From NCBI RefSeq assembly GCF_018156225.1, contig NZ_JAGTAR010000016.1:1-64000 (forward strand): a stretch of DNA of 64,000 nt. The letters run 5' to 3'. Made by a program: the position numbers and the translations under genes. Of the stretch, positions 1 through 64,000 are shown piece after piece (position 1 is the first letter of the stretch; every line of letters begins with the position of its first letter). Source of the stretch: Carboxylicivirga sediminis (lineage in GTDB: Bacteria > Bacteroidota > Bacteroidia > Bacteroidales > Marinilabiliaceae). Under the pieces are notes generated by a model, which was not told the DNA's origin, made no database searches, and worked only from the letters and a program-made list of their open reading frames with translations.

Positions 1-135
1 AATCTGAATGAGGATATCAGTCAACAACATAATGTGGCAGAATCACATCCGGATAAACTAGCAGAGATGGTAAATGCTTTTAAAGCTATACGTGGTGAAA
101 ACTACTCTAAGACGCAGAAGTTAGAGTTGAAGTAA
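1..135 (+). CDS. Sulfatase, C-terminal fragment (cut by window edge)
   Basis: Frame 1 is open from the first base to a TAA at 133-135 and encodes the last 44 residues of a protein that begins outside the window. The fragment starts NLNEDISQQHNVAESHPDKL, a pattern typical of the C-terminal end of family S1 sulfatases (leaf-end text 'L..DI.E..N.A...P'), and it closely resembles the ends of the complete sulfatases at 20148 and 50276. The catalytic part is not visible, so substrate and subfamily cannot be judged. A perfect hairpin terminator follows 18 bases after the stop, so this gene closes its own transcription unit. The family assignment rests only on this short tail and on context. Confidence 0.7.
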   Translation, partial: NLNEDISQQHNVAESHPDKLAEMVNAFKAIRGENYSKTQKLELK

Positions 136-152
136 GCGACAATTAGTTTAAT

Positions 153-187
153 AAAAAGTCTGATCAAATCAATTGATCAGACTTTTT
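153..187 (+). terminator. Rho-independent type terminator
   Basis: A perfect 15-bp stem (153-167 with 173-187) encloses a 5-base loop. The 3' arm ends in a run of five T. It lies directly after the partial sulfatase, and its A/T-rich stem base would also allow termination from the other strand. Confidence 0.85.
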
Positions 188-263
188 ATTTGAAATAGAA
201 TGGATATGGCAGTTTAGCACTCATTCGTAATCGTTGATGAGTAGAAAAATAAAAATCTGTTAA

Positions 264-312
264 TAATCGTTCGATATGTGGTCAGCTACGTGATAAGACG
301 AGTGTATCTTCG
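264..312 (+). promoter_or_regulatory. Candidate regulated promoter of the sulfatase operon at 334
   Basis: TATCTTCG at 305-312 matches the Bacteroidota -7 consensus TAnnTTTG with one mismatch and lies 21 bases before the start codon. An ATGTG element begins at 276, exactly 29 bases before the TA. The same spacing occurs before the SusC operon and before the gene at 52517. TAATCGTT at 264-271 is also found upstream of the latter. The 12-mer at 274-285 (ATATGTGGTCAG) recurs at 5379-5390. Motif and spacing are seen in the sequence; regulator binding is inferred. Confidence 0.5.
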
Positions 313-333
313 AACAATTAATTATCGATACAA

Positions 334-1794
334 ATGAAGAATTTAGTATTAATATTCACCTTAGTAGTGGCATGTACCTGTCAAGTGTATGCCAAGAGTA
401 ATAATAAGCGACGACCAAATCTGGTAATCATCCACACCGATGAGCATAACCTGCGTACATTAGGTTGTTACCGCGAAACCATGAGTGATGAACAAGCTTT
501 GATGTGGGGCCAAAAGACCATTGTTGAAACACCAAACTTGGATAAAATTGCCAGTGAGGGTGTATTATGCGAAAACTGGTACGCTACATCACCGGTTTGC
601 ACGCCATCCCGGGCTTCAATGATAAGTGGACTATATCCGATTGCGACTGGTTCACACCAAAATGATCTGCCTTTACATGATAACCTGATTTCTTTCGCTC
701 AAATTCTGAAGGATAATGGCTATGCTACATCATATGTTGGTAAGTGGCACCTCGATGGTGAAGATAAACCTGGTTTTGCCCCAAAGCGTCAGTTTGGTTT
801 TGCTGATAATCGTTACATGTTTAACCGGGGACACTGGAAGGCATTGGCAGAAGATGAAAAAGGATTACGCGTAGACCAGGCTATTACAAAAAAGGGAGTG
901 GCTTTCGATGTAGAAAAGGTTACTGAAGAGTCTTTCACAACTGATTTCCTTATTGATCGCTCCTTGGAAATTATCAAACGAGATATGGATCAACCCTTTG
1001 CTTTGATGCTATCCATCCCAGATCCGCATGGACCTAATCAGGTAAGAGCACCCTATGACACTATGTTTGATCATATGCACTTCGAAGATCCACGAACCAT
1101 GCATCCTGATCCGGAAATGTCGCCGAAGTGGTTGAATTTACAAGGGAAAAAGAATCGGGCATTGTCATTAAAGCAAGACCAAATGGCTGATTACTTTGGC
1201 ATGGTAAAATGCATTGATGACAATGTAGGACGCATACTCAATTTTTTGGAAATGGAAGGATTGAGTGAAAATACCATCGTTGTTTTTACATCCGATCATG
1301 GCGACCTGATGGGCGAGCACGGTAAGCATAATAAAGGCTTACCATATGAGATGTCGGCTCGTGTACCATTCTTACTTAAATATCCAGACCAGGTGATAGC
1401 TGGAAAGCAAATTCAAAAAGCATTCACAATGGCAGATTTTACACCAACAATTCTTGGTTTAATGAATGTGGATCATTCTGCCTATAATTTTCATGGTGAG
1501 GATTTGTCCACAGATTTTACCAACAAAGCCAAGGTTCTGACAGATGATCGCATTGTTTATATCACTAATGCTTTTGGTCGCTGGGTGGCAGCAGTCAATA
1601 ATCGTTATAAGTTAGTATTATCACCAACAGATGAGCCTTGGTTATTCGATTTGAAAAAAGACCCGGATGAGTTAGTTAATTTTTATGAACAGCCCGAATA
1701 TAAGGAGATTGGGGAGCGATTGAAGAATGAATTATACAAGCAAATGGAGGACTTTGATGAGCCATTATTAAATGAAGGGACCATTATTCAATAG
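334..1794 (+). CDS. Family S1 sulfatase, exported
   Basis: Hydrolyses a sulfate ester, probably on a seaweed glycan, in the periplasm. The 486-residue protein begins with a signal peptide ending near residue 20 (ACTCQVYA). The formylglycine motif CTPSR starts at Cys89, so the enzyme needs Cys-type maturation. Other S1 signatures are visible: the N-terminal metal site appears as TDEHN rather than the commoner ADD form, GKWHLDG follows near residue 137, and TSDHGDLMGEHG near residue 327 is the second metal-binding segment. Length fits a single-domain sulfatase. The TDEHN and 'DPHGP' text recall subfamilies annotated as arylsulfatase A-like, but the substrate is not deducible. It is the first gene after a terminator and a candidate regulated promoter, and it is followed 139 bases later by a second sulfatase. 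Confidence 0.93.
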   Translation: MKNLVLIFTLVVACTCQVYAKSNNKRRPNLVIIHTDEHNLRTLGCYRETMSDEQALMWGQKTIVETPNLDKIASEGVLCENWYATSPVCTPSRASMISGLYPIATGSHQNDLPLHDNLISFAQILKDNGYATSYVGKWHLDGEDKPGFAPKRQFGFADNRYMFNRGHWKALAEDEKGLRVDQAITKKGVAFDVEKVTEESFTTDFLIDRSLEIIKRDMDQPFALMLSIPDPHGPNQVRAPYDTMFDHMHFEDPRTMHPDPEMSPKWLNLQGKKNRALSLKQDQMADYFGMVKCIDDNVGRILNFLEMEGLSENTIVVFTSDHGDLMGEHGKHNKGLPYEMSARVPFLLKYPDQVIAGKQIQKAFTMADFTPTILGLMNVDHSAYNFHGEDLSTDFTNKAKVLTDDRIVYITNAFGRWVAAVNNRYKLVLSPTDEPWLFDLKKDPDELVNFYEQPEYKEIGERLKNELYKQMEDFDEPLLNEGTIIQ

Positions 1795-1933
1795 TTATTG
1801 AATAATAATATATTATACCACTCAGACTAAGGTTCATAAGGGGAAGGTTTTGCAACATTCTTTTTATTTTGAAGGAGAAATACCACGACGTGGGTAGGTG
1901 GTTATTTTAAGAATATAACTGCCTTAGTCATTT

Positions 1934-3406
1934 ATGAAAAACTATTCAACTGTAGTTATGAAGCTAATAATAACAATATCGCTACTGCTGCTAATCACTT
2001 CATCAGCATGTGTTACTGCATCTAATAAAAAGAAATCGGCCGAAAAAGCACCCAATATTCTTTTCATCGCCATTGATGATATGAATGACTGGACGGGCTT
2101 CCTTGGCGGACACCCTCAGGCCATAACACCTAACATGGATAAACTTGCCGCTAAAGGTGTGAACTTCACCAATGCCCATTGTTCAGCACCAGGTTGTTCA
2201 CCCAGTCGTAATGCATTACTTTATGGTGTAGAACCTTTTAATTCTGGCTTGTATCCTTTTTATGAGCATGATATTCATGAGCAGTTGATGGATCGCTACA
2301 TAACATTGCCTCGTCTTTTAAAGGAGCATGGATACAATACCTATGGTGCCGGTAAAATACATCATGGCTTGAAAGATGATCCGCGCGAGTGGACAGGCTA
2401 CTTTGAATTGAAATATTCCAACAAAGAATTTAAAGCAGGAGCCGGCTATCAGGTTGGGAATAGTAAAAAGAATTCCTTTCGGCCAACAGTGAATGCTGAT
2501 GATGAACATGTTGATTACCAGGTGGCATCCTACGGAGTTGATATTCTACAAAGCGAACATGATAAGCCATTTTTTCTGGCTGTTGGAATTGTAAAACCTC
2601 ATTTACCTTTTGATTGTCCTGAGCGATTCTTCAATGCATTGCCAGAAAAGATTGAGGCACCAGCCATTTTAGAAGATGATTTATTAGATATCCCGGCTGA
2701 AGGCAATAGTTTCAGAAGAGCGGGTGACGATAAGCGTTTTAAAAATGATAAAGCATGGGAAGATGTGCGCCGGGCCTATCTGGCCTGTATCTCATGGGCC
2801 GATTATAACATAGGTCGTGTATTGGATGCATTAGAAGCAAGTCCATATGCTGATAACACCATTGTGGTGCTTTGGTCTGACCATGGTTTTCATTTGGGCG
2901 AGAAGATGAGCTTTAAAAAGTTTACACTTTGGGAAGAAGCAACTCGTGTGCCTTTTATTATTTATGATGGTCGTGAAAAGGCTCATCAGGGAGGTCAAAA
3001 CTATTCAGAGGCCGTTTCACTTATCAATATTTATCGCACCCTGGCTGAATTGTCAGGTATTGAAGCACCAGGATATGTTGATGGAGAAAGCCTTGTGCCT
3101 GTGTTAAAGAATACGGATGAACAATTAGTTAAACCAACCATCACCTCATGGGGAAGAGGTAACTATGCGGTACGCACCAAAGACTGGCGTTATATTCGCT
3201 ACTTTGATGGGACCGAGGAGTTATATCATCACAAGTCAGATGCTAACGAATGGCACAACCTGGCCAACGATGTTAAGCATAAGAAGGTAAAAGAAGAATT
3301 GGCTGCCAGATTGCCTAAGCGGGATGCTGAAACCATTCAGGAGTTTATTTCTCCATGGAGTGTATATGGCGTCGATAAAGAAAAGTGGAAAACGAAGAAG
3401 AAATAG
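1934..3406 (+). CDS. Iduronate-2-sulfatase-like S1 sulfatase
   Basis: A 490-residue sulfatase with formylglycine motif CSPSR at Cys88. The segment DDMNDWTGFLGGHPQA followed by TPNMDKLA is characteristic of the iduronate-2-sulfatase-like branch of family S1, and it is shared with the protein at 47556. WSDHGFHLGEK near residue 315 is the second metal-binding segment. The N-terminus is hydrophobic with a possible lipobox (SSAC), so it is exported and perhaps lipid-anchored. An internal Met9 is an equally plausible start, since the signal core begins there. Branch membership is not proof of uronate specificity: marine members of this group act on varied sulfated galactans. It sits between another sulfatase and a beta-helix gene in one apparent operon. 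Confidence 0.92.
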   Translation: MKNYSTVVMKLIITISLLLLITSSACVTASNKKKSAEKAPNILFIAIDDMNDWTGFLGGHPQAITPNMDKLAAKGVNFTNAHCSAPGCSPSRNALLYGVEPFNSGLYPFYEHDIHEQLMDRYITLPRLLKEHGYNTYGAGKIHHGLKDDPREWTGYFELKYSNKEFKAGAGYQVGNSKKNSFRPTVNADDEHVDYQVASYGVDILQSEHDKPFFLAVGIVKPHLPFDCPERFFNALPEKIEAPAILEDDLLDIPAEGNSFRRAGDDKRFKNDKAWEDVRRAYLACISWADYNIGRVLDALEASPYADNTIVVLWSDHGFHLGEKMSFKKFTLWEEATRVPFIIYDGREKAHQGGQNYSEAVSLINIYRTLAELSGIEAPGYVDGESLVPVLKNTDEQLVKPTITSWGRGNYAVRTKDWRYIRYFDGTEELYHHKSDANEWHNLANDVKHKKVKEELAARLPKRDAETIQEFISPWSVYGVDKEKWKTKKK

Positions 3407-3458
3407 CATTAGATAATAAGTACTTAACCGTTATTTTTAATGGTATAAATAGAAAAGG

Positions 3459-5099
3459 ATGATTAAAAAACTAAGCATAGTTCTCATAGCTTTATTAATA
3501 AGCTTACCTCTTTGGGCCAATACGTATTATGTTGACGCCAATAATGGAAGTGATTCCAATAATGGATTATCAAAAGATGCAGCCTTTAAAAGCCTAAACC
3601 GTGCCAGTGCATTGCCTTTAAAAGCGGGTGATAATCTATTGTTGGCCAATGGGCAGGTCTTTTCTGGAAGCCTGGAACTAAAGGATGTTAGCGGTAGCAA
3701 AAGTCACCCAATTATCGTGTCCAATTATTCACTCAGTAAAAATGACCTGAAGCACTTACCAATTATTGATGCAAAAGGTTATCCTAACGGACTGTTATTG
3801 ATGAACTGTAGCCATATACATGTGAGTCATCTGCACATAACTGCTGATGCAGGTGGAGTACCTGAGGGAACATCTACAAAGGACGATATGCGCTGTGGCG
3901 TACTGATTACTTGTGATAATGCTGCAGAATACGAAAATATCAGATTATCACGGTTAAATGTAACAGATATATTCTACGCCGCTAAAAGTGTGGTTCGCAG
4001 CAAGAAAGAAACCAATTCGGCCAACGGAACGCAGGCTTATGGTTGGGGCATACGGTTGATTATTCGTACCAAAGGAGCGCTTTTAAAAGATATGATGGTA
4101 GAAAATTGTCATGTTGAGAATGTTGGGCATACCGGAATTAAAGCCACAGGAGGAAAGCACAGCATAAAGGGTTTAAAGTTGTATGATAATACGGTTAAAC
4201 ATACCGGAGGACCTGGTATGCAGATGAGTGGTATATTAGATGGACACGTCAAAGGCAATACCATCACTTATTCTGGTAGCACAACCGATACACGAAAATG
4301 GGGCAGAGGTAGCGGTTTGTGGACCTGGGGATGTTCACGCGTATTGATTGAGCACAACTCATTTCGATTCGCTAACGGTCCTGCTGATTCTGCAGGTTGT
4401 CACATTGATTTTAACTGTGATAATGTTATCGTTCAATATAATGTGAGTGAAGGAAACGCTGGTGGTTTCTGTGAAATTTTGGGAAATAATTATAATTGTG
4501 CCTACCGTTATAATATTAGTATTAATGATGGACACCGGGTTAAAAAAGTAAACGGTGCTTTTCAGGAAGGTAAAATATTTTGGCTGAGTGGTTTCAATGG
4601 TAAGGGAAAAGAACATAATGGCCCATTTAACTCGTATTTTTATAATAATACCATATACGTGAAAAATGATATTGTGGCAAAAATGGCCGTAACGCGAACT
4701 GCGCAAGGTGCTTTATTGGCCAATAATATCTTTTACATCGAAGGAGAGAGTAAACTGGTATTGGGCGATCAGTATAAACCGGCAACCACTGGAGAGTCGC
4801 TGGTTAAAAACATCATATTTAAGAACAACCTTTTTTTAAAAGCGGATAACTGGCCTGTAGATGCATTAATTCAGGATGAGGCACCAATAATAGGTAATCC
4901 TAAGTTCACCAACGTTAATGGTAATACAGCTGAAGATTTTGTTCCTAAGCATGTGCTTTTAATAAAGGATAAAGGAATTCAGATTGTTAGTATACCTGAT
5001 GATAAAGAGGGTTTATTCGTAGGATTAAAAGTTGAAAAAGATATTCTTGGTAATAAAATTAATGGACTGCCAGATATAGGTGCAATTGAAATAGAATAA
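3459..5099 (+). CDS. Right-handed parallel beta-helix protein, putative polysaccharide lyase or hydrolase
   Basis: The 546-residue protein has a signal peptide cleaved after about residue 20 (PLWA). It then starts with the TYYVDANNGSDSNNG motif seen at the mature N-terminus of many secreted beta-helix enzymes. Repeated short N-rich strands (YNVS, YNIS, YNNT) fit a right-handed parallel beta-helix fold. A block at residues 315-363 (HIDF, then QYN, GGFCEILG, then YNISINDGHR) is conserved in the proteins at 16718, 36180 and 52517, so these four are paralogous. No type IX tail is present and there is no lipobox, so it is probably periplasmic. Such folds carry polysaccharide lyases and some glycosidases. 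The family and reaction here are not recognised. A terminator follows. Confidence 0.8.
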   Translation: MIKKLSIVLIALLISLPLWANTYYVDANNGSDSNNGLSKDAAFKSLNRASALPLKAGDNLLLANGQVFSGSLELKDVSGSKSHPIIVSNYSLSKNDLKHLPIIDAKGYPNGLLLMNCSHIHVSHLHITADAGGVPEGTSTKDDMRCGVLITCDNAAEYENIRLSRLNVTDIFYAAKSVVRSKKETNSANGTQAYGWGIRLIIRTKGALLKDMMVENCHVENVGHTGIKATGGKHSIKGLKLYDNTVKHTGGPGMQMSGILDGHVKGNTITYSGSTTDTRKWGRGSGLWTWGCSRVLIEHNSFRFANGPADSAGCHIDFNCDNVIVQYNVSEGNAGGFCEILGNNYNCAYRYNISINDGHRVKKVNGAFQEGKIFWLSGFNGKGKEHNGPFNSYFYNNTIYVKNDIVAKMAVTRTAQGALLANNIFYIEGESKLVLGDQYKPATTGESLVKNIIFKNNLFLKADNWPVDALIQDEAPIIGNPKFTNVNGNTAEDFVPKHVLLIKDKGIQIVSIPDDKEGLFVGLKVEKDILGNKINGLPDIGAIEIE

Positions 5100-5120
5100 A
5101 GGTCTACAACTTCAACAATT

Positions 5121-5184
5121 GAAAAAGTGAATTCTTAAGAAGGTAATAAACAGAAAGTATACCTCTTAATGGTTTCACTTTTTT
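5121..5184 (+). terminator. Probable terminator hairpin after the first operon
   Basis: The outer arms (5122-5131 with 5174-5183) pair over 10 bases. Inside, 5135-5145 pairs with 5160-5169 around one bulge, giving a long two-part stem. The 3' arm runs into TTTTTT. It lies 22 bases after the beta-helix gene and separates it from the SusC operon. Confidence 0.6.
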
Positions 5185-5370
5185 ATTTTGACTATCTGCG
5201 GTTTAAGGGATATGAATAATAGTTAATCAAATATATTGTTAGTGCCCATAAACTTGCTTATTGCGTGATTTGAAAAATGAAGTGGTTTTTAAGTATACAC
5301 CTGATAGTAATACAATCCGATCAATTAAATTTAAAAGTGAGTATTCTTCCAGATTTGTCCCTGATAGTTA

Positions 5371-5439
5371 ATGTGGCAATATGTGGTCAGTATTGGATAA
5401 TTAATGAAGAATTATAGTATTGGCCTCCCCCTATATTTG
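5371..5439 (+). promoter_or_regulatory. Distal ATGTGG direct repeat and candidate -7 element upstream of SusC
   Basis: ATGTGG occurs at 5371 and again at 5381, exactly one helical turn apart. The second copy sits in a 12-mer (5379-5390) identical to 274-285 upstream of the first complete sulfatase. A perfect TAnnTTTG match, TATATTTG, lies at 5432-5439, 51 bases after the second copy, but no -33 TTG is properly spaced. The rest of 5185-5630 is AT-rich non-coding sequence with no convincing gene on either strand. Confidence 0.35.
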
Positions 5440-5636
5440 AAATGTAAATAACTGTTAAAAACTCATGCTAAAACATCAGTTTTCTTGATAGTATATCGAC
5501 AATTTTATATATAAAATTAGCATTGTATCACAGGGTTTGAAATTTTCTAATAGATTGAAAAGCAGTGCTTGAAGTTGTTTTTTGACGCAAAACCAACAAA
5601 TATTAACAAATAATGGACATGTCTTAATTATTGTCA

Positions 5637-5687
5637 ATGTAAATGTGAAAATGTGTTAATGTAATATGTGTTGTAGAGGTAGTTTTG
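5637..5687 (+). promoter_or_regulatory. Candidate regulated promoter of the SusCD operon with ATGT(G) array
   Basis: ATGT repeats start at 5637, 5643, 5651, 5659 and 5666, giving an array with 6-8 base spacing. ATGTGTTAATGT at 5651-5662 is identical to 52464-52475. A perfect -7 element TAGTTTTG lies at 5680-5687, 29 bases after 5651, the same distance as at the other site. The usual -33 TTG is replaced by TTA inside the repeat, which fits an activator-dependent promoter. Predicted transcription would start near 5694 and leave a leader of about 66 bases. Confidence 0.55.
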
Positions 5688-5759
5688 AGTGTAATTTTTC
5701 TCAGAAAGGGAGAACAAAATAACGAAGAGAGAGTAAATAGTAATATTAATTCAAAGTGT

Positions 5760-8700
5760 ATGAAAAGATTCTTTAAAACATTCATTTTTGTCTGCACCTT
5801 GCTGTCAATAGCCATATCGGCTTCTGCTCAGCAAAATGTAACAGGTGTTGTGACCGATGATAAGGGTGATCCCATAGTCGGGGCCACGGTTGTAATCGAA
5901 GGAACAACAACTGGTACAATTACAGACTTTAACGGAGTGTACAACCTGCGGGTTGAAACGGGACAAACATTAAGCATTAGCTTTATTGGATTTACAACCC
6001 AGCAGGTTCAGGTTGGGAGTGAAACCACAATTAATGTTCAACTGGTCAGTGAGGATATAGGTTTGGACGAGGTTGTAGTTATTGGTTTTGGAGAGAAAAA
6101 GAAAGTAACAGTAACAGGGTCCGTATCAACAATCAACAGTGAGGAGCTACTAAAATCGCCAACAGCTAACGTGACGAATGCGCTGGCTGGTAAAATTTCT
6201 GGTATCTCAGCGGTTCAGAATACTGGTCAGCCAGGGGCTGATGAGGCAGCACTGGCTATTCGAGGCAACCGTAATATTCTAACGATTGTGGATGGAGTTG
6301 AAAGACCGTTTTCGCAGATAGATCCTGAAGAAATTGAAAGTATATCAGTACTAAAAGATGCATCCGCAACTGCCGTTTATGGTATTCGTGGGGGTAATGG
6401 TGTTTTAATTGTTACTACAAAACGTGGTGAAAAAGGTCGTGCGAAGATTTCTGTTTCTTCCTCAATTGGTTTTCAGCAACCAACCATGTTAGCTGAGAAA
6501 TCCAATAGCTATACCTATGCCATGGCGCATAACGAACGAGCTGCTAATGATGGAACACCTGAGGAGAATTTTGTGTTTGGTCCTGAGGCACTTGAGGCTT
6601 TTGCAAATGGAGGTAATCTACTATATCCCGATATGGATTGGAATGAGTACTTATTTAGAGACAAGGCATTTCAGAGTAAAACAAACTTCACCATGAGAGG
6701 TGGAACTGACCGGGTTCGCTATTTTGTGGCTTTAGGTTATTTAACTCAGGATGGTTTATTGAAAAACCTGGACCCCCGATTTGATGAGAACTTTACCTTC
6801 GATCGATACAACTATCGCACTAACCTGGACATTGATGTCACAAAATCAACCTTGCTAAAATTGAGTTTGGGTGGTCGTACAGAAGTGCGCAATCAGCCAA
6901 GAGCTAAAGATGCAGAACAGGGAATCTGGAAAGAGGCCAGTTGGGCGCAACCAATGTCGGGTTCAGGTATTGTTGACGGAAAGTGGGTCACCACTTCTGC
7001 TGACAATGTATCTATTGAAATGAAAGATCCATTGAATGCCTTTTATGGTCTTGGTAACGAAAATCAGACAAGGGCTGTGCTAAATATGGACCTGGATGTT
7101 ATTCAAAAGTTAGACTTCGTGACACGTGGCTTGAAATTGCGTGTGAAAGGTTCGTACAATACAACGTATACACATTCAAAAACGCGTAGCTCGTCACCAG
7201 ACAGATACGAAGCGATTAAAGATCCCATGGATCCTGATAATATTGTGTTCAGAAAGATCAATGATGAAGGTTCTCTGGGCTATAAAGAGCCGGATCCAAC
7301 CAAAGCACGTAACTGGTATGTGGAAGGTGGATTAAACTACAATCGCAAATTTGGTAATCACGATGTTAGCGGTTTATTATTATATAATCAGCGTACGGTT
7401 TATTATCCATCTCAATTCACCGATATACCAAACAGAACGTTAGGTTTGGTGGCACGTATGACATATAACTATAAGACCAAATACCTGGTAGACTTTAACC
7501 TTGGTTATAACGGTTCCGAAAACTTTCCTGAAGGCAAACGTTTCGACTACTTCCCTGCAGTATCATTGGGTTACATTATAACGGAAGAAAGCTTTATGGA
7601 AAATATAGGTGTGTTTGATTATCTGAAATTACGAGCATCCTATGGTCAGGTGGGTAATGACCAGATAGGTGGTGGTCGCTTCCTGTATCAGCCTGATGCC
7701 TGGAATTATGACGCTGCAGGTTATAGCTTTGGTTATGAATCAGATTATATCGATCAGGGTGCTCTTGAGCTTCGTATCGGTAATCCAAATATTACATGGG
7801 AAACAATTACACAGAGGAATATTGGTTTTGATGCCAAGTTTTTGAACGCACGTTTAAGTGCCAGTGTTGATTTATTCCATGAGAAAAGAGAAGACATGTT
7901 GGTAACACGTCAAACAGTACCAAACTATGTAGCTGCCGTATTACCTGCAGTGAACCTCAAAGAGCGTGAAAATAAAGGATATGAAGTTGAATTAGGTTGG
8001 GACGACAATGCCGGAGGTTTTAGATATTACATTAATGCCAACCTTTCATTCGCACGTAACAAGATTATTTATATGGACGAGGTGCCTCAGCCATATGCAT
8101 ACCTGGAAAGAACAGGTAAGCCTGAGGGACAGCCTTTTGCATACATCAGTGATGGCTTCTTTACTGAGGAGGTGAATACAGATATGGATCCAAATTATCC
8201 AAATCAAGGCTATCGTTTTCCAGGTGATGTGAAGTATAAGGATTTAAATGGCGATGGAAAGATCGATGATTTAGATCAGAAAGCAATCGGATACTCGCCT
8301 AATGTGCCAGAGTATAACTTTGGTCTGAATACCGGATTTAACTGGAAGAATTTTGATTTCTCGATGACGTGGTCGGGTGTGGCCAATACCTATCGTTTAT
8401 TACCAAATGTTTTGCGTCAACCATTTGCAGGACAAAACCGAGCTTTATACGATCACTTGTATGATGGCAGATGGACACAGGAAAAAGCTGATGCGGGCGC
8501 GCACATTGAGTATCCGCGTTTATCATTGGCAAGCAAGGATAATAATTACCAGGTATCCGATTTATATTACCAGGATGCTTCTTTTATTCGATTGAAGAGT
8601 GTAGAGCTAGGTTATACTATTAAAGCAAACTTTTTTAAACGCGCTGGACTGCGTGATGTTAGAGTATATGCAAATGGATTTAACCTCTTGACATTTAGTG

Positions 8701-8795
8701 ATTTTGATATCTATGATCCTGAGTCAAATCCGGGATCAAATGGTCTGTACCCAATGGTTAAGATGTATAACATGGGTGTTAAGTTTAATTTCTAA
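5760..8795 (+). CDS. SusC-like TonB-dependent outer-membrane transporter (first pair)
   Basis: Imports oligosaccharides across the outer membrane together with the SusD-like lipoprotein that follows. The 1011-residue protein has a signal peptide of about 23 residues (SISASA). A carboxypeptidase-regulatory-like domain spans residues 27-95 (VTGVVTDDKGDPIVGATV). The TonB-box-like LDEVVVIGFG lies near residue 102, followed by a plug with the SusC signature SISVLKDASATAVYG. The rest is a beta-barrel ending in an aromatic residue (FNF). The start at 5760 was chosen because the signal peptide begins there; a longer in-frame extension to 5685 would place non-signal residues in front and would cover the promoter. 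It overlaps no gene and ends 10 bases before susD. Confidence 0.96.
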   Translation: MKRFFKTFIFVCTLLSIAISASAQQNVTGVVTDDKGDPIVGATVVIEGTTTGTITDFNGVYNLRVETGQTLSISFIGFTTQQVQVGSETTINVQLVSEDIGLDEVVVIGFGEKKKVTVTGSVSTINSEELLKSPTANVTNALAGKISGISAVQNTGQPGADEAALAIRGNRNILTIVDGVERPFSQIDPEEIESISVLKDASATAVYGIRGGNGVLIVTTKRGEKGRAKISVSSSIGFQQPTMLAEKSNSYTYAMAHNERAANDGTPEENFVFGPEALEAFANGGNLLYPDMDWNEYLFRDKAFQSKTNFTMRGGTDRVRYFVALGYLTQDGLLKNLDPRFDENFTFDRYNYRTNLDIDVTKSTLLKLSLGGRTEVRNQPRAKDAEQGIWKEASWAQPMSGSGIVDGKWVTTSADNVSIEMKDPLNAFYGLGNENQTRAVLNMDLDVIQKLDFVTRGLKLRVKGSYNTTYTHSKTRSSSPDRYEAIKDPMDPDNIVFRKINDEGSLGYKEPDPTKARNWYVEGGLNYNRKFGNHDVSGLLLYNQRTVYYPSQFTDIPNRTLGLVARMTYNYKTKYLVDFNLGYNGSENFPEGKRFDYFPAVSLGYIITEESFMENIGVFDYLKLRASYGQVGNDQIGGGRFLYQPDAWNYDAAGYSFGYESDYIDQGALELRIGNPNITWETITQRNIGFDAKFLNARLSASVDLFHEKREDMLVTRQTVPNYVAAVLPAVNLKERENKGYEVELGWDDNAGGFRYYINANLSFARNKIIYMDEVPQPYAYLERTGKPEGQPFAYISDGFFTEEVNTDMDPNYPNQGYRFPGDVKYKDLNGDGKIDDLDQKAIGYSPNVPEYNFGLNTGFNWKNFDFSMTWSGVANTYRLLPNVLRQPFAGQNRALYDHLYDGRWTQEKADAGAHIEYPRLSLASKDNNYQVSDLYYQDASFIRLKSVELGYTIKANFFKRAGLRDVRVYANGFNLLTFSDFDIYDPESNPGSNGLYPMVKMYNMGVKFNF

Positions 8796-8805
8796 AAGAG
8801 CAGCG

Positions 8806-10701
8806 ATGATGAAACATATAACATACTTAAAATTCGCTTTTCTGGCGGTTGTAATTAGCATCTTATCAGTATCGTGCGAAGATATTGGCCCGGGTGCGTT
8901 AGAGAAGCCTGATGGACAGGATGTGACCATTGACACCATTTTCTCGTCAACAGAGTATGCTGAACGGGTATTATTTAATTCCTACCGTTCATTACGATCA
9001 GGGATCTTAAAAAATGGCCGAAGCCATGCTATCGGACAGGATCTTCAGGAAGACATTACTGATTTATCACATACCTTTAAATCATGGGGTACGGCAATGA
9101 CTACTTATTATGCAGGTGGCTTAAACTCAGCCAACTCACATGTAACTTCAGGTCATCCGGATGCCTGGTTAGCACCAATGTGTATTTTACCATATGGTGA
9201 TAGACCAGACAAGGGGATTACGACGTTTAAGGCGATACGTAATTGTCATATTTTTTTAGATCATGTTCACAAAGTGCCCGATATGTCAGAAGGTTATCGT
9301 GAGCAACTAAAAGCAGAAGCGCGAGTAATTATCGCCTATAATATGACGGAGCTATTCCGCAACTACGGTGGAGTTCCAATGGTTGGCAAGGTATATACGC
9401 CCGATGACGATTTTACAAATCCACGAATGACTGTAGAGGCGACTGTGGATTCAATTGTGAGCTTATTGGATAAGGCGATACCAAATTTACCATGGCAATT
9501 TAGTGAGGCGGATATGAGTTCATTGGCGGGTCGTTTCACTCAGGCCGGTGCGATGGCACTAAAAACACGTTTATTATTATTTGCTGCTAGTCCGCTGTTT
9601 AACAGTTCAGAACCATATATGCCTGGTGCTAATTCTGAGGAGGAGCTATACTGGTGGTATGGCAACTACGACGACAGTCGCTGGCAGAGAGCTGCTGATG
9701 CTGCTAAAGCTCTGATTGATAAAATTGAAATAGAAGGTGGTTATGCATTGGAGATGCCCGAGACCAATGACGTTTGGGGATATCGTGATGCTTATCGCCG
9801 AGGCTATTATTTTGCGGGTAACTTCAGTACCGGCGCATCACGCCGCAGTACCGAGGTGCTGATAAGCATTCGTGATGGCTACGAAAGTCAAGCACGTTGG
9901 GGAGGTGGAATGTATGACTCCATGTTAAATTATGGCGGAGGTACCTGTACCAATGAATTTATGCGTATGTTCCCAATGGCTGATGGTACACCTATTAGCG
10001 ATCCTACGTCTGGTTGGGACGAAGCAGTCGATCCATTGGGAAGTGAAAACCGCACGTTTAACCGTGACCCTCGTTTATATGAAACCATGCAGTGTTTAAA
10101 TGATGACTGGGGTGGAGAAAAAGTTCAGAACTGGAAAAACAACCAGGGCGGATGGGCGAAGCACGTTGCAGGACCACGTCGTACTAATGGCTCAGGAAGT
10201 ACTGTTATTCGTAAATTCATCCCAGGTTGGGCAGGAAACTTCTATCCAATAAAGGATCATCATTTTCCATACATTCGCTTACCCGAAATTTATTTGTCAT
10301 ACGCAGAAGCAATGGCTCATCTAGGTAATATGGGGGAAGCTTATACCTATATTAATAAAGTACGTAACCGTGTAGGTTTAAAAAATATTGAAGACATAAA
10401 AGCATGGGGACCCGATGAATTGGTTCAACAGATATTGACAGAACGAGCTTGTGAATTCGGTTTTGAACAGGTACGTTGGTTTGATATGACCCGTCATAAA
10501 TTAGAAAGTGCATTTAACCAGACATTGCATAATGTATGGATTACTAAGAATGCCGATGGCACATTTAGTTATTCATATCCTGAAATTAATGTTAACAGCC
10601 GACTTTGGTGGACATTCTTCGAGCCAAAATGGTACTTGCTACCTTTCCCGATGAATGAAATTCAAAAAGGATATGGCTTAGTTCAGAATCCAGGTTGGTA
10701 A
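8806..10701 (+). CDS. SusD-like glycan-binding outer-membrane lipoprotein (first pair)
   Basis: Partner of the preceding SusC transporter and lid of the complex, binding glycan at the cell surface. The 631-residue protein starts with a lipoprotein signal (SILSVSC, lipidated Cys near residue 20). Typical SusD text follows: ALKTRLLLFAASPLFN in the helical TPR-like core, then YIRLPEIYLSYAEAMA, YINKVRNRVGL and LTERACEFGFEQVRWFDMTR towards the C-terminus. It ends in NPGW, as many SusD proteins do. Two adjacent ATG codons (8806 and 8809) are equivalent starts. A longer in-frame extension would overlap the SusC gene and would lack a signal peptide, so it was rejected. The gene is translationally close to its SusC neighbour. 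Confidence 0.95.
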   Translation: MMKHITYLKFAFLAVVISILSVSCEDIGPGALEKPDGQDVTIDTIFSSTEYAERVLFNSYRSLRSGILKNGRSHAIGQDLQEDITDLSHTFKSWGTAMTTYYAGGLNSANSHVTSGHPDAWLAPMCILPYGDRPDKGITTFKAIRNCHIFLDHVHKVPDMSEGYREQLKAEARVIIAYNMTELFRNYGGVPMVGKVYTPDDDFTNPRMTVEATVDSIVSLLDKAIPNLPWQFSEADMSSLAGRFTQAGAMALKTRLLLFAASPLFNSSEPYMPGANSEEELYWWYGNYDDSRWQRAADAAKALIDKIEIEGGYALEMPETNDVWGYRDAYRRGYYFAGNFSTGASRRSTEVLISIRDGYESQARWGGGMYDSMLNYGGGTCTNEFMRMFPMADGTPISDPTSGWDEAVDPLGSENRTFNRDPRLYETMQCLNDDWGGEKVQNWKNNQGGWAKHVAGPRRTNGSGSTVIRKFIPGWAGNFYPIKDHHFPYIRLPEIYLSYAEAMAHLGNMGEAYTYINKVRNRVGLKNIEDIKAWGPDELVQQILTERACEFGFEQVRWFDMTRHKLESAFNQTLHNVWITKNADGTFSYSYPEINVNSRLWWTFFEPKWYLLPFPMNEIQKGYGLVQNPGW

Positions 10702-10738
10702 CCAATGGGAAGAATGTAAAACAGAAAAAAGTTAGAAT

Positions 10739-13543
10739 ATGAATATAAAAAATATAATAAAAGCTCTTTTCGTATCCTGCACCAGCTTGCTGACCATTGG
10801 GCAACTATCAGCGCAAGAGTCAGATTCAACGCTTGTGAACCTTGGATATGGCATGACGCAGGCTGCTAATGAAACAACAGCAGCCACTGGCGTAGCTACC
10901 GCGGAGAATTTATCAAAGTATTTTGCTATTAATCCTACGAATGCTTTGTATGGTCAAATTCCCGGACTAACCGTTATGCAAAATGGGGGAGACTGGTGGG
11001 GCCAGGGTGCAAGTATGTTTATTCGCGGTCAGGCCAATTTAGATAACACATCAGCCCCATTGGTATTGGTTGACGGCTTTGAACGTAATCTGGCAACTCT
11101 AACTGTTGCTGAGATTGAAAACGTAACTATATTAAAAGATGCAAGTGCAACTGCCATTTATGGACAAAGAGGTGCCAATGGTGTTATCCTGGTGACCACT
11201 AAGCGCGGTAAAGATGAAGGCATGAAGGTGGATTTCTCTTATGAGTACAGCACCAATAAAGCCTTCCGTATGCCCAAAATGCTGGATGCTTATGGTTATG
11301 CCAGCGCAATGAATGAAGCTCTTGCATTGGATGGACAGGACTATCTGTACTCTGCTGAAGAATTGGATGCCTATAAGAATGGTACCTATCCGGAGTATTT
11401 TCCTAATGTCAATTGGATGGAGGAAGTACTGCAGAATACAGGATTTGTGCATGACTTTAACTCAACCTTCCAGGGTGGTAAAGGCCGTACACGCTATTTC
11501 GTTAGCTTGAATTACATGGATGGTAATGGGCTGTTAAAGCAAGATCGAAATGAAAACAGCTTTTCAACACAATTAAATTATCGTCGTGCTAATTTAAGAA
11601 CGAACCTTGATATTGAGTTAACCAAAAGTACCTTGCTGAAGATCAACCTGGCCGGACGTATTTCGGGAACAAATCGCCCAGGTAAAGCAACTTCCGAAAA
11701 ATTATTCGGACGTTTGTATGGGACACCTGCTAATGCCTATCCAATTCAGTATTCAAATGGTGTATTTGGTGGCTCTCCAACTTATCCATATAATCCTATA
11801 GCAGATGTGAATGAAACTGGTTATGCTATCTCTCACGAGCGCACTTTTTATGGTGATATTACGCTTGAACAGGATTTAAGTGCATTAACTGAAGGGTTGT
11901 CAATTTCAGCATCCGTATCTTTTGATAATAATGTATCATACTGGGACAACAAATCAAAGGACTATGCCTATGTTTATAAAACGGCAAAAATCGATGAAGT
12001 AAATGAGGAGTTATACGATTTTACATCAACCAGTGGTGGTGAAAATACAGCCTTAAATTTTAACACAAGTGTTGGTGGTCAGGCGCGTCATGCCAACGGA
12101 ATTGTAAAGTTAAACTACGACAAACAATGGGGTAAACATAAAGTAAATGCACTGGGTTTATTTCATGCAGATACGGAAACAACTTTTGGGCAGAATAATA
12201 CATTCCACCGTGTGAACTATGCAGCCCAGGTGAATTATGCATACAATAAAAAGTACCTGGCAGGTGTGACAGCTTCATATAGCGGTAATAATATTTTATC
12301 TCAGGAAAACCGTTTTCAGTTTTATCCGGCTGTTTCATTAGGTTGGGTAGTATCAGAAGAAAGCTTCTTAAGTGGTGTTGATGCGATCAACCTATTAAAG
12401 TTAAGAGCTTCGGCCGGTTTGGTTGGTTTGGAGCAGAATGAGCAGCACTTGCACCGTCAGAAGTTTAGCGGTGGAGGAAAATACTGGTATGGTGATAACA
12501 ATAATCAACTAGGAGGATTACAGGAGAGTCGCCGTGCCAACCCTAATGTGTTACCAGAAAAAAGTACACAGGTTAACATTGGTTTAGATGCCCGACTCTT
12601 CGGAGGTTTGCGTCTGAATGCAGATGTTTTCTATGAAGAGAGGAGTCAGATTCTGGTATCTGAAGCCAGTTCAACATCCAATGTAATCGGTGTGCCGGCC
12701 ACAATGGTGTCAGACGGTATCGTCGAAAACAAAGGGTTTGAGGTAGCTGCCTTATGGCAGGATCAGATTGGAGACTTTAGTTATAGCATTGGTGCGCAAT
12801 ACTCAATGGCACAGAACGAAATTATTGAACAGAATGAAGTGTTCCGTGAATGGGATTATCTGAGCAGAACAGGTCATTCAGTTGATCAAGTGTTTGGTTT
12901 GCAGGATGCTGGTTTCTTTAATGAAGGAGAAGTAAATGAGGTTGACAATATCTATAACGGCGTTGAATATACCTTTACACAGGTATTAAGACCGGGTGAT
13001 GTGAAGTATGTCGATCAAAATGGTGACAACAGAATTGACGAGTTTGATGTTGTAGCCATTGGTAAGAACTGGTTACCTGAAGTGAATTATGCCTTAACAT
13101 TGGGTGCAGAATATAAAGGTGCTGGTTTTAGTGCCATTTTCCAGGGAGCCAGCAATGTTTCTGTTATGCTCAATACACCAAGTATATTCTGGCCATTGTA
13201 TAATAACAACAACATCTCTGAATTCTCAAATGACCGTTGGACACCGGCAACAGCTTCAACAGCCACATTACCACGTTTAACACCTGAGAAGAATGAGAAT
13301 AACTACCGTGCCAGTACCGTTTGGCAGCGCGATGCTTCCTATCTTAAGTTGCGTACTTTAGAAGTATACTATCACTTACCACAGACATTGGTCGAAAAAG
13401 TGAAGTTGAAAAGAGCAAAAGTATTCTTCAGAGGCATGAACTTATTCTCTGTAGATAATATTGAGATTATGGATCCTGAGGAAATAGGAGCCGTTTACCC
13501 AACGCTCACATCGTATAATATTGGTTTAAGCGTAGGATTTTAA
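10739..13543 (+). CDS. SusC-like TonB-dependent transporter (second pair, short N-terminus)
   Basis: A second outer-membrane oligosaccharide importer of 934 residues. The signal peptide ends near residue 25 (GQLSA). The plug contains MFIRGQANL, LVLVDGFERNL and VTILKDASATAIYGQRGANG, the SusC signature, and a beta-barrel follows and ends in SVGF. Unlike the first transporter, it has no carboxypeptidase-regulatory-like domain after the signal peptide. The mature protein goes almost directly into LVNLGYGMTQAA, a degenerate form of the TonB-box region. This shorter architecture accounts for most of the 77-residue difference. It lies 37 bases after the first SusD gene and 17 bases before its own SusD gene, so the four genes form one operon. 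Confidence 0.95.
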   Translation: MNIKNIIKALFVSCTSLLTIGQLSAQESDSTLVNLGYGMTQAANETTAATGVATAENLSKYFAINPTNALYGQIPGLTVMQNGGDWWGQGASMFIRGQANLDNTSAPLVLVDGFERNLATLTVAEIENVTILKDASATAIYGQRGANGVILVTTKRGKDEGMKVDFSYEYSTNKAFRMPKMLDAYGYASAMNEALALDGQDYLYSAEELDAYKNGTYPEYFPNVNWMEEVLQNTGFVHDFNSTFQGGKGRTRYFVSLNYMDGNGLLKQDRNENSFSTQLNYRRANLRTNLDIELTKSTLLKINLAGRISGTNRPGKATSEKLFGRLYGTPANAYPIQYSNGVFGGSPTYPYNPIADVNETGYAISHERTFYGDITLEQDLSALTEGLSISASVSFDNNVSYWDNKSKDYAYVYKTAKIDEVNEELYDFTSTSGGENTALNFNTSVGGQARHANGIVKLNYDKQWGKHKVNALGLFHADTETTFGQNNTFHRVNYAAQVNYAYNKKYLAGVTASYSGNNILSQENRFQFYPAVSLGWVVSEESFLSGVDAINLLKLRASAGLVGLEQNEQHLHRQKFSGGGKYWYGDNNNQLGGLQESRRANPNVLPEKSTQVNIGLDARLFGGLRLNADVFYEERSQILVSEASSTSNVIGVPATMVSDGIVENKGFEVAALWQDQIGDFSYSIGAQYSMAQNEIIEQNEVFREWDYLSRTGHSVDQVFGLQDAGFFNEGEVNEVDNIYNGVEYTFTQVLRPGDVKYVDQNGDNRIDEFDVVAIGKNWLPEVNYALTLGAEYKGAGFSAIFQGASNVSVMLNTPSIFWPLYNNNNISEFSNDRWTPATASTATLPRLTPEKNENNYRASTVWQRDASYLKLRTLEVYYHLPQTLVEKVKLKRAKVFFRGMNLFSVDNIEIMDPEEIGAVYPTLTSYNIGLSVGF

Positions 13544-13560
13544 TTTTAAAAAAGGTAGAC

Positions 13561-15306
13561 ATGATTAGAAATATTATATTATCAATTTTTCTGGTAACAC
13601 TCTTCACTGGGTGTGATGATTTCCTGGACTACACAGAACACTCGTTTTACGATGATCCGGAAACCATCTTTAGTACCTATAACCGTACCCGACAATTTCT
13701 TGCAGATATTTATAGCACCTTGCCATCCGATTATGATTATGACGGCATTAAAAAGGATGAGGCCAATCAGGCTATGCGATCGGCTGCGACTGACGAAGCT
13801 GAGTATGTTAAGCAGAATCATGATGTACAGAAATTCACCAACGGTCAGTGGTCTGCGTTTAACGCTTTGGACAACAACTGGTCTAAATACTATACCGGTA
13901 TTCGTTCAGTTAACTTATTTTTGGACCAGATTGATGGACGTACCTTCGACGATTACAAGTACAATGAAGATTATGAAGAAGAGCAGGAGCGTTATGACAA
14001 GTTTCAATACGAGGCTCGTTTCCTAAGAGCTTTCTTTTACTTCGAATTGGCTAAGCGTTATGGTGATATTCCAATGCCTGAAGGTGTCGTAAACGATGTG
14101 GACGCAATCAATAACATTCAGCGTTCAAGCTTTGAGGATGTAATTGATTACATTGTTTCGGAATGTGATGCTATTAGTGAAGAACTGCCCGTTACCTGGA
14201 GCAACCAGGTATTTGTAGAAACTGGTCGTGTTACAAGGGGTGCTGTATATGCCCTTAAAGCAAGGGCTTTATTATATGCGGCGAGTCCTCTGCATAATAC
14301 CTCTGGCGATGTGACAAAGTGGGAAGCGGCAGCAACAGCTGCCAATGCGTTTTTGATTAACCCGGATTTTGCATATGGCTTTGATGCGCAATATTACAAT
14401 AGCAGTGATATGGCAAAGGGTTCATTTAATAACCGTACCAGTGCTGAACTGATTTTTGAAAGAAGAGAGGAAAATTCTAATGCCTTTGAGAAAGCTAATT
14501 TTCCAATGGGTTTTGAAGGTGCCAATGGTAATGCTACCTGTCCAAGTCAGAATCTGGTTGATGCTTATCAAACAACAGATGGTTATGATGTGATATTAAA
14601 CAATGGCGTTTGGTCGGCACCGGGTAGTTCGGTATTTGATCCGGCTAATCCTTATGAAAACCGAGATCCACGTTTAAAACAAACAATTATTGTGAACGGT
14701 AGTACATGGAAATCCACCACAGTTGAAACATTTAAGGATGGTGCAAACGGTTTACCATTAGCAGATGCCACCCCTACAGGTTATTATCTGAAAAAATATG
14801 TACGCGAGGATATTACAATTGCCGGGAGTAATACAAATACTAAAGAACATGCATGGGTGATTTTCCGCCTGTCGGAGGTGTATTTAAACCTGGCAGAAGC
14901 TTTAAATGAAGCTTATGGCCCAACAGGTGCACCTGCTGGTTTTGCCATGGATGCAACAACGGCTTTAAACATGGTACGTACACGAGCAGCAGTAGCTTTA
15001 CCTGCAGTTTCCGGACTATCACAAGCTGAATTACGTGCAGCTATTATTCGCGAGCGTCAGGTGGAGCTGGCATTCGAAGATCACCGATTCTGGGATGTAC
15101 GTCGTTGGCGATTATTTGATAGCAGTAATCCAGATAATGTGACGGAAGATATTTATGGCATTGATATTACCAACAATGGTGGTGCATTGAGCTATAGCAA
15201 AAAGCTGGTTGACGATCGTCTTTGGGATGAGAAGATGTATCTATACCCGATTCCTTACAATGAAACGACAATTAATACAAACCTTGGACAAAACCCGGGT
15301 TGGTAG
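13561..15306 (+). CDS. SusD-like glycan-binding lipoprotein (second pair)
   Basis: Surface lipoprotein partner of the second SusC transporter, 581 residues. The lipobox is FTGC with Cys near residue 18, followed at once by DDFLDYTEHS, a frequent SusD start. Core SusD motifs are visible: FQYEARFLRAFFYFELAKRYG near residue 145, AVYALKARALLYAASPLHN near residue 230, VIFRLSEVYLNLAEALNEAYG near residue 435, and IIRERQVELAFEDHRFWDVRRW near residue 500. It ends in LGQNPGW. Sequence similarity to the first SusD is limited to family motifs, so the two pairs probably bind different fragments or sizes of the same polymer (inference). Confidence 0.95.
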   Translation: MIRNIILSIFLVTLFTGCDDFLDYTEHSFYDDPETIFSTYNRTRQFLADIYSTLPSDYDYDGIKKDEANQAMRSAATDEAEYVKQNHDVQKFTNGQWSAFNALDNNWSKYYTGIRSVNLFLDQIDGRTFDDYKYNEDYEEEQERYDKFQYEARFLRAFFYFELAKRYGDIPMPEGVVNDVDAINNIQRSSFEDVIDYIVSECDAISEELPVTWSNQVFVETGRVTRGAVYALKARALLYAASPLHNTSGDVTKWEAAATAANAFLINPDFAYGFDAQYYNSSDMAKGSFNNRTSAELIFERREENSNAFEKANFPMGFEGANGNATCPSQNLVDAYQTTDGYDVILNNGVWSAPGSSVFDPANPYENRDPRLKQTIIVNGSTWKSTTVETFKDGANGLPLADATPTGYYLKKYVREDITIAGSNTNTKEHAWVIFRLSEVYLNLAEALNEAYGPTGAPAGFAMDATTALNMVRTRAAVALPAVSGLSQAELRAAIIRERQVELAFEDHRFWDVRRWRLFDSSNPDNVTEDIYGIDITNNGGALSYSKKLVDDRLWDEKMYLYPIPYNETTINTNLGQNPGW

Positions 15307-15332
15307 GATATGAACATTTAAAATTTTTGAAT

Positions 15333-16625
15333 ATGATACGCAAAAATATATTTCTTACCCTGCTGACTGCCACAATGGTTTTTGCAGGTTGTGAAGAACA
15401 GTATACAATTGGGGATTTTGAAACAGATGCTACGCTAACACCTGGACCACGAACAGATGGTCCAATAGCACCAGCTGCAATTGTGGCTTCGTACGATGAC
15501 TTTTGTGACAAAGTTGAAATCAACTGGATGCCAACAGTTCGTACAACAGCTTATGATGTTTACAAAAATGGTGAAGTATTAGCTGCAGGATTAACGGATA
15601 CATTTTATGTTGATACAGAAGCTATGACTGTTGATACCGAGTACACCGTCTATTCTGTAAATGCCAATGGTGATTCTGAAACATCGGCAATGACAGTTGG
15701 TCGTATGGCAGCAACACCTGCTGCACCAACCAACTTTGAAGCTACCGACGGAGCGTATGAATCGAAAGTTGATTTATCATGGGATGCTGTTGATTTTGCT
15801 CAGCATTACATTGTTAAACGTGGTGATGTGGTATTAAGCGATGCAGTGATTGGTACAACTTTTTCTGATTCAGATAATGCACCAACTGAAGCGGCTGAGT
15901 ATACCTTAATAGCGGTTAGCGTTTGTGGAGAGTCAACAGAGGTAACAACTACGGGTTATTGTGATCCGTTGATTGCCTTCAGGTTCCCAATAAATGAAAA
16001 CTTTGATGGTTATGATGTTGGTTTTAACTTGAGTTCAATGGATCTATTCCAACACATGATTCAGTATGATCCATTAGGAGGTCCTGGTACATTTACTGTA
16101 ACGGATGAAACATCAGTTAGTGGTGCAAAAAGTGCTAAAGTAATATACAATGATGTAAACGCTAACACCAGTGCAGCTGGTTCTATTCAGTTAATATTTA
16201 GCAATTTTAGCTTATTGGAGGGAGAGCGCTACCGTATCAGTTATAAGTTAAAGTGTACAATACCTACTTCAATGCACATTGCAGTTGATGGCGATGGAAG
16301 TGGTAATCCAAGTAAAGGAGATGGTGTTGATAATTATCTGTTGCCAACGGCTGTGAACACTAAAAATGGTAATTTATATGGTATCCAGATGGATGCTAAA
16401 CCGGAATGGACTGAAGTATCCTATGAGTTCCCTGCAACAGGCGATTTAGTGCAAAACGACCTTGATCCGGATGCTACAGCTTTGGCATGGACACCAACAA
16501 CCATTCAGGCAGGTCAGGAAACACCTTTAATTTCTATAACATACTGGGTGGGTAAGAATAAGGCTCCTAATTTGCAGAATCCTCCTATTTATCTGGATGA
16601 TCTGAAAATTGAATTGATTAAGTAA
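15333..16625 (+). CDS. Surface lipoprotein, FN3-like domains plus possible glycan-binding domain
   Basis: Fifth gene of the Sus operon, in the position usually held by SusE/F-like or other surface glycan-binding proteins. The 430-residue product has a lipoprotein signal (VFAGC, Cys near residue 19). Two fibronectin-III-like beta domains follow (about residues 50-135 and 140-215; each has the W-x-x-V and Y-x-V-x-x-N pattern). A C-terminal domain (about 225-430) resembles a carbohydrate-binding jelly roll, with ENFDGYD, a YRISYKLKC strand and a closing DDLKIELIK. The start at 15333 gives the signal peptide; the in-frame extension upstream overlaps the SusD stop and was rejected. Binding to the PUL substrate is inferred from position. 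A strong terminator follows. Confidence 0.8.
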   Translation: MIRKNIFLTLLTATMVFAGCEEQYTIGDFETDATLTPGPRTDGPIAPAAIVASYDDFCDKVEINWMPTVRTTAYDVYKNGEVLAAGLTDTFYVDTEAMTVDTEYTVYSVNANGDSETSAMTVGRMAATPAAPTNFEATDGAYESKVDLSWDAVDFAQHYIVKRGDVVLSDAVIGTTFSDSDNAPTEAAEYTLIAVSVCGESTEVTTTGYCDPLIAFRFPINENFDGYDVGFNLSSMDLFQHMIQYDPLGGPGTFTVTDETSVSGAKSAKVIYNDVNANTSAAGSIQLIFSNFSLLEGERYRISYKLKCTIPTSMHIAVDGDGSGNPSKGDGVDNYLLPTAVNTKNGNLYGIQMDAKPEWTEVSYEFPATGDLVQNDLDPDATALAWTPTTIQAGQETPLISITYWVGKNKAPNLQNPPIYLDDLKIELIK

Positions 16626-16657
16626 TGGATTTATTCAATTATAAATAGGATGTAATT

Positions 16658-16692
16658 GAATGGCAGGTCTCACTGAGGCCTGCCATTCTTTT
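16658..16692 (+). terminator. Strong terminator closing the SusCD operon
   Basis: A perfect 10-bp GC-rich stem (16658-16667 with 16679-16688) is extended inward by three more pairs, one of them a wobble, and leaves a 5-base loop. It is followed by TTTTCTT. It lies 33 bases after the lipoprotein stop. Confidence 0.85.
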
Positions 16693-16717
16693 CTTAAACA
16701 TTTTGACTATTAAGATT

Positions 16718-18223
16718 ATGAAGATTTCATATTATATATCATTATTAGTGATTGCCATTCTTTGTCTTGGTTGTTGTACAAAAGATAATATCAAACAAGC
16801 AGAAAAGGCTTTCATTACTTATTATGTTGATGCAAACACAGGTAATGACAATAACTCAGGAACTTCTCCAGATCAGGCTTTTGCTACATTAGAAAAGGTT
16901 AATACTCTATCTTTAAAAGAAGGAACTCATGTTTTATTTAAGAGTGGAACATCCTATGCCGGACAACTAAAACCAAAAGGAGGAGGTGTATCCGGGAATC
17001 CAATTATCATTTCAAAATATGGCGGAGAAGCCAGACCTGTTATAAATGGTGAAGGTCGTTATATTGCAGCTGTTCATTTTTATAACATGGCCTATATTGA
17101 ATTACGAGATTTAGAAATTACCAATACGGGTGCAGAACAGCAAAATGGAAGGCGTGGTGTTGTTATCGAAGCCGAGAATTGCGGTAAGACCAAACACATT
17201 ATCCTTGATAATCTGTTTATCCACGATGTAAATGGCAGTTTGGTAAAAAGCAAAGGAGGCGGCTCAGCCATTCTTTGGCGAAACCATGGTGATAAATCCA
17301 TAACAACCTTCGATAGCCTCATAATTCAAAATTGCCATTTAAAAGACTGTACACGCAATGGCATCAATGCACGTGGTTATACTAAACGTGATAACTGGCA
17401 CCCGTCAACAAATGTGATTATCCGTAATAACCTGTTGGAAGGTATTCCTGGAGATGGTATTGTACCTATCGGAACTGATGGTGCTTTAATTGAATACAAT
17501 GTAATGCGCGATTGCCCGGATATACTATCACATGCAGAAGCAGCTGCAGGCATCTGGCCCTGGAGTGCTGATAATACCCTAATACAGTTTAATGAGGTTT
17601 CAGGCCATAAGGCTAAGTGGGATGGACAGGGTTTTGACTCCGACTGGAATTGTTTAAATACCACTATTCAGTACAACTATAGTCATGATAACTATGGTGG
17701 TTTTTTGTTGATTTGCAACAAAGGCAACACCATTAATACACCATCCAATATTGGGACAAAAAACACCATTGTACGCTACAATGTGAGTGTCAACGATGGT
17801 ATTCGTCCTTATCCAACCGAACGACGAGGTTGGTTTTCACCATGCATGCACATTTCCGGGCCTGTAGAAAATAACTTCATTCACCATAACCTGTTTATTT
17901 TTCCTGAGAAAGCTAATGTTGATATTGACCGTACTTTTATTCAGATGGACAACTGGGGCGGTCCTTGGGCCAATAAAACCTTAGTTGCTAATAATTCACT
18001 AGAGTTTTCAGAGCCGTATAAAATGTTCTACGGTAAGAGTAAACAAACTTGTGGTATCAATAATGAATTTGATTCGAAAATGTTAGGTCTAACTCGAGAA
18101 GAACAAGTGCCGGTTTGGGCTAAGGATTACCTTAATGATTATGATACAGAGTGGAAAGAAAAGATGATTGAAGCTTTTTTTAAGGATGATGATGAGATGA
18201 AGAACATTCTAATAGATAATTAA
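16718..18223 (+). CDS. Parallel beta-helix lipoprotein, putative glycan-degrading enzyme
   Basis: A 501-residue paralogue of the beta-helix proteins at 3459, 36180 and 52517. The start at 16718 gives a lipoprotein signal (LCLGCC near residues 15-20). The mature part begins with YYVDANTGNDNNSG. The conserved core is present but modified. Where the others have HIDF, this one has GFDSDWN (Asp307). It keeps QYNYSHDNYGGF and YNVSVNDGIR, but ILG or ILGE is replaced by LIC. It is the most divergent of the four and ends without a type IX tail. Anchoring by lipid and the shared core suggest a cell-associated enzyme acting on an oligosaccharide. The catalytic family is not recognised. Confidence 0.78.
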   Translation: MKISYYISLLVIAILCLGCCTKDNIKQAEKAFITYYVDANTGNDNNSGTSPDQAFATLEKVNTLSLKEGTHVLFKSGTSYAGQLKPKGGGVSGNPIIISKYGGEARPVINGEGRYIAAVHFYNMAYIELRDLEITNTGAEQQNGRRGVVIEAENCGKTKHIILDNLFIHDVNGSLVKSKGGGSAILWRNHGDKSITTFDSLIIQNCHLKDCTRNGINARGYTKRDNWHPSTNVIIRNNLLEGIPGDGIVPIGTDGALIEYNVMRDCPDILSHAEAAAGIWPWSADNTLIQFNEVSGHKAKWDGQGFDSDWNCLNTTIQYNYSHDNYGGFLLICNKGNTINTPSNIGTKNTIVRYNVSVNDGIRPYPTERRGWFSPCMHISGPVENNFIHHNLFIFPEKANVDIDRTFIQMDNWGGPWANKTLVANNSLEFSEPYKMFYGKSKQTCGINNEFDSKMLGLTREEQVPVWAKDYLNDYDTEWKEKMIEAFFKDDDEMKNILIDN

Positions 18224-18229
18224 TAATAT

Positions 18230-18273
18230 AATCAGATAAAATAAGTGTGATTACCAAGCTATTTTGTCTGATT
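18230..18273 (+). terminator. Inverted repeat, possible terminator
   Basis: A 13-bp stem (18230-18242 with 18261-18273, one G-T wobble) has an 18-base loop. It lies 7 bases after the beta-helix gene. No T run follows, so it may instead stabilise the 3' end of the message. Confidence 0.45.
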
Positions 18274-18607
18274 AAGGCTAATATTAAATGGTTCAATAGC
18301 TGAATCAAAGAAATAAACAAAATGCTGTCGTGTAAACGAGTTGAGATCAAGCGTACTAATCATAGAAGTGGAATGTTTACTTTGCAGGTTGTCACATTAG
18401 GTAAGCAACAGTCAAAACGAATTATTGTATTGTAAATCAATAAAAAGGCCATAAGGCTTATCGAAAAAGGTGCACAAATCAACCCAAAAATTAACACAAA
18501 ACCACCAATGGTATATATCAGATAGCCATTGATTAATCTGCGGACATATTTAACATGCTTTATAGCTAATTTTAAAATTGATAAAATGTCAAATTTTAGA
18601 AACGGAT
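18274..18607. other. Non-coding stretch before the sulfatase at 18608
   Basis: No credible gene is seen. A 7-bp inverted repeat (18506-18512 with 18525-18531) is preceded by TTAACACAA at 18491-18499, the reverse complement of a motif like the ATGTGTTA seen at other promoters. TAATTTTA near 18567 is one base away from the -7 consensus. A promoter for the downstream sulfatase genes is plausible but not demonstrated. Confidence 0.35.
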
Positions 18608-20116
18608 ATGAAGAAACTATCTTTAATCATATTGAGCCTGCTGCTTATTAGTCTTGTTAGTGCTCAGAATACTAGACCCAATATCGTTATCATTTACGTG
18701 GATGATTTAGGTTATGGCGACTTAAGTTGCTATGGTGCTACTGAAGTACAAACCCCAAATGTTGATAAATTAGCCAATGGCGGTGTTAAGTTTACCGATG
18801 GACACTGCTCGGCCGCTACCTGCACACCATCTCGTTATTCATTGCTAACCGGACGTTATGCATTCCGTAAGGATGCGGCTGTATTACCCGGTGATGCCCC
18901 CTTATTGATTAGTGCCGACAGGCCAACTCTGCCAGGTATGTTAAAACAGAATGGATATCGCACAGCCGTTATTGGTAAATGGCACCTGGGTTTAGGAAAT
19001 GGAGATGTCGACTGGAATGGCAAGGTGGCTCCGGGCCCGCTTGAAATTGGCTTTGATTACAGTTACCTGATACCATCAACCGGTGACCGTGTGCCGTCTG
19101 TTATGCTGGAGAATCATCACGTGGTGGGCCTTGATCCGGAAGATCCTATTAAAATTAATTACAAGAAGAAAGTGGGTAATGACCCAACGGGAATAGAAAA
19201 TCCGGAATTACTACGTTATCCTTCTGATACCTTTCATGGTAAAACTATTGTTAATGGCGTTAGTCGTATCGGTTATATGTCTGGAGGTAATTCGGCACGC
19301 TTTAGAGATGAAACAGTACCCTACCAGATGTTGAATAAAGCACGTTTGTTTATCGACGAAAGCCAGGAGGAGCCATTCTTCCTGTATTTCGCCTTTCATG
19401 ATATACATGTGCCACGCTTGCCGGATGCCCCGTTTATTGGCGCTACCAACATGGGGGTGCGTGGCGATGCCATTGTTCAGATGGATTACATAACCGGTGA
19501 ATTAATTAATCATCTAGAAAAAAGAGGTTTAAGTGAAAATACCATTATTGTTTTTTCCAGTGATAACGGTCCGGTCTTAGATGATGGTTATTCAGATGAA
19601 GCTGTTGAGCTCTTGGGAAAACATAAACCCGCAGGTCCTTTTCGTGGTAATAAATACAGTGCCTACGAAGCCGGCACACGGGTACCAACCATTGTGTATT
19701 GGCCTGGTACATTGGAAGCAAAAGAAAGTGATGCGCTAGTAACTCACACTGATTTATATGCCTCTTTTGCCGAGTTAATTGGCCATCAATTGAACGAGAC
19801 AGAAGCACCGGATAGCGAGGCCATGTGGTCAACTTTTGCAGGTGAATCAAAGAAAGGTCGTGAATTCCTGTTAGAAGAATCCGTCACGCTTTCTTTGCGT
19901 CATGGCAATTATAAATACATCCATCCGACAAAGAAAAATCCAAGTTGGATCAAGGTTGAGAAAAATATAGAGTCCGGCACTTCCATCGAGCCTCAGTTAT
20001 TTGATTTATCAAAAGATATAGGAGAGAAAGTGAACATAGCTGCTAAGAATAAAAAGCTGGTTAAGAAGCTGCAGAAAGAAATAGAACGCATTCAAAACAA
20101 CGAAGTAACACGTTAA
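18608..20116 (+). CDS. Arylsulfatase-type S1 sulfatase
   Basis: A 502-residue exported sulfatase. The start at 18608 begins a clear signal peptide (LSLLLISLVSA, cleavage near residue 19); an upstream in-frame ATG was rejected because it lengthens the protein before the signal. Metal-binding VDDLGYGD is followed by the formylglycine motif CTPSR at Cys72. GKWHLGLG lies near residue 125 and FSSDNGPV near residue 318. Long inserts around residues 130-215 and a C-terminal SGTSIEPQLFDLSKDIGE segment match arylsulfatase A-like enzymes. It is followed after 31 bases by another sulfatase and then a GH2 enzyme, which suggests stepwise desulfation ahead of glycosidase action. Confidence 0.93.
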   Translation: MKKLSLIILSLLLISLVSAQNTRPNIVIIYVDDLGYGDLSCYGATEVQTPNVDKLANGGVKFTDGHCSAATCTPSRYSLLTGRYAFRKDAAVLPGDAPLLISADRPTLPGMLKQNGYRTAVIGKWHLGLGNGDVDWNGKVAPGPLEIGFDYSYLIPSTGDRVPSVMLENHHVVGLDPEDPIKINYKKKVGNDPTGIENPELLRYPSDTFHGKTIVNGVSRIGYMSGGNSARFRDETVPYQMLNKARLFIDESQEEPFFLYFAFHDIHVPRLPDAPFIGATNMGVRGDAIVQMDYITGELINHLEKRGLSENTIIVFSSDNGPVLDDGYSDEAVELLGKHKPAGPFRGNKYSAYEAGTRVPTIVYWPGTLEAKESDALVTHTDLYASFAELIGHQLNETEAPDSEAMWSTFAGESKKGREFLLEESVTLSLRHGNYKYIHPTKKNPSWIKVEKNIESGTSIEPQLFDLSKDIGEKVNIAAKNKKLVKKLQKEIERIQNNEVTR

Positions 20117-20147
20117 ACGTGCTTCAGATAAAAAAAACCTCACAACA

Positions 20148-21554
20148 ATGAAGAAACTACAGTTTATATATCCATTAATAATGGCCTTTGCTTTGCTTTC
20201 GTGCAGCACAAAGGAAAAGACTGAATCGACCCAAAAACGTCCTAATATCCTCTTACTTCTGGCTGATGATATGGGCTATGGCGAATTGGGTTGCTACGGA
20301 CAAGACAAAATTAAAACTCCTGTATTAGATAGTTTAGCCCAGCAAGGCATGCGTTTTACCGATTTTTACGCGGGTAACGCAGTCTGTTCGCCATCACGTG
20401 CTGTATTGATGACGGGTAAGTCCTCATCCTACAATACCATACGTGGTAATAGCGGATATTATGGTGATGACCAATGGATGCGTGTAGCGCTTAAAAAAGA
20501 AGATATTACCATGGCCGAAATGCTCAAACAAGCAGGTTATCAAACGGGTTTCGTTGGTAAATGGCATTTGGGCGACCCGAATGACCTGTCAACCTGGGCC
20601 TATAATCGTGGTTTTGATTATGCGGTGCAGGAGCAGTGGAGCTCACGTTTTGGAGGTCGTGAATTTGATGAGCGGATGCATTGGATAAACGGCATACAGG
20701 ATTCTATATTCTATGATGTAAAGGAGTGGGAATGCCTGGATGACTTCAGAACAAACTTAGCTTTTAATTGGTTGGACACCCTAAATAACCAAGAACCATT
20801 CTTCTTATTTATGTCGTACCGGGCACCGCATGGACATGAATACACTATTGGCAACAATACACTTTATCAAGATACAGACTGGCCTGAAGCAGAGCGTTTA
20901 CACGCGTCGAAAATAACCTTGCTGGACAAGCAGGTTGGACGTATGTTGACCAAGCTGGAAGAGATGGGTGAGTTGGATAATACCTTGATTATTTTCACAA
21001 GTGATAATGGTGCACACAACGAAGGTCATGGTCACAGTCCAAATTTTTTTAAGAGCAACGGGAAACTAAAAGGCATAAAACGTGATATGTACGAAGGCGG
21101 TATTTGTGTACCAATGATTGCTTATTGGAAAGACCACATAGAAGCAGCCAGCCTGTCACATCATATCGCAAGTGCCCAGGATCTGATGCTAACATTTGCC
21201 CAAGTGGCTGGCACTAAAGCACCGGAAGCATCCAATGGTGTTTCCATTCTACCTGCCTTAACTGGCGAGGAGCAAGCAGAGCATGAATTCTTAAACTGGG
21301 AATTTCAGTTGGACGGCTGGTTTCGCACGATGCCTAAAGGGGGATTCCGCCAGTCGGCTCGTATTGGCAACTGGAAGGGTGTACGCTATGGTATAGATTC
21401 AAACATAGAATTGTATAATCTGGATATTGATATTAAGGAGCAAAATAATATTGCAGCTGAACATCCTGAAATTGTTGAATTGATGGAACAGGCTTTTAAA
21501 AACCGCAGTGATAATGAAGCTTTTCCTGAGGGCGGAGTTATCCAGGATTATTAA
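20148..21554 (+). CDS. S1 sulfatase, lipoprotein
   Basis: A 468-residue sulfatase with a lipoprotein signal (FALLSC, Cys near residue 19), so probably anchored in a membrane facing the periplasm or the surface. Metal-binding ADDMGYGELGCYG is followed by formylglycine motif CSPSR at Cys80. GKWHLGDP lies near residue 141 and FTSDNGAHNEGHGHS near residue 282, the latter a His-rich form of the second metal segment. It differs from its neighbour at 18608 in the substrate-facing regions (for example WSSRFGGREFDERMHW near residue 165), so the two probably remove different sulfate groups. Specificity itself is not readable. Confidence 0.92.
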   Translation: MKKLQFIYPLIMAFALLSCSTKEKTESTQKRPNILLLLADDMGYGELGCYGQDKIKTPVLDSLAQQGMRFTDFYAGNAVCSPSRAVLMTGKSSSYNTIRGNSGYYGDDQWMRVALKKEDITMAEMLKQAGYQTGFVGKWHLGDPNDLSTWAYNRGFDYAVQEQWSSRFGGREFDERMHWINGIQDSIFYDVKEWECLDDFRTNLAFNWLDTLNNQEPFFLFMSYRAPHGHEYTIGNNTLYQDTDWPEAERLHASKITLLDKQVGRMLTKLEEMGELDNTLIIFTSDNGAHNEGHGHSPNFFKSNGKLKGIKRDMYEGGICVPMIAYWKDHIEAASLSHHIASAQDLMLTFAQVAGTKAPEASNGVSILPALTGEEQAEHEFLNWEFQLDGWFRTMPKGGFRQSARIGNWKGVRYGIDSNIELYNLDIDIKEQNNIAAEHPEIVELMEQAFKNRSDNEAFPEGGVIQDY

Positions 21555-21599
21555 CCATCAGACAGGTATAAACAAGGCCATCAATAGTCTATCAGGAAA

Positions 21600-24074
21600 A
21601 TGAAACTTATGAAGCATATTATAATTCATCTAATTTTTTTGGGACTGTTAGCTGTCAATTGTACTGTTCAACAAGGTAGTCGCAGAGTAGAAGTATTAGA
21701 TAGTAATTGGCAATTTATTAATGAAGATGTCAAGGGAGCAGAACAACTCAATTTTAACACAGATAATTGGGAAATAGTAACAGTGCCGCACGATTGGGCC
21801 ATCAAAGGACCTTTTGACGAGGCCGTAGATAAGCAAAGTGGTATCATTAAGCAGAACAATGAGAAAATTGCTAATGAAAAAACAGGTCGTACCGGTGCAT
21901 TGCCACATGTTGGCGTAGGATGGTATCGTAAAGTTTTCAATGTCCCAGATTATAATAACAACAAGAAAGTGCTATTAACATTTGACGGTGCCATGAGCCA
22001 GCCGCAGGTATATATTAATGGAACAAAAGTTGGTGAGTGGAAAAATGGCTATAACTATTTCTATTTTGACATTAGTGAGTACCTACAGGAAGGTGATAAC
22101 CTACTAGCCATTCGATTGGAGAATTTGCCCTATTCATCACGTTGGTATCCCGGAGCAGGCTTGTTTCGTAAGGTACAGTTAGTGATAAAAGATGAAGTGT
22201 CCTTCAAACATTGGGGGCATTTTATAACGACTCCTCAGGTATCATCAGAAAGTGCTACCATTACTATTAATAGCAAAATCAATGGCCGTGATTGCCATGT
22301 TGAGACGATTATCAAAGATGCGGCTGGAAACGTCGTGGCGAGTCAACAGTCTGAAGCAGGTGCCGGTGAAATAGAACAGATATTGACGGTGGAGAACCCA
22401 GCTATCTGGGATGTGGACACACCCAATCTGTATTATGCAGAGTTAAGTTTGTATCAGAATGGTGTATTAAAAGATATGCAGACTGTTCGTTTTGGTATCC
22501 GTAATATTGAATACAATGCCGATAAAGGTGGATTTTTATTGAATGATAAGGTCACCAAATTTAAAGGTGTTTGTTTGCATCACGATTTAGGTCCATTGGG
22601 TGCCGCCATTAATAAGGCAGCCTTAAAGCGTCAATTGACCATCCTGAAAGACATGGGCTGTAACGCCATTCGTTCTTCTCATAATATGCCATCGCTGGAG
22701 CAGTTGGAGCTATGTGATGAAATGGGCTTTTTGTTTCTGGCCGAGAGTTTTGACGAATGGAAAAAGCCAAAGATGGAAAACGGCTACAACCTGTTTTTTG
22801 ATGAATGGGCTGAGAAAGATGTTGTTAACCTGGTGCATGCCACACGTAATCACCCATGTATAGTTATGTGGAGTTCGGGTAATGAAGTGCCTGACCAACA
22901 TGGTAAAGAAGGTGTAGAAAGAGCGAAATGGTTACAGGATATATTCCATCGTGAAGATCCCACACGACCGGTTACTGTAGGGATGGATCAGGTTAAAGCA
23001 GTTATGAAAAGTGGCTTTGGGGCTGTGATGGATATTCCCGGATTGAATTACCGGGTGCACCTGTATGAAGAAGCCTATGAGAAATTTCCACAAGGCATGC
23101 TGTTAGGTTCTGAAACGGCTTCAACGGTGAGCTCAAGAGGGTATTACCGTTTCCCGGTTGAGCAAATCAAAGACAATTACAATGCTACAAAAGAACAGAA
23201 AGAGCACTTTTATGGAAATACCTACCAGTGCTCATCTTACGACCTGGAGTATTGTGGTTGGTCGAACCTGCCTGATGATGATTTTGTATTGCAGGATGAT
23301 AAACCATGGGTAATAGGCGAGTTTGTATGGACAGGGTTTGATTACCTGGGTGAACCAACACCTTTCGACCAGTTCTGGCCATCGCGCAGTTCCTATTTTG
23401 GCATTTGCGATTTAGCAGGCTTACCCAAAGACCGTTACTATTTATACCGTAGTCGTTGGAATACCGAGGATGAAACCTTACATATCCTACCACATTGGAA
23501 TTGGGAAGGCCGCGAAGGCGAAACAACACCGGTATTTGTCTATACTAATTATAACAGTGCTGAGCTCTTTGTCAATGGCGTTAGCCAGGGCATACAAAGC
23601 AAAACAAAGGATAAAAGTAAGCAACACCGTTACCGCTTAATGTGGATGGGTGTGAAATACGAACCAGGTACCATTAGAGTAGTGGCCTATGATGATAAGG
23701 GCAAAGTTGCAGCTGAAAAAGAAGTGCATACGGCAGGCAAAGCCCATCACATCGAATTAAGTGCAGACAGGAGGAACATTCATGCCGATGGGCAAGACCT
23801 TGCCTATGTGACGGTCTCGGTGGTTGATAAAGATGGCAATCTGTGTCCGCATGCCAACAACCAACTGGAATTTGAAGTAACAGGAGCCGGTCAATTTAAA
23901 GCCGTTTGTAATGGCGATGCCACCTCATTGGAAATGTTTCATAAGCCAACCATGAAAGCTTTTAATGGTCAGTTGGTAGTGACAGTTCAATCAATGAACG
24001 AGACAGGAGATATTCAGCTGAAAGTAAAGAGCGAAGGCCTGAAAACAGCAAGCATTACAATTAAAACGAAATAA
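21600..24074 (+). CDS. GH2 beta-galactosidase-type glycosidase, exported
   Basis: An 824-residue glycoside hydrolase family 2 enzyme, retaining mechanism. Domain order: signal or lipoprotein peptide (LLAVNC near residue 21), sugar-binding jelly roll (about 30-190, with VPHDWAIKGPFDE), Ig-like domain (about 200-300), TIM barrel (about 305-600), a middle Ig-like domain (about 620-700) and a final bacterial Ig-like domain (about 715-820). The acid/base is Glu429 (SSGNEVPDQ) and the nucleophile is Glu505 (GSETAST). GH2 covers beta-galactosidases, beta-glucuronidases and others; this subtype with added C-terminal Ig domains is common in PULs and often acts as beta-galactosidase. A second GH2 enzyme with the same core lies at the right edge of the window. 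Alternative start Met4 is possible. Confidence 0.92.
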   Translation: MKLMKHIIIHLIFLGLLAVNCTVQQGSRRVEVLDSNWQFINEDVKGAEQLNFNTDNWEIVTVPHDWAIKGPFDEAVDKQSGIIKQNNEKIANEKTGRTGALPHVGVGWYRKVFNVPDYNNNKKVLLTFDGAMSQPQVYINGTKVGEWKNGYNYFYFDISEYLQEGDNLLAIRLENLPYSSRWYPGAGLFRKVQLVIKDEVSFKHWGHFITTPQVSSESATITINSKINGRDCHVETIIKDAAGNVVASQQSEAGAGEIEQILTVENPAIWDVDTPNLYYAELSLYQNGVLKDMQTVRFGIRNIEYNADKGGFLLNDKVTKFKGVCLHHDLGPLGAAINKAALKRQLTILKDMGCNAIRSSHNMPSLEQLELCDEMGFLFLAESFDEWKKPKMENGYNLFFDEWAEKDVVNLVHATRNHPCIVMWSSGNEVPDQHGKEGVERAKWLQDIFHREDPTRPVTVGMDQVKAVMKSGFGAVMDIPGLNYRVHLYEEAYEKFPQGMLLGSETASTVSSRGYYRFPVEQIKDNYNATKEQKEHFYGNTYQCSSYDLEYCGWSNLPDDDFVLQDDKPWVIGEFVWTGFDYLGEPTPFDQFWPSRSSYFGICDLAGLPKDRYYLYRSRWNTEDETLHILPHWNWEGREGETTPVFVYTNYNSAELFVNGVSQGIQSKTKDKSKQHRYRLMWMGVKYEPGTIRVVAYDDKGKVAAEKEVHTAGKAHHIELSADRRNIHADGQDLAYVTVSVVDKDGNLCPHANNQLEFEVTGAGQFKAVCNGDATSLEMFHKPTMKAFNGQLVVTVQSMNETGDIQLKVKSEGLKTASITIKTK

Positions 24075-24093
24075 CAAAGACATTTCTTTGGGA

Positions 24094-24230
24094 GCCTTGA
24101 TCTTTTTGCTTCGTTTTTGCATCAAGGCAAAAATGAAGAGCCCAGCCGGCTTGAGGCGAAGGTAAGATTAAAGCCTCCGTGGGTTGAACGGAAAGAAGAG
24201 AATAGGTATAAAAAAAGAAAATATATAATT
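24094..24230. repeat. Candidate dispersed intergenic repeat with inverted arms
   Basis: GCCTTGAT at 24094-24101 and ATCAAGGC at 24121-24128 form a perfect 8-bp inverted repeat. A second interleaved pair, CTTCGTTTTT (24109-24118) and AAAAATGAAG (24129-24138), pairs with one mismatch. The following stretch is unusually G- and C-rich for this window. This layout recalls short non-coding repeats dispersed in Bacteroidota genomes (recollection, not searched). It sits between two PUL genes and creates a spurious 38-residue extension in front of the next sulfatase. Confidence 0.5.
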
Positions 24231-25628
24231 ATGGTACTTAATAAGTTGTCTATCATTTTCAGTGTGTTTTTACTGATTTTTCTGTCCTTGAATATAAGGG
24301 CTAAAAATAAAACTGATAAACCCAACTTCATCATCATCTTAGCTGATGATTTAGGATACGGAGATGTGGGTTTTACTGGTAGTACCCAAATTAGAACGCC
24401 AAATATTGATGCGTTAGCCAACGCCGGCGTAACCTTTACGCAGGGCTACGTATCGGCACCGGTTTGCGGACCATCAAGAGCAGGTTTAATGACAGGTCGT
24501 AACCAGGTGAATTTTGGTTTTGATAACAACCCAATCGTTGACCTGCCTCAGTTTGATGAAAATTTCGTTGGTTTACCTGTTAACGAAACCACTATTGCCG
24601 ATCGCTTAGCTGAATTGGGCTATGTCAATGGTTTGATTGGTAAATGGCATTTGGGGGAAGCAGAGCATTTTCATCCCTTAAAGCGAGGTTTTCACGAGTT
24701 TTGGGGTTACCTGGGCGGTGGTCACAATTATGTACCTGTTAACCCCAAAGGTAAACCTTATCCATACAAGATTCTGTGTAACTATAAAGAGCCTCAACCC
24801 ATCACTTATATTACCGATGATAAAGGTGATGAATGTGTTGATTTTATTAGACGTCATAAGGATGAACCTTTCTTTTTGTATGCATCGTTTAATGCTCCTC
24901 ATGCACCCATGCAGGCTACCGAGGAGGATTTGAAGTTATATGCTCATATTAAAGATGAAAAACGTCGGACATACTGTGCCATGGTGCACCGTTTGGACGT
25001 CAATGTGGGCCGAATAATGAACGAGCTGAAAAAACAAAAGATAGATAAGAATACAGTAGTTGTCTTTTTTAGTGACAATGGCGGTCCTTGCCACCATAAT
25101 GCTTCCTTAAACATGCCCTTACGTGGTGCAAAAGGTACCTTGTTAGAAGGTGGTATCCGTGTGCCATTTACGATGACTTGGCCTAAGCACTTAAAGGCAG
25201 GTACTGAGTTTAATCATCCTATATCAAGTCTTGATTTAACACCCACTTTTGTTGTTTTAGCCGGTGGTAGCATTGATGCCAAAGCCAAACTCGATGGTGT
25301 TAATATCTTCCCGTATGTTAATGGAGAAGAGGCGGGACGTCCGCATGAGCAAATATTGTGGCGTTTCACCATCAGTGCCGGTATTCGTGAAGGAAACTGG
25401 AAACTGGTACGATTGCCGGATCGTTTACCAATGCTTTATGATCTGTCTAAAGATATTGCTGAGCAAAACAATGTAGCCGATGAAAACCGGGAGTTAGTTG
25501 AATTGATGCTAAAAAAGCTGGGTGATTGGGATATTACACGTCCACAGGTATTGTACCTGGAAGGAAACAAATGGAGACGTGAGCAGGTGGATTTGTACGA
25601 CAGGAAATATCAGTTGGTACAGCCGTAG
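24231..25628 (+). CDS. S1 sulfatase, exported (CGPSR type)
   Basis: A 465-residue sulfatase. The start at 24231 was chosen because the signal peptide begins there (LSIIFSVFLLIFLSLNIRA); upstream in-frame sequence comes from an intergenic repeat and codes for no signal. ADDLGYGDVGFTGS is the first metal site, CGPSR begins at Cys79, GKWHLGEAEHFHPLKRGF follows near residue 140 and FFSDNGGP near residue 280. It is clearly related to the proteins at 45360 and 50276, which share CGPSR, the Q.NFGFDNNP-like or QRFGFERNP-like segment and the HPLKRGF, HPLNRGF or HPLERGF motif. These three are a paralogous set within one sulfatase subfamily and probably recognise similar sulfated residues in different positions. 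Confidence 0.93.
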   Translation: MVLNKLSIIFSVFLLIFLSLNIRAKNKTDKPNFIIILADDLGYGDVGFTGSTQIRTPNIDALANAGVTFTQGYVSAPVCGPSRAGLMTGRNQVNFGFDNNPIVDLPQFDENFVGLPVNETTIADRLAELGYVNGLIGKWHLGEAEHFHPLKRGFHEFWGYLGGGHNYVPVNPKGKPYPYKILCNYKEPQPITYITDDKGDECVDFIRRHKDEPFFLYASFNAPHAPMQATEEDLKLYAHIKDEKRRTYCAMVHRLDVNVGRIMNELKKQKIDKNTVVVFFSDNGGPCHHNASLNMPLRGAKGTLLEGGIRVPFTMTWPKHLKAGTEFNHPISSLDLTPTFVVLAGGSIDAKAKLDGVNIFPYVNGEEAGRPHEQILWRFTISAGIREGNWKLVRLPDRLPMLYDLSKDIAEQNNVADENRELVELMLKKLGDWDITRPQVLYLEGNKWRREQVDLYDRKYQLVQP

Positions 25629-25653
25629 AATCATAAATAGCGCAACATATGCA

Positions 25654-25720
25654 AGATTGCCAGCTCACTTTGATAAGCATTATCAAAACACAAACAGAGT
25701 TGGCAATCTGGCATTGTCTT
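25654..25720 (+). terminator. Nested hairpin, probable terminator
   Basis: Outer arms 25654-25666 and 25697-25709 pair over 13 bases with one wobble. Inner arms 25669-25675 and 25681-25687 pair over 7 bases around a 5-base loop. A TTGTCTTTT stretch follows. It lies 26 bases after the sulfatase stop. Confidence 0.55.
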
Positions 25721-25785
25721 TTATATAAGCTTTATGATATTGGTGTGACGTCTATGTATGATCTCTGCAATAAAACAATCAAACA

Positions 25786-28380
25786 ATGAAATTATTTAAC
25801 GCTTTGCTGTTACTCACCTCCATTCTTTGCGTGGTGAATGCATCAGCTCAAACAGAATTATTAAGCAATAAGATATTCCCCTTAAAAAAATACGATAAAG
25901 ACCACCTATACCGCATCGCTTTGCCAATGGGTGGCATTGGTACAGGAACCGTTTCGTTGGGAGGTTCTGGTCAACTGCAAGACTGGGAAGTAATGAACGT
26001 ACCGGCAAAAGGCTACAGTACCGTTACTACCGGTAATGATGCACCGTTCTTTGCCATTTATACTAAAAAGAAAGATGAGAAGCCGAATACAAAAGCTCTG
26101 TTAGGCCCTATTCATTATGCCGATTATCAGCATTACGAAGGACGCTCGGTTGATCACCATGGTTTTCCTCGTTTCCGTGAAGCTTCGTTCGAAACCACTT
26201 ATCCCTTTGGTATCGTCAATCTGGCGGATAAAACCATGCCGGTTGATGTGAAAATCGTAGGTTATAATCCATTGGTTCCCGCTGATGCAGATGCCTCAGG
26301 CATTCCAATGGCAATTTTAAAATACGAGGTAACCAACACCAGCAACGCAGAACTAGAAGTTGCTGTTTCGGGTAATATCCGCAATTTTATTGGTAAAGAT
26401 GGACGCAAGCATAAAACAGATTGGAAAGGCGATTTTATCCCTACAGGAGCAAAAGACAATAAGAACGAATATAAAGCAACTGATAAACTTCAAGGCATTT
26501 ACATGTATTCCGAAGGAGTGGAAAAGGACGATGCAGCGTGGGGAACTTTTGCCATCTCAACACCGGCAAATGAGGGTAGAACAACATACCGTACAAGTTC
26601 GGTCCATAATAAATGGTACAACAGCACACTTAATTTCTGGGATGATTTTAGTGCCGATGGTCTGTTAACAGAAAAAGATAAAACAGCAGATGTCGATCCA
26701 TTGGCTTCGTTGGCTGTACTGAAAACCTTAAAAGCTGGTGAGACTAAATCCTTTACCTTCTACCTAAGCTGGCATTTTCCCAATCGTTATGCCTGGTCGG
26801 CAGAGAGATTAACAAACTACTATGCCACACAATACACTGATGCCTGGAATGTAATAGAAAAAGAGATTGAGCGCTTACCTGAATTAACAGAGCAGACATT
26901 GACCTTTGTGAATGCCTTACAAGAGAGTTCGTATCCCAAAGTATTGAAAGAAGCAGCCTTATTTAATCTCAGCACGCTACGTTCTCAAACTGTTTTTCGC
27001 ACCTCTGATGGATACCTATTCGGATGGGAAGGGGTGATGGATCGTTTTGGATCATGCATGGGTTCCTGCACGCATGTTTGGAATTATGAGCAAGCCACCG
27101 CTTTTCTGTTTAACGATCTGGCTAAAGGCATGCGTGAGGTAGAGTTTAAGTATGCCATGAACAGCGAAGGTCATATGGGTTTCAGAACCAAATTGCCCTT
27201 AAAAGAAGGCGCTTCTGGTATTGATGTGGCAGCGGCTGACGGACAAATGGGCACCATTATGAAGTTTTATCGTGACTGGCAATTATCTGGCGATGATGAG
27301 TTCCTGAATACATACTGGCCTAAAGTAAAAACAGCCTTAGCCTTTGCCTGGGTGGAGAATGGCTGGGATGGCGATGTGGATGGTGTCATGGAAGGTGTGC
27401 AGCACAATACCATGGATGTCGAGTATTTTGGTCCGAACCCGCAGATGCAGATCTGGTATTTGGGAGCATTGAAAGCTGCCGAACAAATGGCACTTCATCA
27501 GAAAGACAAAGCTTTTGCAAAGAAATGCGCTAAACTTTATAATTACGGATCAGCCTGGACGGATGAACACCTGTTTAATGGCGAGTATTATTTCCATAAA
27601 ATTCAAACTCCTGCCAGCAAAGAGTACATTGCCAAAGGCTTAATGTCTAGTATGGGAAGTAAGGATATAGTGAATCCGGATTTTCAGTTAGAAACAGGTT
27701 GTTTGGTTGATCAACTGGTGGGACAATATATGGCGCACGTATTGGGTTTAGGTTATTTGGTGAAAGAAGAGAATGTAAAGACAGCATTGGAAAGTATATT
27801 GAAATACAACCAACGTGATGGCCTGTTTGAGCATTTCAACAATATGCGTACCTATGCCATGGGTGATGAGAAAGCCCTGCTAATGGCCAGCTGGCCCAAT
27901 GGTGGACGTCCAACTGTACCTTTCCCCTATTGGGCTGAGGTAATGACCGGCTTTGAATATACGGCTGCCATCGGAATGCTATACGAAGGCATGGAGCAGG
28001 AGGGATTAGAATGCATTAAAAATATACGCGACCGCTATGACGGACAGAAGCGAAACCCTTTTGATGAAGCAGAATGCGGACACCATTATGCGCGTGCCAT
28101 GGCTTCCTGGGCAAGCCTGTTGGCCGAAAGTGGATTTCAGTATTCAGGGGTTGACAAGTCAATCAGGTTTACTGATAAGCCAGGTAAATACTTCTGGTCG
28201 AATGGTTCGGCATGGGGTATGTGTGAAATAACAAAGGAGGGGAAAGATTATAGGGTTACTTTAGAAGTGCTTTATGGCAGCGTTGAGCTTCAGAGTTTCC
28301 AGTTGGAGGAATACAAAGTTCACAATTTTAAGTCAGCGAATGTAATCATTACAAACGAAAAGCTTGAGTTTAATTATTAA
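25786..28380 (+). CDS. GH116-type glycosidase (glucosylceramidase-like)
   Basis: An 864-residue protein with signal peptide (VVNASA, about residue 21). The N-terminal beta domain begins with ALPMGGIGTGTVSLGG and AWSAERLTNYYATQYTDAW lies further on, the pattern of bacterial proteins related to the human non-lysosomal glucosylceramidase. The (alpha/alpha)6 catalytic domain starts near residue 385 and contains FGWEGVMDRFGSCMGSCTHVW, EGVQHNTMDVEYFGPNPQM and, near residue 766, FDEAECGHHYARAMASWA. The last two blocks normally hold the active-site acids of family 116. Known GH116 enzymes cleave beta-glucosides, beta-xylosides or N-acetylglucosaminides, so this may remove a terminal beta-linked sugar. 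It begins a compact run of exo-acting genes. Confidence 0.88.
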   Translation: MKLFNALLLLTSILCVVNASAQTELLSNKIFPLKKYDKDHLYRIALPMGGIGTGTVSLGGSGQLQDWEVMNVPAKGYSTVTTGNDAPFFAIYTKKKDEKPNTKALLGPIHYADYQHYEGRSVDHHGFPRFREASFETTYPFGIVNLADKTMPVDVKIVGYNPLVPADADASGIPMAILKYEVTNTSNAELEVAVSGNIRNFIGKDGRKHKTDWKGDFIPTGAKDNKNEYKATDKLQGIYMYSEGVEKDDAAWGTFAISTPANEGRTTYRTSSVHNKWYNSTLNFWDDFSADGLLTEKDKTADVDPLASLAVLKTLKAGETKSFTFYLSWHFPNRYAWSAERLTNYYATQYTDAWNVIEKEIERLPELTEQTLTFVNALQESSYPKVLKEAALFNLSTLRSQTVFRTSDGYLFGWEGVMDRFGSCMGSCTHVWNYEQATAFLFNDLAKGMREVEFKYAMNSEGHMGFRTKLPLKEGASGIDVAAADGQMGTIMKFYRDWQLSGDDEFLNTYWPKVKTALAFAWVENGWDGDVDGVMEGVQHNTMDVEYFGPNPQMQIWYLGALKAAEQMALHQKDKAFAKKCAKLYNYGSAWTDEHLFNGEYYFHKIQTPASKEYIAKGLMSSMGSKDIVNPDFQLETGCLVDQLVGQYMAHVLGLGYLVKEENVKTALESILKYNQRDGLFEHFNNMRTYAMGDEKALLMASWPNGGRPTVPFPYWAEVMTGFEYTAAIGMLYEGMEQEGLECIKNIRDRYDGQKRNPFDEAECGHHYARAMASWASLLAESGFQYSGVDKSIRFTDKPGKYFWSNGSAWGMCEITKEGKDYRVTLEVLYGSVELQSFQLEEYKVHNFKSANVIITNEKLEFNY

Positions 28381-28428
28381 ACTCAGTGATTTTGTGCTTC
28401 TGTGTTGAAGCCTTTTTAATCTAATGAT

Positions 28429-30375
28429 ATGAACAAAGTAATTACAATCCTTATAGCAATCGTATTCAGTACTTTTTCTGGAAAAGCTGATGTGAAGCTG
28501 GCTGATGTGTTTTCGGATAACATGGTACTACAGCGGAACCTGAATGTAAAAGTTTGGGGCAGTGCTGAGCCTGGTGAAAAAGTAGTATTGAGCTTTAACG
28601 GGCAAAAGCATAGAGCTAAAGCGAATAAAGGGGGGAAATGGAAGGTCGTTCTGGAACCTATGACAGCAGGCGGTCCATTTGACATGACCATCAATGGCAA
28701 AAATAAAATTGTCCTTAAAAATATTCTGATTGGTGATGTTTGGATTTGTTCCGGTCAATCCAATATGCAATGGCCGGTGTCAAAATCAATTAATGCAGAA
28801 GAGGAGATTAAAAATGCCAATTATCCAAATATGCGTTTGTTTGAAGTGCCACGAAAAGTGAGTAATGTACCTCTTGATGATATTCCCAATGCCACGTGGA
28901 AGGAGTGTAGTCCGGAGACGGTTAAAAACTTCTCGGCAGTGGGCTACTATTTTGGCAGGGATTTACAAAAAGAAATTGATGTTCCTATCGGACTAATTCA
29001 CTCTTCATGGGGAGGAACTTGTGCAGAAACATGGACATCAAAAGCATCCATTACCAGCTTGCCTAAATACCTTGATTTTGGAGAACGGATAGATAATTAC
29101 GATGTGTCAACCATGGCTCAGAAGTATGAGGATGATCTGAAGCAAGTTTTGGGTGGTTTTCCTGAAAAGGAATTAGGCATGACCGAACAATGGATGTTGC
29201 CTGAAACAGACCATTCTGATTGGTTGAGCATGAACTTGCCCACATTATGGGAAAATGCTGGCTATAAGCGCCTGAATGGCCGTGTGTGGTTTAGTTATGA
29301 TTTTAATTTATCAAAGGAAGCGCTTGATTCTGCTCAATTACATTTAGGTAAAATTCACGATTCAGATATTACCTGGGTGAATGGCACAAAAGTGGGGCAA
29401 ATGAATTGGGCCAACGAGGTAGAGCGCGTTTATACAGTGCCGGCTCAACTATTGAAAGTAGGTAAAAACAACATATCAGTGCGTGTTGAAGATAAGTATT
29501 ACAAAGGGGGCTTCGCCAGTAAGGCAGAAAAACTCTTCTTTCAGATAGGAGAACAACAGATGCCGTTAAGCGGCGAGTGGCAGTTTAAAGTGGATACCGT
29601 TATTCCTGACTTTAAGCCCTTCCCCAATGATGTACCCAGCTTATTATACAATGCCATGATCCATCCGCTTATACCTTTTGGTATTAGAGGGGTCATTTGG
29701 TATCAGGGAGAATCCAATACACCGCGTTCGAAAGAGTATGCCATTACTTTTCCGAATCTGATTAGCAATTGGCGTGAGGATTGGCAACAAGGCGATTTTC
29801 CTTTTTTGTTTGTACAATTAGCTAACTATCAAAAAGCGACAGCTATTCCAAAGGAGGATGCCTGGGCTGAGCTGCGCGAATCTCAAATGATGACGCTAAG
29901 GTTAAATAATACTGGTATGGCAGTTGCCATTGATATTGGCGAAGCAAATGATATTCATCCCAAAAACAAACAAGAGGTTGGTCATCGATTGATGAAATCA
30001 GCACTAAAAGTAGCATATGGTAAAGATATAGTCCATTCCGGACCCATGTATAAATCCATGCAAATTGAAGGCAACAAAGCGATTATCAGTTTTGACCATG
30101 TGGGTTCTGGCCTGAGTGTGAAGAGCAAGCATGGTTACATTAATGAATTTCAAATGGCAGGTGCTGATAAACAATTCTATTGGGCCAAAGCCAAATTAGA
30201 TGGGGATAAAATAATCGTTTGGTCCGATAATGTTGAACAGCCTGTTGCCGTTCGCTTTGCCTGGTCAAGAAATCCTGCTGAATTCAACCTTTACAATAAA
30301 GAGGGCTTACCGGCCTCGCCGTTTAGAACTGATGATTGGGAAGGAATTACAGACGGAAAGTCCTTTGATGATTAA
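28429..30375 (+). CDS. Sialate O-acetylesterase-like SGNH carbohydrate esterase
   Basis: A 648-residue exported esterase expected to remove O-acetyl groups from glycan residues. The signal peptide ends near residue 20. KLADVFSDNMVLQR and the following Ig-like strand region open the protein, as in sialate O-acetylesterase-type enzymes. Catalytic Ser111 lies in SGQSNMQW, then SSWGGTCAETW supplies the oxyanion Gly, and WYQGESNT follows. The Asp508-x-His510 pair in EANDIHP completes the triad. A lectin-like beta insertion occupies about residues 250-385. The name comes from the family; no sialic-acid gene is present here, so acetylated galactose or similar is the likelier target (inference). The gene lies between GH116 and GH29 enzymes. 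Confidence 0.9.
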   Translation: MNKVITILIAIVFSTFSGKADVKLADVFSDNMVLQRNLNVKVWGSAEPGEKVVLSFNGQKHRAKANKGGKWKVVLEPMTAGGPFDMTINGKNKIVLKNILIGDVWICSGQSNMQWPVSKSINAEEEIKNANYPNMRLFEVPRKVSNVPLDDIPNATWKECSPETVKNFSAVGYYFGRDLQKEIDVPIGLIHSSWGGTCAETWTSKASITSLPKYLDFGERIDNYDVSTMAQKYEDDLKQVLGGFPEKELGMTEQWMLPETDHSDWLSMNLPTLWENAGYKRLNGRVWFSYDFNLSKEALDSAQLHLGKIHDSDITWVNGTKVGQMNWANEVERVYTVPAQLLKVGKNNISVRVEDKYYKGGFASKAEKLFFQIGEQQMPLSGEWQFKVDTVIPDFKPFPNDVPSLLYNAMIHPLIPFGIRGVIWYQGESNTPRSKEYAITFPNLISNWREDWQQGDFPFLFVQLANYQKATAIPKEDAWAELRESQMMTLRLNNTGMAVAIDIGEANDIHPKNKQEVGHRLMKSALKVAYGKDIVHSGPMYKSMQIEGNKAIISFDHVGSGLSVKSKHGYINEFQMAGADKQFYWAKAKLDGDKIIVWSDNVEQPVAVRFAWSRNPAEFNLYNKEGLPASPFRTDDWEGITDGKSFDD

Positions 30376-30392
30376 AAACAAAAAGCACAATA

Positions 30393-31913
30393 ATGATCAA
30401 AACAGTAACTTATAGCGCTTTATTTCTTTTACTCGCAACGGTTAGCTGTACCGGTAAAAGTAAACAAAAAGCCCATTCAACAGCTAGCAAAATCTATAAT
30501 CCAAGCCATGAGTCAATAGCCACCTATGATGTGCCCTCATGGTATAGCGATGGTAAATTGGGGATATTTATGCACCTGAGTGCTTTTTCGGTGCCGGCGT
30601 ATAAAAACGAATGGTATCCCACATTGATGTATTATGAAAAGGATAACCCAAATATAAAGCATCACGAATGGTCAAAAACGTTCCGCGATCATCATGAAGC
30701 AACTTATGGTTCTTTAAAAGAGTTTGGCTATAAGGATTTTATACCAATGCTAAAAATGGAGAAGTTTGACGCTGATTACTATGCCGATTTAGTGAAGAAA
30801 TCGGGCGCAAGCTATTTCGCCGCACCTGCCGTTCATCATGATGGTTTTGCCATGTGGGACTCAAAGGTGATTGAATGGAATGCCGCTAAAATGGGGCCTA
30901 AGCGCGATGTGGTAGGTGAACTCACTGCAGCCATGCGCAGCAAGGGTATAAAAACGGGTGTATCTACCCATTACGGTCGCCACTGGAAATACTACACCTT
31001 TCGCCCTGAGTTTGATACCTGGGATCCAGCCAATGAAGGATTGTATGGTAAACGCCGTGGAGATACAGATCCGCCACGTCCCGAAGATGCTTTAAAGTGG
31101 GAATCTGTGATAAACGAGCTGGTGGATACTTATCAACCTGACTATATTTTTGTGGATGGAGGTATTTGTGATGCCTATGCCGAATATCAAAAAGAATACT
31201 TCCGTGATGCCATGTATCGCACGCTTGCACGCTATTACAATAAAAGTTTAGAATGGGATAAGGAAGTGGTCTTATCGTGGAAGCGCGACGCTATGCTAAA
31301 AGGAGAAGCCGTTTACGATACAGAGAAGAATTTGGAAGAGGGTATTCCATCACGTCCATGGCAAGCCCACTTTACCGCGAATGGCAGATGGGCATATACA
31401 GGCGAAACAGGCGCTTATCCAATCAATGCAGTGTTACGCTGTTTTATTGATTTAGTGAGCCGCAATGGCAATTTATTACTCAATATTGCACCTCGTCCCG
31501 ATGGAACTCTCGATAAACCACAGGAAGAATTGTTACTACAAATTGGTGAATGGTTGACTATTAATGGCGAAGGTATAATTGGCTCACAGCCATGGACTAT
31601 ATATGGCGAAGGTCAGCTTAATTCACTTAGAGGTGGTTCAAACATTAATGATTACGATAAGAATGCAGTTCGTTATACCCAGAATAATGGGTCCCTTTAT
31701 GCCTGGTTTGTTACCTGGCCTGAAGAGGGTAAGCTGACATTACCGCATGCCGCAAAATTTAATCCGGAAACAATTACTCCACTTGGAGGTGGCGAAAAAC
31801 TGAAGTTCACAAAAGAGGGTGACAGTTTAATTGTTGAGTTGCCTAATGAACAATTTGGTAATTATTTGTGGGGAATAAAGTTGGTTAAAGATGAATTAGG
31901 TCAAAGAGAGTAA
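30393..31913 (+). CDS. GH29 alpha-L-fucosidase, lipoprotein
   Basis: Releases alpha-linked L-fucose by a retaining mechanism. The 506-residue protein has a lipoprotein-like signal (LLATVSC, Cys near residue 19). GH29 signatures are YFAAPAVHHDGFAMWDS around His148-His149-Asp150, RDVVGELTAAMRSKGIKTG, and the nucleophile Asp255 in PDYIFVDGG. NGNLLLNIAPRPDG near residue 360 is the usual end of the barrel. The acid/base position in family 29 is variable and is not assigned here. Directly downstream, one base after the stop, is a RbsD/FucU-type mutarotase, the family that interconverts fucose anomers. That pairing supports fucose as the released sugar. Confidence 0.93.
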   Translation: MIKTVTYSALFLLLATVSCTGKSKQKAHSTASKIYNPSHESIATYDVPSWYSDGKLGIFMHLSAFSVPAYKNEWYPTLMYYEKDNPNIKHHEWSKTFRDHHEATYGSLKEFGYKDFIPMLKMEKFDADYYADLVKKSGASYFAAPAVHHDGFAMWDSKVIEWNAAKMGPKRDVVGELTAAMRSKGIKTGVSTHYGRHWKYYTFRPEFDTWDPANEGLYGKRRGDTDPPRPEDALKWESVINELVDTYQPDYIFVDGGICDAYAEYQKEYFRDAMYRTLARYYNKSLEWDKEVVLSWKRDAMLKGEAVYDTEKNLEEGIPSRPWQAHFTANGRWAYTGETGAYPINAVLRCFIDLVSRNGNLLLNIAPRPDGTLDKPQEELLLQIGEWLTINGEGIIGSQPWTIYGEGQLNSLRGGSNINDYDKNAVRYTQNNGSLYAWFVTWPEEGKLTLPHAAKFNPETITPLGGGEKLKFTKEGDSLIVELPNEQFGNYLWGIKLVKDELGQRE

Positions 31914-31914
31914 A

Positions 31915-32466
31915 ATGAAGAAAAATGCATTAAAAATTGTTAGCCTGTTGCTTGTTGTCTCATGCTCGAGTCCAAAACAGAATAACCTGACAAATTTAGA
32001 AGACCAATTGGCGGAGACTATTGAAGTATTTGGTCATCGTAATTGGATTGTGGTTGCAGATGCAGCCTATCCCGAACAAAGTAATCCGGCCATTAAAACA
32101 ATAACAGTTAATGCAAGTCAGTTAGAGGCTGTTGAAGTTATTAATAAACTCATAAAAGATGCTCCCCATGTGGATGCCAATGTATATATAGATAAAGAAA
32201 TGGCCTTTGTTTCAGAAGAAAATGCAAAGGGCATCGATGTTTATAGAACGGACTTGCATCAAATATTGGAAGGGAAAAATGTAAATGCGCTGTTGCACCA
32301 AGATATCATACGTGAATTAGATACTTCGGCTGAGCTATTTAATGTATTAATCATCAAAACTGACCTGACAATTCCTTATACCTCAGTCTTTTTTCAATTG
32401 GAATGTGGATACTGGAATGCTAATGCCGAAGCACAACTAAGAAATAAAATGAAGAATAATGAATAG
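31915..32466 (+). CDS. RbsD/FucU-family mutarotase-like lipoprotein
   Basis: A 183-residue protein of the D-ribose pyranase / L-fucose mutarotase family, which interconverts sugar ring forms or anomers. After a lipoprotein signal (LLLVVSCSS, Cys near residue 17), residues 40-53 read GHRNWIVVADAAYP, matching the family GH....(V/I)ADA.(F/L)P motif. The catalytic His41 and the Asp49 keep the eight-residue spacing known for RbsD (His20, Asp28). Near the C-terminus, LIIKTDLTIPYTSVFFQLECGYW matches the family R/KTxxxxPYxNxxxxxGV region. Known members are cytoplasmic, so an exported, lipidated version is unusual. It starts one base after the GH29 fucosidase and overlaps the next gene by 8 bases, so the three are translationally coupled. 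Confidence 0.8.
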   Translation: MKKNALKIVSLLLVVSCSSPKQNNLTNLEDQLAETIEVFGHRNWIVVADAAYPEQSNPAIKTITVNASQLEAVEVINKLIKDAPHVDANVYIDKEMAFVSEENAKGIDVYRTDLHQILEGKNVNALLHQDIIRELDTSAELFNVLIIKTDLTIPYTSVFFQLECGYWNANAEAQLRNKMKNNE

Positions 32467-33610
32467 CTATTTAAAGCTTATACGAAATGTCCTTCTTATT
32501 GGCATATTTGTTTTGTGTGCATGTCAACAGGCTTCAAAGACATTTATGCCAGGGGAATTATGGCCCGATAACAATGGGGTTCATATCAATGCCCATGGTG
32601 GCGGTATCTTGTTTCATCAGGGCACCTATTACTGGTTTGGGGAGCATAAAATAGAAGGTAAAGCCGGAAACAAGGCTCATGTGGGTGTGCATTGTTACTC
32701 ATCCACTGATTTGTATAATTGGCAGGATGAGGGAATAGTGCTATCTGTTGTTGAGGATACAACAAGCCTGATTGTTAAGGGTTGCATTATTGAGCGTCCA
32801 AAGGTGATTTACAACGCTAACACAAAGCAGTTTGTCATGTGGTTTCATCATGAGCTAAAAGGAATGGGTTATAAGGCGGCCATGACAGGAGTTGCCGTGA
32901 GTGATAAGGTAAACGGACCTTATACCTACCTCAAAAGTGTTAACCCAAACAAAGGCTATTGGCCTCTTAATTTTCCAGATTCTTTAAAGCAAAAAGAAGT
33001 TGATATGGATACCATTAAACAATGGTCGGTTGAGTGGCAAAAAGAGGTTGTTGATGGGGTATGGTTAAGGCGAGATATGGAAAAAGGGCAGATGGCCCGC
33101 GACATGACCTTGTTTGTTGATGATGATGGCACTGCCTATCACATTCATGCATCAGAAGAGAATTCCACCCTTCATATTGCTCAACTATCAGACGATTACC
33201 TGAGTTTTACAGGAAAATATGTTCGTGCTTTAGAGGGTAAAATGAATGAGGCACCTGCCTTATTTAAGCGAGGTGACAAATACTACATGATCAGCTCCGG
33301 TTGTACTGGCTGGAAGCCCAATGCAGCACGCTCTGCAGTGGCAGATCATCCCTTTGGCCCATGGACTGAGCTGGGTAACCCATGTCTTGGATCAGATGAT
33401 GAAATAAAAACAACCTTCCAATCGCAAAGCACCTATGTATTGCCGGTTCAGGGTAAAGATGATACCTTCATCTATATGGGTGACAGATGGACACCTGAAA
33501 ATGCCATCGATGGGAGGTACATTTGGTTGCCCATTGAATTTGAACACGACAAGCCGGTGATTAGTTGGTTTGACGAATGGCGTTTGAAAGAATTACCTGG
33601 TCAGTTTTAG
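32459..33610 (+). CDS. GH43 exo-galactanase-like lipoprotein
   Basis: A 383-residue five-bladed beta-propeller glycosidase with a lipobox (FVLCAC, Cys near residue 22). VHINAHGGGILFHQGTYYWFGE is the hallmark of the GH43 branch that includes exo-beta-1,3-galactanases (subfamilies 24 and 34), where the usual catalytic base Asp is replaced. The general acid is probably Glu112 in IIERPKVIYN. ARDMTLFVDDDGTAYHI near residue 215 and MNEAPALFKRGDKYYMISSG near residue 262 supply further active-site acids. A galactose-releasing role fits the GH2 and GH50-like genes nearby. The start overlaps the preceding mutarotase-like gene by 8 bases (ATGAATAG), which indicates coupled translation. A terminator follows. 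Confidence 0.87.
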   Translation: MNSYLKLIRNVLLIGIFVLCACQQASKTFMPGELWPDNNGVHINAHGGGILFHQGTYYWFGEHKIEGKAGNKAHVGVHCYSSTDLYNWQDEGIVLSVVEDTTSLIVKGCIIERPKVIYNANTKQFVMWFHHELKGMGYKAAMTGVAVSDKVNGPYTYLKSVNPNKGYWPLNFPDSLKQKEVDMDTIKQWSVEWQKEVVDGVWLRRDMEKGQMARDMTLFVDDDGTAYHIHASEENSTLHIAQLSDDYLSFTGKYVRALEGKMNEAPALFKRGDKYYMISSGCTGWKPNAARSAVADHPFGPWTELGNPCLGSDDEIKTTFQSQSTYVLPVQGKDDTFIYMGDRWTPENAIDGRYIWLPIEFEHDKPVISWFDEWRLKELPGQF

Positions 33611-33711
33611 GCTTTGATATGCTTGAAATACGCCTTTGCCTATTTGTTCAGCCTTTTGGTTTCACAGGATGAATGGTTTAATAAAGAATGCTGTAAGCTC
33701 TTATTTTACTG

Positions 33712-33748
33712 GTCCCGAGGCAGGTCATACCCTTCCCTTGGGACTTTT
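33712..33748 (+). terminator. Probable terminator after the GH29-GH43 operon
   Basis: A 9-bp GC-rich stem (33712-33720 with 33736-33744, one G-T wobble) has a 15-base loop and is followed by TTTT. It lies about 100 bases after the GH43 stop in a 571-base non-coding stretch. A 76-codon frame there lacks a signal, family motifs or a start context and was not called. Confidence 0.55.
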
Positions 33749-33890
33749 ATGTATCCCCCTGTTAGTTTGAGTTTGTCAACTGGCAATTTGTGCCTTCACC
33801 GTATTTGTTTTATGAATTCAATCGGAATTATAACCTGCCAATAGGAAGGATATACTCATCCTTAAGTGATTTGATTCAGTCCATAGGCAT

Positions 33891-33950
33891 ATTTGCGCTA
33901 AGCATTGTCTAGTTTATGCCCATTAATGCTTCGATGAATATGTACTTTTA
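33891..33950 (+). promoter_or_regulatory. Conserved upstream element, copy 1 (before the gene at 34182)
   Basis: ATTTGCGCTAAGCATTGTC at 33891-33909 matches 36096-36114 at 18 of 19 bases, and similarity continues to about 33927. TACTTTTA at 33943-33950 resembles a -7 element (last base differs) and lies 47 bases after CGCTAAGC, exactly as in copy 2. This suggests a shared operator-promoter unit. The remaining sequence to 34181 has no visible feature, so the leader would be about 225 bases. Confidence 0.5.
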
Positions 33951-34181
33951 GCGTAGTTTAAATCTGGTAATATAGCAGAATATGAACACTTGTAAAAATC
34001 TCACGATTTTTTTATTTCAACTTATTAGACCTGTATCTGTAGCGCAAAATAAGTTGATAGAATAGTATTGTGAATGCATTTCGGAATTTGGAAAGACAAC
34101 GATTACCCAGGTTTCATTCCAAGGTTTGATTGGTTATCCTGATATTAAGTAAAGATGGTTATTAGAAGTAAAATCAGAAAT

Positions 34182-36092
34182 ATGAAACATTATCTTGTAA
34201 TAGTAATAAGTATACTTGTCATTAGTCGTTACAGTGTTGCTCAAGAATTTGATACCTGGCGTTTTATCAATATACCCGATTATCACAATGCCGAAGGCTT
34301 ATCCAGAAATATACCAGAGCGTGAGCAAAGATTGACTGAGCAAACAGCACAGTTTAAAGATATGAAAAAGCGCTATGGCGGTGAATTAATTATTATGCCG
34401 GGCGATTGTAATGGCGGACATTGGTACAGACCAAAATACCTGAAGCTATTCAGAGCTCATCCTGATTATACCAACTATAGCACCAAGGAGGTTATTTTAG
34501 AAGCCTCACGCTTATGTTACAGTGGCTTGTGGGATATGGTTCACGATGGTGGTTATGAGCATTTTTTAATGGCTGTGGGCGACCATGAATTAGGCGATAA
34601 CCCATGGCAGAAAAGCACTGAGGTGGTTAAACATATCTCAACTTTTCGTCAGGGCTTTGCCAATACATTTACCTTAAAAGATGATGGACAGTCACGCTTT
34701 ACAGAGAAAATCGGTAAGGCACTCCCGAGGCCTGTGGGAACAAAATATGAACACACCTCCAATGCGGTTCAGTATAAAAATGTGCTGTTTGTGACGCTTG
34801 ATATGTTTCATTACGATGCCGATGATATTGTATTAGGAAGTGAAGGCGTTGTTACGGGCGATATAGATGGAAATCATCTGCAATGGTTCGAGTCGGTATT
34901 ATCAGAAGCTCAAAATATCGCCTCCATTAAACACATTGTGGTGCAATCGCATTTACCCATTATTTATCCGGTACGTAAATATGCCAGTAGTGGTATGCTG
35001 GTCGATAAAAAGGAGAGTGAAAAGATTTTAAATGTGCTTCGAAAATATAAGGTGGATTTATACCTGGCCGGTGAAGTGCACATGAATACGGTAACCAAAG
35101 ATCCTGAATCCGATTTAATCCAGTTAGTGGCCCGGGGCAATAATTTAAGCAACATGACTTTGGTGGATGTGGATCCGGATAAACTATCGATTAATACTTT
35201 TCATTGGAATGGCGATCATTTGGGCTGTTTAACCATTGATAAGTCGGGTCGGGGCAGTAAAATAGAAGGAGATCGTTTATTGAAACCTATTCATCCCAAA
35301 GGATTACAGATTCATTGGAGTTTTGATGAACAGCTGAATGAGCAGCAATATAAAAGTAGTGTTGATGGTACTTTTCCCAAAAAGAGTAAGCACAATGTGT
35401 TTTTGTCTGAAATAAGTAATCCTAATGTCTATTCTAATGGTGGTGGATTTAATAAGGATTACTCCCTAATTGGAACCGATGCCAAAATAGTAAAAGGTAT
35501 TATTGGAAATGCCATTGCCATTTCAGAGTCCAGCAAACTGTTTGTTTTACCCATGGGGCCATTTCATTCATCTTATGCGCGCACTGTATCGTGCTGGGTT
35601 AAGACCAGTGCCGATGGCAAGCGTTTGATTCTTAATAGCGGTTCGTTCTGGGGCAAATCAGGGCAGTTTTTTAATCTGGCGCTCGATAATGGGAATTTGC
35701 AGGTGGCTATTCGACCGGATGCATACATAACAACAAATAAGCAAATAGTTAATGATGATCAATGGCATCACCTGGCAGTGGTTATGACCGAAGATGCTAC
35801 GTTGCAGGAGTTGAAGTTGTTTGTAGATGGCAAGCGTATTGACGATGTGCATATGATAAAGCCATCTGTCAAGATTTTGACTTCACAAGCCAATTGGATG
35901 GCCATAGCTACTCAAGGGGGCAAGTATAAAACAGATTACATCAAAGAAATGGGTATGCACAATTACATTGGCTTGCTCGATGATGTGGCTATCTGGACAA
36001 GAGCCATGAACGATAGTGATATAAGTAAACTTTATAGTGAGGGAATGAAAGGGATAGGAGCATCGGATGTGGAATCAATAATCCGTAAATAG
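34182..36092 (+). CDS. Calcineurin-like metallophosphoesterase fused to a LamG-type domain
   Basis: A 636-residue exported protein; the start at 34182 begins the signal peptide (LVIVISILVISRYSVA). The N-terminal half carries metallophosphoesterase motifs in order: DYH (Asp33, His35), GD (Asp75, MPGDCNGG), GDHE (134-136, the GNHE variant), SH (His257) and GEVH (His300, the GHxH variant). From about residue 385 the text IHWSFDEQ to WTRAMNDSDISKLYSEG marks a concanavalin-like LamG domain, a likely glycan binder. Phosphoesterases of this type are not standard PUL parts. It may act on a phosphate or sulfate ester in the polymer, or in phosphate recovery. No type IX tail is seen. The gene starts a new transcription unit. 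Confidence 0.82.
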   Translation: MKHYLVIVISILVISRYSVAQEFDTWRFINIPDYHNAEGLSRNIPEREQRLTEQTAQFKDMKKRYGGELIIMPGDCNGGHWYRPKYLKLFRAHPDYTNYSTKEVILEASRLCYSGLWDMVHDGGYEHFLMAVGDHELGDNPWQKSTEVVKHISTFRQGFANTFTLKDDGQSRFTEKIGKALPRPVGTKYEHTSNAVQYKNVLFVTLDMFHYDADDIVLGSEGVVTGDIDGNHLQWFESVLSEAQNIASIKHIVVQSHLPIIYPVRKYASSGMLVDKKESEKILNVLRKYKVDLYLAGEVHMNTVTKDPESDLIQLVARGNNLSNMTLVDVDPDKLSINTFHWNGDHLGCLTIDKSGRGSKIEGDRLLKPIHPKGLQIHWSFDEQLNEQQYKSSVDGTFPKKSKHNVFLSEISNPNVYSNGGGFNKDYSLIGTDAKIVKGIIGNAIAISESSKLFVLPMGPFHSSYARTVSCWVKTSADGKRLILNSGSFWGKSGQFFNLALDNGNLQVAIRPDAYITTNKQIVNDDQWHHLAVVMTEDATLQELKLFVDGKRIDDVHMIKPSVKILTSQANWMAIATQGGKYKTDYIKEMGMHNYIGLLDDVAIWTRAMNDSDISKLYSEGMKGIGASDVESIIRK

Positions 36093-36095
36093 CAG

Positions 36096-36155
36096 ATTTA
36101 CGCTAAGCATTGTCCAATATAAGCCCCTTTATTTGGTTGTCTGCCTCTATTTTTA
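36096..36155 (+). promoter_or_regulatory. Conserved upstream element, copy 2 (before the gene at 36180)
   Basis: ATTTACGCTAAGCATTGTC at 36096-36114 is the second copy of the element at 33891. TATTTTTA at 36148-36155 is the candidate -7 box, 47 bases after CGCTAAGC. The start codon at 36180 would then have a leader of about 18 bases. The gap between the two genes is 87 bases, so the element fills most of it. Confidence 0.5.
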
Positions 36156-36179
36156 CATCGTCAGAAATTGATGTAAACT

Positions 36180-38174
36180 ATGCAAACACGTTTTTTATTT
36201 TTCCTGTTTGTCCTGATGATTACTCCGGGACTGTTAGCTACCAATTACTATATCAGTGCCGATGGTAATGATAATAATGATGGATTAACGGAATCTACAC
36301 CTTGGCAAACTTTATCAAAGGTATCCGAAGCGAGTGCCAACGATAAAAATGGTGGTTTTATACAGGCAGGTGATCAGATATTATTTCGGGCAGGCGATGT
36401 TTTTGAAGGACAATTGGTTATTAACCGTTCGGGTATTGCTGAAAATCCCATACTTATTAGTTCATACGGCGAAGGTGAGAAACCCATTCTGTCCGGATCG
36501 GGTAATATTCCAACAGGTGATTTTATTGAAACTGTGAAATTGGTGAATACCAGTCATATTGTGATGGATGGGTTATGGATTAAAAATGATCGTAAAAACC
36601 TGGGGGATATTACCTGGGGAACCAACTCAGCATATGGTATCAAAGTAATAGCTAATAAATGGGGTGGTATTAGTAAAAACTTAACGTTTCGAAACCTGAA
36701 AGTCACTGATGTTTTTGGCTACGACATGATGGATTGGGAGGGTAAGTTTACTTTGGATTACTACAATGCAAAAGGTATTTTCTTTGATTCAGATAAAAAT
36801 GATGATACGGTAACGCCAGTTAAAGAAGTAAGGTTCGAAGATGTGTTGATTGAAGATTGTTACTTCTACAATCTTGGAAGTACCGCCATTAGTGCCAGAA
36901 ATCTTAATCCGCCTAATAATCCGGTAAGTGAAGAAGGCCGTAATCGGAATTTTGTGATACGTAACAATACCTTCGAGCAGTTGGGAGGCGATGGTGTCGT
37001 GTTTGCATCAGTATGCAACGGACTGGTGGAGAATAATGAATTTATCGATTTGGGATGGGGCGACCACACATCACCAGCCGACCGTTATTACGGACGTGGC
37101 GAAGGCTGTTGGATATGGGATTCACACAACATCATCGTGCAATACAATAAGCAATACCGGGCAAGAGGATTTGGTGATACCTACGGTGCTGCCGGACATA
37201 TCGATTTCTATTGTAAAAATGCCATTTTTCAATACAACTACAGTGAAGATACCGAAGGTGGTTTTGTGGAGATTTTAGGCGACTGTGAGAATAGTGTATT
37301 TCGATACAATGTGAGTGTTAATGATGGCCACCGAGCCAATGGTCACCACCGTTATAGCATATGGTTATCAGGATGGGTGGGAAAAGACATAACGCCAATA
37401 CCCTCTCGTGAAAATTATATATACAACAATACTATTTATCTGGATGATGTAAAATGTCAGCCCGATATTTCCATTTTTGCCGAAGATACTTACATCTACA
37501 ACAATATTTTTTATGCCATGAATGGGGCTCAAATTGGCTCAGGTGGTGTAAATATAGAAATGCAAAATGGTGGGAAGTTGAAGGTGTCCAATAATCTCTT
37601 TTACGGGAATGTAGCAACGGATTTTACAAACCTGGATGCTGGTAAAGTAATTGGTGATCCCTTATTCACAAATCCTGTTTCGGCCAATGGAGATGTGGCT
37701 AATTTTAATATTCAACCCGGCAGTGCAGTTGTTGATCAGGGCTTATCGTTTGAAGAGCCTGAGTTTACTATGGCCCAACAAGGTATTTTTGAGAATGTAG
37801 AGCTGATCCCTGCTGTAGATGCCTATGGAAATACCATCGATATGGCAAATCGGGTTTCGAATATAGGAGCCAGTAATGCATACAATTCTGGTGACCAGGT
37901 AGGAATTAATGATGGGCTGCGCGTCATGGATATGTACAGTATTTACCCCAATCCGGTAAGAGATGTATTAAAGGTCTGTTTTAATTTATCAAACCAGGAA
38001 TTCAGTTACAGTATTTACACCATTGAGGGGCAAAAAGTGCAGTCGGCAAGGGCTGTATCAATTGCTGATGCATCAAGCATTGATTTGCCAGGTAATGCGA
38101 AAAACGGTATCTATTTTATTCGCATTGAGCAAGGCAATTATTACCAGGTAGAACGCTTTGTGCTGTACCGTTAA
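36180..38174 (+). CDS. Parallel beta-helix protein with type IX secretion tail
   Basis: A 664-residue member of the four-protein beta-helix set. The signal peptide ends near residue 20 (PGLLA), and the mature start is TNYYISADGNDNNDG. ILFRAGDVFEGQL and the block from His340 (HIDF, QYNYSEDTEGGFVEILGD, YNVSVNDGHR) are almost the same as in the protein at 52517. About residues 580-664 (MYSIYPNPVRDVL up to ERFVLYR) form a type IX C-terminal sorting domain, so the protein is exported to the surface or medium. A first-step, polymer-cleaving role is likely from location and fold. Lyase and hydrolase are both possible, since no known catalytic set was recognised. Confidence 0.82.
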   Translation: MQTRFLFFLFVLMITPGLLATNYYISADGNDNNDGLTESTPWQTLSKVSEASANDKNGGFIQAGDQILFRAGDVFEGQLVINRSGIAENPILISSYGEGEKPILSGSGNIPTGDFIETVKLVNTSHIVMDGLWIKNDRKNLGDITWGTNSAYGIKVIANKWGGISKNLTFRNLKVTDVFGYDMMDWEGKFTLDYYNAKGIFFDSDKNDDTVTPVKEVRFEDVLIEDCYFYNLGSTAISARNLNPPNNPVSEEGRNRNFVIRNNTFEQLGGDGVVFASVCNGLVENNEFIDLGWGDHTSPADRYYGRGEGCWIWDSHNIIVQYNKQYRARGFGDTYGAAGHIDFYCKNAIFQYNYSEDTEGGFVEILGDCENSVFRYNVSVNDGHRANGHHRYSIWLSGWVGKDITPIPSRENYIYNNTIYLDDVKCQPDISIFAEDTYIYNNIFYAMNGAQIGSGGVNIEMQNGGKLKVSNNLFYGNVATDFTNLDAGKVIGDPLFTNPVSANGDVANFNIQPGSAVVDQGLSFEEPEFTMAQQGIFENVELIPAVDAYGNTIDMANRVSNIGASNAYNSGDQVGINDGLRVMDMYSIYPNPVRDVLKVCFNLSNQEFSYSIYTIEGQKVQSARAVSIADASSIDLPGNAKNGIYFIRIEQGNYYQVERFVLYR

Positions 38175-38216
38175 AGATTTGGTCCAATTAAGGTTAAACT
38201 AAAGGAAGAGACAAAC

Positions 38217-40289
38217 ATGTTGAAACAGTCAATGCTTATACTATTCATTTTTAACTTTCTTGTGTTGTCAGCTCAAGAGCAGAGTGAAAACCTTCTGAAT
38301 ATTATTAACGTTTCGCCTAAGCAATATAAATTACAGAATATTGAGGCCGTTGTTACTTCAGAGGCCATTATTTGCCATATAAAGGCCGGTGAAGGTGGCA
38401 GTATTGTGTTTTTTCCTGAAGATAAGTATTGGGATTTGACGGAGTGGGTGTTTCTGAGTATTGATATTGAGAATAAATCTTCTCAGGAAATACGTTTTGA
38501 GCCAATTATAGCCTATGATAATCCCCGAAGGGGAAAGACATTTTATCCGGTTAATAACAAGCACATCGGTTTTTTAAAAGCCAATGAAACATTAACATAC
38601 AACTGTGTGATGATTCGTGATAAAATCAATGCTCCCGATTATCCGCAATATGCTGATTTTCCGCAGATGAAAGGCATGCCTGAAGGTGTTATTTTGAATT
38701 ATGCCGGTATCGATGCCAGGCACATTAAGGCATTGGAAATTACTTTCCCGATTCAGGATTTTGAGAGAAAAGTGCGTCTTAAGCGCTTGTATAAAAATAA
38801 AGCTGCTTTACCTCATTTATATAAAAATGATAAAGCGGCTTTTTTCCCTTTCATCAATAAATACGGACAATACAAACATGGCAACTGGCCGGGTAAAATT
38901 ACCAATGACAGCCAGTTTGAAGAGGCCATTAAAAAGGAGAAAGAAGATTTAAAGCAGTATCCGGGTTCTAAAGAGTGGAACCAATTTGGTGGTTTTGCCA
39001 ACGGACCCAAATTTGAGGCTACAGGACATTTCAGAACTCAGAAAGTAAGTGGTCGTTGGTGGATAATTGATCCGGAAGGCTGTTTGTTTTGGTCAACCGG
39101 TGTCAATAGTGCTGGTCGTTTAGAGATTCCAACACCTACCAAAGGACGTGAGCACTTTTTTGAGGGTATTCCTCAAAAGGAATCTGGTAATAAAATGTTA
39201 TTTGCCAGGAATGAATACAAGCATGGATTAGCCAACCTTTATCGAAAATACGGTGAGCATAGCGAAGCTAAATATGTTGCCACTTCTCTAAAGCGTATGA
39301 AGAGCTGGGGTTTAAATACGCTAGGTGGTTGGTCGGCAGAAACAATTGGAGAATATCCAGAAGAAATAAAATTACCATATACGGTCTATATCAATTCCGT
39401 ATTTCCGGGCATTAATGAGAAGCTTCCTGACGTATTTGATTCGCGCTGGAAGGCCGAGTTAGAGCAAAAAATAATGGATAAAGCATCATTTGTAAAAGAC
39501 GATCCCTATTTCTTTGGTTTCTTTATCAATAATGAAATTCATTGGGGTAATCCCAATAGTTTGGTCATATATTCTTTGGAAAAAGGTGCTGATTGTGTCG
39601 GAAAGAAAATATACATCAATCTCTTGCAACAAGAGTTAAAGCACATAAGCTCGTTTAATGAAATGACAGGTGCATCATTTAAATCCTGGGATGAATTGTT
39701 AACAAGCAAAGTGAAGGCCGGAGCAATAAAAGTGGCGGGGTTAAAGGAATACAATATAAAGCATTACACAAATATGTGCGAAGTGTATTTTAAAACCACT
39801 AAAGAGCTTATTGACAAATATGCACCTAATAAAATGTATATAGGTTGTCGATGGCATGGCAATCATAAAAACTACATTAACACATCAATAGCAGCCAAAT
39901 ACCTGGATATATTGTCTTTCAATGCCTACGAAAATGAGGTGGAGTTTTATCCTTATCCGGCCAAGGATATTGATAAGCCATTTATCATCTCTGAATTTAA
40001 TTTTGGTGCTTTGGATGCCGGTAAATTCTTCACCGGACTTGGCTATGCCTCCAGCCAGCGCAACAGAGGGGAGAAATATCAAAATTTTGTGGAAGGAGCC
40101 ATGAGAAACCCAAGGTGCGTGGGTACACATTGGTTTATGTGGGCCAATTCCACAACAGCCGGGCGTGGCAATGGCGAAAATGCTAATTGTGGGCTGGTTT
40201 CCATGACCGACCAGATATATTACGAATTGATTAGTTACATCCGTAAAACGACCTACGAGATGTATCGCTATCGTAGTGAAATAGATTAA
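38217..40289 (+). CDS. GH50-like beta-agarase-type glycosidase
   Basis: A 690-residue exported glycosidase of the GH-A clan. The signal peptide ends near residue 20 (LVLSA). An N-terminal jelly-roll carbohydrate-binding region covers about residues 25-190. The TIM barrel begins near residue 270 with GRWWIIDPEGCLFWSTGVNS, the text typical of GH50 agarases. Acid/base Glu440 lies in FFINNEIHWG and nucleophile Glu593 in FIISEFNFG. GCRWHGN near residue 545 and THWFMWANS near residue 640 complete the pocket. Characterised GH50 enzymes cleave beta-1,4 bonds in agarose; close relatives without agarose activity exist. It shows that a beta-galactan backbone is among the likely substrates. It is followed after 12 bases by the esterase-GH43 fusion. 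Confidence 0.85.
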   Translation: MLKQSMLILFIFNFLVLSAQEQSENLLNIINVSPKQYKLQNIEAVVTSEAIICHIKAGEGGSIVFFPEDKYWDLTEWVFLSIDIENKSSQEIRFEPIIAYDNPRRGKTFYPVNNKHIGFLKANETLTYNCVMIRDKINAPDYPQYADFPQMKGMPEGVILNYAGIDARHIKALEITFPIQDFERKVRLKRLYKNKAALPHLYKNDKAAFFPFINKYGQYKHGNWPGKITNDSQFEEAIKKEKEDLKQYPGSKEWNQFGGFANGPKFEATGHFRTQKVSGRWWIIDPEGCLFWSTGVNSAGRLEIPTPTKGREHFFEGIPQKESGNKMLFARNEYKHGLANLYRKYGEHSEAKYVATSLKRMKSWGLNTLGGWSAETIGEYPEEIKLPYTVYINSVFPGINEKLPDVFDSRWKAELEQKIMDKASFVKDDPYFFGFFINNEIHWGNPNSLVIYSLEKGADCVGKKIYINLLQQELKHISSFNEMTGASFKSWDELLTSKVKAGAIKVAGLKEYNIKHYTNMCEVYFKTTKELIDKYAPNKMYIGCRWHGNHKNYINTSIAAKYLDILSFNAYENEVEFYPYPAKDIDKPFIISEFNFGALDAGKFFTGLGYASSQRNRGEKYQNFVEGAMRNPRCVGTHWFMWANSTTAGRGNGENANCGLVSMTDQIYYELISYIRKTTYEMYRYRSEID

Positions 40290-40301
40290 GAAGATAAGAA
40301 C

Positions 40302-42035
40302 ATGAGAAAGAGTTTAATCATAAGTTTGATTTTTATTGTTACAGGAACTTTATATGCTCAAATAAAGCCGGATACCATTGCGGCTTATAAAACTATCAAT
40401 GGAACTGAGCTAAATATGCATATTTTCTTCCCCACTGGTCACCAAATGGATGAAGCTAAACCTGCCATTGTGTTTTTTCATGGAGGAGGGTTTAAACAAG
40501 GAAGTCCTGATCATTTTTACGGGCAATGTCGCTACCTGGCTTCACGGGGCATGGTAGCCATGAGTGCGCAGTACCGGACAGAAAAGAGCAACGGCACAAC
40601 TCCTGTAGAATGCATCAAAGACGGTAAGTCGGCCATGAGATGGGTGCATGTTAATGCGGAGAAATATGGTATAGATCCACAAAAAATACTTGCCGGAGGA
40701 GGTTCTGCCGGTGGACATATAGCAGCATCAACAGCAGTTTTGTCGGGTTTTAATGAATCGGGAGAAGACTCAACCATCTCGTGTCAGCCAAAGGCCCTGG
40801 TGTTGTTTAATCCGGTGCTGAATAACGGACCGGATGGATATGGATATGAAAGGGTTGGTGAATTTTATAAGCATTTCTCACCCCACCATAACCTGAGTGA
40901 ATCAGCACCACCTACATTAATCATGTTGGGAACAGAGGACAGACTCTTTACGCCAGACATGGCAAAGGCGTATAAAACAAAGATGGAGCATCTGGGGCAA
41001 CGCTGCGATTTACTGCTGTATGAAGGTCAGGGACATGCCTTTTTTAATAGAGGACAAAGTGAAGAAATGTACTATCAGACCATGATAGATGCCGATGAGT
41101 TTCTGATTTCGTTAGGCTACTTAAACGGCCAACCTGCTACCATACAATCGATCAACGAAGTCCATTTCAAGAAAAAAGGCAATCCTTTTGTGAAGCATCT
41201 TTATACAGCAGATCCATCCGCACATGTGTTTAACGATAGATTGTATGTATACACCTCTCACGATGAGGATACAGCCACCTATTTTAACATGATTGATTGG
41301 CACGTGTTTTCAACGGATAACCTGATTGACTGGACTGACCATGGAGCTATTTTGAGTTTAAAAGATATAGACTGGGCTAATAAATGGGCCTGGGCACCCG
41401 ATTGTGTGGAGCAAAACGGCAAATACTACTTCTATTATCCGGTGGAGCGTGCCAAAATTGGCGTGGCAGTGAGTGATACCCCAACTGGCCCTTTTGTGGA
41501 TGAGTTGGGAGAGCCATTGATTGATAATACCGGGCAGATAGAGCACATTGGCAAAGAACCCATTGATCCCTCTGTATTAATTGAGAAAGGGCAGGCATAC
41601 CTGTACTTTGGCTGCCGCGAACCCAAGGTGGTGAAACTCAAAAATAACATGATGGCCTTAAAGGGTGATGTGCAAGACTTAAAGATTAAGGGTATTGAAG
41701 GTGACAAGGAACATTTTGGAGGTTTTTATGGTGAAGCGCCTTGGGTGTTTAAACGTAACGATACCTTCTATCTGTTATATTCCAATGGTTGGGGGAAGAC
41801 CAGTACCCTGGTATATGCCACCAGTAAGAATCCCATGGGACCTTTTACGTTTCAGGGTGAAGTAATGGATGTGGTGAGCTCCTGGACCTCCCATGGTTCC
41901 ATTGTGCAATTTAAAGGACGATGGTATGTTTTTTACCACAACATGGACTTATCCAACAACAACTACCGACGCTCAGTTTGCTTTGACGAGCTCACTTTTG
42001 ACGAGAACGGAAAAATTAACAAACTGAAATTGTAA
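40302..42035 (+). CDS. Two-domain enzyme: alpha/beta-hydrolase esterase plus GH43 glycosidase
   Basis: A 577-residue fusion with signal peptide (GTLYA). Residues about 25-275 are an alpha/beta-hydrolase of the carbohydrate-esterase type. Oxyanion HGGGF is followed by nucleophile Ser135 in GGGSAGGH, Asp213 in GTEDRLF and His245 in GQGHAFF. Residues about 290-577 are a GH43 beta-propeller: base Asp304 in TADPSAHVF, pKa-modulating Asp367 in WAPDCVE and acid Glu478 in GEAPWVF. DPSAHVFNDRLYVYTSHDED is a common start of arabinofuranosidase or xylosidase-like GH43 members. The two activities would deacylate and then release a sugar from the same residue. Its stop overlaps the next start by one base (TAATG). 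Confidence 0.9.
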   Translation: MRKSLIISLIFIVTGTLYAQIKPDTIAAYKTINGTELNMHIFFPTGHQMDEAKPAIVFFHGGGFKQGSPDHFYGQCRYLASRGMVAMSAQYRTEKSNGTTPVECIKDGKSAMRWVHVNAEKYGIDPQKILAGGGSAGGHIAASTAVLSGFNESGEDSTISCQPKALVLFNPVLNNGPDGYGYERVGEFYKHFSPHHNLSESAPPTLIMLGTEDRLFTPDMAKAYKTKMEHLGQRCDLLLYEGQGHAFFNRGQSEEMYYQTMIDADEFLISLGYLNGQPATIQSINEVHFKKKGNPFVKHLYTADPSAHVFNDRLYVYTSHDEDTATYFNMIDWHVFSTDNLIDWTDHGAILSLKDIDWANKWAWAPDCVEQNGKYYFYYPVERAKIGVAVSDTPTGPFVDELGEPLIDNTGQIEHIGKEPIDPSVLIEKGQAYLYFGCREPKVVKLKNNMMALKGDVQDLKIKGIEGDKEHFGGFYGEAPWVFKRNDTFYLLYSNGWGKTSTLVYATSKNPMGPFTFQGEVMDVVSSWTSHGSIVQFKGRWYVFYHNMDLSNNNYRRSVCFDELTFDENGKINKLKL

Positions 42036-45000
42036 TGATGCGAATATTTCTACCTATTTGTATGTTGTTGTTGACGGGTGCAATCGTTGCACAAACTAGC
42101 AGTGCTTTTCAGCCATTTAACACACAAGGTGATAATTTAATACATATTGCAACGGCTGATTTTGATGAGGTAGGAGCTAAAGATCATCTGGTGGCAATGA
42201 CAGTTGAAGGCAAGGTAATTGCATTTAAGCGTGTTGACCAGATAACAGAACCTTCTGCCGACAATCGCTTATGGGAATATGATGCTTTGCCTTCAATGGG
42301 ATTAAGAGTTGTTGCCGGTGATGTAACAGACGCTAGCTCTGGCGATGAAATTCTTTTGCCGGGCACCGACGGTCATATCAGAGTCCTGTCATCAAGCGGT
42401 GAGCTGTTAATTGATAAAGAGGTAAGCACAGGTGCTTTATACTCGGCAACGGTGGCTAAAGGCACAGGCGGCCAAACGGTAATTGTTACTTCAGGAGTTG
42501 ATGGCATGGTTTATATTCTGAACAATGACGGTGTGTTGCTTAAAACCTTCCGTCCTGAAACAGGGAAAGCAGGTGGTGTGTCTGGCTTAGTTCGTCATGT
42601 GGCGGCCGGTGATTTTGATGGAAACGGAACCGATGAAGTAGTTGCTTTTGTCAATCGCAAGAGTTTTGAAGGCAATAATTTTATTGACATCATCGACCTG
42701 GCTACATATGAACGACCGGTATACTGGAATGGTGATGCCGATCCTGTAGCTGATAATGTGGTGTCAGGCCTAGGCTTTACCGATAAACAGTTGCCTCGCG
42801 TATTTGATGTGGATGGTGATGGCAGTCCGGAGCTGGTAGCGCATTGGGGTGTTTTTCATCCGGAAGATGGACCACGGACCAAGTTGTTTTCAAGCATGTT
42901 AGCCGATACAGAGAAACTGGCGCTTGGTAATTATAGAAGCTACGCCAAGACTTATCTGATTCAAAATCATGGCTTTCAGGATTCAGATAAAGAAGATTTA
43001 ACAGCTACAGGCAAATACCTGATGCAGCATGGTGTTCCCGGTGATTTTGATGGCGACGGTAAAGCGGAAGTCTTCACCATATATGGCGATGACTTATTTC
43101 TTTCGCAGTATGATGCCTCAACTAAATCTCTCGCTATATCTGATTATACCTGGGCGCATTGTACGTATCATTTTTCAGATGGTGCTTGTTTGGAGAATAG
43201 AAATGGTGGGGCTGATAAAATGGTTCTGTCCGGCCCTATCAATGGAGATGATCATTTTTACGTGGTGGATTTCTCAAACCCGAATTGGAAAATTCAAGCA
43301 CGAACAATAAACGGTTTAGGTAAATTGGGTGAGGTAGACCGGAATTTAGACCAACTGACAGATCAGATTGATCAGTTTGCTGGAACGCTGGCCGTTGGCG
43401 AACAACCTATTTGGTACCTCGATTATTTTGCCAGTGGCTTATGGTGGGAGATGACGCCAGAAAATAGCGCTGTACAGGCACAAAAGGTGTATGATGCACA
43501 GCAAGAGTGGTACGATAAAATTGGGGGGCAGGAAAACTATCGTTCAACAAAAATACGCCTGGCAGCCAGTGTCAATTCCTGTATTTACGGAATGGCTACC
43601 GAATGCGATAAAGAAACTGTCACTGCTGAAGGGGTTAAGAATTTTTGTGCAGCCCTGGCTCAAAAAGGGGCTTATTTCTGCCTGAAAATAGGGCATGGAC
43701 CTCATATTTTCATCACCCCGGAAGACTTAGCAGATTGTTATGAGGCATCAGTTGTTGATGGCGAATGTTACATGATGGCGCGCACGCGTGAATTAAACGA
43801 ACATGTTGATTTTGAATCTTATATTCCTCACCTTGATGCTTTATTGGCTCGTGCTGAACAAATAGGTGCAGTACCTCCAATGGTGATGCTATGTGCAAAG
43901 GGTGCAACGTTTACCGCTTTATCACAAAATCAGGCTGATAGCTATTTTCCAAAGTATAAAGATATACTGGTTCCTGGTGTCGAAAATTCAAATGTGACCG
44001 AATTGGACATTAGTCTGGCCGAGCGCGTTGGTTTATGGATGAATGGCGATGTGGAGACCTGGGGGTGTAACGTGATCGGTGATAACCTGTCGGCTAACCG
44101 CGTGGCAGAATGGGGGGGCATGCGTAATGCCCATGTTGTATTAAGACAGATGTTGTCGCAGTATAGCCTGGGAGCCAAAGTGTTTAGAGTAACTTCCATT
44201 ACGGCACTCAATAATCCGTTATACGAACGTGGTGATGTCAGCGGCGCAGACCAGCAATGGACACAGGTCTTTCAGAAAGGAATTTTAAATTTTCTGAAGC
44301 TGGTAGACAAAGGGATTTATCCGAATTCACCTGATGTTGACCAAATAAAAGGTATTTCTCCGGTATCGGTAGGCATTTATAATCGAAGTAACCGTCTCAC
44401 CGAGCAAAGCATTAATCACGATCATTACTTGTATCAGCCCGAAACCGATAACTACGTATTCAACCGATTGGCCTGCTGGAATGCCTATACTGATATTCCG
44501 GAAACTGATGCAACCGCCTACCTGTATGGAACAAAACGTCGCTGGGAAAATATGTTTCCTACTATGACCGGAGGGTTTGTAACCATTGTGCCTTCCACTC
44601 AGGCCTCTGAAATTGAAGCCAATTCATGGTGTAATGCTGCTTATCAAACCAATGGAGATACCTGGAACGATATGTCACTGTATGAAGCCAAAGAAACGAT
44701 AAGTACTGAAGTGCTGTCTCAGCTTAATAACCTTGATTTTTATGTGGAGGGAGATTGCTTTTGGCAGTTCACGCAACAAAAGGATGATCCTTATACTTAC
44801 TTTGCCTTTCTAATGGATAATCACGAATTATCGCCTGTGGAGCGCACTGTGAAATTAAAGGCTGGCACTTCCATCAATGGCGAGTGTCAGGTCTTTGATC
44901 AGTTGGGTGGTTCTGACGTGATTGGAACTATATCATCGTCTGCAGATGAGCTAAGTATCACAATCCCGGCCGGATCAGCCCGATTCTTAACGATTCAGTT

Positions 45001-45286
45001 AAGCGAATTACCAAATGAAGATGTTGGCATTAACAGGGTCGAAGCAGAGTTGATAAAGGTGTATCCAAATCCTGCCAATAAATTGGTAAATGTGGAAATG
45101 AAAGACTTTGCCGGGAGTAAGGCGGATGTGGCCATTTATAATGCAACTGGATCTAAGATACAGCAATTAGAGCTAGTGAGCGCGCATCAGCAGATTCCGG
45201 TAAATAGCTGGTCAACGGGAATATATGTTATGCACATTATGCAAGGCAACAAATTCCAGCTGGCCAAATTGGTAATATGTGATTGA
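42035..45286 (+). CDS. Large beta-propeller protein with unknown catalytic region and type IX tail
   Basis: A 1083-residue secreted protein. After a signal peptide (GAIVA) the N-terminal third forms a propeller with Ca-binding FG-GAP-like repeats: DFDGNGTDE from Asp193, DVDGDGSPE from Asp258 and DFDGDGKAE from Asp337. The region from about 470 to 990 is rich in Trp and acids (WGCNVIGDN, AEWGGMRNAHVVLRQM, GIYPNSPDVDQIKGISPVSV) and looks enzymatic, but its family was not recognised with certainty. Residues about 1008-1083 (VYPNPANKL to KLVICD) are a type IX sorting domain. A beta-propeller joined to an unusual catalytic region is the published layout of lambda-carrageenase (GH150). That is offered as a hypothesis only. 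It is translationally coupled to the preceding gene. Confidence 0.72.
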   Translation: MMRIFLPICMLLLTGAIVAQTSSAFQPFNTQGDNLIHIATADFDEVGAKDHLVAMTVEGKVIAFKRVDQITEPSADNRLWEYDALPSMGLRVVAGDVTDASSGDEILLPGTDGHIRVLSSSGELLIDKEVSTGALYSATVAKGTGGQTVIVTSGVDGMVYILNNDGVLLKTFRPETGKAGGVSGLVRHVAAGDFDGNGTDEVVAFVNRKSFEGNNFIDIIDLATYERPVYWNGDADPVADNVVSGLGFTDKQLPRVFDVDGDGSPELVAHWGVFHPEDGPRTKLFSSMLADTEKLALGNYRSYAKTYLIQNHGFQDSDKEDLTATGKYLMQHGVPGDFDGDGKAEVFTIYGDDLFLSQYDASTKSLAISDYTWAHCTYHFSDGACLENRNGGADKMVLSGPINGDDHFYVVDFSNPNWKIQARTINGLGKLGEVDRNLDQLTDQIDQFAGTLAVGEQPIWYLDYFASGLWWEMTPENSAVQAQKVYDAQQEWYDKIGGQENYRSTKIRLAASVNSCIYGMATECDKETVTAEGVKNFCAALAQKGAYFCLKIGHGPHIFITPEDLADCYEASVVDGECYMMARTRELNEHVDFESYIPHLDALLARAEQIGAVPPMVMLCAKGATFTALSQNQADSYFPKYKDILVPGVENSNVTELDISLAERVGLWMNGDVETWGCNVIGDNLSANRVAEWGGMRNAHVVLRQMLSQYSLGAKVFRVTSITALNNPLYERGDVSGADQQWTQVFQKGILNFLKLVDKGIYPNSPDVDQIKGISPVSVGIYNRSNRLTEQSINHDHYLYQPETDNYVFNRLACWNAYTDIPETDATAYLYGTKRRWENMFPTMTGGFVTIVPSTQASEIEANSWCNAAYQTNGDTWNDMSLYEAKETISTEVLSQLNNLDFYVEGDCFWQFTQQKDDPYTYFAFLMDNHELSPVERTVKLKAGTSINGECQVFDQLGGSDVIGTISSSADELSITIPAGSARFLTIQLSELPNEDVGINRVEAELIKVYPNPANKLVNVEMKDFAGSKADVAIYNATGSKIQQLELVSAHQQIPVNSWSTGIYVMHIMQGNKFQLAKLVICD

Positions 45287-45359
45287 TAGTTGGTAATATA
45301 CCTACAGTGTAATGATGAGTCTTTGACTTTATTTGAATGCTTTATTGATGATTAGTAAA

Positions 45360-47543
45360 ATGAATCTAAGTTATATGAATAAGTGTATTGTATTGATTGT
45401 TTTATTGCTGGTTAGTTTGCTGGCAAGTGGTCAGGAAAAACCCAATGTTATTGTGATTATGGCCGATGACTTGGGCTATGCCGATGTGGGCTTTAATGGC
45501 TCCACCGAAATTCCTACGCCCAACATCGACCGCATTGCCGACAATGGTATTAAATTTACCAGTGCTTATACCACTTATTCCGTTTGTGGTCCGAGTCGGG
45601 CTGGTTTTATTACAGGGCGCTATCAACAACGTTTCGGTTTTGAGCGCAATCCTTTATACCGTGTTGATGATCCGTATATGGGCTTGCCACTCGATGAAAT
45701 GACCATTGCTGAATCCGTATCACAGGTAGGCTATAAAACCGGTATTATAGGCAAATGGCACTTGGGAGCCCATATTTCCAACCATCCCTTAAATCGTGGA
45801 TTCGATGAGTTTTATGGTCATCTGGGTGGGGGGCATCGATATTTTCCGGAAGACCTGACTATTGAAGATAGTTATGCAGCAACCAATGAGGAAGAAAGCT
45901 ACCTGACATGGATTTTAAGAAACCATAAACCAGAAAAAACAGACGAATATATCACCGATGAATTTTCCAATGAGGCTGTAAATTTTGTCAGTCGTCATAA
46001 GGACCATCCATTTTTTCTGTTTCTTTCATACAATGCACCTCATTCGCCTATGCAGGCTACAGATGCAGATCTGGCTTTATTTCCGTCGTTAACTGATAAA
46101 CGGAAAATTTATGCGGCTATGGTAAATGCGGTAGACAGAGGTGTTGGTAAAGTGCTTGATAAATTACAGGAGCTAAATATTGAGGAGAATACCATTATCT
46201 TTTTCTTGTCTGACAATGGTGGCCCAGAAAGTAAAAATGCCTCAGATAACGGTATTCTTCGTGGTGGCAAAAGCGATGTGTTTGAAGGCGGATACCGTGT
46301 GCCTTTTGCCATGCAATGGACTGGTGAGATTGATGGTGATGTAACTTATGATTTCCCGGTATCATCGCTCGATATTTTCGCCACTTTATCAGCACTGTCA
46401 GAATCACCAGTTAATCCTGATAAACCACTGGATGGTGTTAACCTGATCCCATATCTGAATGGCGAGCAAAGCGGAAGACCCCATGAAACAATTCATATCC
46501 GTAAGTTTGATCAGGATCGTCATGCCGTGCGTTACGGTGATTTGAAATACATACGGTTTATGGCTGAGAGTCCTAATCCAAGGTTATACAATTTGAATAC
46601 CAATATCAGTGAAAGCGATGCAGATGGACAGAATCTATACTGGAATGCTGATTATAAGCCCCAGCGAGATGAATTACAAGCAATTCAAGCCGAATGGGAA
46701 AAGGGTTTAATTCACCCACGTTTTTTAGGTTTGGTACACGATGAGCTGGTGTGGGCAACGGAAGTGAACTTGTCTCGTGAGAATATTGAACTTAATAGCA
46801 ATGATACATACCAGCTAGAGGCTTCCATCTTGCCCAATGATGCCTTTAATGATGTGATAGAATGGAACAGCAATAACCCTTCTGTAGCATCGGTGGATGA
46901 AAATGGTAAGGTCACCGCTCTTAGTGATGGGTATGCTATTGTTATAGCCCGGGTCGTAGATCTTCAACAAGTATTTAAGCAATGTGTTGTTAAAGTTGGC
47001 AGTCCGGATGAAGCCAGTACCATCACACTTTCAGATAATGTGCTGACAATAACCACAGGCAAGCCTGCCAGCCTAACAGCAGAAGTTAATTCCAGCCGCA
47101 GTTACGCCATTGAATGGAGCAGCAATAATATGGCTGTTGCAACGGTTAATGAGCATGGACAGATTCTAACACATCATCAGGGGCAGGCAGTTATAACAGC
47201 TAGGGTAATTGGCAGTCCAAACATATCTGCTGAGTGTGAAATTAATGTTGAAGACTACCAGGAAGATACCGGAATTTTTGATAATGATTTGGTACAGGCT
47301 GATTTCTTTTCGGTTTACCCAAATCCACTGGTGAACGGACAGGCCACTATTTTACTTAAAATGAATGAGCCCAAAGTCTATATGCAGCTTTATGATGTTT
47401 CCGGACAGTTGGTTAAGGAAAAGACTCTGGAAGGAGTCCGTCAGTATATTTTAAATGTGAGCGGCTTAGCGAATGGCTTGTACTTTATCAATATGAATAC
47501 AGATAAAATGGTGCAGGCAAAAAAAATACTGGTCAGGAACTAA
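45360..47543 (+). CDS. S1 sulfatase with two bacterial Ig-like domains and type IX tail
   Basis: A 727-residue secreted sulfatase. Start chosen at 45360; 45375 is equally good for the signal peptide (IVLIVLLLVSLLASG) and 45333 is too long. Residues about 20-455 are the sulfatase, with ADDLGYADVGFNGS, CGPSR at Cys76, GKWHLGAHISNHPLNRGF and FLSDNGGPESKN. Two Big_2-like domains follow: ENIELNSNDTYQLEASILP ending KVTALSDGYAIVIARV, and LTITTGKPASLTAEV ending QAVITARV. The last 80 residues (FFSVYPNPLVNG to KKILVRN) are a type IX sorting domain. Most PUL sulfatases are periplasmic, so this one would desulfate intact polymer outside the cell. Close relatives without the extra domains lie at 24231 and 50276. 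Confidence 0.92.
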   Translation: MNLSYMNKCIVLIVLLLVSLLASGQEKPNVIVIMADDLGYADVGFNGSTEIPTPNIDRIADNGIKFTSAYTTYSVCGPSRAGFITGRYQQRFGFERNPLYRVDDPYMGLPLDEMTIAESVSQVGYKTGIIGKWHLGAHISNHPLNRGFDEFYGHLGGGHRYFPEDLTIEDSYAATNEEESYLTWILRNHKPEKTDEYITDEFSNEAVNFVSRHKDHPFFLFLSYNAPHSPMQATDADLALFPSLTDKRKIYAAMVNAVDRGVGKVLDKLQELNIEENTIIFFLSDNGGPESKNASDNGILRGGKSDVFEGGYRVPFAMQWTGEIDGDVTYDFPVSSLDIFATLSALSESPVNPDKPLDGVNLIPYLNGEQSGRPHETIHIRKFDQDRHAVRYGDLKYIRFMAESPNPRLYNLNTNISESDADGQNLYWNADYKPQRDELQAIQAEWEKGLIHPRFLGLVHDELVWATEVNLSRENIELNSNDTYQLEASILPNDAFNDVIEWNSNNPSVASVDENGKVTALSDGYAIVIARVVDLQQVFKQCVVKVGSPDEASTITLSDNVLTITTGKPASLTAEVNSSRSYAIEWSSNNMAVATVNEHGQILTHHQGQAVITARVIGSPNISAECEINVEDYQEDTGIFDNDLVQADFFSVYPNPLVNGQATILLKMNEPKVYMQLYDVSGQLVKEKTLEGVRQYILNVSGLANGLYFINMNTDKMVQAKKILVRN

Positions 47544-47555
47544 AATTGATAGAAG

Positions 47556-50270
47556 ATGTTAAGAGGCGTATTTATACTTTTATTGGGAGTGATTTGTCTG
47601 GGCGGTAATGCACAGGAAAGGATGAATGCCGTGCTGATTGTACTGGATGATATGAACGACTACATTGGCGTAATGGGAGGTCATCCCCAGGCTAAAACAC
47701 CCAATATCGACCAATTGGCGAATGAGGGTGTGTTCTTTTCAAATGCCCATGCCAATGCTCCAATTTGCGCACCTTCCAGAGCCAGTTTTTTATCGGGTTT
47801 GTATCCTTCAACAACAGGTAATTTTGGATTTGCCCATATTGCCGATAATGAGGTTTTGAGCAATTCCAAGTTCATTATGGAGTATGCTGCTGAAAATGGT
47901 TATGAAACTTATAGTACCGGCAAAATATTTCATCGAAGCGGGGATGATCCCTCAAAAGTAAAGGGAGAGAAGCAAGACCAGGGACCCTATGCCTGGGACG
48001 GTACTAATCCGATTCCGCATCCTTCGGTACCAGAACCATTTCGTAATGTTGGGCTTTTAAATGGCTCATTTGCGCCTTTATCTGATGTGCCACCAGGTGG
48101 ATGGCGTAACGATTACAATGGCAGTACGCCATTTCGATATGTATCGTCCAGCGACCGGGATAAAATGTGCGATGAAATAAGTGCAGATTTTGTAATGCAG
48201 TGGATTGAACAGCACGAAACCTTAAAAGCTCAGGGTAATGACAAACCATTTTTTATGGCTTATGGAGGTATGAAACCCCATACCCCACATGTGGTGCCGC
48301 AACGATTTTTCGATATGTATCCCTTGGATAAGGTGATGATACCGGAAATACTAAAGAATGATTTAAAAGATACCTACGGGCAACATTTCAGTATAGGCGG
48401 ATTTAATGACTTTGATTCCCTGCTGGTGTCCTACGCTACAGCTGAAGAAGGCTTGCGCCGTTATGTGCAAAGTAAACTGGCCTGTATTACTTTTGCCGAC
48501 AGCTTGGTTGGAGTCGTTCATAATGCCATAAAAAACAGTTCGTTCGCTGATAACACAGTTATTATCCTGTGTGGCGATAATGGTTTTCATATGGGCGAAA
48601 AGTGTCGTTTGGCTAAAAATACCTTGTGGGAAGAAAGCACAAGAATTCCGTTTATGGTAAAGGCCCCGGGTTTTAGTGCCTCTGAAGGGGCTATTGTATC
48701 ACACCCGGTAGGTTTGATTGATATCTACCCAACTTTTAAGGATTTATGTGCCTGGACAGGGGAGACCCAAAAGAATGCACAGGGAGCCGAATTGGATGGA
48801 CACAGTCTACGTGCCTTTTTAGAGAACCCAAATACTGCATCTTGGGAAGGACCTGAGGTGGCTCTTGAATCAGTCGTTAATCCGGCTTCCTCAGAAATAG
48901 CTAAGCAAAACTATGCGGTTCGGTCAAAAGACTACCGATATATTCTTTATCCGTCTGGAGACGAGGAATTATACGACCTTTCGGTGGATAAAAATGAGTG
49001 GAACAATGTCATTTTTGATGAGACATATGCCGCAATAGCTCAAGAACTGCGTGAGCAATTAAAAGCGCTTGTGCCGGAAGTCAGTTTTGAGAAAACAAGT
49101 TCTATTGCTTATCTCTTTTACGATGATTTTGAAAGTTATAAAGAAGGTGATGATTTATTGACTGAGGGATATAAGCAAAAAAATGGTGAGGCTACCACAA
49201 CAACACTAAGGCTTGAAGATGATAACCAATACGCTTTAAATGTATCTGTCAACGGAAGTGTCATAAGTATGCGCAGAAATATGAAAGGCCTGACGCCTGA
49301 TAAACTCTACTTTTTCGAGGCTTCCACACGGGCTGAAACCACTGTGACTGCCGGCTCGTGGGAAGCGCTAACTCCCAATACCATCACCGGCCACAAATGT
49401 GCCGATTGGCAAACCTTTTCAGTGCCATTAAAACCTAACAAAGATTCGTGGGCAAAGGGTGAGGCCATGAATTTATTCATTGCTTCGGCACAGAATAAAC
49501 CTTTAGCAGTTGATAGTTTTTCATTCTATGCTGCTGACCTTAAGATAACTGCTCAGGGCTTTAATGAAAATGAGCTGATAGCTGGTAATGATTATCAGTT
49601 TGAAGCGATAGCTACTCCTGCAAGGGAAGCCTGTATATGGTCGGTTATTGAAGGCAGCGGTTCGGCTACTATTAATACAAATGGACTATTAAATGCTATT
49701 TCTGAAGGAAGTGTTCAGGTGGTGACTACAATGGAAAATTACCCGTCGGTAAATTGCACAACAGATGTGTTTATTTGGGATGAGGCAGTTACTTCAATAC
49801 TTACAATTTCTGATATTAAGGAGGCTTTAATGGTGGATGTACCAACTCAATTAACAGCCACTCTTAATCCTGAAGTAGATATCCCTGTATTATGGAGTGT
49901 TGACGATGAGAGCAAGGCCATTATTAGCCAAACAACGGGTTTGTTAATACCTATTGATTATGGGACTATTACTATTACAGCAAGCTTATACAAACATCAG
50001 GATGTATTTACTACTGTACAATTAGATATTAACGAAAATACTTCCGTTGAGGATCTTAAGGCATCCTATTTTAAAATCTATCCTAATCCATCCAATGGTA
50101 CTTTTTACATTGATGGAGATGGCATTGAGCCATGCTATAAGGTGTATGATTCAATGGGAAGACTTATTAAAGATACCAAAGGTCCGTTATTAAACTTACA
50201 AGGGTATACTAAGGGTATTTATTACCTGGTAATTGATAAAGATAATGTTGAGAAAATCGTATTAAAATAA
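47556..50270 (+). CDS. Iduronate-2-sulfatase-like sulfatase with accessory domains and type IX tail
   Basis: A 904-residue secreted sulfatase, related to the one at 1934 (DDMNDYIGVMGGHPQA, TPNIDQLA). CAPSR places the formylglycine at Cys71; CGDNGFHMGEK near residue 345 is the second metal site. After the sulfatase (to about residue 515) comes a jelly-roll-like domain (about 525-665; YDDFESYKEGDDL to FSFYAADLKI). One or two bacterial Ig-like domains follow (about 670-835), then a type IX tail (YFKIYPNPSNGTF to EKIVLK). The jelly roll may bind the glycan. Together with the neighbour at 45360 it gives two extracellular sulfatases of different branches. The gaps to its neighbours are 12 and 5 bases, so all three sulfatase genes form one operon. 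Confidence 0.92.
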   Translation: MLRGVFILLLGVICLGGNAQERMNAVLIVLDDMNDYIGVMGGHPQAKTPNIDQLANEGVFFSNAHANAPICAPSRASFLSGLYPSTTGNFGFAHIADNEVLSNSKFIMEYAAENGYETYSTGKIFHRSGDDPSKVKGEKQDQGPYAWDGTNPIPHPSVPEPFRNVGLLNGSFAPLSDVPPGGWRNDYNGSTPFRYVSSSDRDKMCDEISADFVMQWIEQHETLKAQGNDKPFFMAYGGMKPHTPHVVPQRFFDMYPLDKVMIPEILKNDLKDTYGQHFSIGGFNDFDSLLVSYATAEEGLRRYVQSKLACITFADSLVGVVHNAIKNSSFADNTVIILCGDNGFHMGEKCRLAKNTLWEESTRIPFMVKAPGFSASEGAIVSHPVGLIDIYPTFKDLCAWTGETQKNAQGAELDGHSLRAFLENPNTASWEGPEVALESVVNPASSEIAKQNYAVRSKDYRYILYPSGDEELYDLSVDKNEWNNVIFDETYAAIAQELREQLKALVPEVSFEKTSSIAYLFYDDFESYKEGDDLLTEGYKQKNGEATTTTLRLEDDNQYALNVSVNGSVISMRRNMKGLTPDKLYFFEASTRAETTVTAGSWEALTPNTITGHKCADWQTFSVPLKPNKDSWAKGEAMNLFIASAQNKPLAVDSFSFYAADLKITAQGFNENELIAGNDYQFEAIATPAREACIWSVIEGSGSATINTNGLLNAISEGSVQVVTTMENYPSVNCTTDVFIWDEAVTSILTISDIKEALMVDVPTQLTATLNPEVDIPVLWSVDDESKAIISQTTGLLIPIDYGTITITASLYKHQDVFTTVQLDINENTSVEDLKASYFKIYPNPSNGTFYIDGDGIEPCYKVYDSMGRLIKDTKGPLLNLQGYTKGIYYLVIDKDNVEKIVLK

Positions 50271-50275
50271 AACTC

Positions 50276-51670
50276 ATGTTTAAACATCTACTTTTACTAT
50301 TAATGCCACTTATAGCTGTTTCATGCAATATGTCGGCAGATAAAAATGCACCTAAGCAACCTAATTTGGTTGTGATCATGACCGATGATATGGGTTATGC
50401 CGATGTTGGTTTTAATGGGTGTAAAGATATTCCAACGCCCAATATTGATCAAATAGCCGATCAGGGCGTGCGTTTTACTCAGGGCTATGTGACTTTTCCT
50501 GTTTGCGGACCAAGTCGTGCCGGTTTCTTAACAGGGCGTTATCAAGATCGATTTGGATTCACAACAAATCCATCAATTGATCCAAATAATCCTATTTCCG
50601 GCTTGCCTGTGGAAGAAGAAACCATGGCTCAGGTATTGCGCAAAGCCGGTTATAAAAACGCCATAGTAGGTAAGTGGCATATGGGTACACATCCAAATTT
50701 TCATCCTCTGGAACGTGGCTTTGATTATTTCTATGGTTTTTTGTCGGGCGGACATAATTATTACCACGATGAATTGTATTTAAACGACCTGTCGGAAGTG
50801 ACAAAAATGTGGGAGTGGTATCGTACCAAGATCATTGAAAACAGGGACAAAGTGGAAACAAATGATTACCTGACGGACGAATTATCTGATGCTGCGGTTA
50901 ACTTTATTAAAGAGAAAGCGAGTAATGATGAGCATTTTATGCTCTACCTGGCCTATAATGCACCACATACACCATTACAAGCTACGGAAAAGTATTTGTC
51001 ACGCTTCCCCGACATAAAAGATAAAAAGCGCCGGACTTATGCCGCCATGGTGAGTGCCGTTGACGATGGCGTAGGCCGTGTTTTAAATACCCTAAGGGAA
51101 AATGGAATTAATGATAATACCATTGTTGTATTTCTGTCAGATAATGGTGGCGCACACAATAATGCATCTGATAACGGACCTTTGCGAGGATTAAAAGGCG
51201 ACTTGTTTGAAGGTGGTATACGAGTGCCTTTTGCCATGCGTTGGCCTGCTGTTATTCCTGCTGGTCAAACTTATAACAAAGCCATTTCCTCGATGGATAT
51301 AATGGCAACCATTGTTGCACAAAATGGTATTGAAATAAGCGCTGAGCGCCCTTTGGATGGAGTTGATTTAGTTCCCTATTTGACGGGTGAATCAAAAGAA
51401 GAGCCTCATGATTATCTTTTCTGGCGCAAGTGGGAGCAAAATGCCATGGCTATTCGCCACGGTATGAATAAACTGGTAGCTAATAATAATCAAAATAGCA
51501 GTCCCTCTGAATTGTACAATATAGAGAATGAAATAAATGAGCAGACGAATATAAAAGCCGAAAATGAAGAATTATCAAATCATCTTCTGCAAGAATGGGA
51601 AAAGTGGAATGCACAATTGAAAGATCGTGTTTTTCCGACACTTGGGGGTGATGAATGGTGGATAGATTAA
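50276..51670 (+). CDS. S1 sulfatase lipoprotein (CGPSR type)
   Basis: A 464-residue sulfatase with lipoprotein signal (LIAVSC, Cys near residue 17). MTDDMGYADVGFNGC is the first metal segment, CGPSR starts at Cys77, GKWHMGTHPNFHPLERGF lies near residue 131 and FLSDNGGAHNNA near residue 285. Sequence is close to the sulfatase domain of the protein at 45360, but without Ig-like domains or type IX tail. That is consistent with a periplasmic or membrane partner doing the same chemistry on imported fragments (inference). The C-terminal text LYNIENEINEQTNI is typical. It starts 5 bases after the preceding stop. Confidence 0.93.
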   Translation: MFKHLLLLLMPLIAVSCNMSADKNAPKQPNLVVIMTDDMGYADVGFNGCKDIPTPNIDQIADQGVRFTQGYVTFPVCGPSRAGFLTGRYQDRFGFTTNPSIDPNNPISGLPVEEETMAQVLRKAGYKNAIVGKWHMGTHPNFHPLERGFDYFYGFLSGGHNYYHDELYLNDLSEVTKMWEWYRTKIIENRDKVETNDYLTDELSDAAVNFIKEKASNDEHFMLYLAYNAPHTPLQATEKYLSRFPDIKDKKRRTYAAMVSAVDDGVGRVLNTLRENGINDNTIVVFLSDNGGAHNNASDNGPLRGLKGDLFEGGIRVPFAMRWPAVIPAGQTYNKAISSMDIMATIVAQNGIEISAERPLDGVDLVPYLTGESKEEPHDYLFWRKWEQNAMAIRHGMNKLVANNNQNSSPSELYNIENEINEQTNIKAENEELSNHLLQEWEKWNAQLKDRVFPTLGGDEWWID

Positions 51671-51699
51671 CGCAAAAATAAATATTAGAACCTACTATT

Positions 51700-52155
51700 A
51701 TGAAAAAGATTTTGGAAGTCAGTGTATTCTTATTGGTAATGTTTATTGCAGTAGGATGCGGTGGCAGCGGTAGCGAAGTGGAACCGGAGCCAAAGGATGT
51801 TATGAATCCTGAAATGACAATAACAAAACCTGTGGAAGGGGCCACTGTAATAAAGGGAAATAGTCTGGATTTATCTGGTACTTTTACTGATGATATTGAA
51901 CTAGAAGGTCTAATCATAACTTTGAGCTTTAATCAGACTAAATCATCAAATGGTATAACAGATCCATGGGAACCAATCAACAATCCGGAGCTAATTGCTT
52001 TAACTGGAAAGGAAGACGAAGTAACCAACCACCAATTGTTTGAAGAATATATTCCTGCCGATTGTAAAGGCGGTCAATACCTTTTGACTCTTGAATTAAA
52101 AGATAAGGCAGGAAAGTCAATAAGCAAGCAAATCAATATCATTATTGAAGGATAA
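51700..52155 (+). CDS. Small surface lipoprotein, DUF4625-like
   Basis: A 151-residue protein with a clear lipoprotein signal (FIAVGCGGSGSE, Cys near residue 20) followed by a short acidic linker (EVEPEPKD). A single Ig-like beta domain follows: MTITKPVEGATVIKGNSL, then LSGTFTDDIELEGLIITL and a closing KDKAGKSISKQINIII. This resembles Bacteroidota DUF4625-type lipoproteins, which have no assigned enzymatic role. It closes the sulfatase operon 29 bases after the last sulfatase and is followed by a strong terminator. It may be a surface glycan-binding or accessory subunit; function is unknown. Confidence 0.75.
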   Translation: MKKILEVSVFLLVMFIAVGCGGSGSEVEPEPKDVMNPEMTITKPVEGATVIKGNSLDLSGTFTDDIELEGLIITLSFNQTKSSNGITDPWEPINNPELIALTGKEDEVTNHQLFEEYIPADCKGGQYLLTLELKDKAGKSISKQINIIIEG

Positions 52156-52172
52156 TTGTGACATAACAGGGT

Positions 52173-52211
52173 AAACTGGCAACTGGGGAAACTTAGTTGC
52201 CAGTTTTATTT
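52173..52211 (+). terminator. Strong terminator after the sulfatase operon
   Basis: A perfect 12-bp stem (52173-52184 with 52195-52206) with a 10-base loop is followed by TTTTATTTTAT. It lies 17 bases after the lipoprotein stop. Confidence 0.88.
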
Positions 52212-52448
52212 TATAGCAGTTTCTTTAAATTGGAATAGCGCTTAAAGACCCCTGCAGAGTGATTCAGTTTAAATGATTAATTCTTGTTCTGCCGAATTTT
52301 AATTCTGATTTTAAGCCCAGCGGAAATTGCAATATGAGTCGTGTTTTATTTGTCGTAACTTCTGAATGATGATGCATATTTGTGTCTTAGTGTTTGTAAA
52401 TGTGATGATTGGGTTTGTGTAGTGGGCTTGATGTTTGCATAAATTTGC
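52212..52448. other. Non-coding stretch upstream of the 52517 promoter
   Basis: AT-rich sequence with no supported gene on either strand. TAAATTTG at 52440-52447 matches the -7 consensus by sequence and has a TTG at 52415, but the promoter at 52493 fits better. Nothing else distinctive is seen. Confidence 0.4.
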
Positions 52449-52500
52449 TAATCGTTGTCAGATATGTGTTAATGTGTATTGTTGGAGATGGATATTTTTG
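52449..52500 (+). promoter_or_regulatory. Candidate regulated promoter of the 52517 beta-helix gene
   Basis: TAATCGTT at 52449-52456 is shared with 264-271. ATGTGTTAATGT at 52464-52475 is identical to 5651-5662 before the SusC operon. A perfect -7 element TATTTTTG lies at 52493-52500, 29 bases after the ATGTG start, the same as at both other sites. A short leader of about 10 bases would precede ATG 52517. Confidence 0.55.
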
Positions 52501-52516
52501 TGACAAAACATATAAG

Positions 52517-54841
52517 ATGATGAAAGGTATATTCATATTGGCAGGCTTAACTTTTTGTTTAGCCTTAACAGCCCAAACAGTGGTATGGCAAGCCCAAGCC
52601 GAAGATGGAACATTGAGCGGAGCAGCTGAGGTTGTTGAAGGCTGTGCCAATGCGTCGGGTGGTTTCTTTGTTAAATTGTCCAATAAAGCCAGTAATACCC
52701 TTAGCTTTAATAATATTGAGATAAGCAAAGCAGGTAACTACAAACTATCGGTTTATCATTTTAATGCTAGTCCTGTGGATCTAGTAATAGAGGTGAATGG
52801 TGTTTCGCTGGGAACAAAAGAGTTTCCGGCGGGTGTCTGGTGTTATCAGGGGAGTGCCATCGAAACAGTTTTTGATGTTGAGCTTTCAGTGGGTACAAAT
52901 TCCATATTGCTCAGCCCCGAGGAAGGTCTTGGGTCGCCATTGCTTGACAAGTTAGTGCTCATTGATGAGTCTGGCGACCTTAAGCCACAGAAGTACTATG
53001 TAAGTAGCTCTTTCGGAAACGACACTAATGCAGGAACATCGCCGGAAAATCCATGGGCCAGTCTGGCACGTGCCAGTGATCAACTCTTAAACCCGGGTGA
53101 TTCGGTTCTGTTTAAATCCGGCGATACTTTTATTGGTCAGTTGCAAATCAATCACTCCGGAACAAAAGATATGCCATTATATTTTGGAAAATATGGTGAA
53201 GGAGATTTGCCTGTCCTGGACGGTGCATTAGCCGAAGGTGGTGCACATTTAACAACGGTTGCAATCACCAATCAGGATAATATTGAATTGGCGTTTCTCG
53301 AAATTACCAATGATCGTCAGACCTCTCGTGCCGGTGTGTCTGATAACCTGGCCTATGGTATTGATGTTCAGAATACAGGTCCTGATACGCTACGAAATTA
53401 TCATTTTCATGATCTGACCGTTCGTGATATTTTTGCGCCAACTACAGAAAATCAGGATTTTAACGCTATAAAAGTTTCGGCTATTAACTTTTTCACAAGC
53501 AAAAATACCGAAGTAGGTAAAGAACGTAATATTCAGGATGTTTTGGTTGAGAATTGTTATATAGCCCGCACTACCCGTTTAGGCATAAAAACCGGTCATG
53601 CCGGAGGAGATGAAGGTGTAGGGAATGATTCTATCAACCGAAATATGAACCTGGTGTTTCGCAACAATCATTTCTACCAAACAGGCGGAACTTGTATTCT
53701 TCCTACCAAAACCTATAACTGCCTAATAGAACACAATATTTTTGAAGAGCCAGGGTCAGATGCCGATCCAAGAATGGCCAACCGGGGGAGTAGTGTTTGG
53801 TTCTTCAGTAGTCGCAATGGGATCTCTCAATATAACAAATGCTATAGTGTTCGTGGCTATGCCGATTCCTATAGTCAGCACATCGATTTTGGAAATCGCA
53901 ACATCATCATACAATATAATTATAGCGAGGATAGTGAAGGTGGTTTTGTGGAAATATTGGGAGAAAATGTGAATTCAACCTACCGTTTTAATGTCAGTGT
54001 GAATGATGGTTTTCGAGATTTTAAAGGGAATACCTTATGGGTATCGGCTTATGCCGGTAAAGATCGTGACATTTTATCCGATAGTAGCTTTATCTATAAT
54101 AATTCGGTATATGTGGATGCGGCCATTACACCGGATATCTCCTTTGTAGGAAAAAACATATTCGTTTATAATAATATTTTTCAAGCTACCGGAGCTGCTA
54201 CTATCGGACAGGAGGTAACAATGGAAATTGAGCCAGGCAGCCAGTTGTACATGTCAAATAACCTATATTACGGCAACATTACTAGTACATTTAAAAATTA
54301 TGATAGTAGTCCTGTAAATGGCAATCCATTATATGTGAATGGAGGTGGTTTAACAACTGAAGACTATAGAGTTACTGATGATAGTCCGGCTATTAATGCA
54401 GGGAAACAATTTCCTGAACCTGTTTTTCCAATGGCCGGCAAGGGAATTTTCAAGGATATTGCAATCACACCCAATGTAGATATGTTTGGCAATCCGGTTG
54501 GCGTATCAGATTCAGTCCCTAATATAGGTGCCGATAATCGAAATAATTCCTATGTGGGCATACATGATCTTGAGTTAGTTATTGAAGAGTCGATGACTAT
54601 CTATCCCAATCCTGTAAAGGATCAGGTGATGGTAACTGTGCATGGCGTAAAAAAAGGAAAAGTATCGCTTGTTTTGTCTGATATAAAAGGAACCTTGTTA
54701 CAGCAAAAAGAAATGGATATAAACCCTAATTTTAACCAACTGAAGATGACTATTAATCCTGATTTGCGCAATGGAATTTATATCTTAAGTATCGAGGAAA
54801 AAGGTAAGTATGTCAGCAAAAAAGTAGTGATCTACCGATAA
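52517..54841 (+). CDS. Parallel beta-helix protein with N-terminal binding domain and type IX tail
   Basis: A 774-residue secreted protein. The start at 52517 (or the adjacent 52520) begins the signal peptide FILAGLTFCLALTAQ; the upstream extension would run through the promoter. Residues about 20-155 resemble a CBM6/35-type jelly roll (WQAQAEDGTLSGAAEV, LSVYHFNASPVDLVIEVNGV, LLDKLVLIDES). The beta-helix follows from KYYVSSSFGNDTNAGTS, with the set's core at His455 (HIDFGNRN, QYNYSEDSEGGFVEILGE, YNVSVNDGFR). The last 80 residues are a type IX sorting domain (TIYPNPVKDQVM to KKVVIYR). It is the most elaborate of the four paralogues and lies just upstream of the regulator, under a promoter matching that of the SusC operon. 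Confidence 0.85.
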   Translation: MMKGIFILAGLTFCLALTAQTVVWQAQAEDGTLSGAAEVVEGCANASGGFFVKLSNKASNTLSFNNIEISKAGNYKLSVYHFNASPVDLVIEVNGVSLGTKEFPAGVWCYQGSAIETVFDVELSVGTNSILLSPEEGLGSPLLDKLVLIDESGDLKPQKYYVSSSFGNDTNAGTSPENPWASLARASDQLLNPGDSVLFKSGDTFIGQLQINHSGTKDMPLYFGKYGEGDLPVLDGALAEGGAHLTTVAITNQDNIELAFLEITNDRQTSRAGVSDNLAYGIDVQNTGPDTLRNYHFHDLTVRDIFAPTTENQDFNAIKVSAINFFTSKNTEVGKERNIQDVLVENCYIARTTRLGIKTGHAGGDEGVGNDSINRNMNLVFRNNHFYQTGGTCILPTKTYNCLIEHNIFEEPGSDADPRMANRGSSVWFFSSRNGISQYNKCYSVRGYADSYSQHIDFGNRNIIIQYNYSEDSEGGFVEILGENVNSTYRFNVSVNDGFRDFKGNTLWVSAYAGKDRDILSDSSFIYNNSVYVDAAITPDISFVGKNIFVYNNIFQATGAATIGQEVTMEIEPGSQLYMSNNLYYGNITSTFKNYDSSPVNGNPLYVNGGGLTTEDYRVTDDSPAINAGKQFPEPVFPMAGKGIFKDIAITPNVDMFGNPVGVSDSVPNIGADNRNNSYVGIHDLELVIEESMTIYPNPVKDQVMVTVHGVKKGKVSLVLSDIKGTLLQQKEMDINPNFNQLKMTINPDLRNGIYILSIEEKGKYVSKKVVIYR

Positions 54842-54909
54842 GATGACCCAATAGCCACCTACCTGACTTTTTAAGTTCAATTATCTTTTAAAAATGGTAT
54901 TTTTGAATT

Positions 54910-57900
54910 ATGAGTAAAGGGAAAAAGTGTTTTTACATAGTAAGTTTAGGCTTATTACTTATAGGTTTTTTATCTAAAGCCAATGAAAATGTTCGCTTCG
55001 AACACCTGGCTTTGCCACCTGGCATTAATTCTACCGTAAAATGCCTGATAGAAGATTCAGAAGGTTTTATGTGGTTTGGCACTTCCAATGGATTGGCCAT
55101 GTATGATGCCTATTACCTAAGGCAGGTTGATTTAGTATCTGATGGAATACCAGGGGCATTTGGCTCCATAAATGCTCTGGCTGAAGATAAGATGCAGCAA
55201 ATATGGATTGGAACTGAAAATGGTGTTTTTATATACAATAAAACCACAGAAACTTCAAAACGAATTGATGATGAATACCTAAGGGGAGTTCAGTGTCGCA
55301 CTATCCATATTGGATTGAATGATGAGATTTTTATCGGCACAGCAGCTGGTTTTTTTATTTACGATCACGAAGGGAGGTATCAGGAGCGTTATCTTCACCA
55401 GGCTGAAATGGGAAGTGGTTTAAGTCATAATATGGTACGTTGCTTTTATGAAGATAAAGATCAGCGTATATGGATCGGAACCTTTGATGGATTGAATTGC
55501 CTGGACAGGAAGAAGAAAGAAGTAAAGAAATACAGATTGCAGCCTGAATCAAGTTTAAAAAATAACAACTTGATCTTAAGTATTCAACCGCGTTATCAGG
55601 ATTCGGATAGTATATTATTGGTTGGAACCGAAACAGGTTTATGTGTTTTCAATACTGTAACTGGTGAGTATTCAAACTTCCGGCATGTTAAAGGCAAAAA
55701 ATCCCTTAGTAATGATGTGATCAAGTCAATCTGCGTAGATGGAGCCAATGTGTGGATGGGAACTGATCTGGGCCTGAATCTGTTTAATACAATTGAAGAG
55801 CGGTTTTATAATTATTTCCACGACTATAGAAATACCTTTTCAATAGCAAATAACGTCATTCACCAGGTATTTGTCGATCGACAGAAAAACCTATGGCTGG
55901 CAACTGACAATGGAATTGATAAGATGTACCTGCGCAGTAGTAAGGTGTTGCTCAATAGGTTTTATGAGTCGTCGAAAGTGCTGGAAGGAGAATTAAATGT
56001 CACAGGCTTATGTGGCACAAGGAATGGAGATGTATGGTTAGCTACCAGGGAAGGTTTGATTCAGTATAATAAAGAACATAATGAATATCAAAAATACTTG
56101 CCTCCCAAATTACTACACAATAAAATTAGTGATGTGCTTTGTGACAATAACGGGATGTTTTGGATATCAACTCCAGGAGGTTTAAATACTTATAATAGTC
56201 ATACCGCTGACTTTAAAAGTTATGAGGCTGATGTTTATAATGATTACGCGCTAAAAACAAATTATATTCATGTTCTTGCTCAAAGTAGTTCCGCAATATG
56301 GATCGGTTCATACGATAAAGGTCTGCATAAGGTGGTAAAAGATGGGAAAGGGCAACTGAAATTCCATAATTTCCGTCACGAGTCTGACAACAGAAACTCT
56401 ATCAATTCGGACAGGGTAACTGATGTAATTGCAGATCAAAAAGATAATATATGGATATCAACTAGTAAGGGACTTAATAAAATAGATGAATTAAGAGGTG
56501 TAGTTGAACGTTTAAAAGTTATCCCTAATGCGAATAATCAGTATGTAGGTGATTTGTTTATTGATAAAAGTAATACACTCTGGATTGCTACATATCACGG
56601 TTTGTTTTATACTGACACCGATGAGGTAAGGTTTAAAAGAGTTGAAGAGATTACATTTGATATTCAATCTGTAGCAGTTGTGGGATCAGGAGTGTACTTG
56701 ATTTCAAATAATGTCTTCTACTTCTTTGATCTATCAAGTCGCGAACTTTTGCGCATTCCCAATGCAGATTTAGGCCTTAGATCAATTTTAAATGTAGAAA
56801 TCCTCGAGGATGATAAACTTGTCCTTTATGGGAAAGAGGGATTTGTGACTTTCAATATGAATGATGTTGAAATTGACACAAATATCCCTAAAGTCAACTG
56901 GACCAACTTCTCAATACTAAGTGAAGATATTAAACCTTTCAGAATGCGTGATGACCGATACGTGATCAATCGTCGTATCAATGAAATGGAGAATATTGAG
57001 CTGAAATACAGTGAGAATACATTCCGTTTAGATTTTTCTTCATTGCAATATAGCCATGGTAAAGATTGTAGTTATATGTTTTTGCTAGATGGTTATGATA
57101 AAGAATGGCGAACGACCTTGCCAAATCAGGCCTATGTGTCATATACACAGGTGCGCCCAGGTAAATACACTTTGAAAGTAAAAGCATCAAATAAATATGG
57201 ATTATTCAATGATGAATGGCGTGAAATAGCTATTAGGATCAAACCTCCTTTATACTTGTCTTTGTGGGCAATAATATTCTATGTTGTTGTTCTAGTTATG
57301 TTGTTTGTCATATCCAGGAAGTTGCTTATAGCTAGGGAAAAAGCGAACAGTGATATTCGATTCCAAACGATGCAGCGCCAAAAAAGTGAAGAACTGGTAG
57401 AAATAAAAACACGATTTTTTACCAATATCTCACATGAACTAAAAACGCCACTAACACTTATCAGTAGCCCGGTAGATGACTTGTTAGCATCGGAGCCTGA
57501 TGAACCGATCAAATCGTCATTAATGTTGGTTAAGCGAAATACCGACAGGCTTAAGAATCTGGTCAACCAAATACTTGATATTCGTAAGATAGAAAGGGGA
57601 GGAGAGAAGTTATCCGTTCAGGAGTACGATATTATTCGTTTTTGCGATCGTGTTATTGGTCAGTTTAAAGAGGAAGCTGAGCGACGTAATATGCTGCTGC
57701 AATACAATACCAGCGAATCATCATTAATGATGTGGTTCGATATGGAGAAACTGGAAAAAGTATTGGTCAATTTACTTTCCAATGCCTTTAAGTTTACGCC
57801 TGATGGCGGATTTATCCGAATTGAAGTGAAGGATGCAAGGAAGCTGGCAGGCAAATTGAATGAAGTGCAGATCGCCATCACCGATGATGGCTGTGGCATC

Positions 57901-58956
57901 AGTAAACATGCTCAATCTGATGTTTTTGATCGATTCAATACTCAGGCTTCACCCAATTACAGTAATCAACAAGGTACAGGTATTGGCTTGTCACTGGTAA
58001 AAGAGTATGTTACTATGCACGGTGGACAAATCAAGCTTGAAAGTGAACCGGATAGTGGTAGTTGTTTCTCTTTTTCCATTCCTCTCGATAGAAATAAATT
58101 TGATAAGTATGAAGAGCAAATTGAGTTAATAGAAGCAGAAGCGGAAGAGGTTGAAGCTAAACAGAACGCCTCCGAAGAGATCGCTAAAGTTAACCTGGAG
58201 CAGGAAAGTGGAAAAATACTTATCCTTGTGGTTGAGGATGATAATGATATGCGCGAGTATATTATTTCCGGTTTAAAGAAGCATTATAAGGTAATCTCGG
58301 CCGAAAATGGTGTTCAGGGGCAAAAGTTGGCTGTCAAAGAGGTGCCTGACATCATTATTTCTGATTGGATGATGCCCCAAATGAACGGCATTGAATTGTG
58401 CAATAAGGTTAAAAATGACCTCAGAACTTGCCATATTCCCCTTATCTTGTTAACAGCAAAAGGTGGATTGGAAAGTAAAACTGAAGGTATTGAAACAGGT
58501 GCAGATGACTATATTCAAAAGCCATTCAGTATGGCTTATTTGCAGGTACGTATCAAGAATCTGTGGCAACAGCGAGAACGACTTAAGAAGGTCTATCAAA
58601 AACAAACCAACCTGGAGCCTTCAGAGGTAACGGTAACATCGTTGGATGAAAAATTCCTGTCAGATCTGATGAACTTGCTCGAGAAAGATATGGATAACCC
58701 TGAACTCAATGTTAAAACAATGAGTGAAATGATGGGAATGAGTCACACTAATCTTTATCGTAAAATCAAGGCGCTGACAGGACAAACTGCTACAGAATTT
58801 ATTCGTACCATCAGACTGAAAAGAGCAGCCCAGCTTCTTAAAGCAGGTCAGTTAAATGTGAGTGAAGTGATGTATATGGTTGGTTTTTCGCACCGTTCCT
58901 ATTTTACACAAAGCTTCAAAGCCATGTATGGCGTATCGCCAAAAGAATATAAGTAA
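54910..58956 (+). CDS. Hybrid two-component system regulator (HTCS)
   Basis: A 1348-residue inner-membrane sensor and transcription regulator that usually controls a PUL in response to imported oligosaccharide. Domain order: signal peptide (about residues 1-24), periplasmic propeller of Reg_prop repeats (about 30-700; MWFGTSNGL, IWIGTENGV, LWLATDNGI and similar), Y_Y_Y domain (about 705-775), transmembrane helix (about 782-805), histidine kinase with phospho-acceptor His842 in NISHELKTPL, ATPase domain (LLSNAFKFTPDGG), receiver domain with Asp1152 in ISDWMMPQMNG, and a C-terminal AraC-type helix-turn-helix (about 1245-1348, VSEVMYMVGFSHRSYFTQSFK). It is the only regulator in the window. Binding to the ATGTG promoters is inferred. 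Confidence 0.96.
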   Translation: MSKGKKCFYIVSLGLLLIGFLSKANENVRFEHLALPPGINSTVKCLIEDSEGFMWFGTSNGLAMYDAYYLRQVDLVSDGIPGAFGSINALAEDKMQQIWIGTENGVFIYNKTTETSKRIDDEYLRGVQCRTIHIGLNDEIFIGTAAGFFIYDHEGRYQERYLHQAEMGSGLSHNMVRCFYEDKDQRIWIGTFDGLNCLDRKKKEVKKYRLQPESSLKNNNLILSIQPRYQDSDSILLVGTETGLCVFNTVTGEYSNFRHVKGKKSLSNDVIKSICVDGANVWMGTDLGLNLFNTIEERFYNYFHDYRNTFSIANNVIHQVFVDRQKNLWLATDNGIDKMYLRSSKVLLNRFYESSKVLEGELNVTGLCGTRNGDVWLATREGLIQYNKEHNEYQKYLPPKLLHNKISDVLCDNNGMFWISTPGGLNTYNSHTADFKSYEADVYNDYALKTNYIHVLAQSSSAIWIGSYDKGLHKVVKDGKGQLKFHNFRHESDNRNSINSDRVTDVIADQKDNIWISTSKGLNKIDELRGVVERLKVIPNANNQYVGDLFIDKSNTLWIATYHGLFYTDTDEVRFKRVEEITFDIQSVAVVGSGVYLISNNVFYFFDLSSRELLRIPNADLGLRSILNVEILEDDKLVLYGKEGFVTFNMNDVEIDTNIPKVNWTNFSILSEDIKPFRMRDDRYVINRRINEMENIELKYSENTFRLDFSSLQYSHGKDCSYMFLLDGYDKEWRTTLPNQAYVSYTQVRPGKYTLKVKASNKYGLFNDEWREIAIRIKPPLYLSLWAIIFYVVVLVMLFVISRKLLIAREKANSDIRFQTMQRQKSEELVEIKTRFFTNISHELKTPLTLISSPVDDLLASEPDEPIKSSLMLVKRNTDRLKNLVNQILDIRKIERGGEKLSVQEYDIIRFCDRVIGQFKEEAERRNMLLQYNTSESSLMMWFDMEKLEKVLVNLLSNAFKFTPDGGFIRIEVKDARKLAGKLNEVQIAITDDGCGISKHAQSDVFDRFNTQASPNYSNQQGTGIGLSLVKEYVTMHGGQIKLESEPDSGSCFSFSIPLDRNKFDKYEEQIELIEAEAEEVEAKQNASEEIAKVNLEQESGKILILVVEDDNDMREYIISGLKKHYKVISAENGVQGQKLAVKEVPDIIISDWMMPQMNGIELCNKVKNDLRTCHIPLILLTAKGGLESKTEGIETGADDYIQKPFSMAYLQVRIKNLWQQRERLKKVYQKQTNLEPSEVTVTSLDEKFLSDLMNLLEKDMDNPELNVKTMSEMMGMSHTNLYRKIKALTGQTATEFIRTIRLKRAAQLLKAGQLNVSEVMYMVGFSHRSYFTQSFKAMYGVSPKEYK

Positions 58957-58975
58957 GCACAACTATTAGTGCCAA

Positions 58976-59012
58976 AAGAAAGTCCTGAATACATTACATC
59001 CAGGACTTTCTT
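58976..59012. terminator. Bidirectional terminator between convergent genes
   Basis: A perfect 12-bp stem (58976-58987 with 59001-59012) has a 13-base loop. TTGTTTT follows on the plus strand and a run of T precedes it on the minus strand. It separates the regulator from the minus-strand gene that ends at 59032. Confidence 0.82.
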
Positions 59013-59031
59013 GTTTTAACTTTTCAGGCTT

Positions 59032-60468
59032 TTATCTAATAAGCATTTTACGAGTGCAGGTTTGTCTATTGGCAATGAGCTTAACCAATACGATGCCTTT
59101 TATATCAGATGGTAATACAATGCTGTTTGTTCCGGCAACCAGCTGGCTCGAATAGAGCTTTTGGCCACTTAATGCAAACACTTCAAGCAAACTGTTGTCT
59201 GAATTGGCGATTTTTACTTTAAATGCACCATTATTTGGATTAGGAGTTATCGATACTTCCATTGCTTCTCTTTGAATAGTTGTTGCAGTCGTATATTCAA
59301 AGGAACCCATATCCGGTGCGCTGCCGCGATTGGTATCTTGCATATCGGTCGATTCAGCCGTTGAAACATCAGCTGCATCAATAGCAATACTGCCTGCAAG
59401 CAACGGTAAGGTATAAACGCCATTTGCGCCTTTTGTGAATGTACCAAAGCTAATGGCGGCTTCTGTGGCGTTTTCTCCGGCGATGCAGTCTGTTCCAATA
59501 GCAGTTGCATAGGCATTAGATATGATATTGTGATGATTGATGCCTCTTTCGGTTATTTCAAATACTTTCGAATCAGTACCACCAACATCAAGACCTGTGC
59601 CCCATTTATTTTCTAGTGAATTAAACAGGATAGAGTTGGTGAGGGTAAGTGATTTCCCTCTTATAAAACGAATACCTACAGCCATTGGGTTATTTGCCGG
59701 ATTTATAATTTTCGTATAAGCCAGCGTTGAGCTGTTCATTGTAATTGTGCCCCTAGTGGCATCTGCATTTTCAGAAAAGATAGCGGCTCCTTGATCCTTG
59801 TTTGATCCGGTTACAGAATTGTTGTAAATAACAGAATTACTGATCGTGATATCATTGAGCTGGCTATCATTAGAAGATTGTCCAAATATAGCAGCACCTT
59901 TTAAACCACCAGATACGTTATTGGCAATACAGCTGTTGGTGATGTTTATGCTGCCCCATGATATAATAGCTGCACCATTTGCACCCGAATAACAATTTAA
60001 TAGGTTACAGTGATCTATAGTGATCGATTGTCCTGCATAAACGGCAATAGCTCCACCCGCCGTGGTACTGTTTCCATATCTGAGAGTCATGTTTTTAATA
60101 GTTACTTCGGCTGATGCTCCAAGACTTATTATTCGCTTATTTGATTCTGCACCTGTACCAATATAATCAGGTTCGTTAGCCTGAGCCTGAATGATCACAG
60201 CATTGGCATCGTTATCCACACCTTTAATGGTAATGCTTTTATTAATCAAGATATTAGGGTGTGTATATGTACCAGCAGCCACTTTTATCAGATCATTATC
60301 CGATGACTGATCAACTGCGTGGTAGATAGTGGCAAAAGCTGAGGATTCGCTTTGACCGTCATTACCATTGTCTCCACTTGCACCATTAACATACCACGTT
60401 GTTTGGGCAAGAGAAACGGTGCTTGCTGCAAAAAAAAGAGATAGGAGTAAAAGTTGAAATTGTTTCAT
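59032..60468 (-). CDS. Secreted beta-helix protein with type IX tail, minus strand
   Basis: A 478-residue protein and the only convincing minus-strand gene. The signal peptide ends near residue 21 (TVSLA). The mature start TTWYVNGASGDNGNDGQ and the following AFATIYHAVDQSS, IKVAAGTYTH match DUF1565-like beta-helix proteins. Repeated strands such as ITIDHCNLLNCYSG, INITNSCIANN and LTLTNSILFNS give a right-handed parallel helix. The C-terminal part (VSITPNPNNGAF to RKMLIR) is a type IX sorting domain. It lacks the HIDF...GGF...NDG core of the other four, so it belongs to a different beta-helix group and may be a surface adhesin-like protein rather than an enzyme. It is convergent with the regulator. 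Confidence 0.8.
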   Translation of the reverse strand: MKQFQLLLLSLFFAASTVSLAQTTWYVNGASGDNGNDGQSESSAFATIYHAVDQSSDNDLIKVAAGTYTHPNILINKSITIKGVDNDANAVIIQAQANEPDYIGTGAESNKRIISLGASAEVTIKNMTLRYGNSTTAGGAIAVYAGQSITIDHCNLLNCYSGANGAAIISWGSINITNSCIANNVSGGLKGAAIFGQSSNDSQLNDITISNSVIYNNSVTGSNKDQGAAIFSENADATRGTITMNSSTLAYTKIINPANNPMAVGIRFIRGKSLTLTNSILFNSLENKWGTGLDVGGTDSKVFEITERGINHHNIISNAYATAIGTDCIAGENATEAAISFGTFTKGANGVYTLPLLAGSIAIDAADVSTAESTDMQDTNRGSAPDMGSFEYTTATTIQREAMEVSITPNPNNGAFKVKIANSDNSLLEVFALSGQKLYSSQLVAGTNSIVLPSDIKGIVLVKLIANRQTCTRKMLIR

Positions 60469-60602
60469 AAAGATTGAATTAAGTTAAACTAATTAAATTT
60501 TTTGAGTGATCGTAAATATGCGATCGTATACTTTAAAAATAACTAACTATCAGAAGGTAGGTGTTTTGTATGTTGCTTATAATTAGCGCATAATGCAATT
60601 GA

Positions 60603-60656
60603 GTAACACAAATACGACAAGATGTAACACATATATAGCATGATGCCTATGTGTTA
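60603..60656. promoter_or_regulatory. Inverted TAACACATA / TATGTGTTA operator candidate
   Basis: TAACACATA (60625-60633) and TATGTGTTA (60648-60656) are perfect 9-bp inverted arms with a 14-base spacer. A further half site, GTAACACA, lies at 60603-60610. The TATGTGTTA arm is identical to 52463-52471 upstream of the beta-helix gene. It lies in the divergent region between 60468 and 60731. Direct GATCGTA repeats also occur at 60508 and 60522. Confidence 0.45.
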
Positions 60657-60698
60657 TTAATAGACCTTTATATGAAAAGCTAAACAATAGCAAGTCTG

Positions 60699-60706
60699 TA
60701 TGTTTG
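60699..60706 (+). promoter_or_regulatory. Candidate -7 element before the small membrane peptide
   Basis: TATGTTTG is a perfect TAnnTTTG match located 25 bases before the ATG at 60731. The TATGTGTTA arm upstream lies 50 bases away, close to the 51-base distance in the distal SusC region. No TTG at -33 is visible. Confidence 0.4.
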
Positions 60707-60730
60707 TTTCTACAGAATTTTTTTAAAAGT

Positions 60731-60838
60731 ATGAAGAAGACCTTAGTGAATAAACATTGGATTGAGGCATTGATTGTCATCCTGCTAATCGGAGGCATGA
60801 TTTTTTTGCTGCGCATCTTATTCAAGGTGTATTTATAA
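60731..60838 (+). CDS. Small single-pass membrane peptide, 35 residues
   Basis: An ATG at 60731 opens a 35-codon frame ending in TAA at 60836-60838. The peptide is basic at the N-terminus (MKKTLVNKHW), then has one hydrophobic helix (about residues 12-28, ALIVILLIGGMIFLLRI) and ends with Lys-containing FKVYL. A perfect -7 element stands 25 bases upstream and the next gene starts 17 bases after the stop, so it could be the first gene of the GH51-like/GH2 operon. It has no recognised family. Charge pattern and length fit a regulatory or assembly microprotein of the inner membrane. It could also be a chance frame. Confidence 0.45.
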   Translation: MKKTLVNKHWIEALIVILLIGGMIFLLRILFKVYL

Positions 60839-60855
60839 CTGTCTAAATTGTTATT

Positions 60856-62349
60856 ATGAATGATAATAAGATATATTCCTTCACCTATATTAGTGTCATA
60901 TTGATACTCATATTAGCTATTGTGGCTTGTAGGGAAGGTAATAATAATGTGAGCTTAACACCCGACACAACGGAAACGATTTACGATATTCTGGTGGATG
61001 CCAATTTACCAAAGGGTAGAGTCAGCCCACTCCTCATGGGATTTGGAACGATCTATTCATTTGAGAAGGATGAGATGTGGCAGAATGGACAAGGTATGAT
61101 GCCAAGCATGTTAAAGCGTTTTAATACCGGAATTCTACGTTATCCTGGTGGGGCCCTGGTTAACCGTTATCACTGGAATAACTTAAACGGGGAAGGATGG
61201 AAAGATAACTGGAATCCAAACTACGATACCGCCAATGATAAGGATCCGCGAGAGTATATGGATGTTGATGAGTACATGATGAATGTGCAGGCAATTGATG
61301 CAGAACCAATGCTCGGAATCAATATGGGATCAGGTTTGAAATATGACCGTGTGCAGGATGGTATTGATGAAGCTGTGGCTTTAGTAAAGTATTGTGAAGA
61401 ACATGGCTATGCTGTCAGGTACTGGTATCTGGATAATGAACCTTATCATGATGGAGCCAACTATAAGATGACGGCCGCAGAATATGCCGAACAGATCAAT
61501 TTGTATGTGCCTGCGATGAAAGCAATAAATCCGGATATTGAAATTATAGTAAATTGGAAACATAATATTACAAGTGAGAATAATTCGCTGATTACTTTGA
61601 TTGAAGCAGCCGGCAAACATATCGATATAGTAGAAGTTCACTGGTACTGGCAATGGGGTGAATCAAGTTTTAATCTATGGAAAGATAACAGCCCTATGAG
61701 TACTAAAAACAAATGGTATAATGGCGGCTCTTATGCTGATGAAATAATGGCATTTAAACCGTTAATGAACTCATTGGGATATCCTCACATCAAGCTGGCA
61801 AGTAATGAATGGAATATTGGTCCTTCAGCATCTGAAGCCTCACATCCATCTAAATTTGAATCCGCGTTAATGCAATCAGAAATGTTTTCGCAATACATAG
61901 ATGCAGGTATGCACATGGCCTGCTTTTGGGGTGCATACTGGCCACTTGCAGAACAAGGAACAAATACTGTGAATCGATATTTGCTTGACCCAACTGATGA
62001 TTATAGTCAGAATCCTTCAGTTACCATGTTTGAATTGTTTGCCGATGCCATGGGAAGGGAACAGGTTGAATGCCGTTCAATGATCAGTGATGTTTATGAC
62101 ATCGCAATTCGTGATGATGTCAATGACCAATTGATCATTTATGTACTGAACAAAAAGGATTCAGGGGAATCGCTGTCGACAGGGATTAAAATAAAGGGCT
62201 ATGAGATAGGAGCCGTTAATGCGATATCTTTTGTAGATAAGATGATGTCAGAAAGTCATCTGGCAGGAACCGATGTCAAGGTGGAAGACGATCGTTTAAT
62301 TCTGCATTTGCCTAAAAACTCCCTAACTAAAATCGTTGTAAAAAGATAA
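60856..62349 (+). CDS. GH51-like clan GH-A glycosidase, lipoprotein
   Basis: A 497-residue protein with a lipobox-like signal (LAIVACREG, Cys near residue 25). LRYPGGALVNRYHW near residue 95 matches the (L/I)RYPGG...YHW motif of GH51-like arabinofuranosidases. Acid/base Glu195 lies in YLDNEPYHDG and nucleophile Glu318 in ASNEWNIG, about 123 residues apart, close to the spacing in known GH51 enzymes (about 119). A C-terminal beta-sandwich (about 400-497) follows, as in that family. Some related agarase and porphyranase families share the clan fold, so the family is not certain. It would release a terminal sugar from the side chains or oligosaccharides. Confidence 0.75.
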   Translation: MNDNKIYSFTYISVILILILAIVACREGNNNVSLTPDTTETIYDILVDANLPKGRVSPLLMGFGTIYSFEKDEMWQNGQGMMPSMLKRFNTGILRYPGGALVNRYHWNNLNGEGWKDNWNPNYDTANDKDPREYMDVDEYMMNVQAIDAEPMLGINMGSGLKYDRVQDGIDEAVALVKYCEEHGYAVRYWYLDNEPYHDGANYKMTAAEYAEQINLYVPAMKAINPDIEIIVNWKHNITSENNSLITLIEAAGKHIDIVEVHWYWQWGESSFNLWKDNSPMSTKNKWYNGGSYADEIMAFKPLMNSLGYPHIKLASNEWNIGPSASEASHPSKFESALMQSEMFSQYIDAGMHMACFWGAYWPLAEQGTNTVNRYLLDPTDDYSQNPSVTMFELFADAMGREQVECRSMISDVYDIAIRDDVNDQLIIYVLNKKDSGESLSTGIKIKGYEIGAVNAISFVDKMMSESHLAGTDVKVEDDRLILHLPKNSLTKIVVKR

Positions 62350-62354
62350 TAAAC

Positions 62355-64000
62355 ATGCGTTATATAAGTTTATTCATAATATGTTTGCTGGTCACCGTAT
62401 TCCATTCGTGCTCATCACCTCAGGTTCGTTCGAGAGAATCGTTTAATGAAGATTGGTTGTTTTGCAAAGGCGAAATAGGTCAGGAGCATCAGTGTAAATT
62501 TAATGATGCCGATTGGCGAAAGCTGAGTTTACCTCATGATTGGGCCATAGAAGGGCCTTTTGATGAGTCAAATGATACACGTACCGGGGGATTACCCGTA
62601 TACGGAACTGCTTGGTATCGCAAGCATTTCATTGTTGACAAAGCGGAGCAAGGTAACTGTGTAACCATCGAATTTGATGGCGTTATGAATAATGCAGAAG
62701 TGTATTTAAATGGACACAAAGTTGGCAAGCGTCCTTTTGGATACATTGGGTTTGAGGTCGATTTGACACCCCATATCAGGTTTGGAGAAGAAAATATTTT
62801 ATCTGTTCGCGTTAATCCTGAGGAATTATCAGCGCGCTGGTATCCGGGAACAGGTATTTACAGGAACACTTGGCTAGAAATAAAACATCCAGTTCATGTG
62901 GCTCATTGGGGTACTTATATCACAACACCACAAATCAATGAGGATGAAGCATTACTTAATGTACAAACTACAATTGAAAATAAGCAACTCTTAAAAGGTA
63001 AGTTCACCATAGAGACATTGGTAATTGATACTTTGGGACATAACGTGGCATATAGTAAAAGCAATGTTGTGTTCGAGGGGTCCAGGCAAGCAGAGGTTAA
63101 CCAGCAATTGGTTGTTAAAAAACCACAACGATGGCATTTGGATAATCCTTATCTTTATAAGGTTCAGACCAAGCTTAAGAAAGACGGTGCTTATATCGAT
63201 AGTTATGAAAGTACTTTTGGAATTAGAACGATTGAATATACAAAGGAAAATGGGTTTCTACTGAATGGTAAACAAGTGCAGTTTAAAGGCGTTTGCATGC
63301 ATCACGATTTAGGTCCATTGGGAGCAGCGGTTAATTACAGGGCTACAGAACGTCAACTGGAAATTATGAAAGGCATAGGTATCAATGCCATTCGAACGGC
63401 CCATAATCCGCCATCGCCTGAACAATTAGAGTTATGTGATAAGATGGGTATACTGGTTCAGGTAGAAGCTTTTGATGAATGGAAAGCCGGAAAAGTAGAA
63501 AATGGATATAATAAGTATTGGGATGATTGGCATGAGAGAGACCTGCGGGATATGATAAAACGCGATCGTAATCATCCCTCAGTAGTGATGTGGAGCATTG
63601 GTAATGAGATAAAAGAGCAGCGAAAAAAGGATGGGGGAAAATTGGCTAAACACCTGGTTAATATCTGTCATGATGAAGATCCTACACGTCCTGTGACCGC
63701 AGGTCTTAGTCAGTATCCACACTGTATTACAAACGGATTGGCCGATGCTGTTGATGTGGTTGGCTTAAATTATAAGCCTACTCAGTATACGAATGTTCTC
63801 CAGTATAATCCAAATTTTATTGTGTATGGTTCTGAGACTTCCTCTGTAGTGAGTTCGAGAGGTGTTTATCATTTACCAATTGAAAACTATGAAAAGCATG
63901 AGTCGTTACAAGTAACCAGTTATGATATTGTAAGTCCACCATGGGCTTATCCGCCAGATTTTGAGACTAATGCTCAGGAAACGATGTCACACTCATTGGG
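62355..64000 (+). CDS. GH2 glycosidase lipoprotein, C-terminally cut by window edge
   Basis: The frame opens at ATG 62355, five bases after the preceding stop, and remains open to the last base, giving 548 visible residues. The lipobox is VFHSC (Cys near residue 19). PHDWAIEGPFDE and TAWYRKHF open the jelly-roll domain, SARWYPGTGIYR follows, and GVCMHHDLGPLGAAVN begins the barrel. Acid/base Glu418 lies in WSIGNEIKEQ and nucleophile Glu494 in GSETSSVV. It is a paralogue of the enzyme at 21600 with the same HHDLGPLGAA text, but is a distinct gene. The C-terminal Ig-like domains would lie outside the window. Confidence 0.9.
   Translation, partial: MRYISLFIICLLVTVFHSCSSPQVRSRESFNEDWLFCKGEIGQEHQCKFNDADWRKLSLPHDWAIEGPFDESNDTRTGGLPVYGTAWYRKHFIVDKAEQGNCVTIEFDGVMNNAEVYLNGHKVGKRPFGYIGFEVDLTPHIRFGEENILSVRVNPEELSARWYPGTGIYRNTWLEIKHPVHVAHWGTYITTPQINEDEALLNVQTTIENKQLLKGKFTIETLVIDTLGHNVAYSKSNVVFEGSRQAEVNQQLVVKKPQRWHLDNPYLYKVQTKLKKDGAYIDSYESTFGIRTIEYTKENGFLLNGKQVQFKGVCMHHDLGPLGAAVNYRATERQLEIMKGIGINAIRTAHNPPSPEQLELCDKMGILVQVEAFDEWKAGKVENGYNKYWDDWHERDLRDMIKRDRNHPSVVMWSIGNEIKEQRKKDGGKLAKHLVNICHDEDPTRPVTAGLSQYPHCITNGLADAVDVVGLNYKPTQYTNVLQYNPNFIVYGSETSSVVSSRGVYHLPIENYEKHESLQVTSYDIVSPPWAYPPDFETNAQETMSHSL

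What the first reader, a model, noticed from the sequence alone, without database searches (positions are those of the whole stretch)
5637..5687. Shared ATGTG element at a fixed 29-base distance from the -7 box in three promoters
Before the SusC operon (5651 to 5680), before the gene at 52517 (52464 to 52493) and before the sulfatase at 334 (276 to 305), ATGTG starts exactly 29 bases upstream of a TAnnTTTG element (one mismatch in the last). In the first two the 12-mer ATGTGTTAATGT is identical, and the -33 TTG is replaced by TTA inside it. This fits an activator binding a direct repeat that overlaps the -33 region. The only regulator in the window is the AraC-type HTCS at 54910, so it is the first candidate.
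Basis: partly seen in the sequence, partly recalled or inferred. Interest (0 to 1): 0.72.

Follow-up and report, generated by a model that had tools for sequence, protein, structure and literature searches.

The report
Seaweed-sugar sensor's shared binding site
Several promoters of a marine bacterium's carrageenan-digesting gene cluster carry the same repeated DNA landing site at a fixed distance from the start box, most likely for the cluster's own membrane sugar sensor; this is a new example of a known kind of switch rather than a new mechanism.

Summary
In detail: ATGTG lies 29 nt before TAnnTTTG at 5651, 52464 and, with one mismatch, 276. It is more than chance, but the short motif is only part of the element. 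Orthologous promoters keep a direct repeat, TGYYA...TGTTAA, 21 bp apart (22 at susC), with its distal TG 47-48 nt before the -7 box and its proximal half over the -33 region. ATGTGTTAAT-N19-TAnnTTTG occurs 8 times in 14 genomes, each time before susC or gene 52517. A model built without one promoter ranks that promoter first of 127,860 positions, in each of three cases. It also points to two weaker elements back to back at 60600-60706. The geometry matches direct repeats predicted for Bacteroides HTCS regulators, so the HTCS at 54910 is the best candidate. Binding and transcript starts are untested. The HTCS is not the locus's only regulator: an AraC-type regulator beside dauA-like genes goes with a different element (TGGTCAkTnnTrGATAA, 48 nt before the -7 box) that also lies upstream of susC at 5384. 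The susC operon therefore probably has two promoters answering to two regulators.

The parts
5632..5661 (+). HTCS-type operator of susC promoter P1: direct repeat TGTCAAT ...
   Evidence: 27-28 of 30 positions kept in G005 and G006 against 0.49-0.50 in the rest of the upstream region; ranks 1 of 127,860 when held out
5680..5687 (+). -7 box TAGTTTTG of susC promoter P1
   Evidence: 8 of 8 positions kept in G005 and G006, at the same distance
5374..5400 (+). AraC-type element of a second susC promoter, P2: TGGCAATATGTGGTCAGTATTGGATAA
   Evidence: 23 of 27 kept in G005 and in G006; the element, with 0-2 mismatches to its consensus, lies 48 nt before a -7 box upstream of the ALDH gene next to an AraC regulator in 5 of 6 genomes
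5432..5439 (+). -7 box TATATTTG of susC promoter P2
   Evidence: TAnnTTTG 48 nt after TGGTCA in the own, G005 and G006 copies; 7 of 8 letters kept
258..287 (+). HTCS-type operator before the sulfatase at 334: TGTTAAT ... TGGTCAG
   Evidence: TGTTA at -47 and TGTG at -28 present without gaps in 6 of 6 orthologous promoters, own and Labilibacter included; 19-24 of 30 kept in G006, G005 and Labilibacter against 0.42-0.48
305..312 (+). -7 box TATCTTCG
   Evidence: 6-7 of 8 positions kept in G005, G006 and Labilibacter
52446..52475 (+). HTCS-type operator before gene 52517: TGCTAAT ... TGTTAAT (21 bp apart)
   Evidence: 26 of 30 kept in G005 (rest 0.47), 20 of 30 in C. marina (rest 0.35); ranks 1 of 127,860 when held out
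52493..52500 (+). -7 box TATTTTTG
   Evidence: 8 of 8 in G005, 6 of 8 in C. marina
60652..60681 (+). proposed further HTCS-type operator before gene 60856 (good distal half TGTTA, poor proximal half)
   Evidence: model not trained on it: rank 4 of 127,860 with the box (11 without); G005 3 (15), Labilibacter 1 (7) in their loci; 26 and 23 of 30 kept there, but 16 of 30 in C. marina, no better than its surroundings (0.56)
60699..60706 (+). -7 box TATGTTTG, 47 nt after the distal TG
   Evidence: 8 of 8 kept in G005 and Labilibacter, 7 of 8 in C. marina
60600..60629 (-). proposed further HTCS-type operator on the - strand before gene 59032-60468: TGTTACATCTTGTCGTATTTGTGTTA; no good -7 box at the usual distance
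   Evidence: orthologues rank 2 (G005), 2 (C. marina) and 1 (Labilibacter) without the box; the own copy ranks 13 of 127,860 without the box and 314 with it
54910..58956 (+). HTCS: Reg_prop propeller, Y_Y_Y, HisKA, HATPase_c, receiver, AraC-type HTH; proposed activator
   Evidence: Pfam; orthologues 76-98% identical in 5 other genomes
58597..58953 (+). HTCS C-terminal region with the DNA-binding domain
   Evidence: 93-100% identical in the 5 orthologues; 71% in the paralogue whose locus gave no site over 16
334..1794 (+). sulfatase gene (proposed target)
   Evidence: PF00884
5760..8795 (+). SusC gene, first of the susCD operon (proposed target)
   Evidence: Plug and TonB-dependent receptor domains
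52517..54841 (+). secreted protein with a type IX sorting tail; 68 bp before the HTCS gene on the same strand (proposed target)
   Evidence: PF18962; gap read
59032..60468 (-). gene without Pfam match (possible target)
60856..62349 (+). gene without Pfam match (possible target)
42035..45286 (+). lambda-carrageenase-like gene that marks the substrate class of the locus
   Evidence: PF25290 and PF25292

Best explanation
The element is the operator of the locus's own hybrid two-component regulator (HTCS, 54910-58956). The HTCS probably senses a carrageenan-type oligosaccharide in the periplasm. Once its receiver domain is phosphorylated, two AraC-type domains bind two half-sites (TGYYA...) lying in the same orientation 21-22 bp apart, on one face of the helix. 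The proximal half covers the place of the -33 box, which is missing, so the bound regulator would stand in for it and recruit RNA polymerase to the TAnnTTTG box 47-48 nt after the distal half. This would switch on the sulfatase at 334, the susCD operon from P1, gene 52517 with the HTCS gene behind it (positive feedback) and possibly the divergent genes at 59032 and 60856. A separate AraC-type regulator of the same locus acts at a second promoter, P2, of the susC operon. Shown: the sequences, their conservation, fixed spacing and confinement. Inferred: who binds, activation, signals and transcript starts.
For: Half-sites and -7 box are kept at exact spacing; the spacer letters are mostly not (6-9 of 17-18 at susC, gene 52517 and the sulfatase in G005 and G006). 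Held-out promoters rank first, 3 of 3, with the box; 1, 1 and 5 without. Two further elements just downstream of the HTCS gene found by a model not trained on them. ATGTGTTAAT-N19-TAnnTTTG: 8 of 8 hits in 14 genomes at these promoters, in 5 of 6 genomes with the HTCS orthologue and 0 of 8 without. TGYYAAT-N14/15-TGTTAAT: 6 hits in the own genome, control 0, 2 of them here. HTCS DNA-binding region 93-100% identical in the orthologues. No site over score 16 in the locus of a 56% paralogue (156,000 positions), 1 in unrelated loci (869,612 positions). The 21-bp direct repeat is the reported HTCS motif geometry (PMC3878776, passages). HTCS receiver-DNA-binding proteins bind susCD-type promoters in gel shifts, depending on phosphorylation (PMC11253607, passages). 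The rival regulator goes with a different element.
Against: No binding or transcript data. Co-occurrence of HTCS and element does not separate the HTCS from the rest of the locus. The proximal half is weak before 334 (TGGTCAG) and 60856 (TATGAAAA). The - strand element at 60629 has no good -7 box at the usual place, and the own copy ranks only 13 (no box) or 314 (box). In C. marina the 60.6-kb pair is kept no better than its surroundings (18 and 16 of 30 against 0.56). In Labilibacter the sulfatase spacer is kept too (14 of 17), so that comparison says less. Spacing is 22 at susC and 21 elsewhere, and the model's columns were chosen after seeing all three promoters; an earlier model missed the sulfatase promoter when it was held out. 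A second, 66% identical susC of G006 and the 50% susC of Labilibacter lack a clear element. Labilibacter, which has the HTCS (78%), has no exact ATGTGTTAAT-N19 hit. Only about four independent lineages were compared: own, G011 and G012 are nearly identical here, and G006 is C. marina.
Confidence: 0.77

Rival explanations
1. The AraC-type regulator of the locus (own contig C83, CgrA-like) binds the ATGTG element and the HTCS acts elsewhere.
For: It is AraC-type too; it lies about 31 kb upstream of the sulfatase on one contig in G011; the 276 site shares ATATGTGGTCAG with the AraC-type element at 5379.
Against: The gene next to this regulator carries a different element, TGGTYAkTnTTrGATAA or close to it, with another spacing (48 nt), in 5 of 6 genomes. 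TGGTCA is not kept in the sulfatase promoter of Labilibacter, G006 or G005, whereas TGTTA and TGTG are. The HTCS-type model scores at most 16.3 in the own C83 stretch.
Confidence: 0.12
2. ATGTG-N24-TAnnTTTG is simply a housekeeping promoter sequence or a chance likeness in AT-rich DNA.
For: With one mismatch the pattern is at chance level in the window.
Against: 6 exact hits in 5.8 Mb; the longer form occurs only at these promoters in the 14 genomes searched; the susC element is kept at 27-28 of 30 against 0.49-0.50 around it.
Confidence: 0.04
3. A global regulator (for example the Crp-like BT4338/Cur) binds the element.
For: Global regulators of carbohydrate use act on many such loci in Bacteroides (recalled); BT4338 sites within PUL22 are mentioned in PMC11501099 (passages).
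Against: The long form of the element is confined to this locus in the 14 genomes searched. The BT4338 consensus quoted in PMC11501099 is a palindrome (wwwTATGTTnTAnAACATAwww), whereas this is a direct repeat.
Confidence: 0.05

Closest known systems
Predicted HTCS operators of Bacteroides thetaiotaomicron (16 regulons, PMC3878776)
   Same: Direct repeat of two conserved sites, on average 21 bp apart; upstream of susCD and enzyme operons of the HTCS's own locus; kept in genomes with the orthologous HTCS
   Different: Other letters as far as I can tell (its motif files were not seen), a marine genus and a carrageenan-type substrate; here the distance to the -7 box is fixed (47-48 nt) over several promoters, a point the passages seen do not discuss
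Carrageenan regulon of Zobellia galactanivorans with cgrA (AraC family) and dauABCD (PMC5698469)
   Same: AraC-type regulator with an ALDH, an enolase-type dehydratase, a sugar kinase, a KDPG-type aldolase and a sugar/H+ symporter (gene list from passages)
   Different: Here the locus also holds susCD pairs, an HTCS and a lambda-carrageenase-like gene, and the AraC-type element also precedes susC; the Zobellia operator was not compared
Sigma-ABfr promoter of Bacteroidetes (-7 TAnnTTTG, -33 TTTG; PMC7366714)
   Same: -7 box TAnnTTTG
   Different: No TTG 17-23 nt before the -7 box at the four + strand HTCS-type promoters; the proximal half-site lies there

Membership tests
HTCS operator (Bacteroidetes) | two conserved sites in direct orientation, about 21 bp apart | tested here: met
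   21 bp at 258, 52446 and 60629(-), 22 bp at 5632; weak second half at 258 and 60652
HTCS operator (Bacteroidetes) | the locus encodes an HTCS with periplasmic sensor, kinase, receiver and AraC-type HTH | tested here: met
   Reg_prop, Y_Y_Y, HisKA, HATPase_c, Response_reg, HTH_18 at 54910-58956
HTCS operator (Bacteroidetes) | sites kept before orthologous genes in genomes with the orthologous HTCS | tested here: met
   own genome counted: susC 5 of 5 genomes with a susC over 85% identical, sulfatase 6 of 6, gene 52517 5 of 5 (no orthologue was found in the Labilibacter stretch); weaker for the 60.6-kb pair
HTCS operator (Bacteroidetes) | the HTCS binds the site and induces the gene | not testable with these tools
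   needs gel shift, footprint and expression data
sigma-ABfr promoter | -7 box TAnnTTTG | tested here: met
   exact at 5680, 52493, 60699 and 5432; one mismatch at 305; not found for the - strand element at 60629
sigma-ABfr promoter | -33 box TTTG | tested here: not met
   read by eye: no TTG 17-23 nt before the boxes at 305, 5680, 52493 and 60699
AraC/CgrA-type regulation of dau genes (for P2 at 5384) | AraC-family regulator adjacent to D-anhydrogalactose genes | tested here: inconclusive
   Pfam order AraC, Aldedh, RhaT-like, MR_MLE, GH2, rhamnosidase-like, KDPG aldolase, PfkB on own C83 fits, but Pfam families do not show the substrate
AraC/CgrA-type regulation of dau genes (for P2 at 5384) | same operator as Zobellia cgrA | not tested
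   the Zobellia sequence was not fetched; the passages seen give no operator

The most novel reading that the evidence does not exclude
The susC operon is a two-input gate: P1 answers to the HTCS (periplasmic oligosaccharide) and P2, about 250 nt upstream, to a CgrA-like AraC regulator (cytoplasmic monosaccharide such as 3,6-anhydro-D-galactose). Import would then be started by one breakdown product and sustained by another. HTCS activation would also follow a fixed docking rule (distal half 47-48 nt before the -7 box) that could be used to predict HTCS regulons in other Bacteroidota.
Probability: 0.4. Interest if true: 0.62.

Novelty: new member of a known kind. Interest (0 to 1): 0.45.

Why it matters
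Many HTCS regulators have no known operator; for 20 of 36 in B. thetaiotaomicron none could be predicted in PMC3878776 (passages). Here a marine one gets a conserved candidate operator, a small regulon and exact promoter geometry, so that binding and activation can be tested on defined fragments. The second susC promoter suggests that oligosaccharide sensing and monosaccharide sensing meet at one importer operon.

Tried and rejected
The loose one-mismatch pattern as evidence: rejected, at chance level. The 276 site as an AraC-type site because of TGTGGTCAG...GATAA: rejected, because TGGTCA is not kept and its distance to the -7 box is 26, not 48. A first model did not recover the 276 promoter when held out; the later one, with its orthologues, other columns and other pseudocounts, did. 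Both are told because the result depends on the model. A look for the same geometry before 30 of 89 TonB-receptor (Plug) genes of the genome gave only a list of sites and led nowhere. The hits at G003:C75 (inside a long ORF) and at G002 and G004 were not taken as sites; L102 (G004) was not looked at further. Of the 6 own-genome hits, the four outside the window were not examined for context. Positions scoring 16-20 in the relatives' loci, other than those discussed, were not examined; one in the window (3969, - strand, 17.9) lies in a gene. Of 31 complete window genes, 29 were scanned with Pfam; 31915-32466 and 51700-52155 were not, nor was the gene cut by the window's end. PMC12125979 (passages) concerns a Vibrio regulator and was set aside.

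Full report
Setting. The window is the first 64 kb of contig C41 of a 5.8-Mb draft genome. Its HTCS is 98% identical to those of Carboxylicivirga mesophila and of an uncultured Carboxylicivirga, and 76-84% identical to those of C. marina, a second uncultured Carboxylicivirga and Labilibacter sediminis. By matching coordinates and identities G011 is C. mesophila, G012 and G005 the two uncultured ones, G006 (and G061) C. marina and G060 Labilibacter. The locus holds eight Pfam sulfatases, GH2, GH116, fucosidase-type and GH43 enzymes, a lambda-carrageenase-like protein, SusC/SusD pairs and the HTCS. It is therefore a polysaccharide utilization locus for a sulfated galactan of the carrageenan type; the substrate is inferred from the enzymes.

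Check of the observation. With one mismatch the pattern is at chance level: 4 hits against 3.15 expected. Exact ATGTG-N24-TAnnTTTG occurs 6 times in the genome, with 1 hit for the reversed control. Two of the six lie in this 64 kb (1.1% of the genome), and by the ORF tables these two are the only ones just before a same-strand gene: of the other four, one is inside another HTCS gene, one inside a coding region, one between genes of the other strand and one at the end of a gene. The longer ATGTGTTAAT-N19-TAnnTTTG was searched in 14 genomes: 8 hits, each before a susC or gene 52517 orthologue, control 0. Hits were in 5 of the 6 genomes with the HTCS orthologue (not Labilibacter) and in 0 of the 8 without.

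What is conserved. Alignment of orthologous upstream regions shows blocks of high identity in diverged surroundings. At susC, 27-28 of 30 positions of the element and 8 of 8 of the -7 box are kept in G005 and G006, but 8-9 of 18 in the spacer between them and 0.49-0.50 elsewhere; the spacer length is exact. A second susC of G006, 66% identical, lacks it, and none is clear before the 50% susC of Labilibacter. At gene 52517, 26 of 30 (G005) and 20 of 30 (C. marina) are kept against 0.47 and 0.35. At the sulfatase, TGTTA at -47 and TGTG at -28 are present without a gap in 6 of 6 genomes, own and Labilibacter included; identity over the element is 19-24 of 30 against 0.42-0.48, and in Labilibacter the spacer is kept too (14 of 17). 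The common core is TGYYA and, 21 bp on (22 at susC), TGTTAA or a weaker likeness, with the distal TG 47 nt (48 at susC) before the -7 box.

Statistics. A weight model from ten aligned sites (three promoters with orthologues) was tested by leaving out each promoter with its orthologues: each held-out promoter ranked 1 of 127,860 window positions when the -7 box was included, and 1, 1 and 5 (sulfatase) without it. The columns were chosen after all three had been seen, and an earlier model failed to recover the sulfatase promoter. The model scored nothing over 16 in the locus of an HTCS paralogue (56%, 156,000 positions) and one position over 16 in 869,612 of unrelated loci. It pointed to two further elements that it was not trained on, back to back between the divergent genes 59032 and 60856. 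The + strand one (60652, -7 box TATGTTTG at 60699) ranks 4, 3 and 1 with the box, and 11, 15 and 7 without, in own, G005 and Labilibacter. The - strand one (60629) ranks 2, 2 and 1 without the box in G005, C. marina and Labilibacter, but 13 in the window, and 314 there with the box, because no good -7 box is at the usual place. In G005 and Labilibacter 23-26 of 30 positions of each are kept against 0.65 and 0.50; in C. marina 18 and 16 of 30 against 0.56, no clear excess. I therefore call this pair proposed.

Which regulator. Predicted HTCS motifs in B. thetaiotaomicron are direct repeats with an average distance of 21 bp (PMC3878776, passages). HTCS receiver-DNA-binding proteins bind promoters of susCD operons in gel shifts, depending on phosphorylation (PMC11253607, passages), and ChIP-seq with a chimeric sensor placed the BT0366 regulatory part at its locus (PMC3404733, passages). 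The HTCS here has an AraC-type domain, lies 68 bp behind gene 52517, and its DNA-binding region is 93-100% identical in the orthologues and 71% in the paralogue. This makes it the best candidate; no result here shows binding.

A second regulator and a second susC promoter. A block at 5374-5400 (TGGCAATATGTGGTCAGTATTGGATAA), with 48 nt from TGGTCA to TATATTTG at 5432, is also kept in G005 and G006 (23 of 27 each). An element with 0-2 mismatches to its consensus lies at the same distance from a -7 box before an ALDH gene next to an AraC-type regulator in own C83, G011, G012, G006 and Labilibacter, and was not found in G005 (5 of 6). In G011 this regulator and the sulfatase lie on one contig, about 31 kb apart, so own C83 is probably the missing upstream part of the locus. 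Its gene order (AraC, ALDH, RhaT-like symporter, MR_MLE, GH2, rhamnosidase-like, aldolase, PfkB kinase) resembles the cgrA-dauABCD cluster of Zobellia, where deletion of the AraC gene delays growth on carrageenan and D-anhydrogalactose induces part of the cluster (PMC5698469, passages). The susC operon thus seems to have two promoters with different activator sites.

Mechanism. The best reading is an HTCS dimer on two half-sites of one DNA face, the proximal one in place of the missing -33 box, activating promoters of the sigma-ABfr type (-7 and -33 boxes described in PMC7366714, passages). The gene 52517 operator would also raise the HTCS itself, unless the HTCS has its own start (a TATTTTTG box at 54898). 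Steps shown: sequence, spacing, conservation, confinement. Steps inferred: binding, activation, signals.

Known or new. Direct-repeat HTCS operators are a known kind. The searches listed no paper, by title and start of abstract, on an HTCS operator for a carrageenan locus or for Carboxylicivirga. They cover an open-licence library only, and three lists were capped (20 of 45 papers, 20 of 51, 12 of 95). I file it as a new member of a known kind, with the two-promoter arrangement as the most interesting part.

Noticed in passing
window 5374-5439: Second conserved promoter-like element of the susC operon (AraC-type site plus TATATTTG box), of the same type as before the ALDH gene next to an AraC regulator in five genomes.
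   Followed up: yes
own contig C83 (L138 1261-19002): Probable upstream part of the same locus, cut off by the contig end: AraC regulator, dau-like genes, GH2, rhamnosidase-like enzyme, sulfatase.
   Followed up: partly
window 54898-54905: An exact TAnnTTTG box (TATTTTTG) ends 5 nt before the HTCS start codon, which could give a leaderless HTCS transcript of its own.
   Followed up: no
L011 9755 (+): In Labilibacter a weaker HTCS-type match (score 16.9) lies about 220 nt before the HTCS open frame, where no gene 52517 orthologue was found; it could be a self-regulating site.
   Followed up: no
window 60600-60706: Two HTCS-type elements back to back between divergent genes; the - strand one has both halves but no good -7 box.
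   Followed up: partly
window 156-188: Inverted repeat followed by a T run (AAAAAGTCTGATCAA...TTGATCAGACTTTTT) before the sulfatase promoter, probably a terminator of the preceding gene.
   Followed up: no
window 39874-39885 (-): Third exact copy of the 12-mer ATGTGTTAATGT, inside a gene; probably chance.
   Followed up: no
L073 (G012:C1:256165-260184): HTCS paralogue (56%, DNA-binding region 71%) in another locus that gave no model hit over 16: a natural control for specificity.
   Followed up: partly
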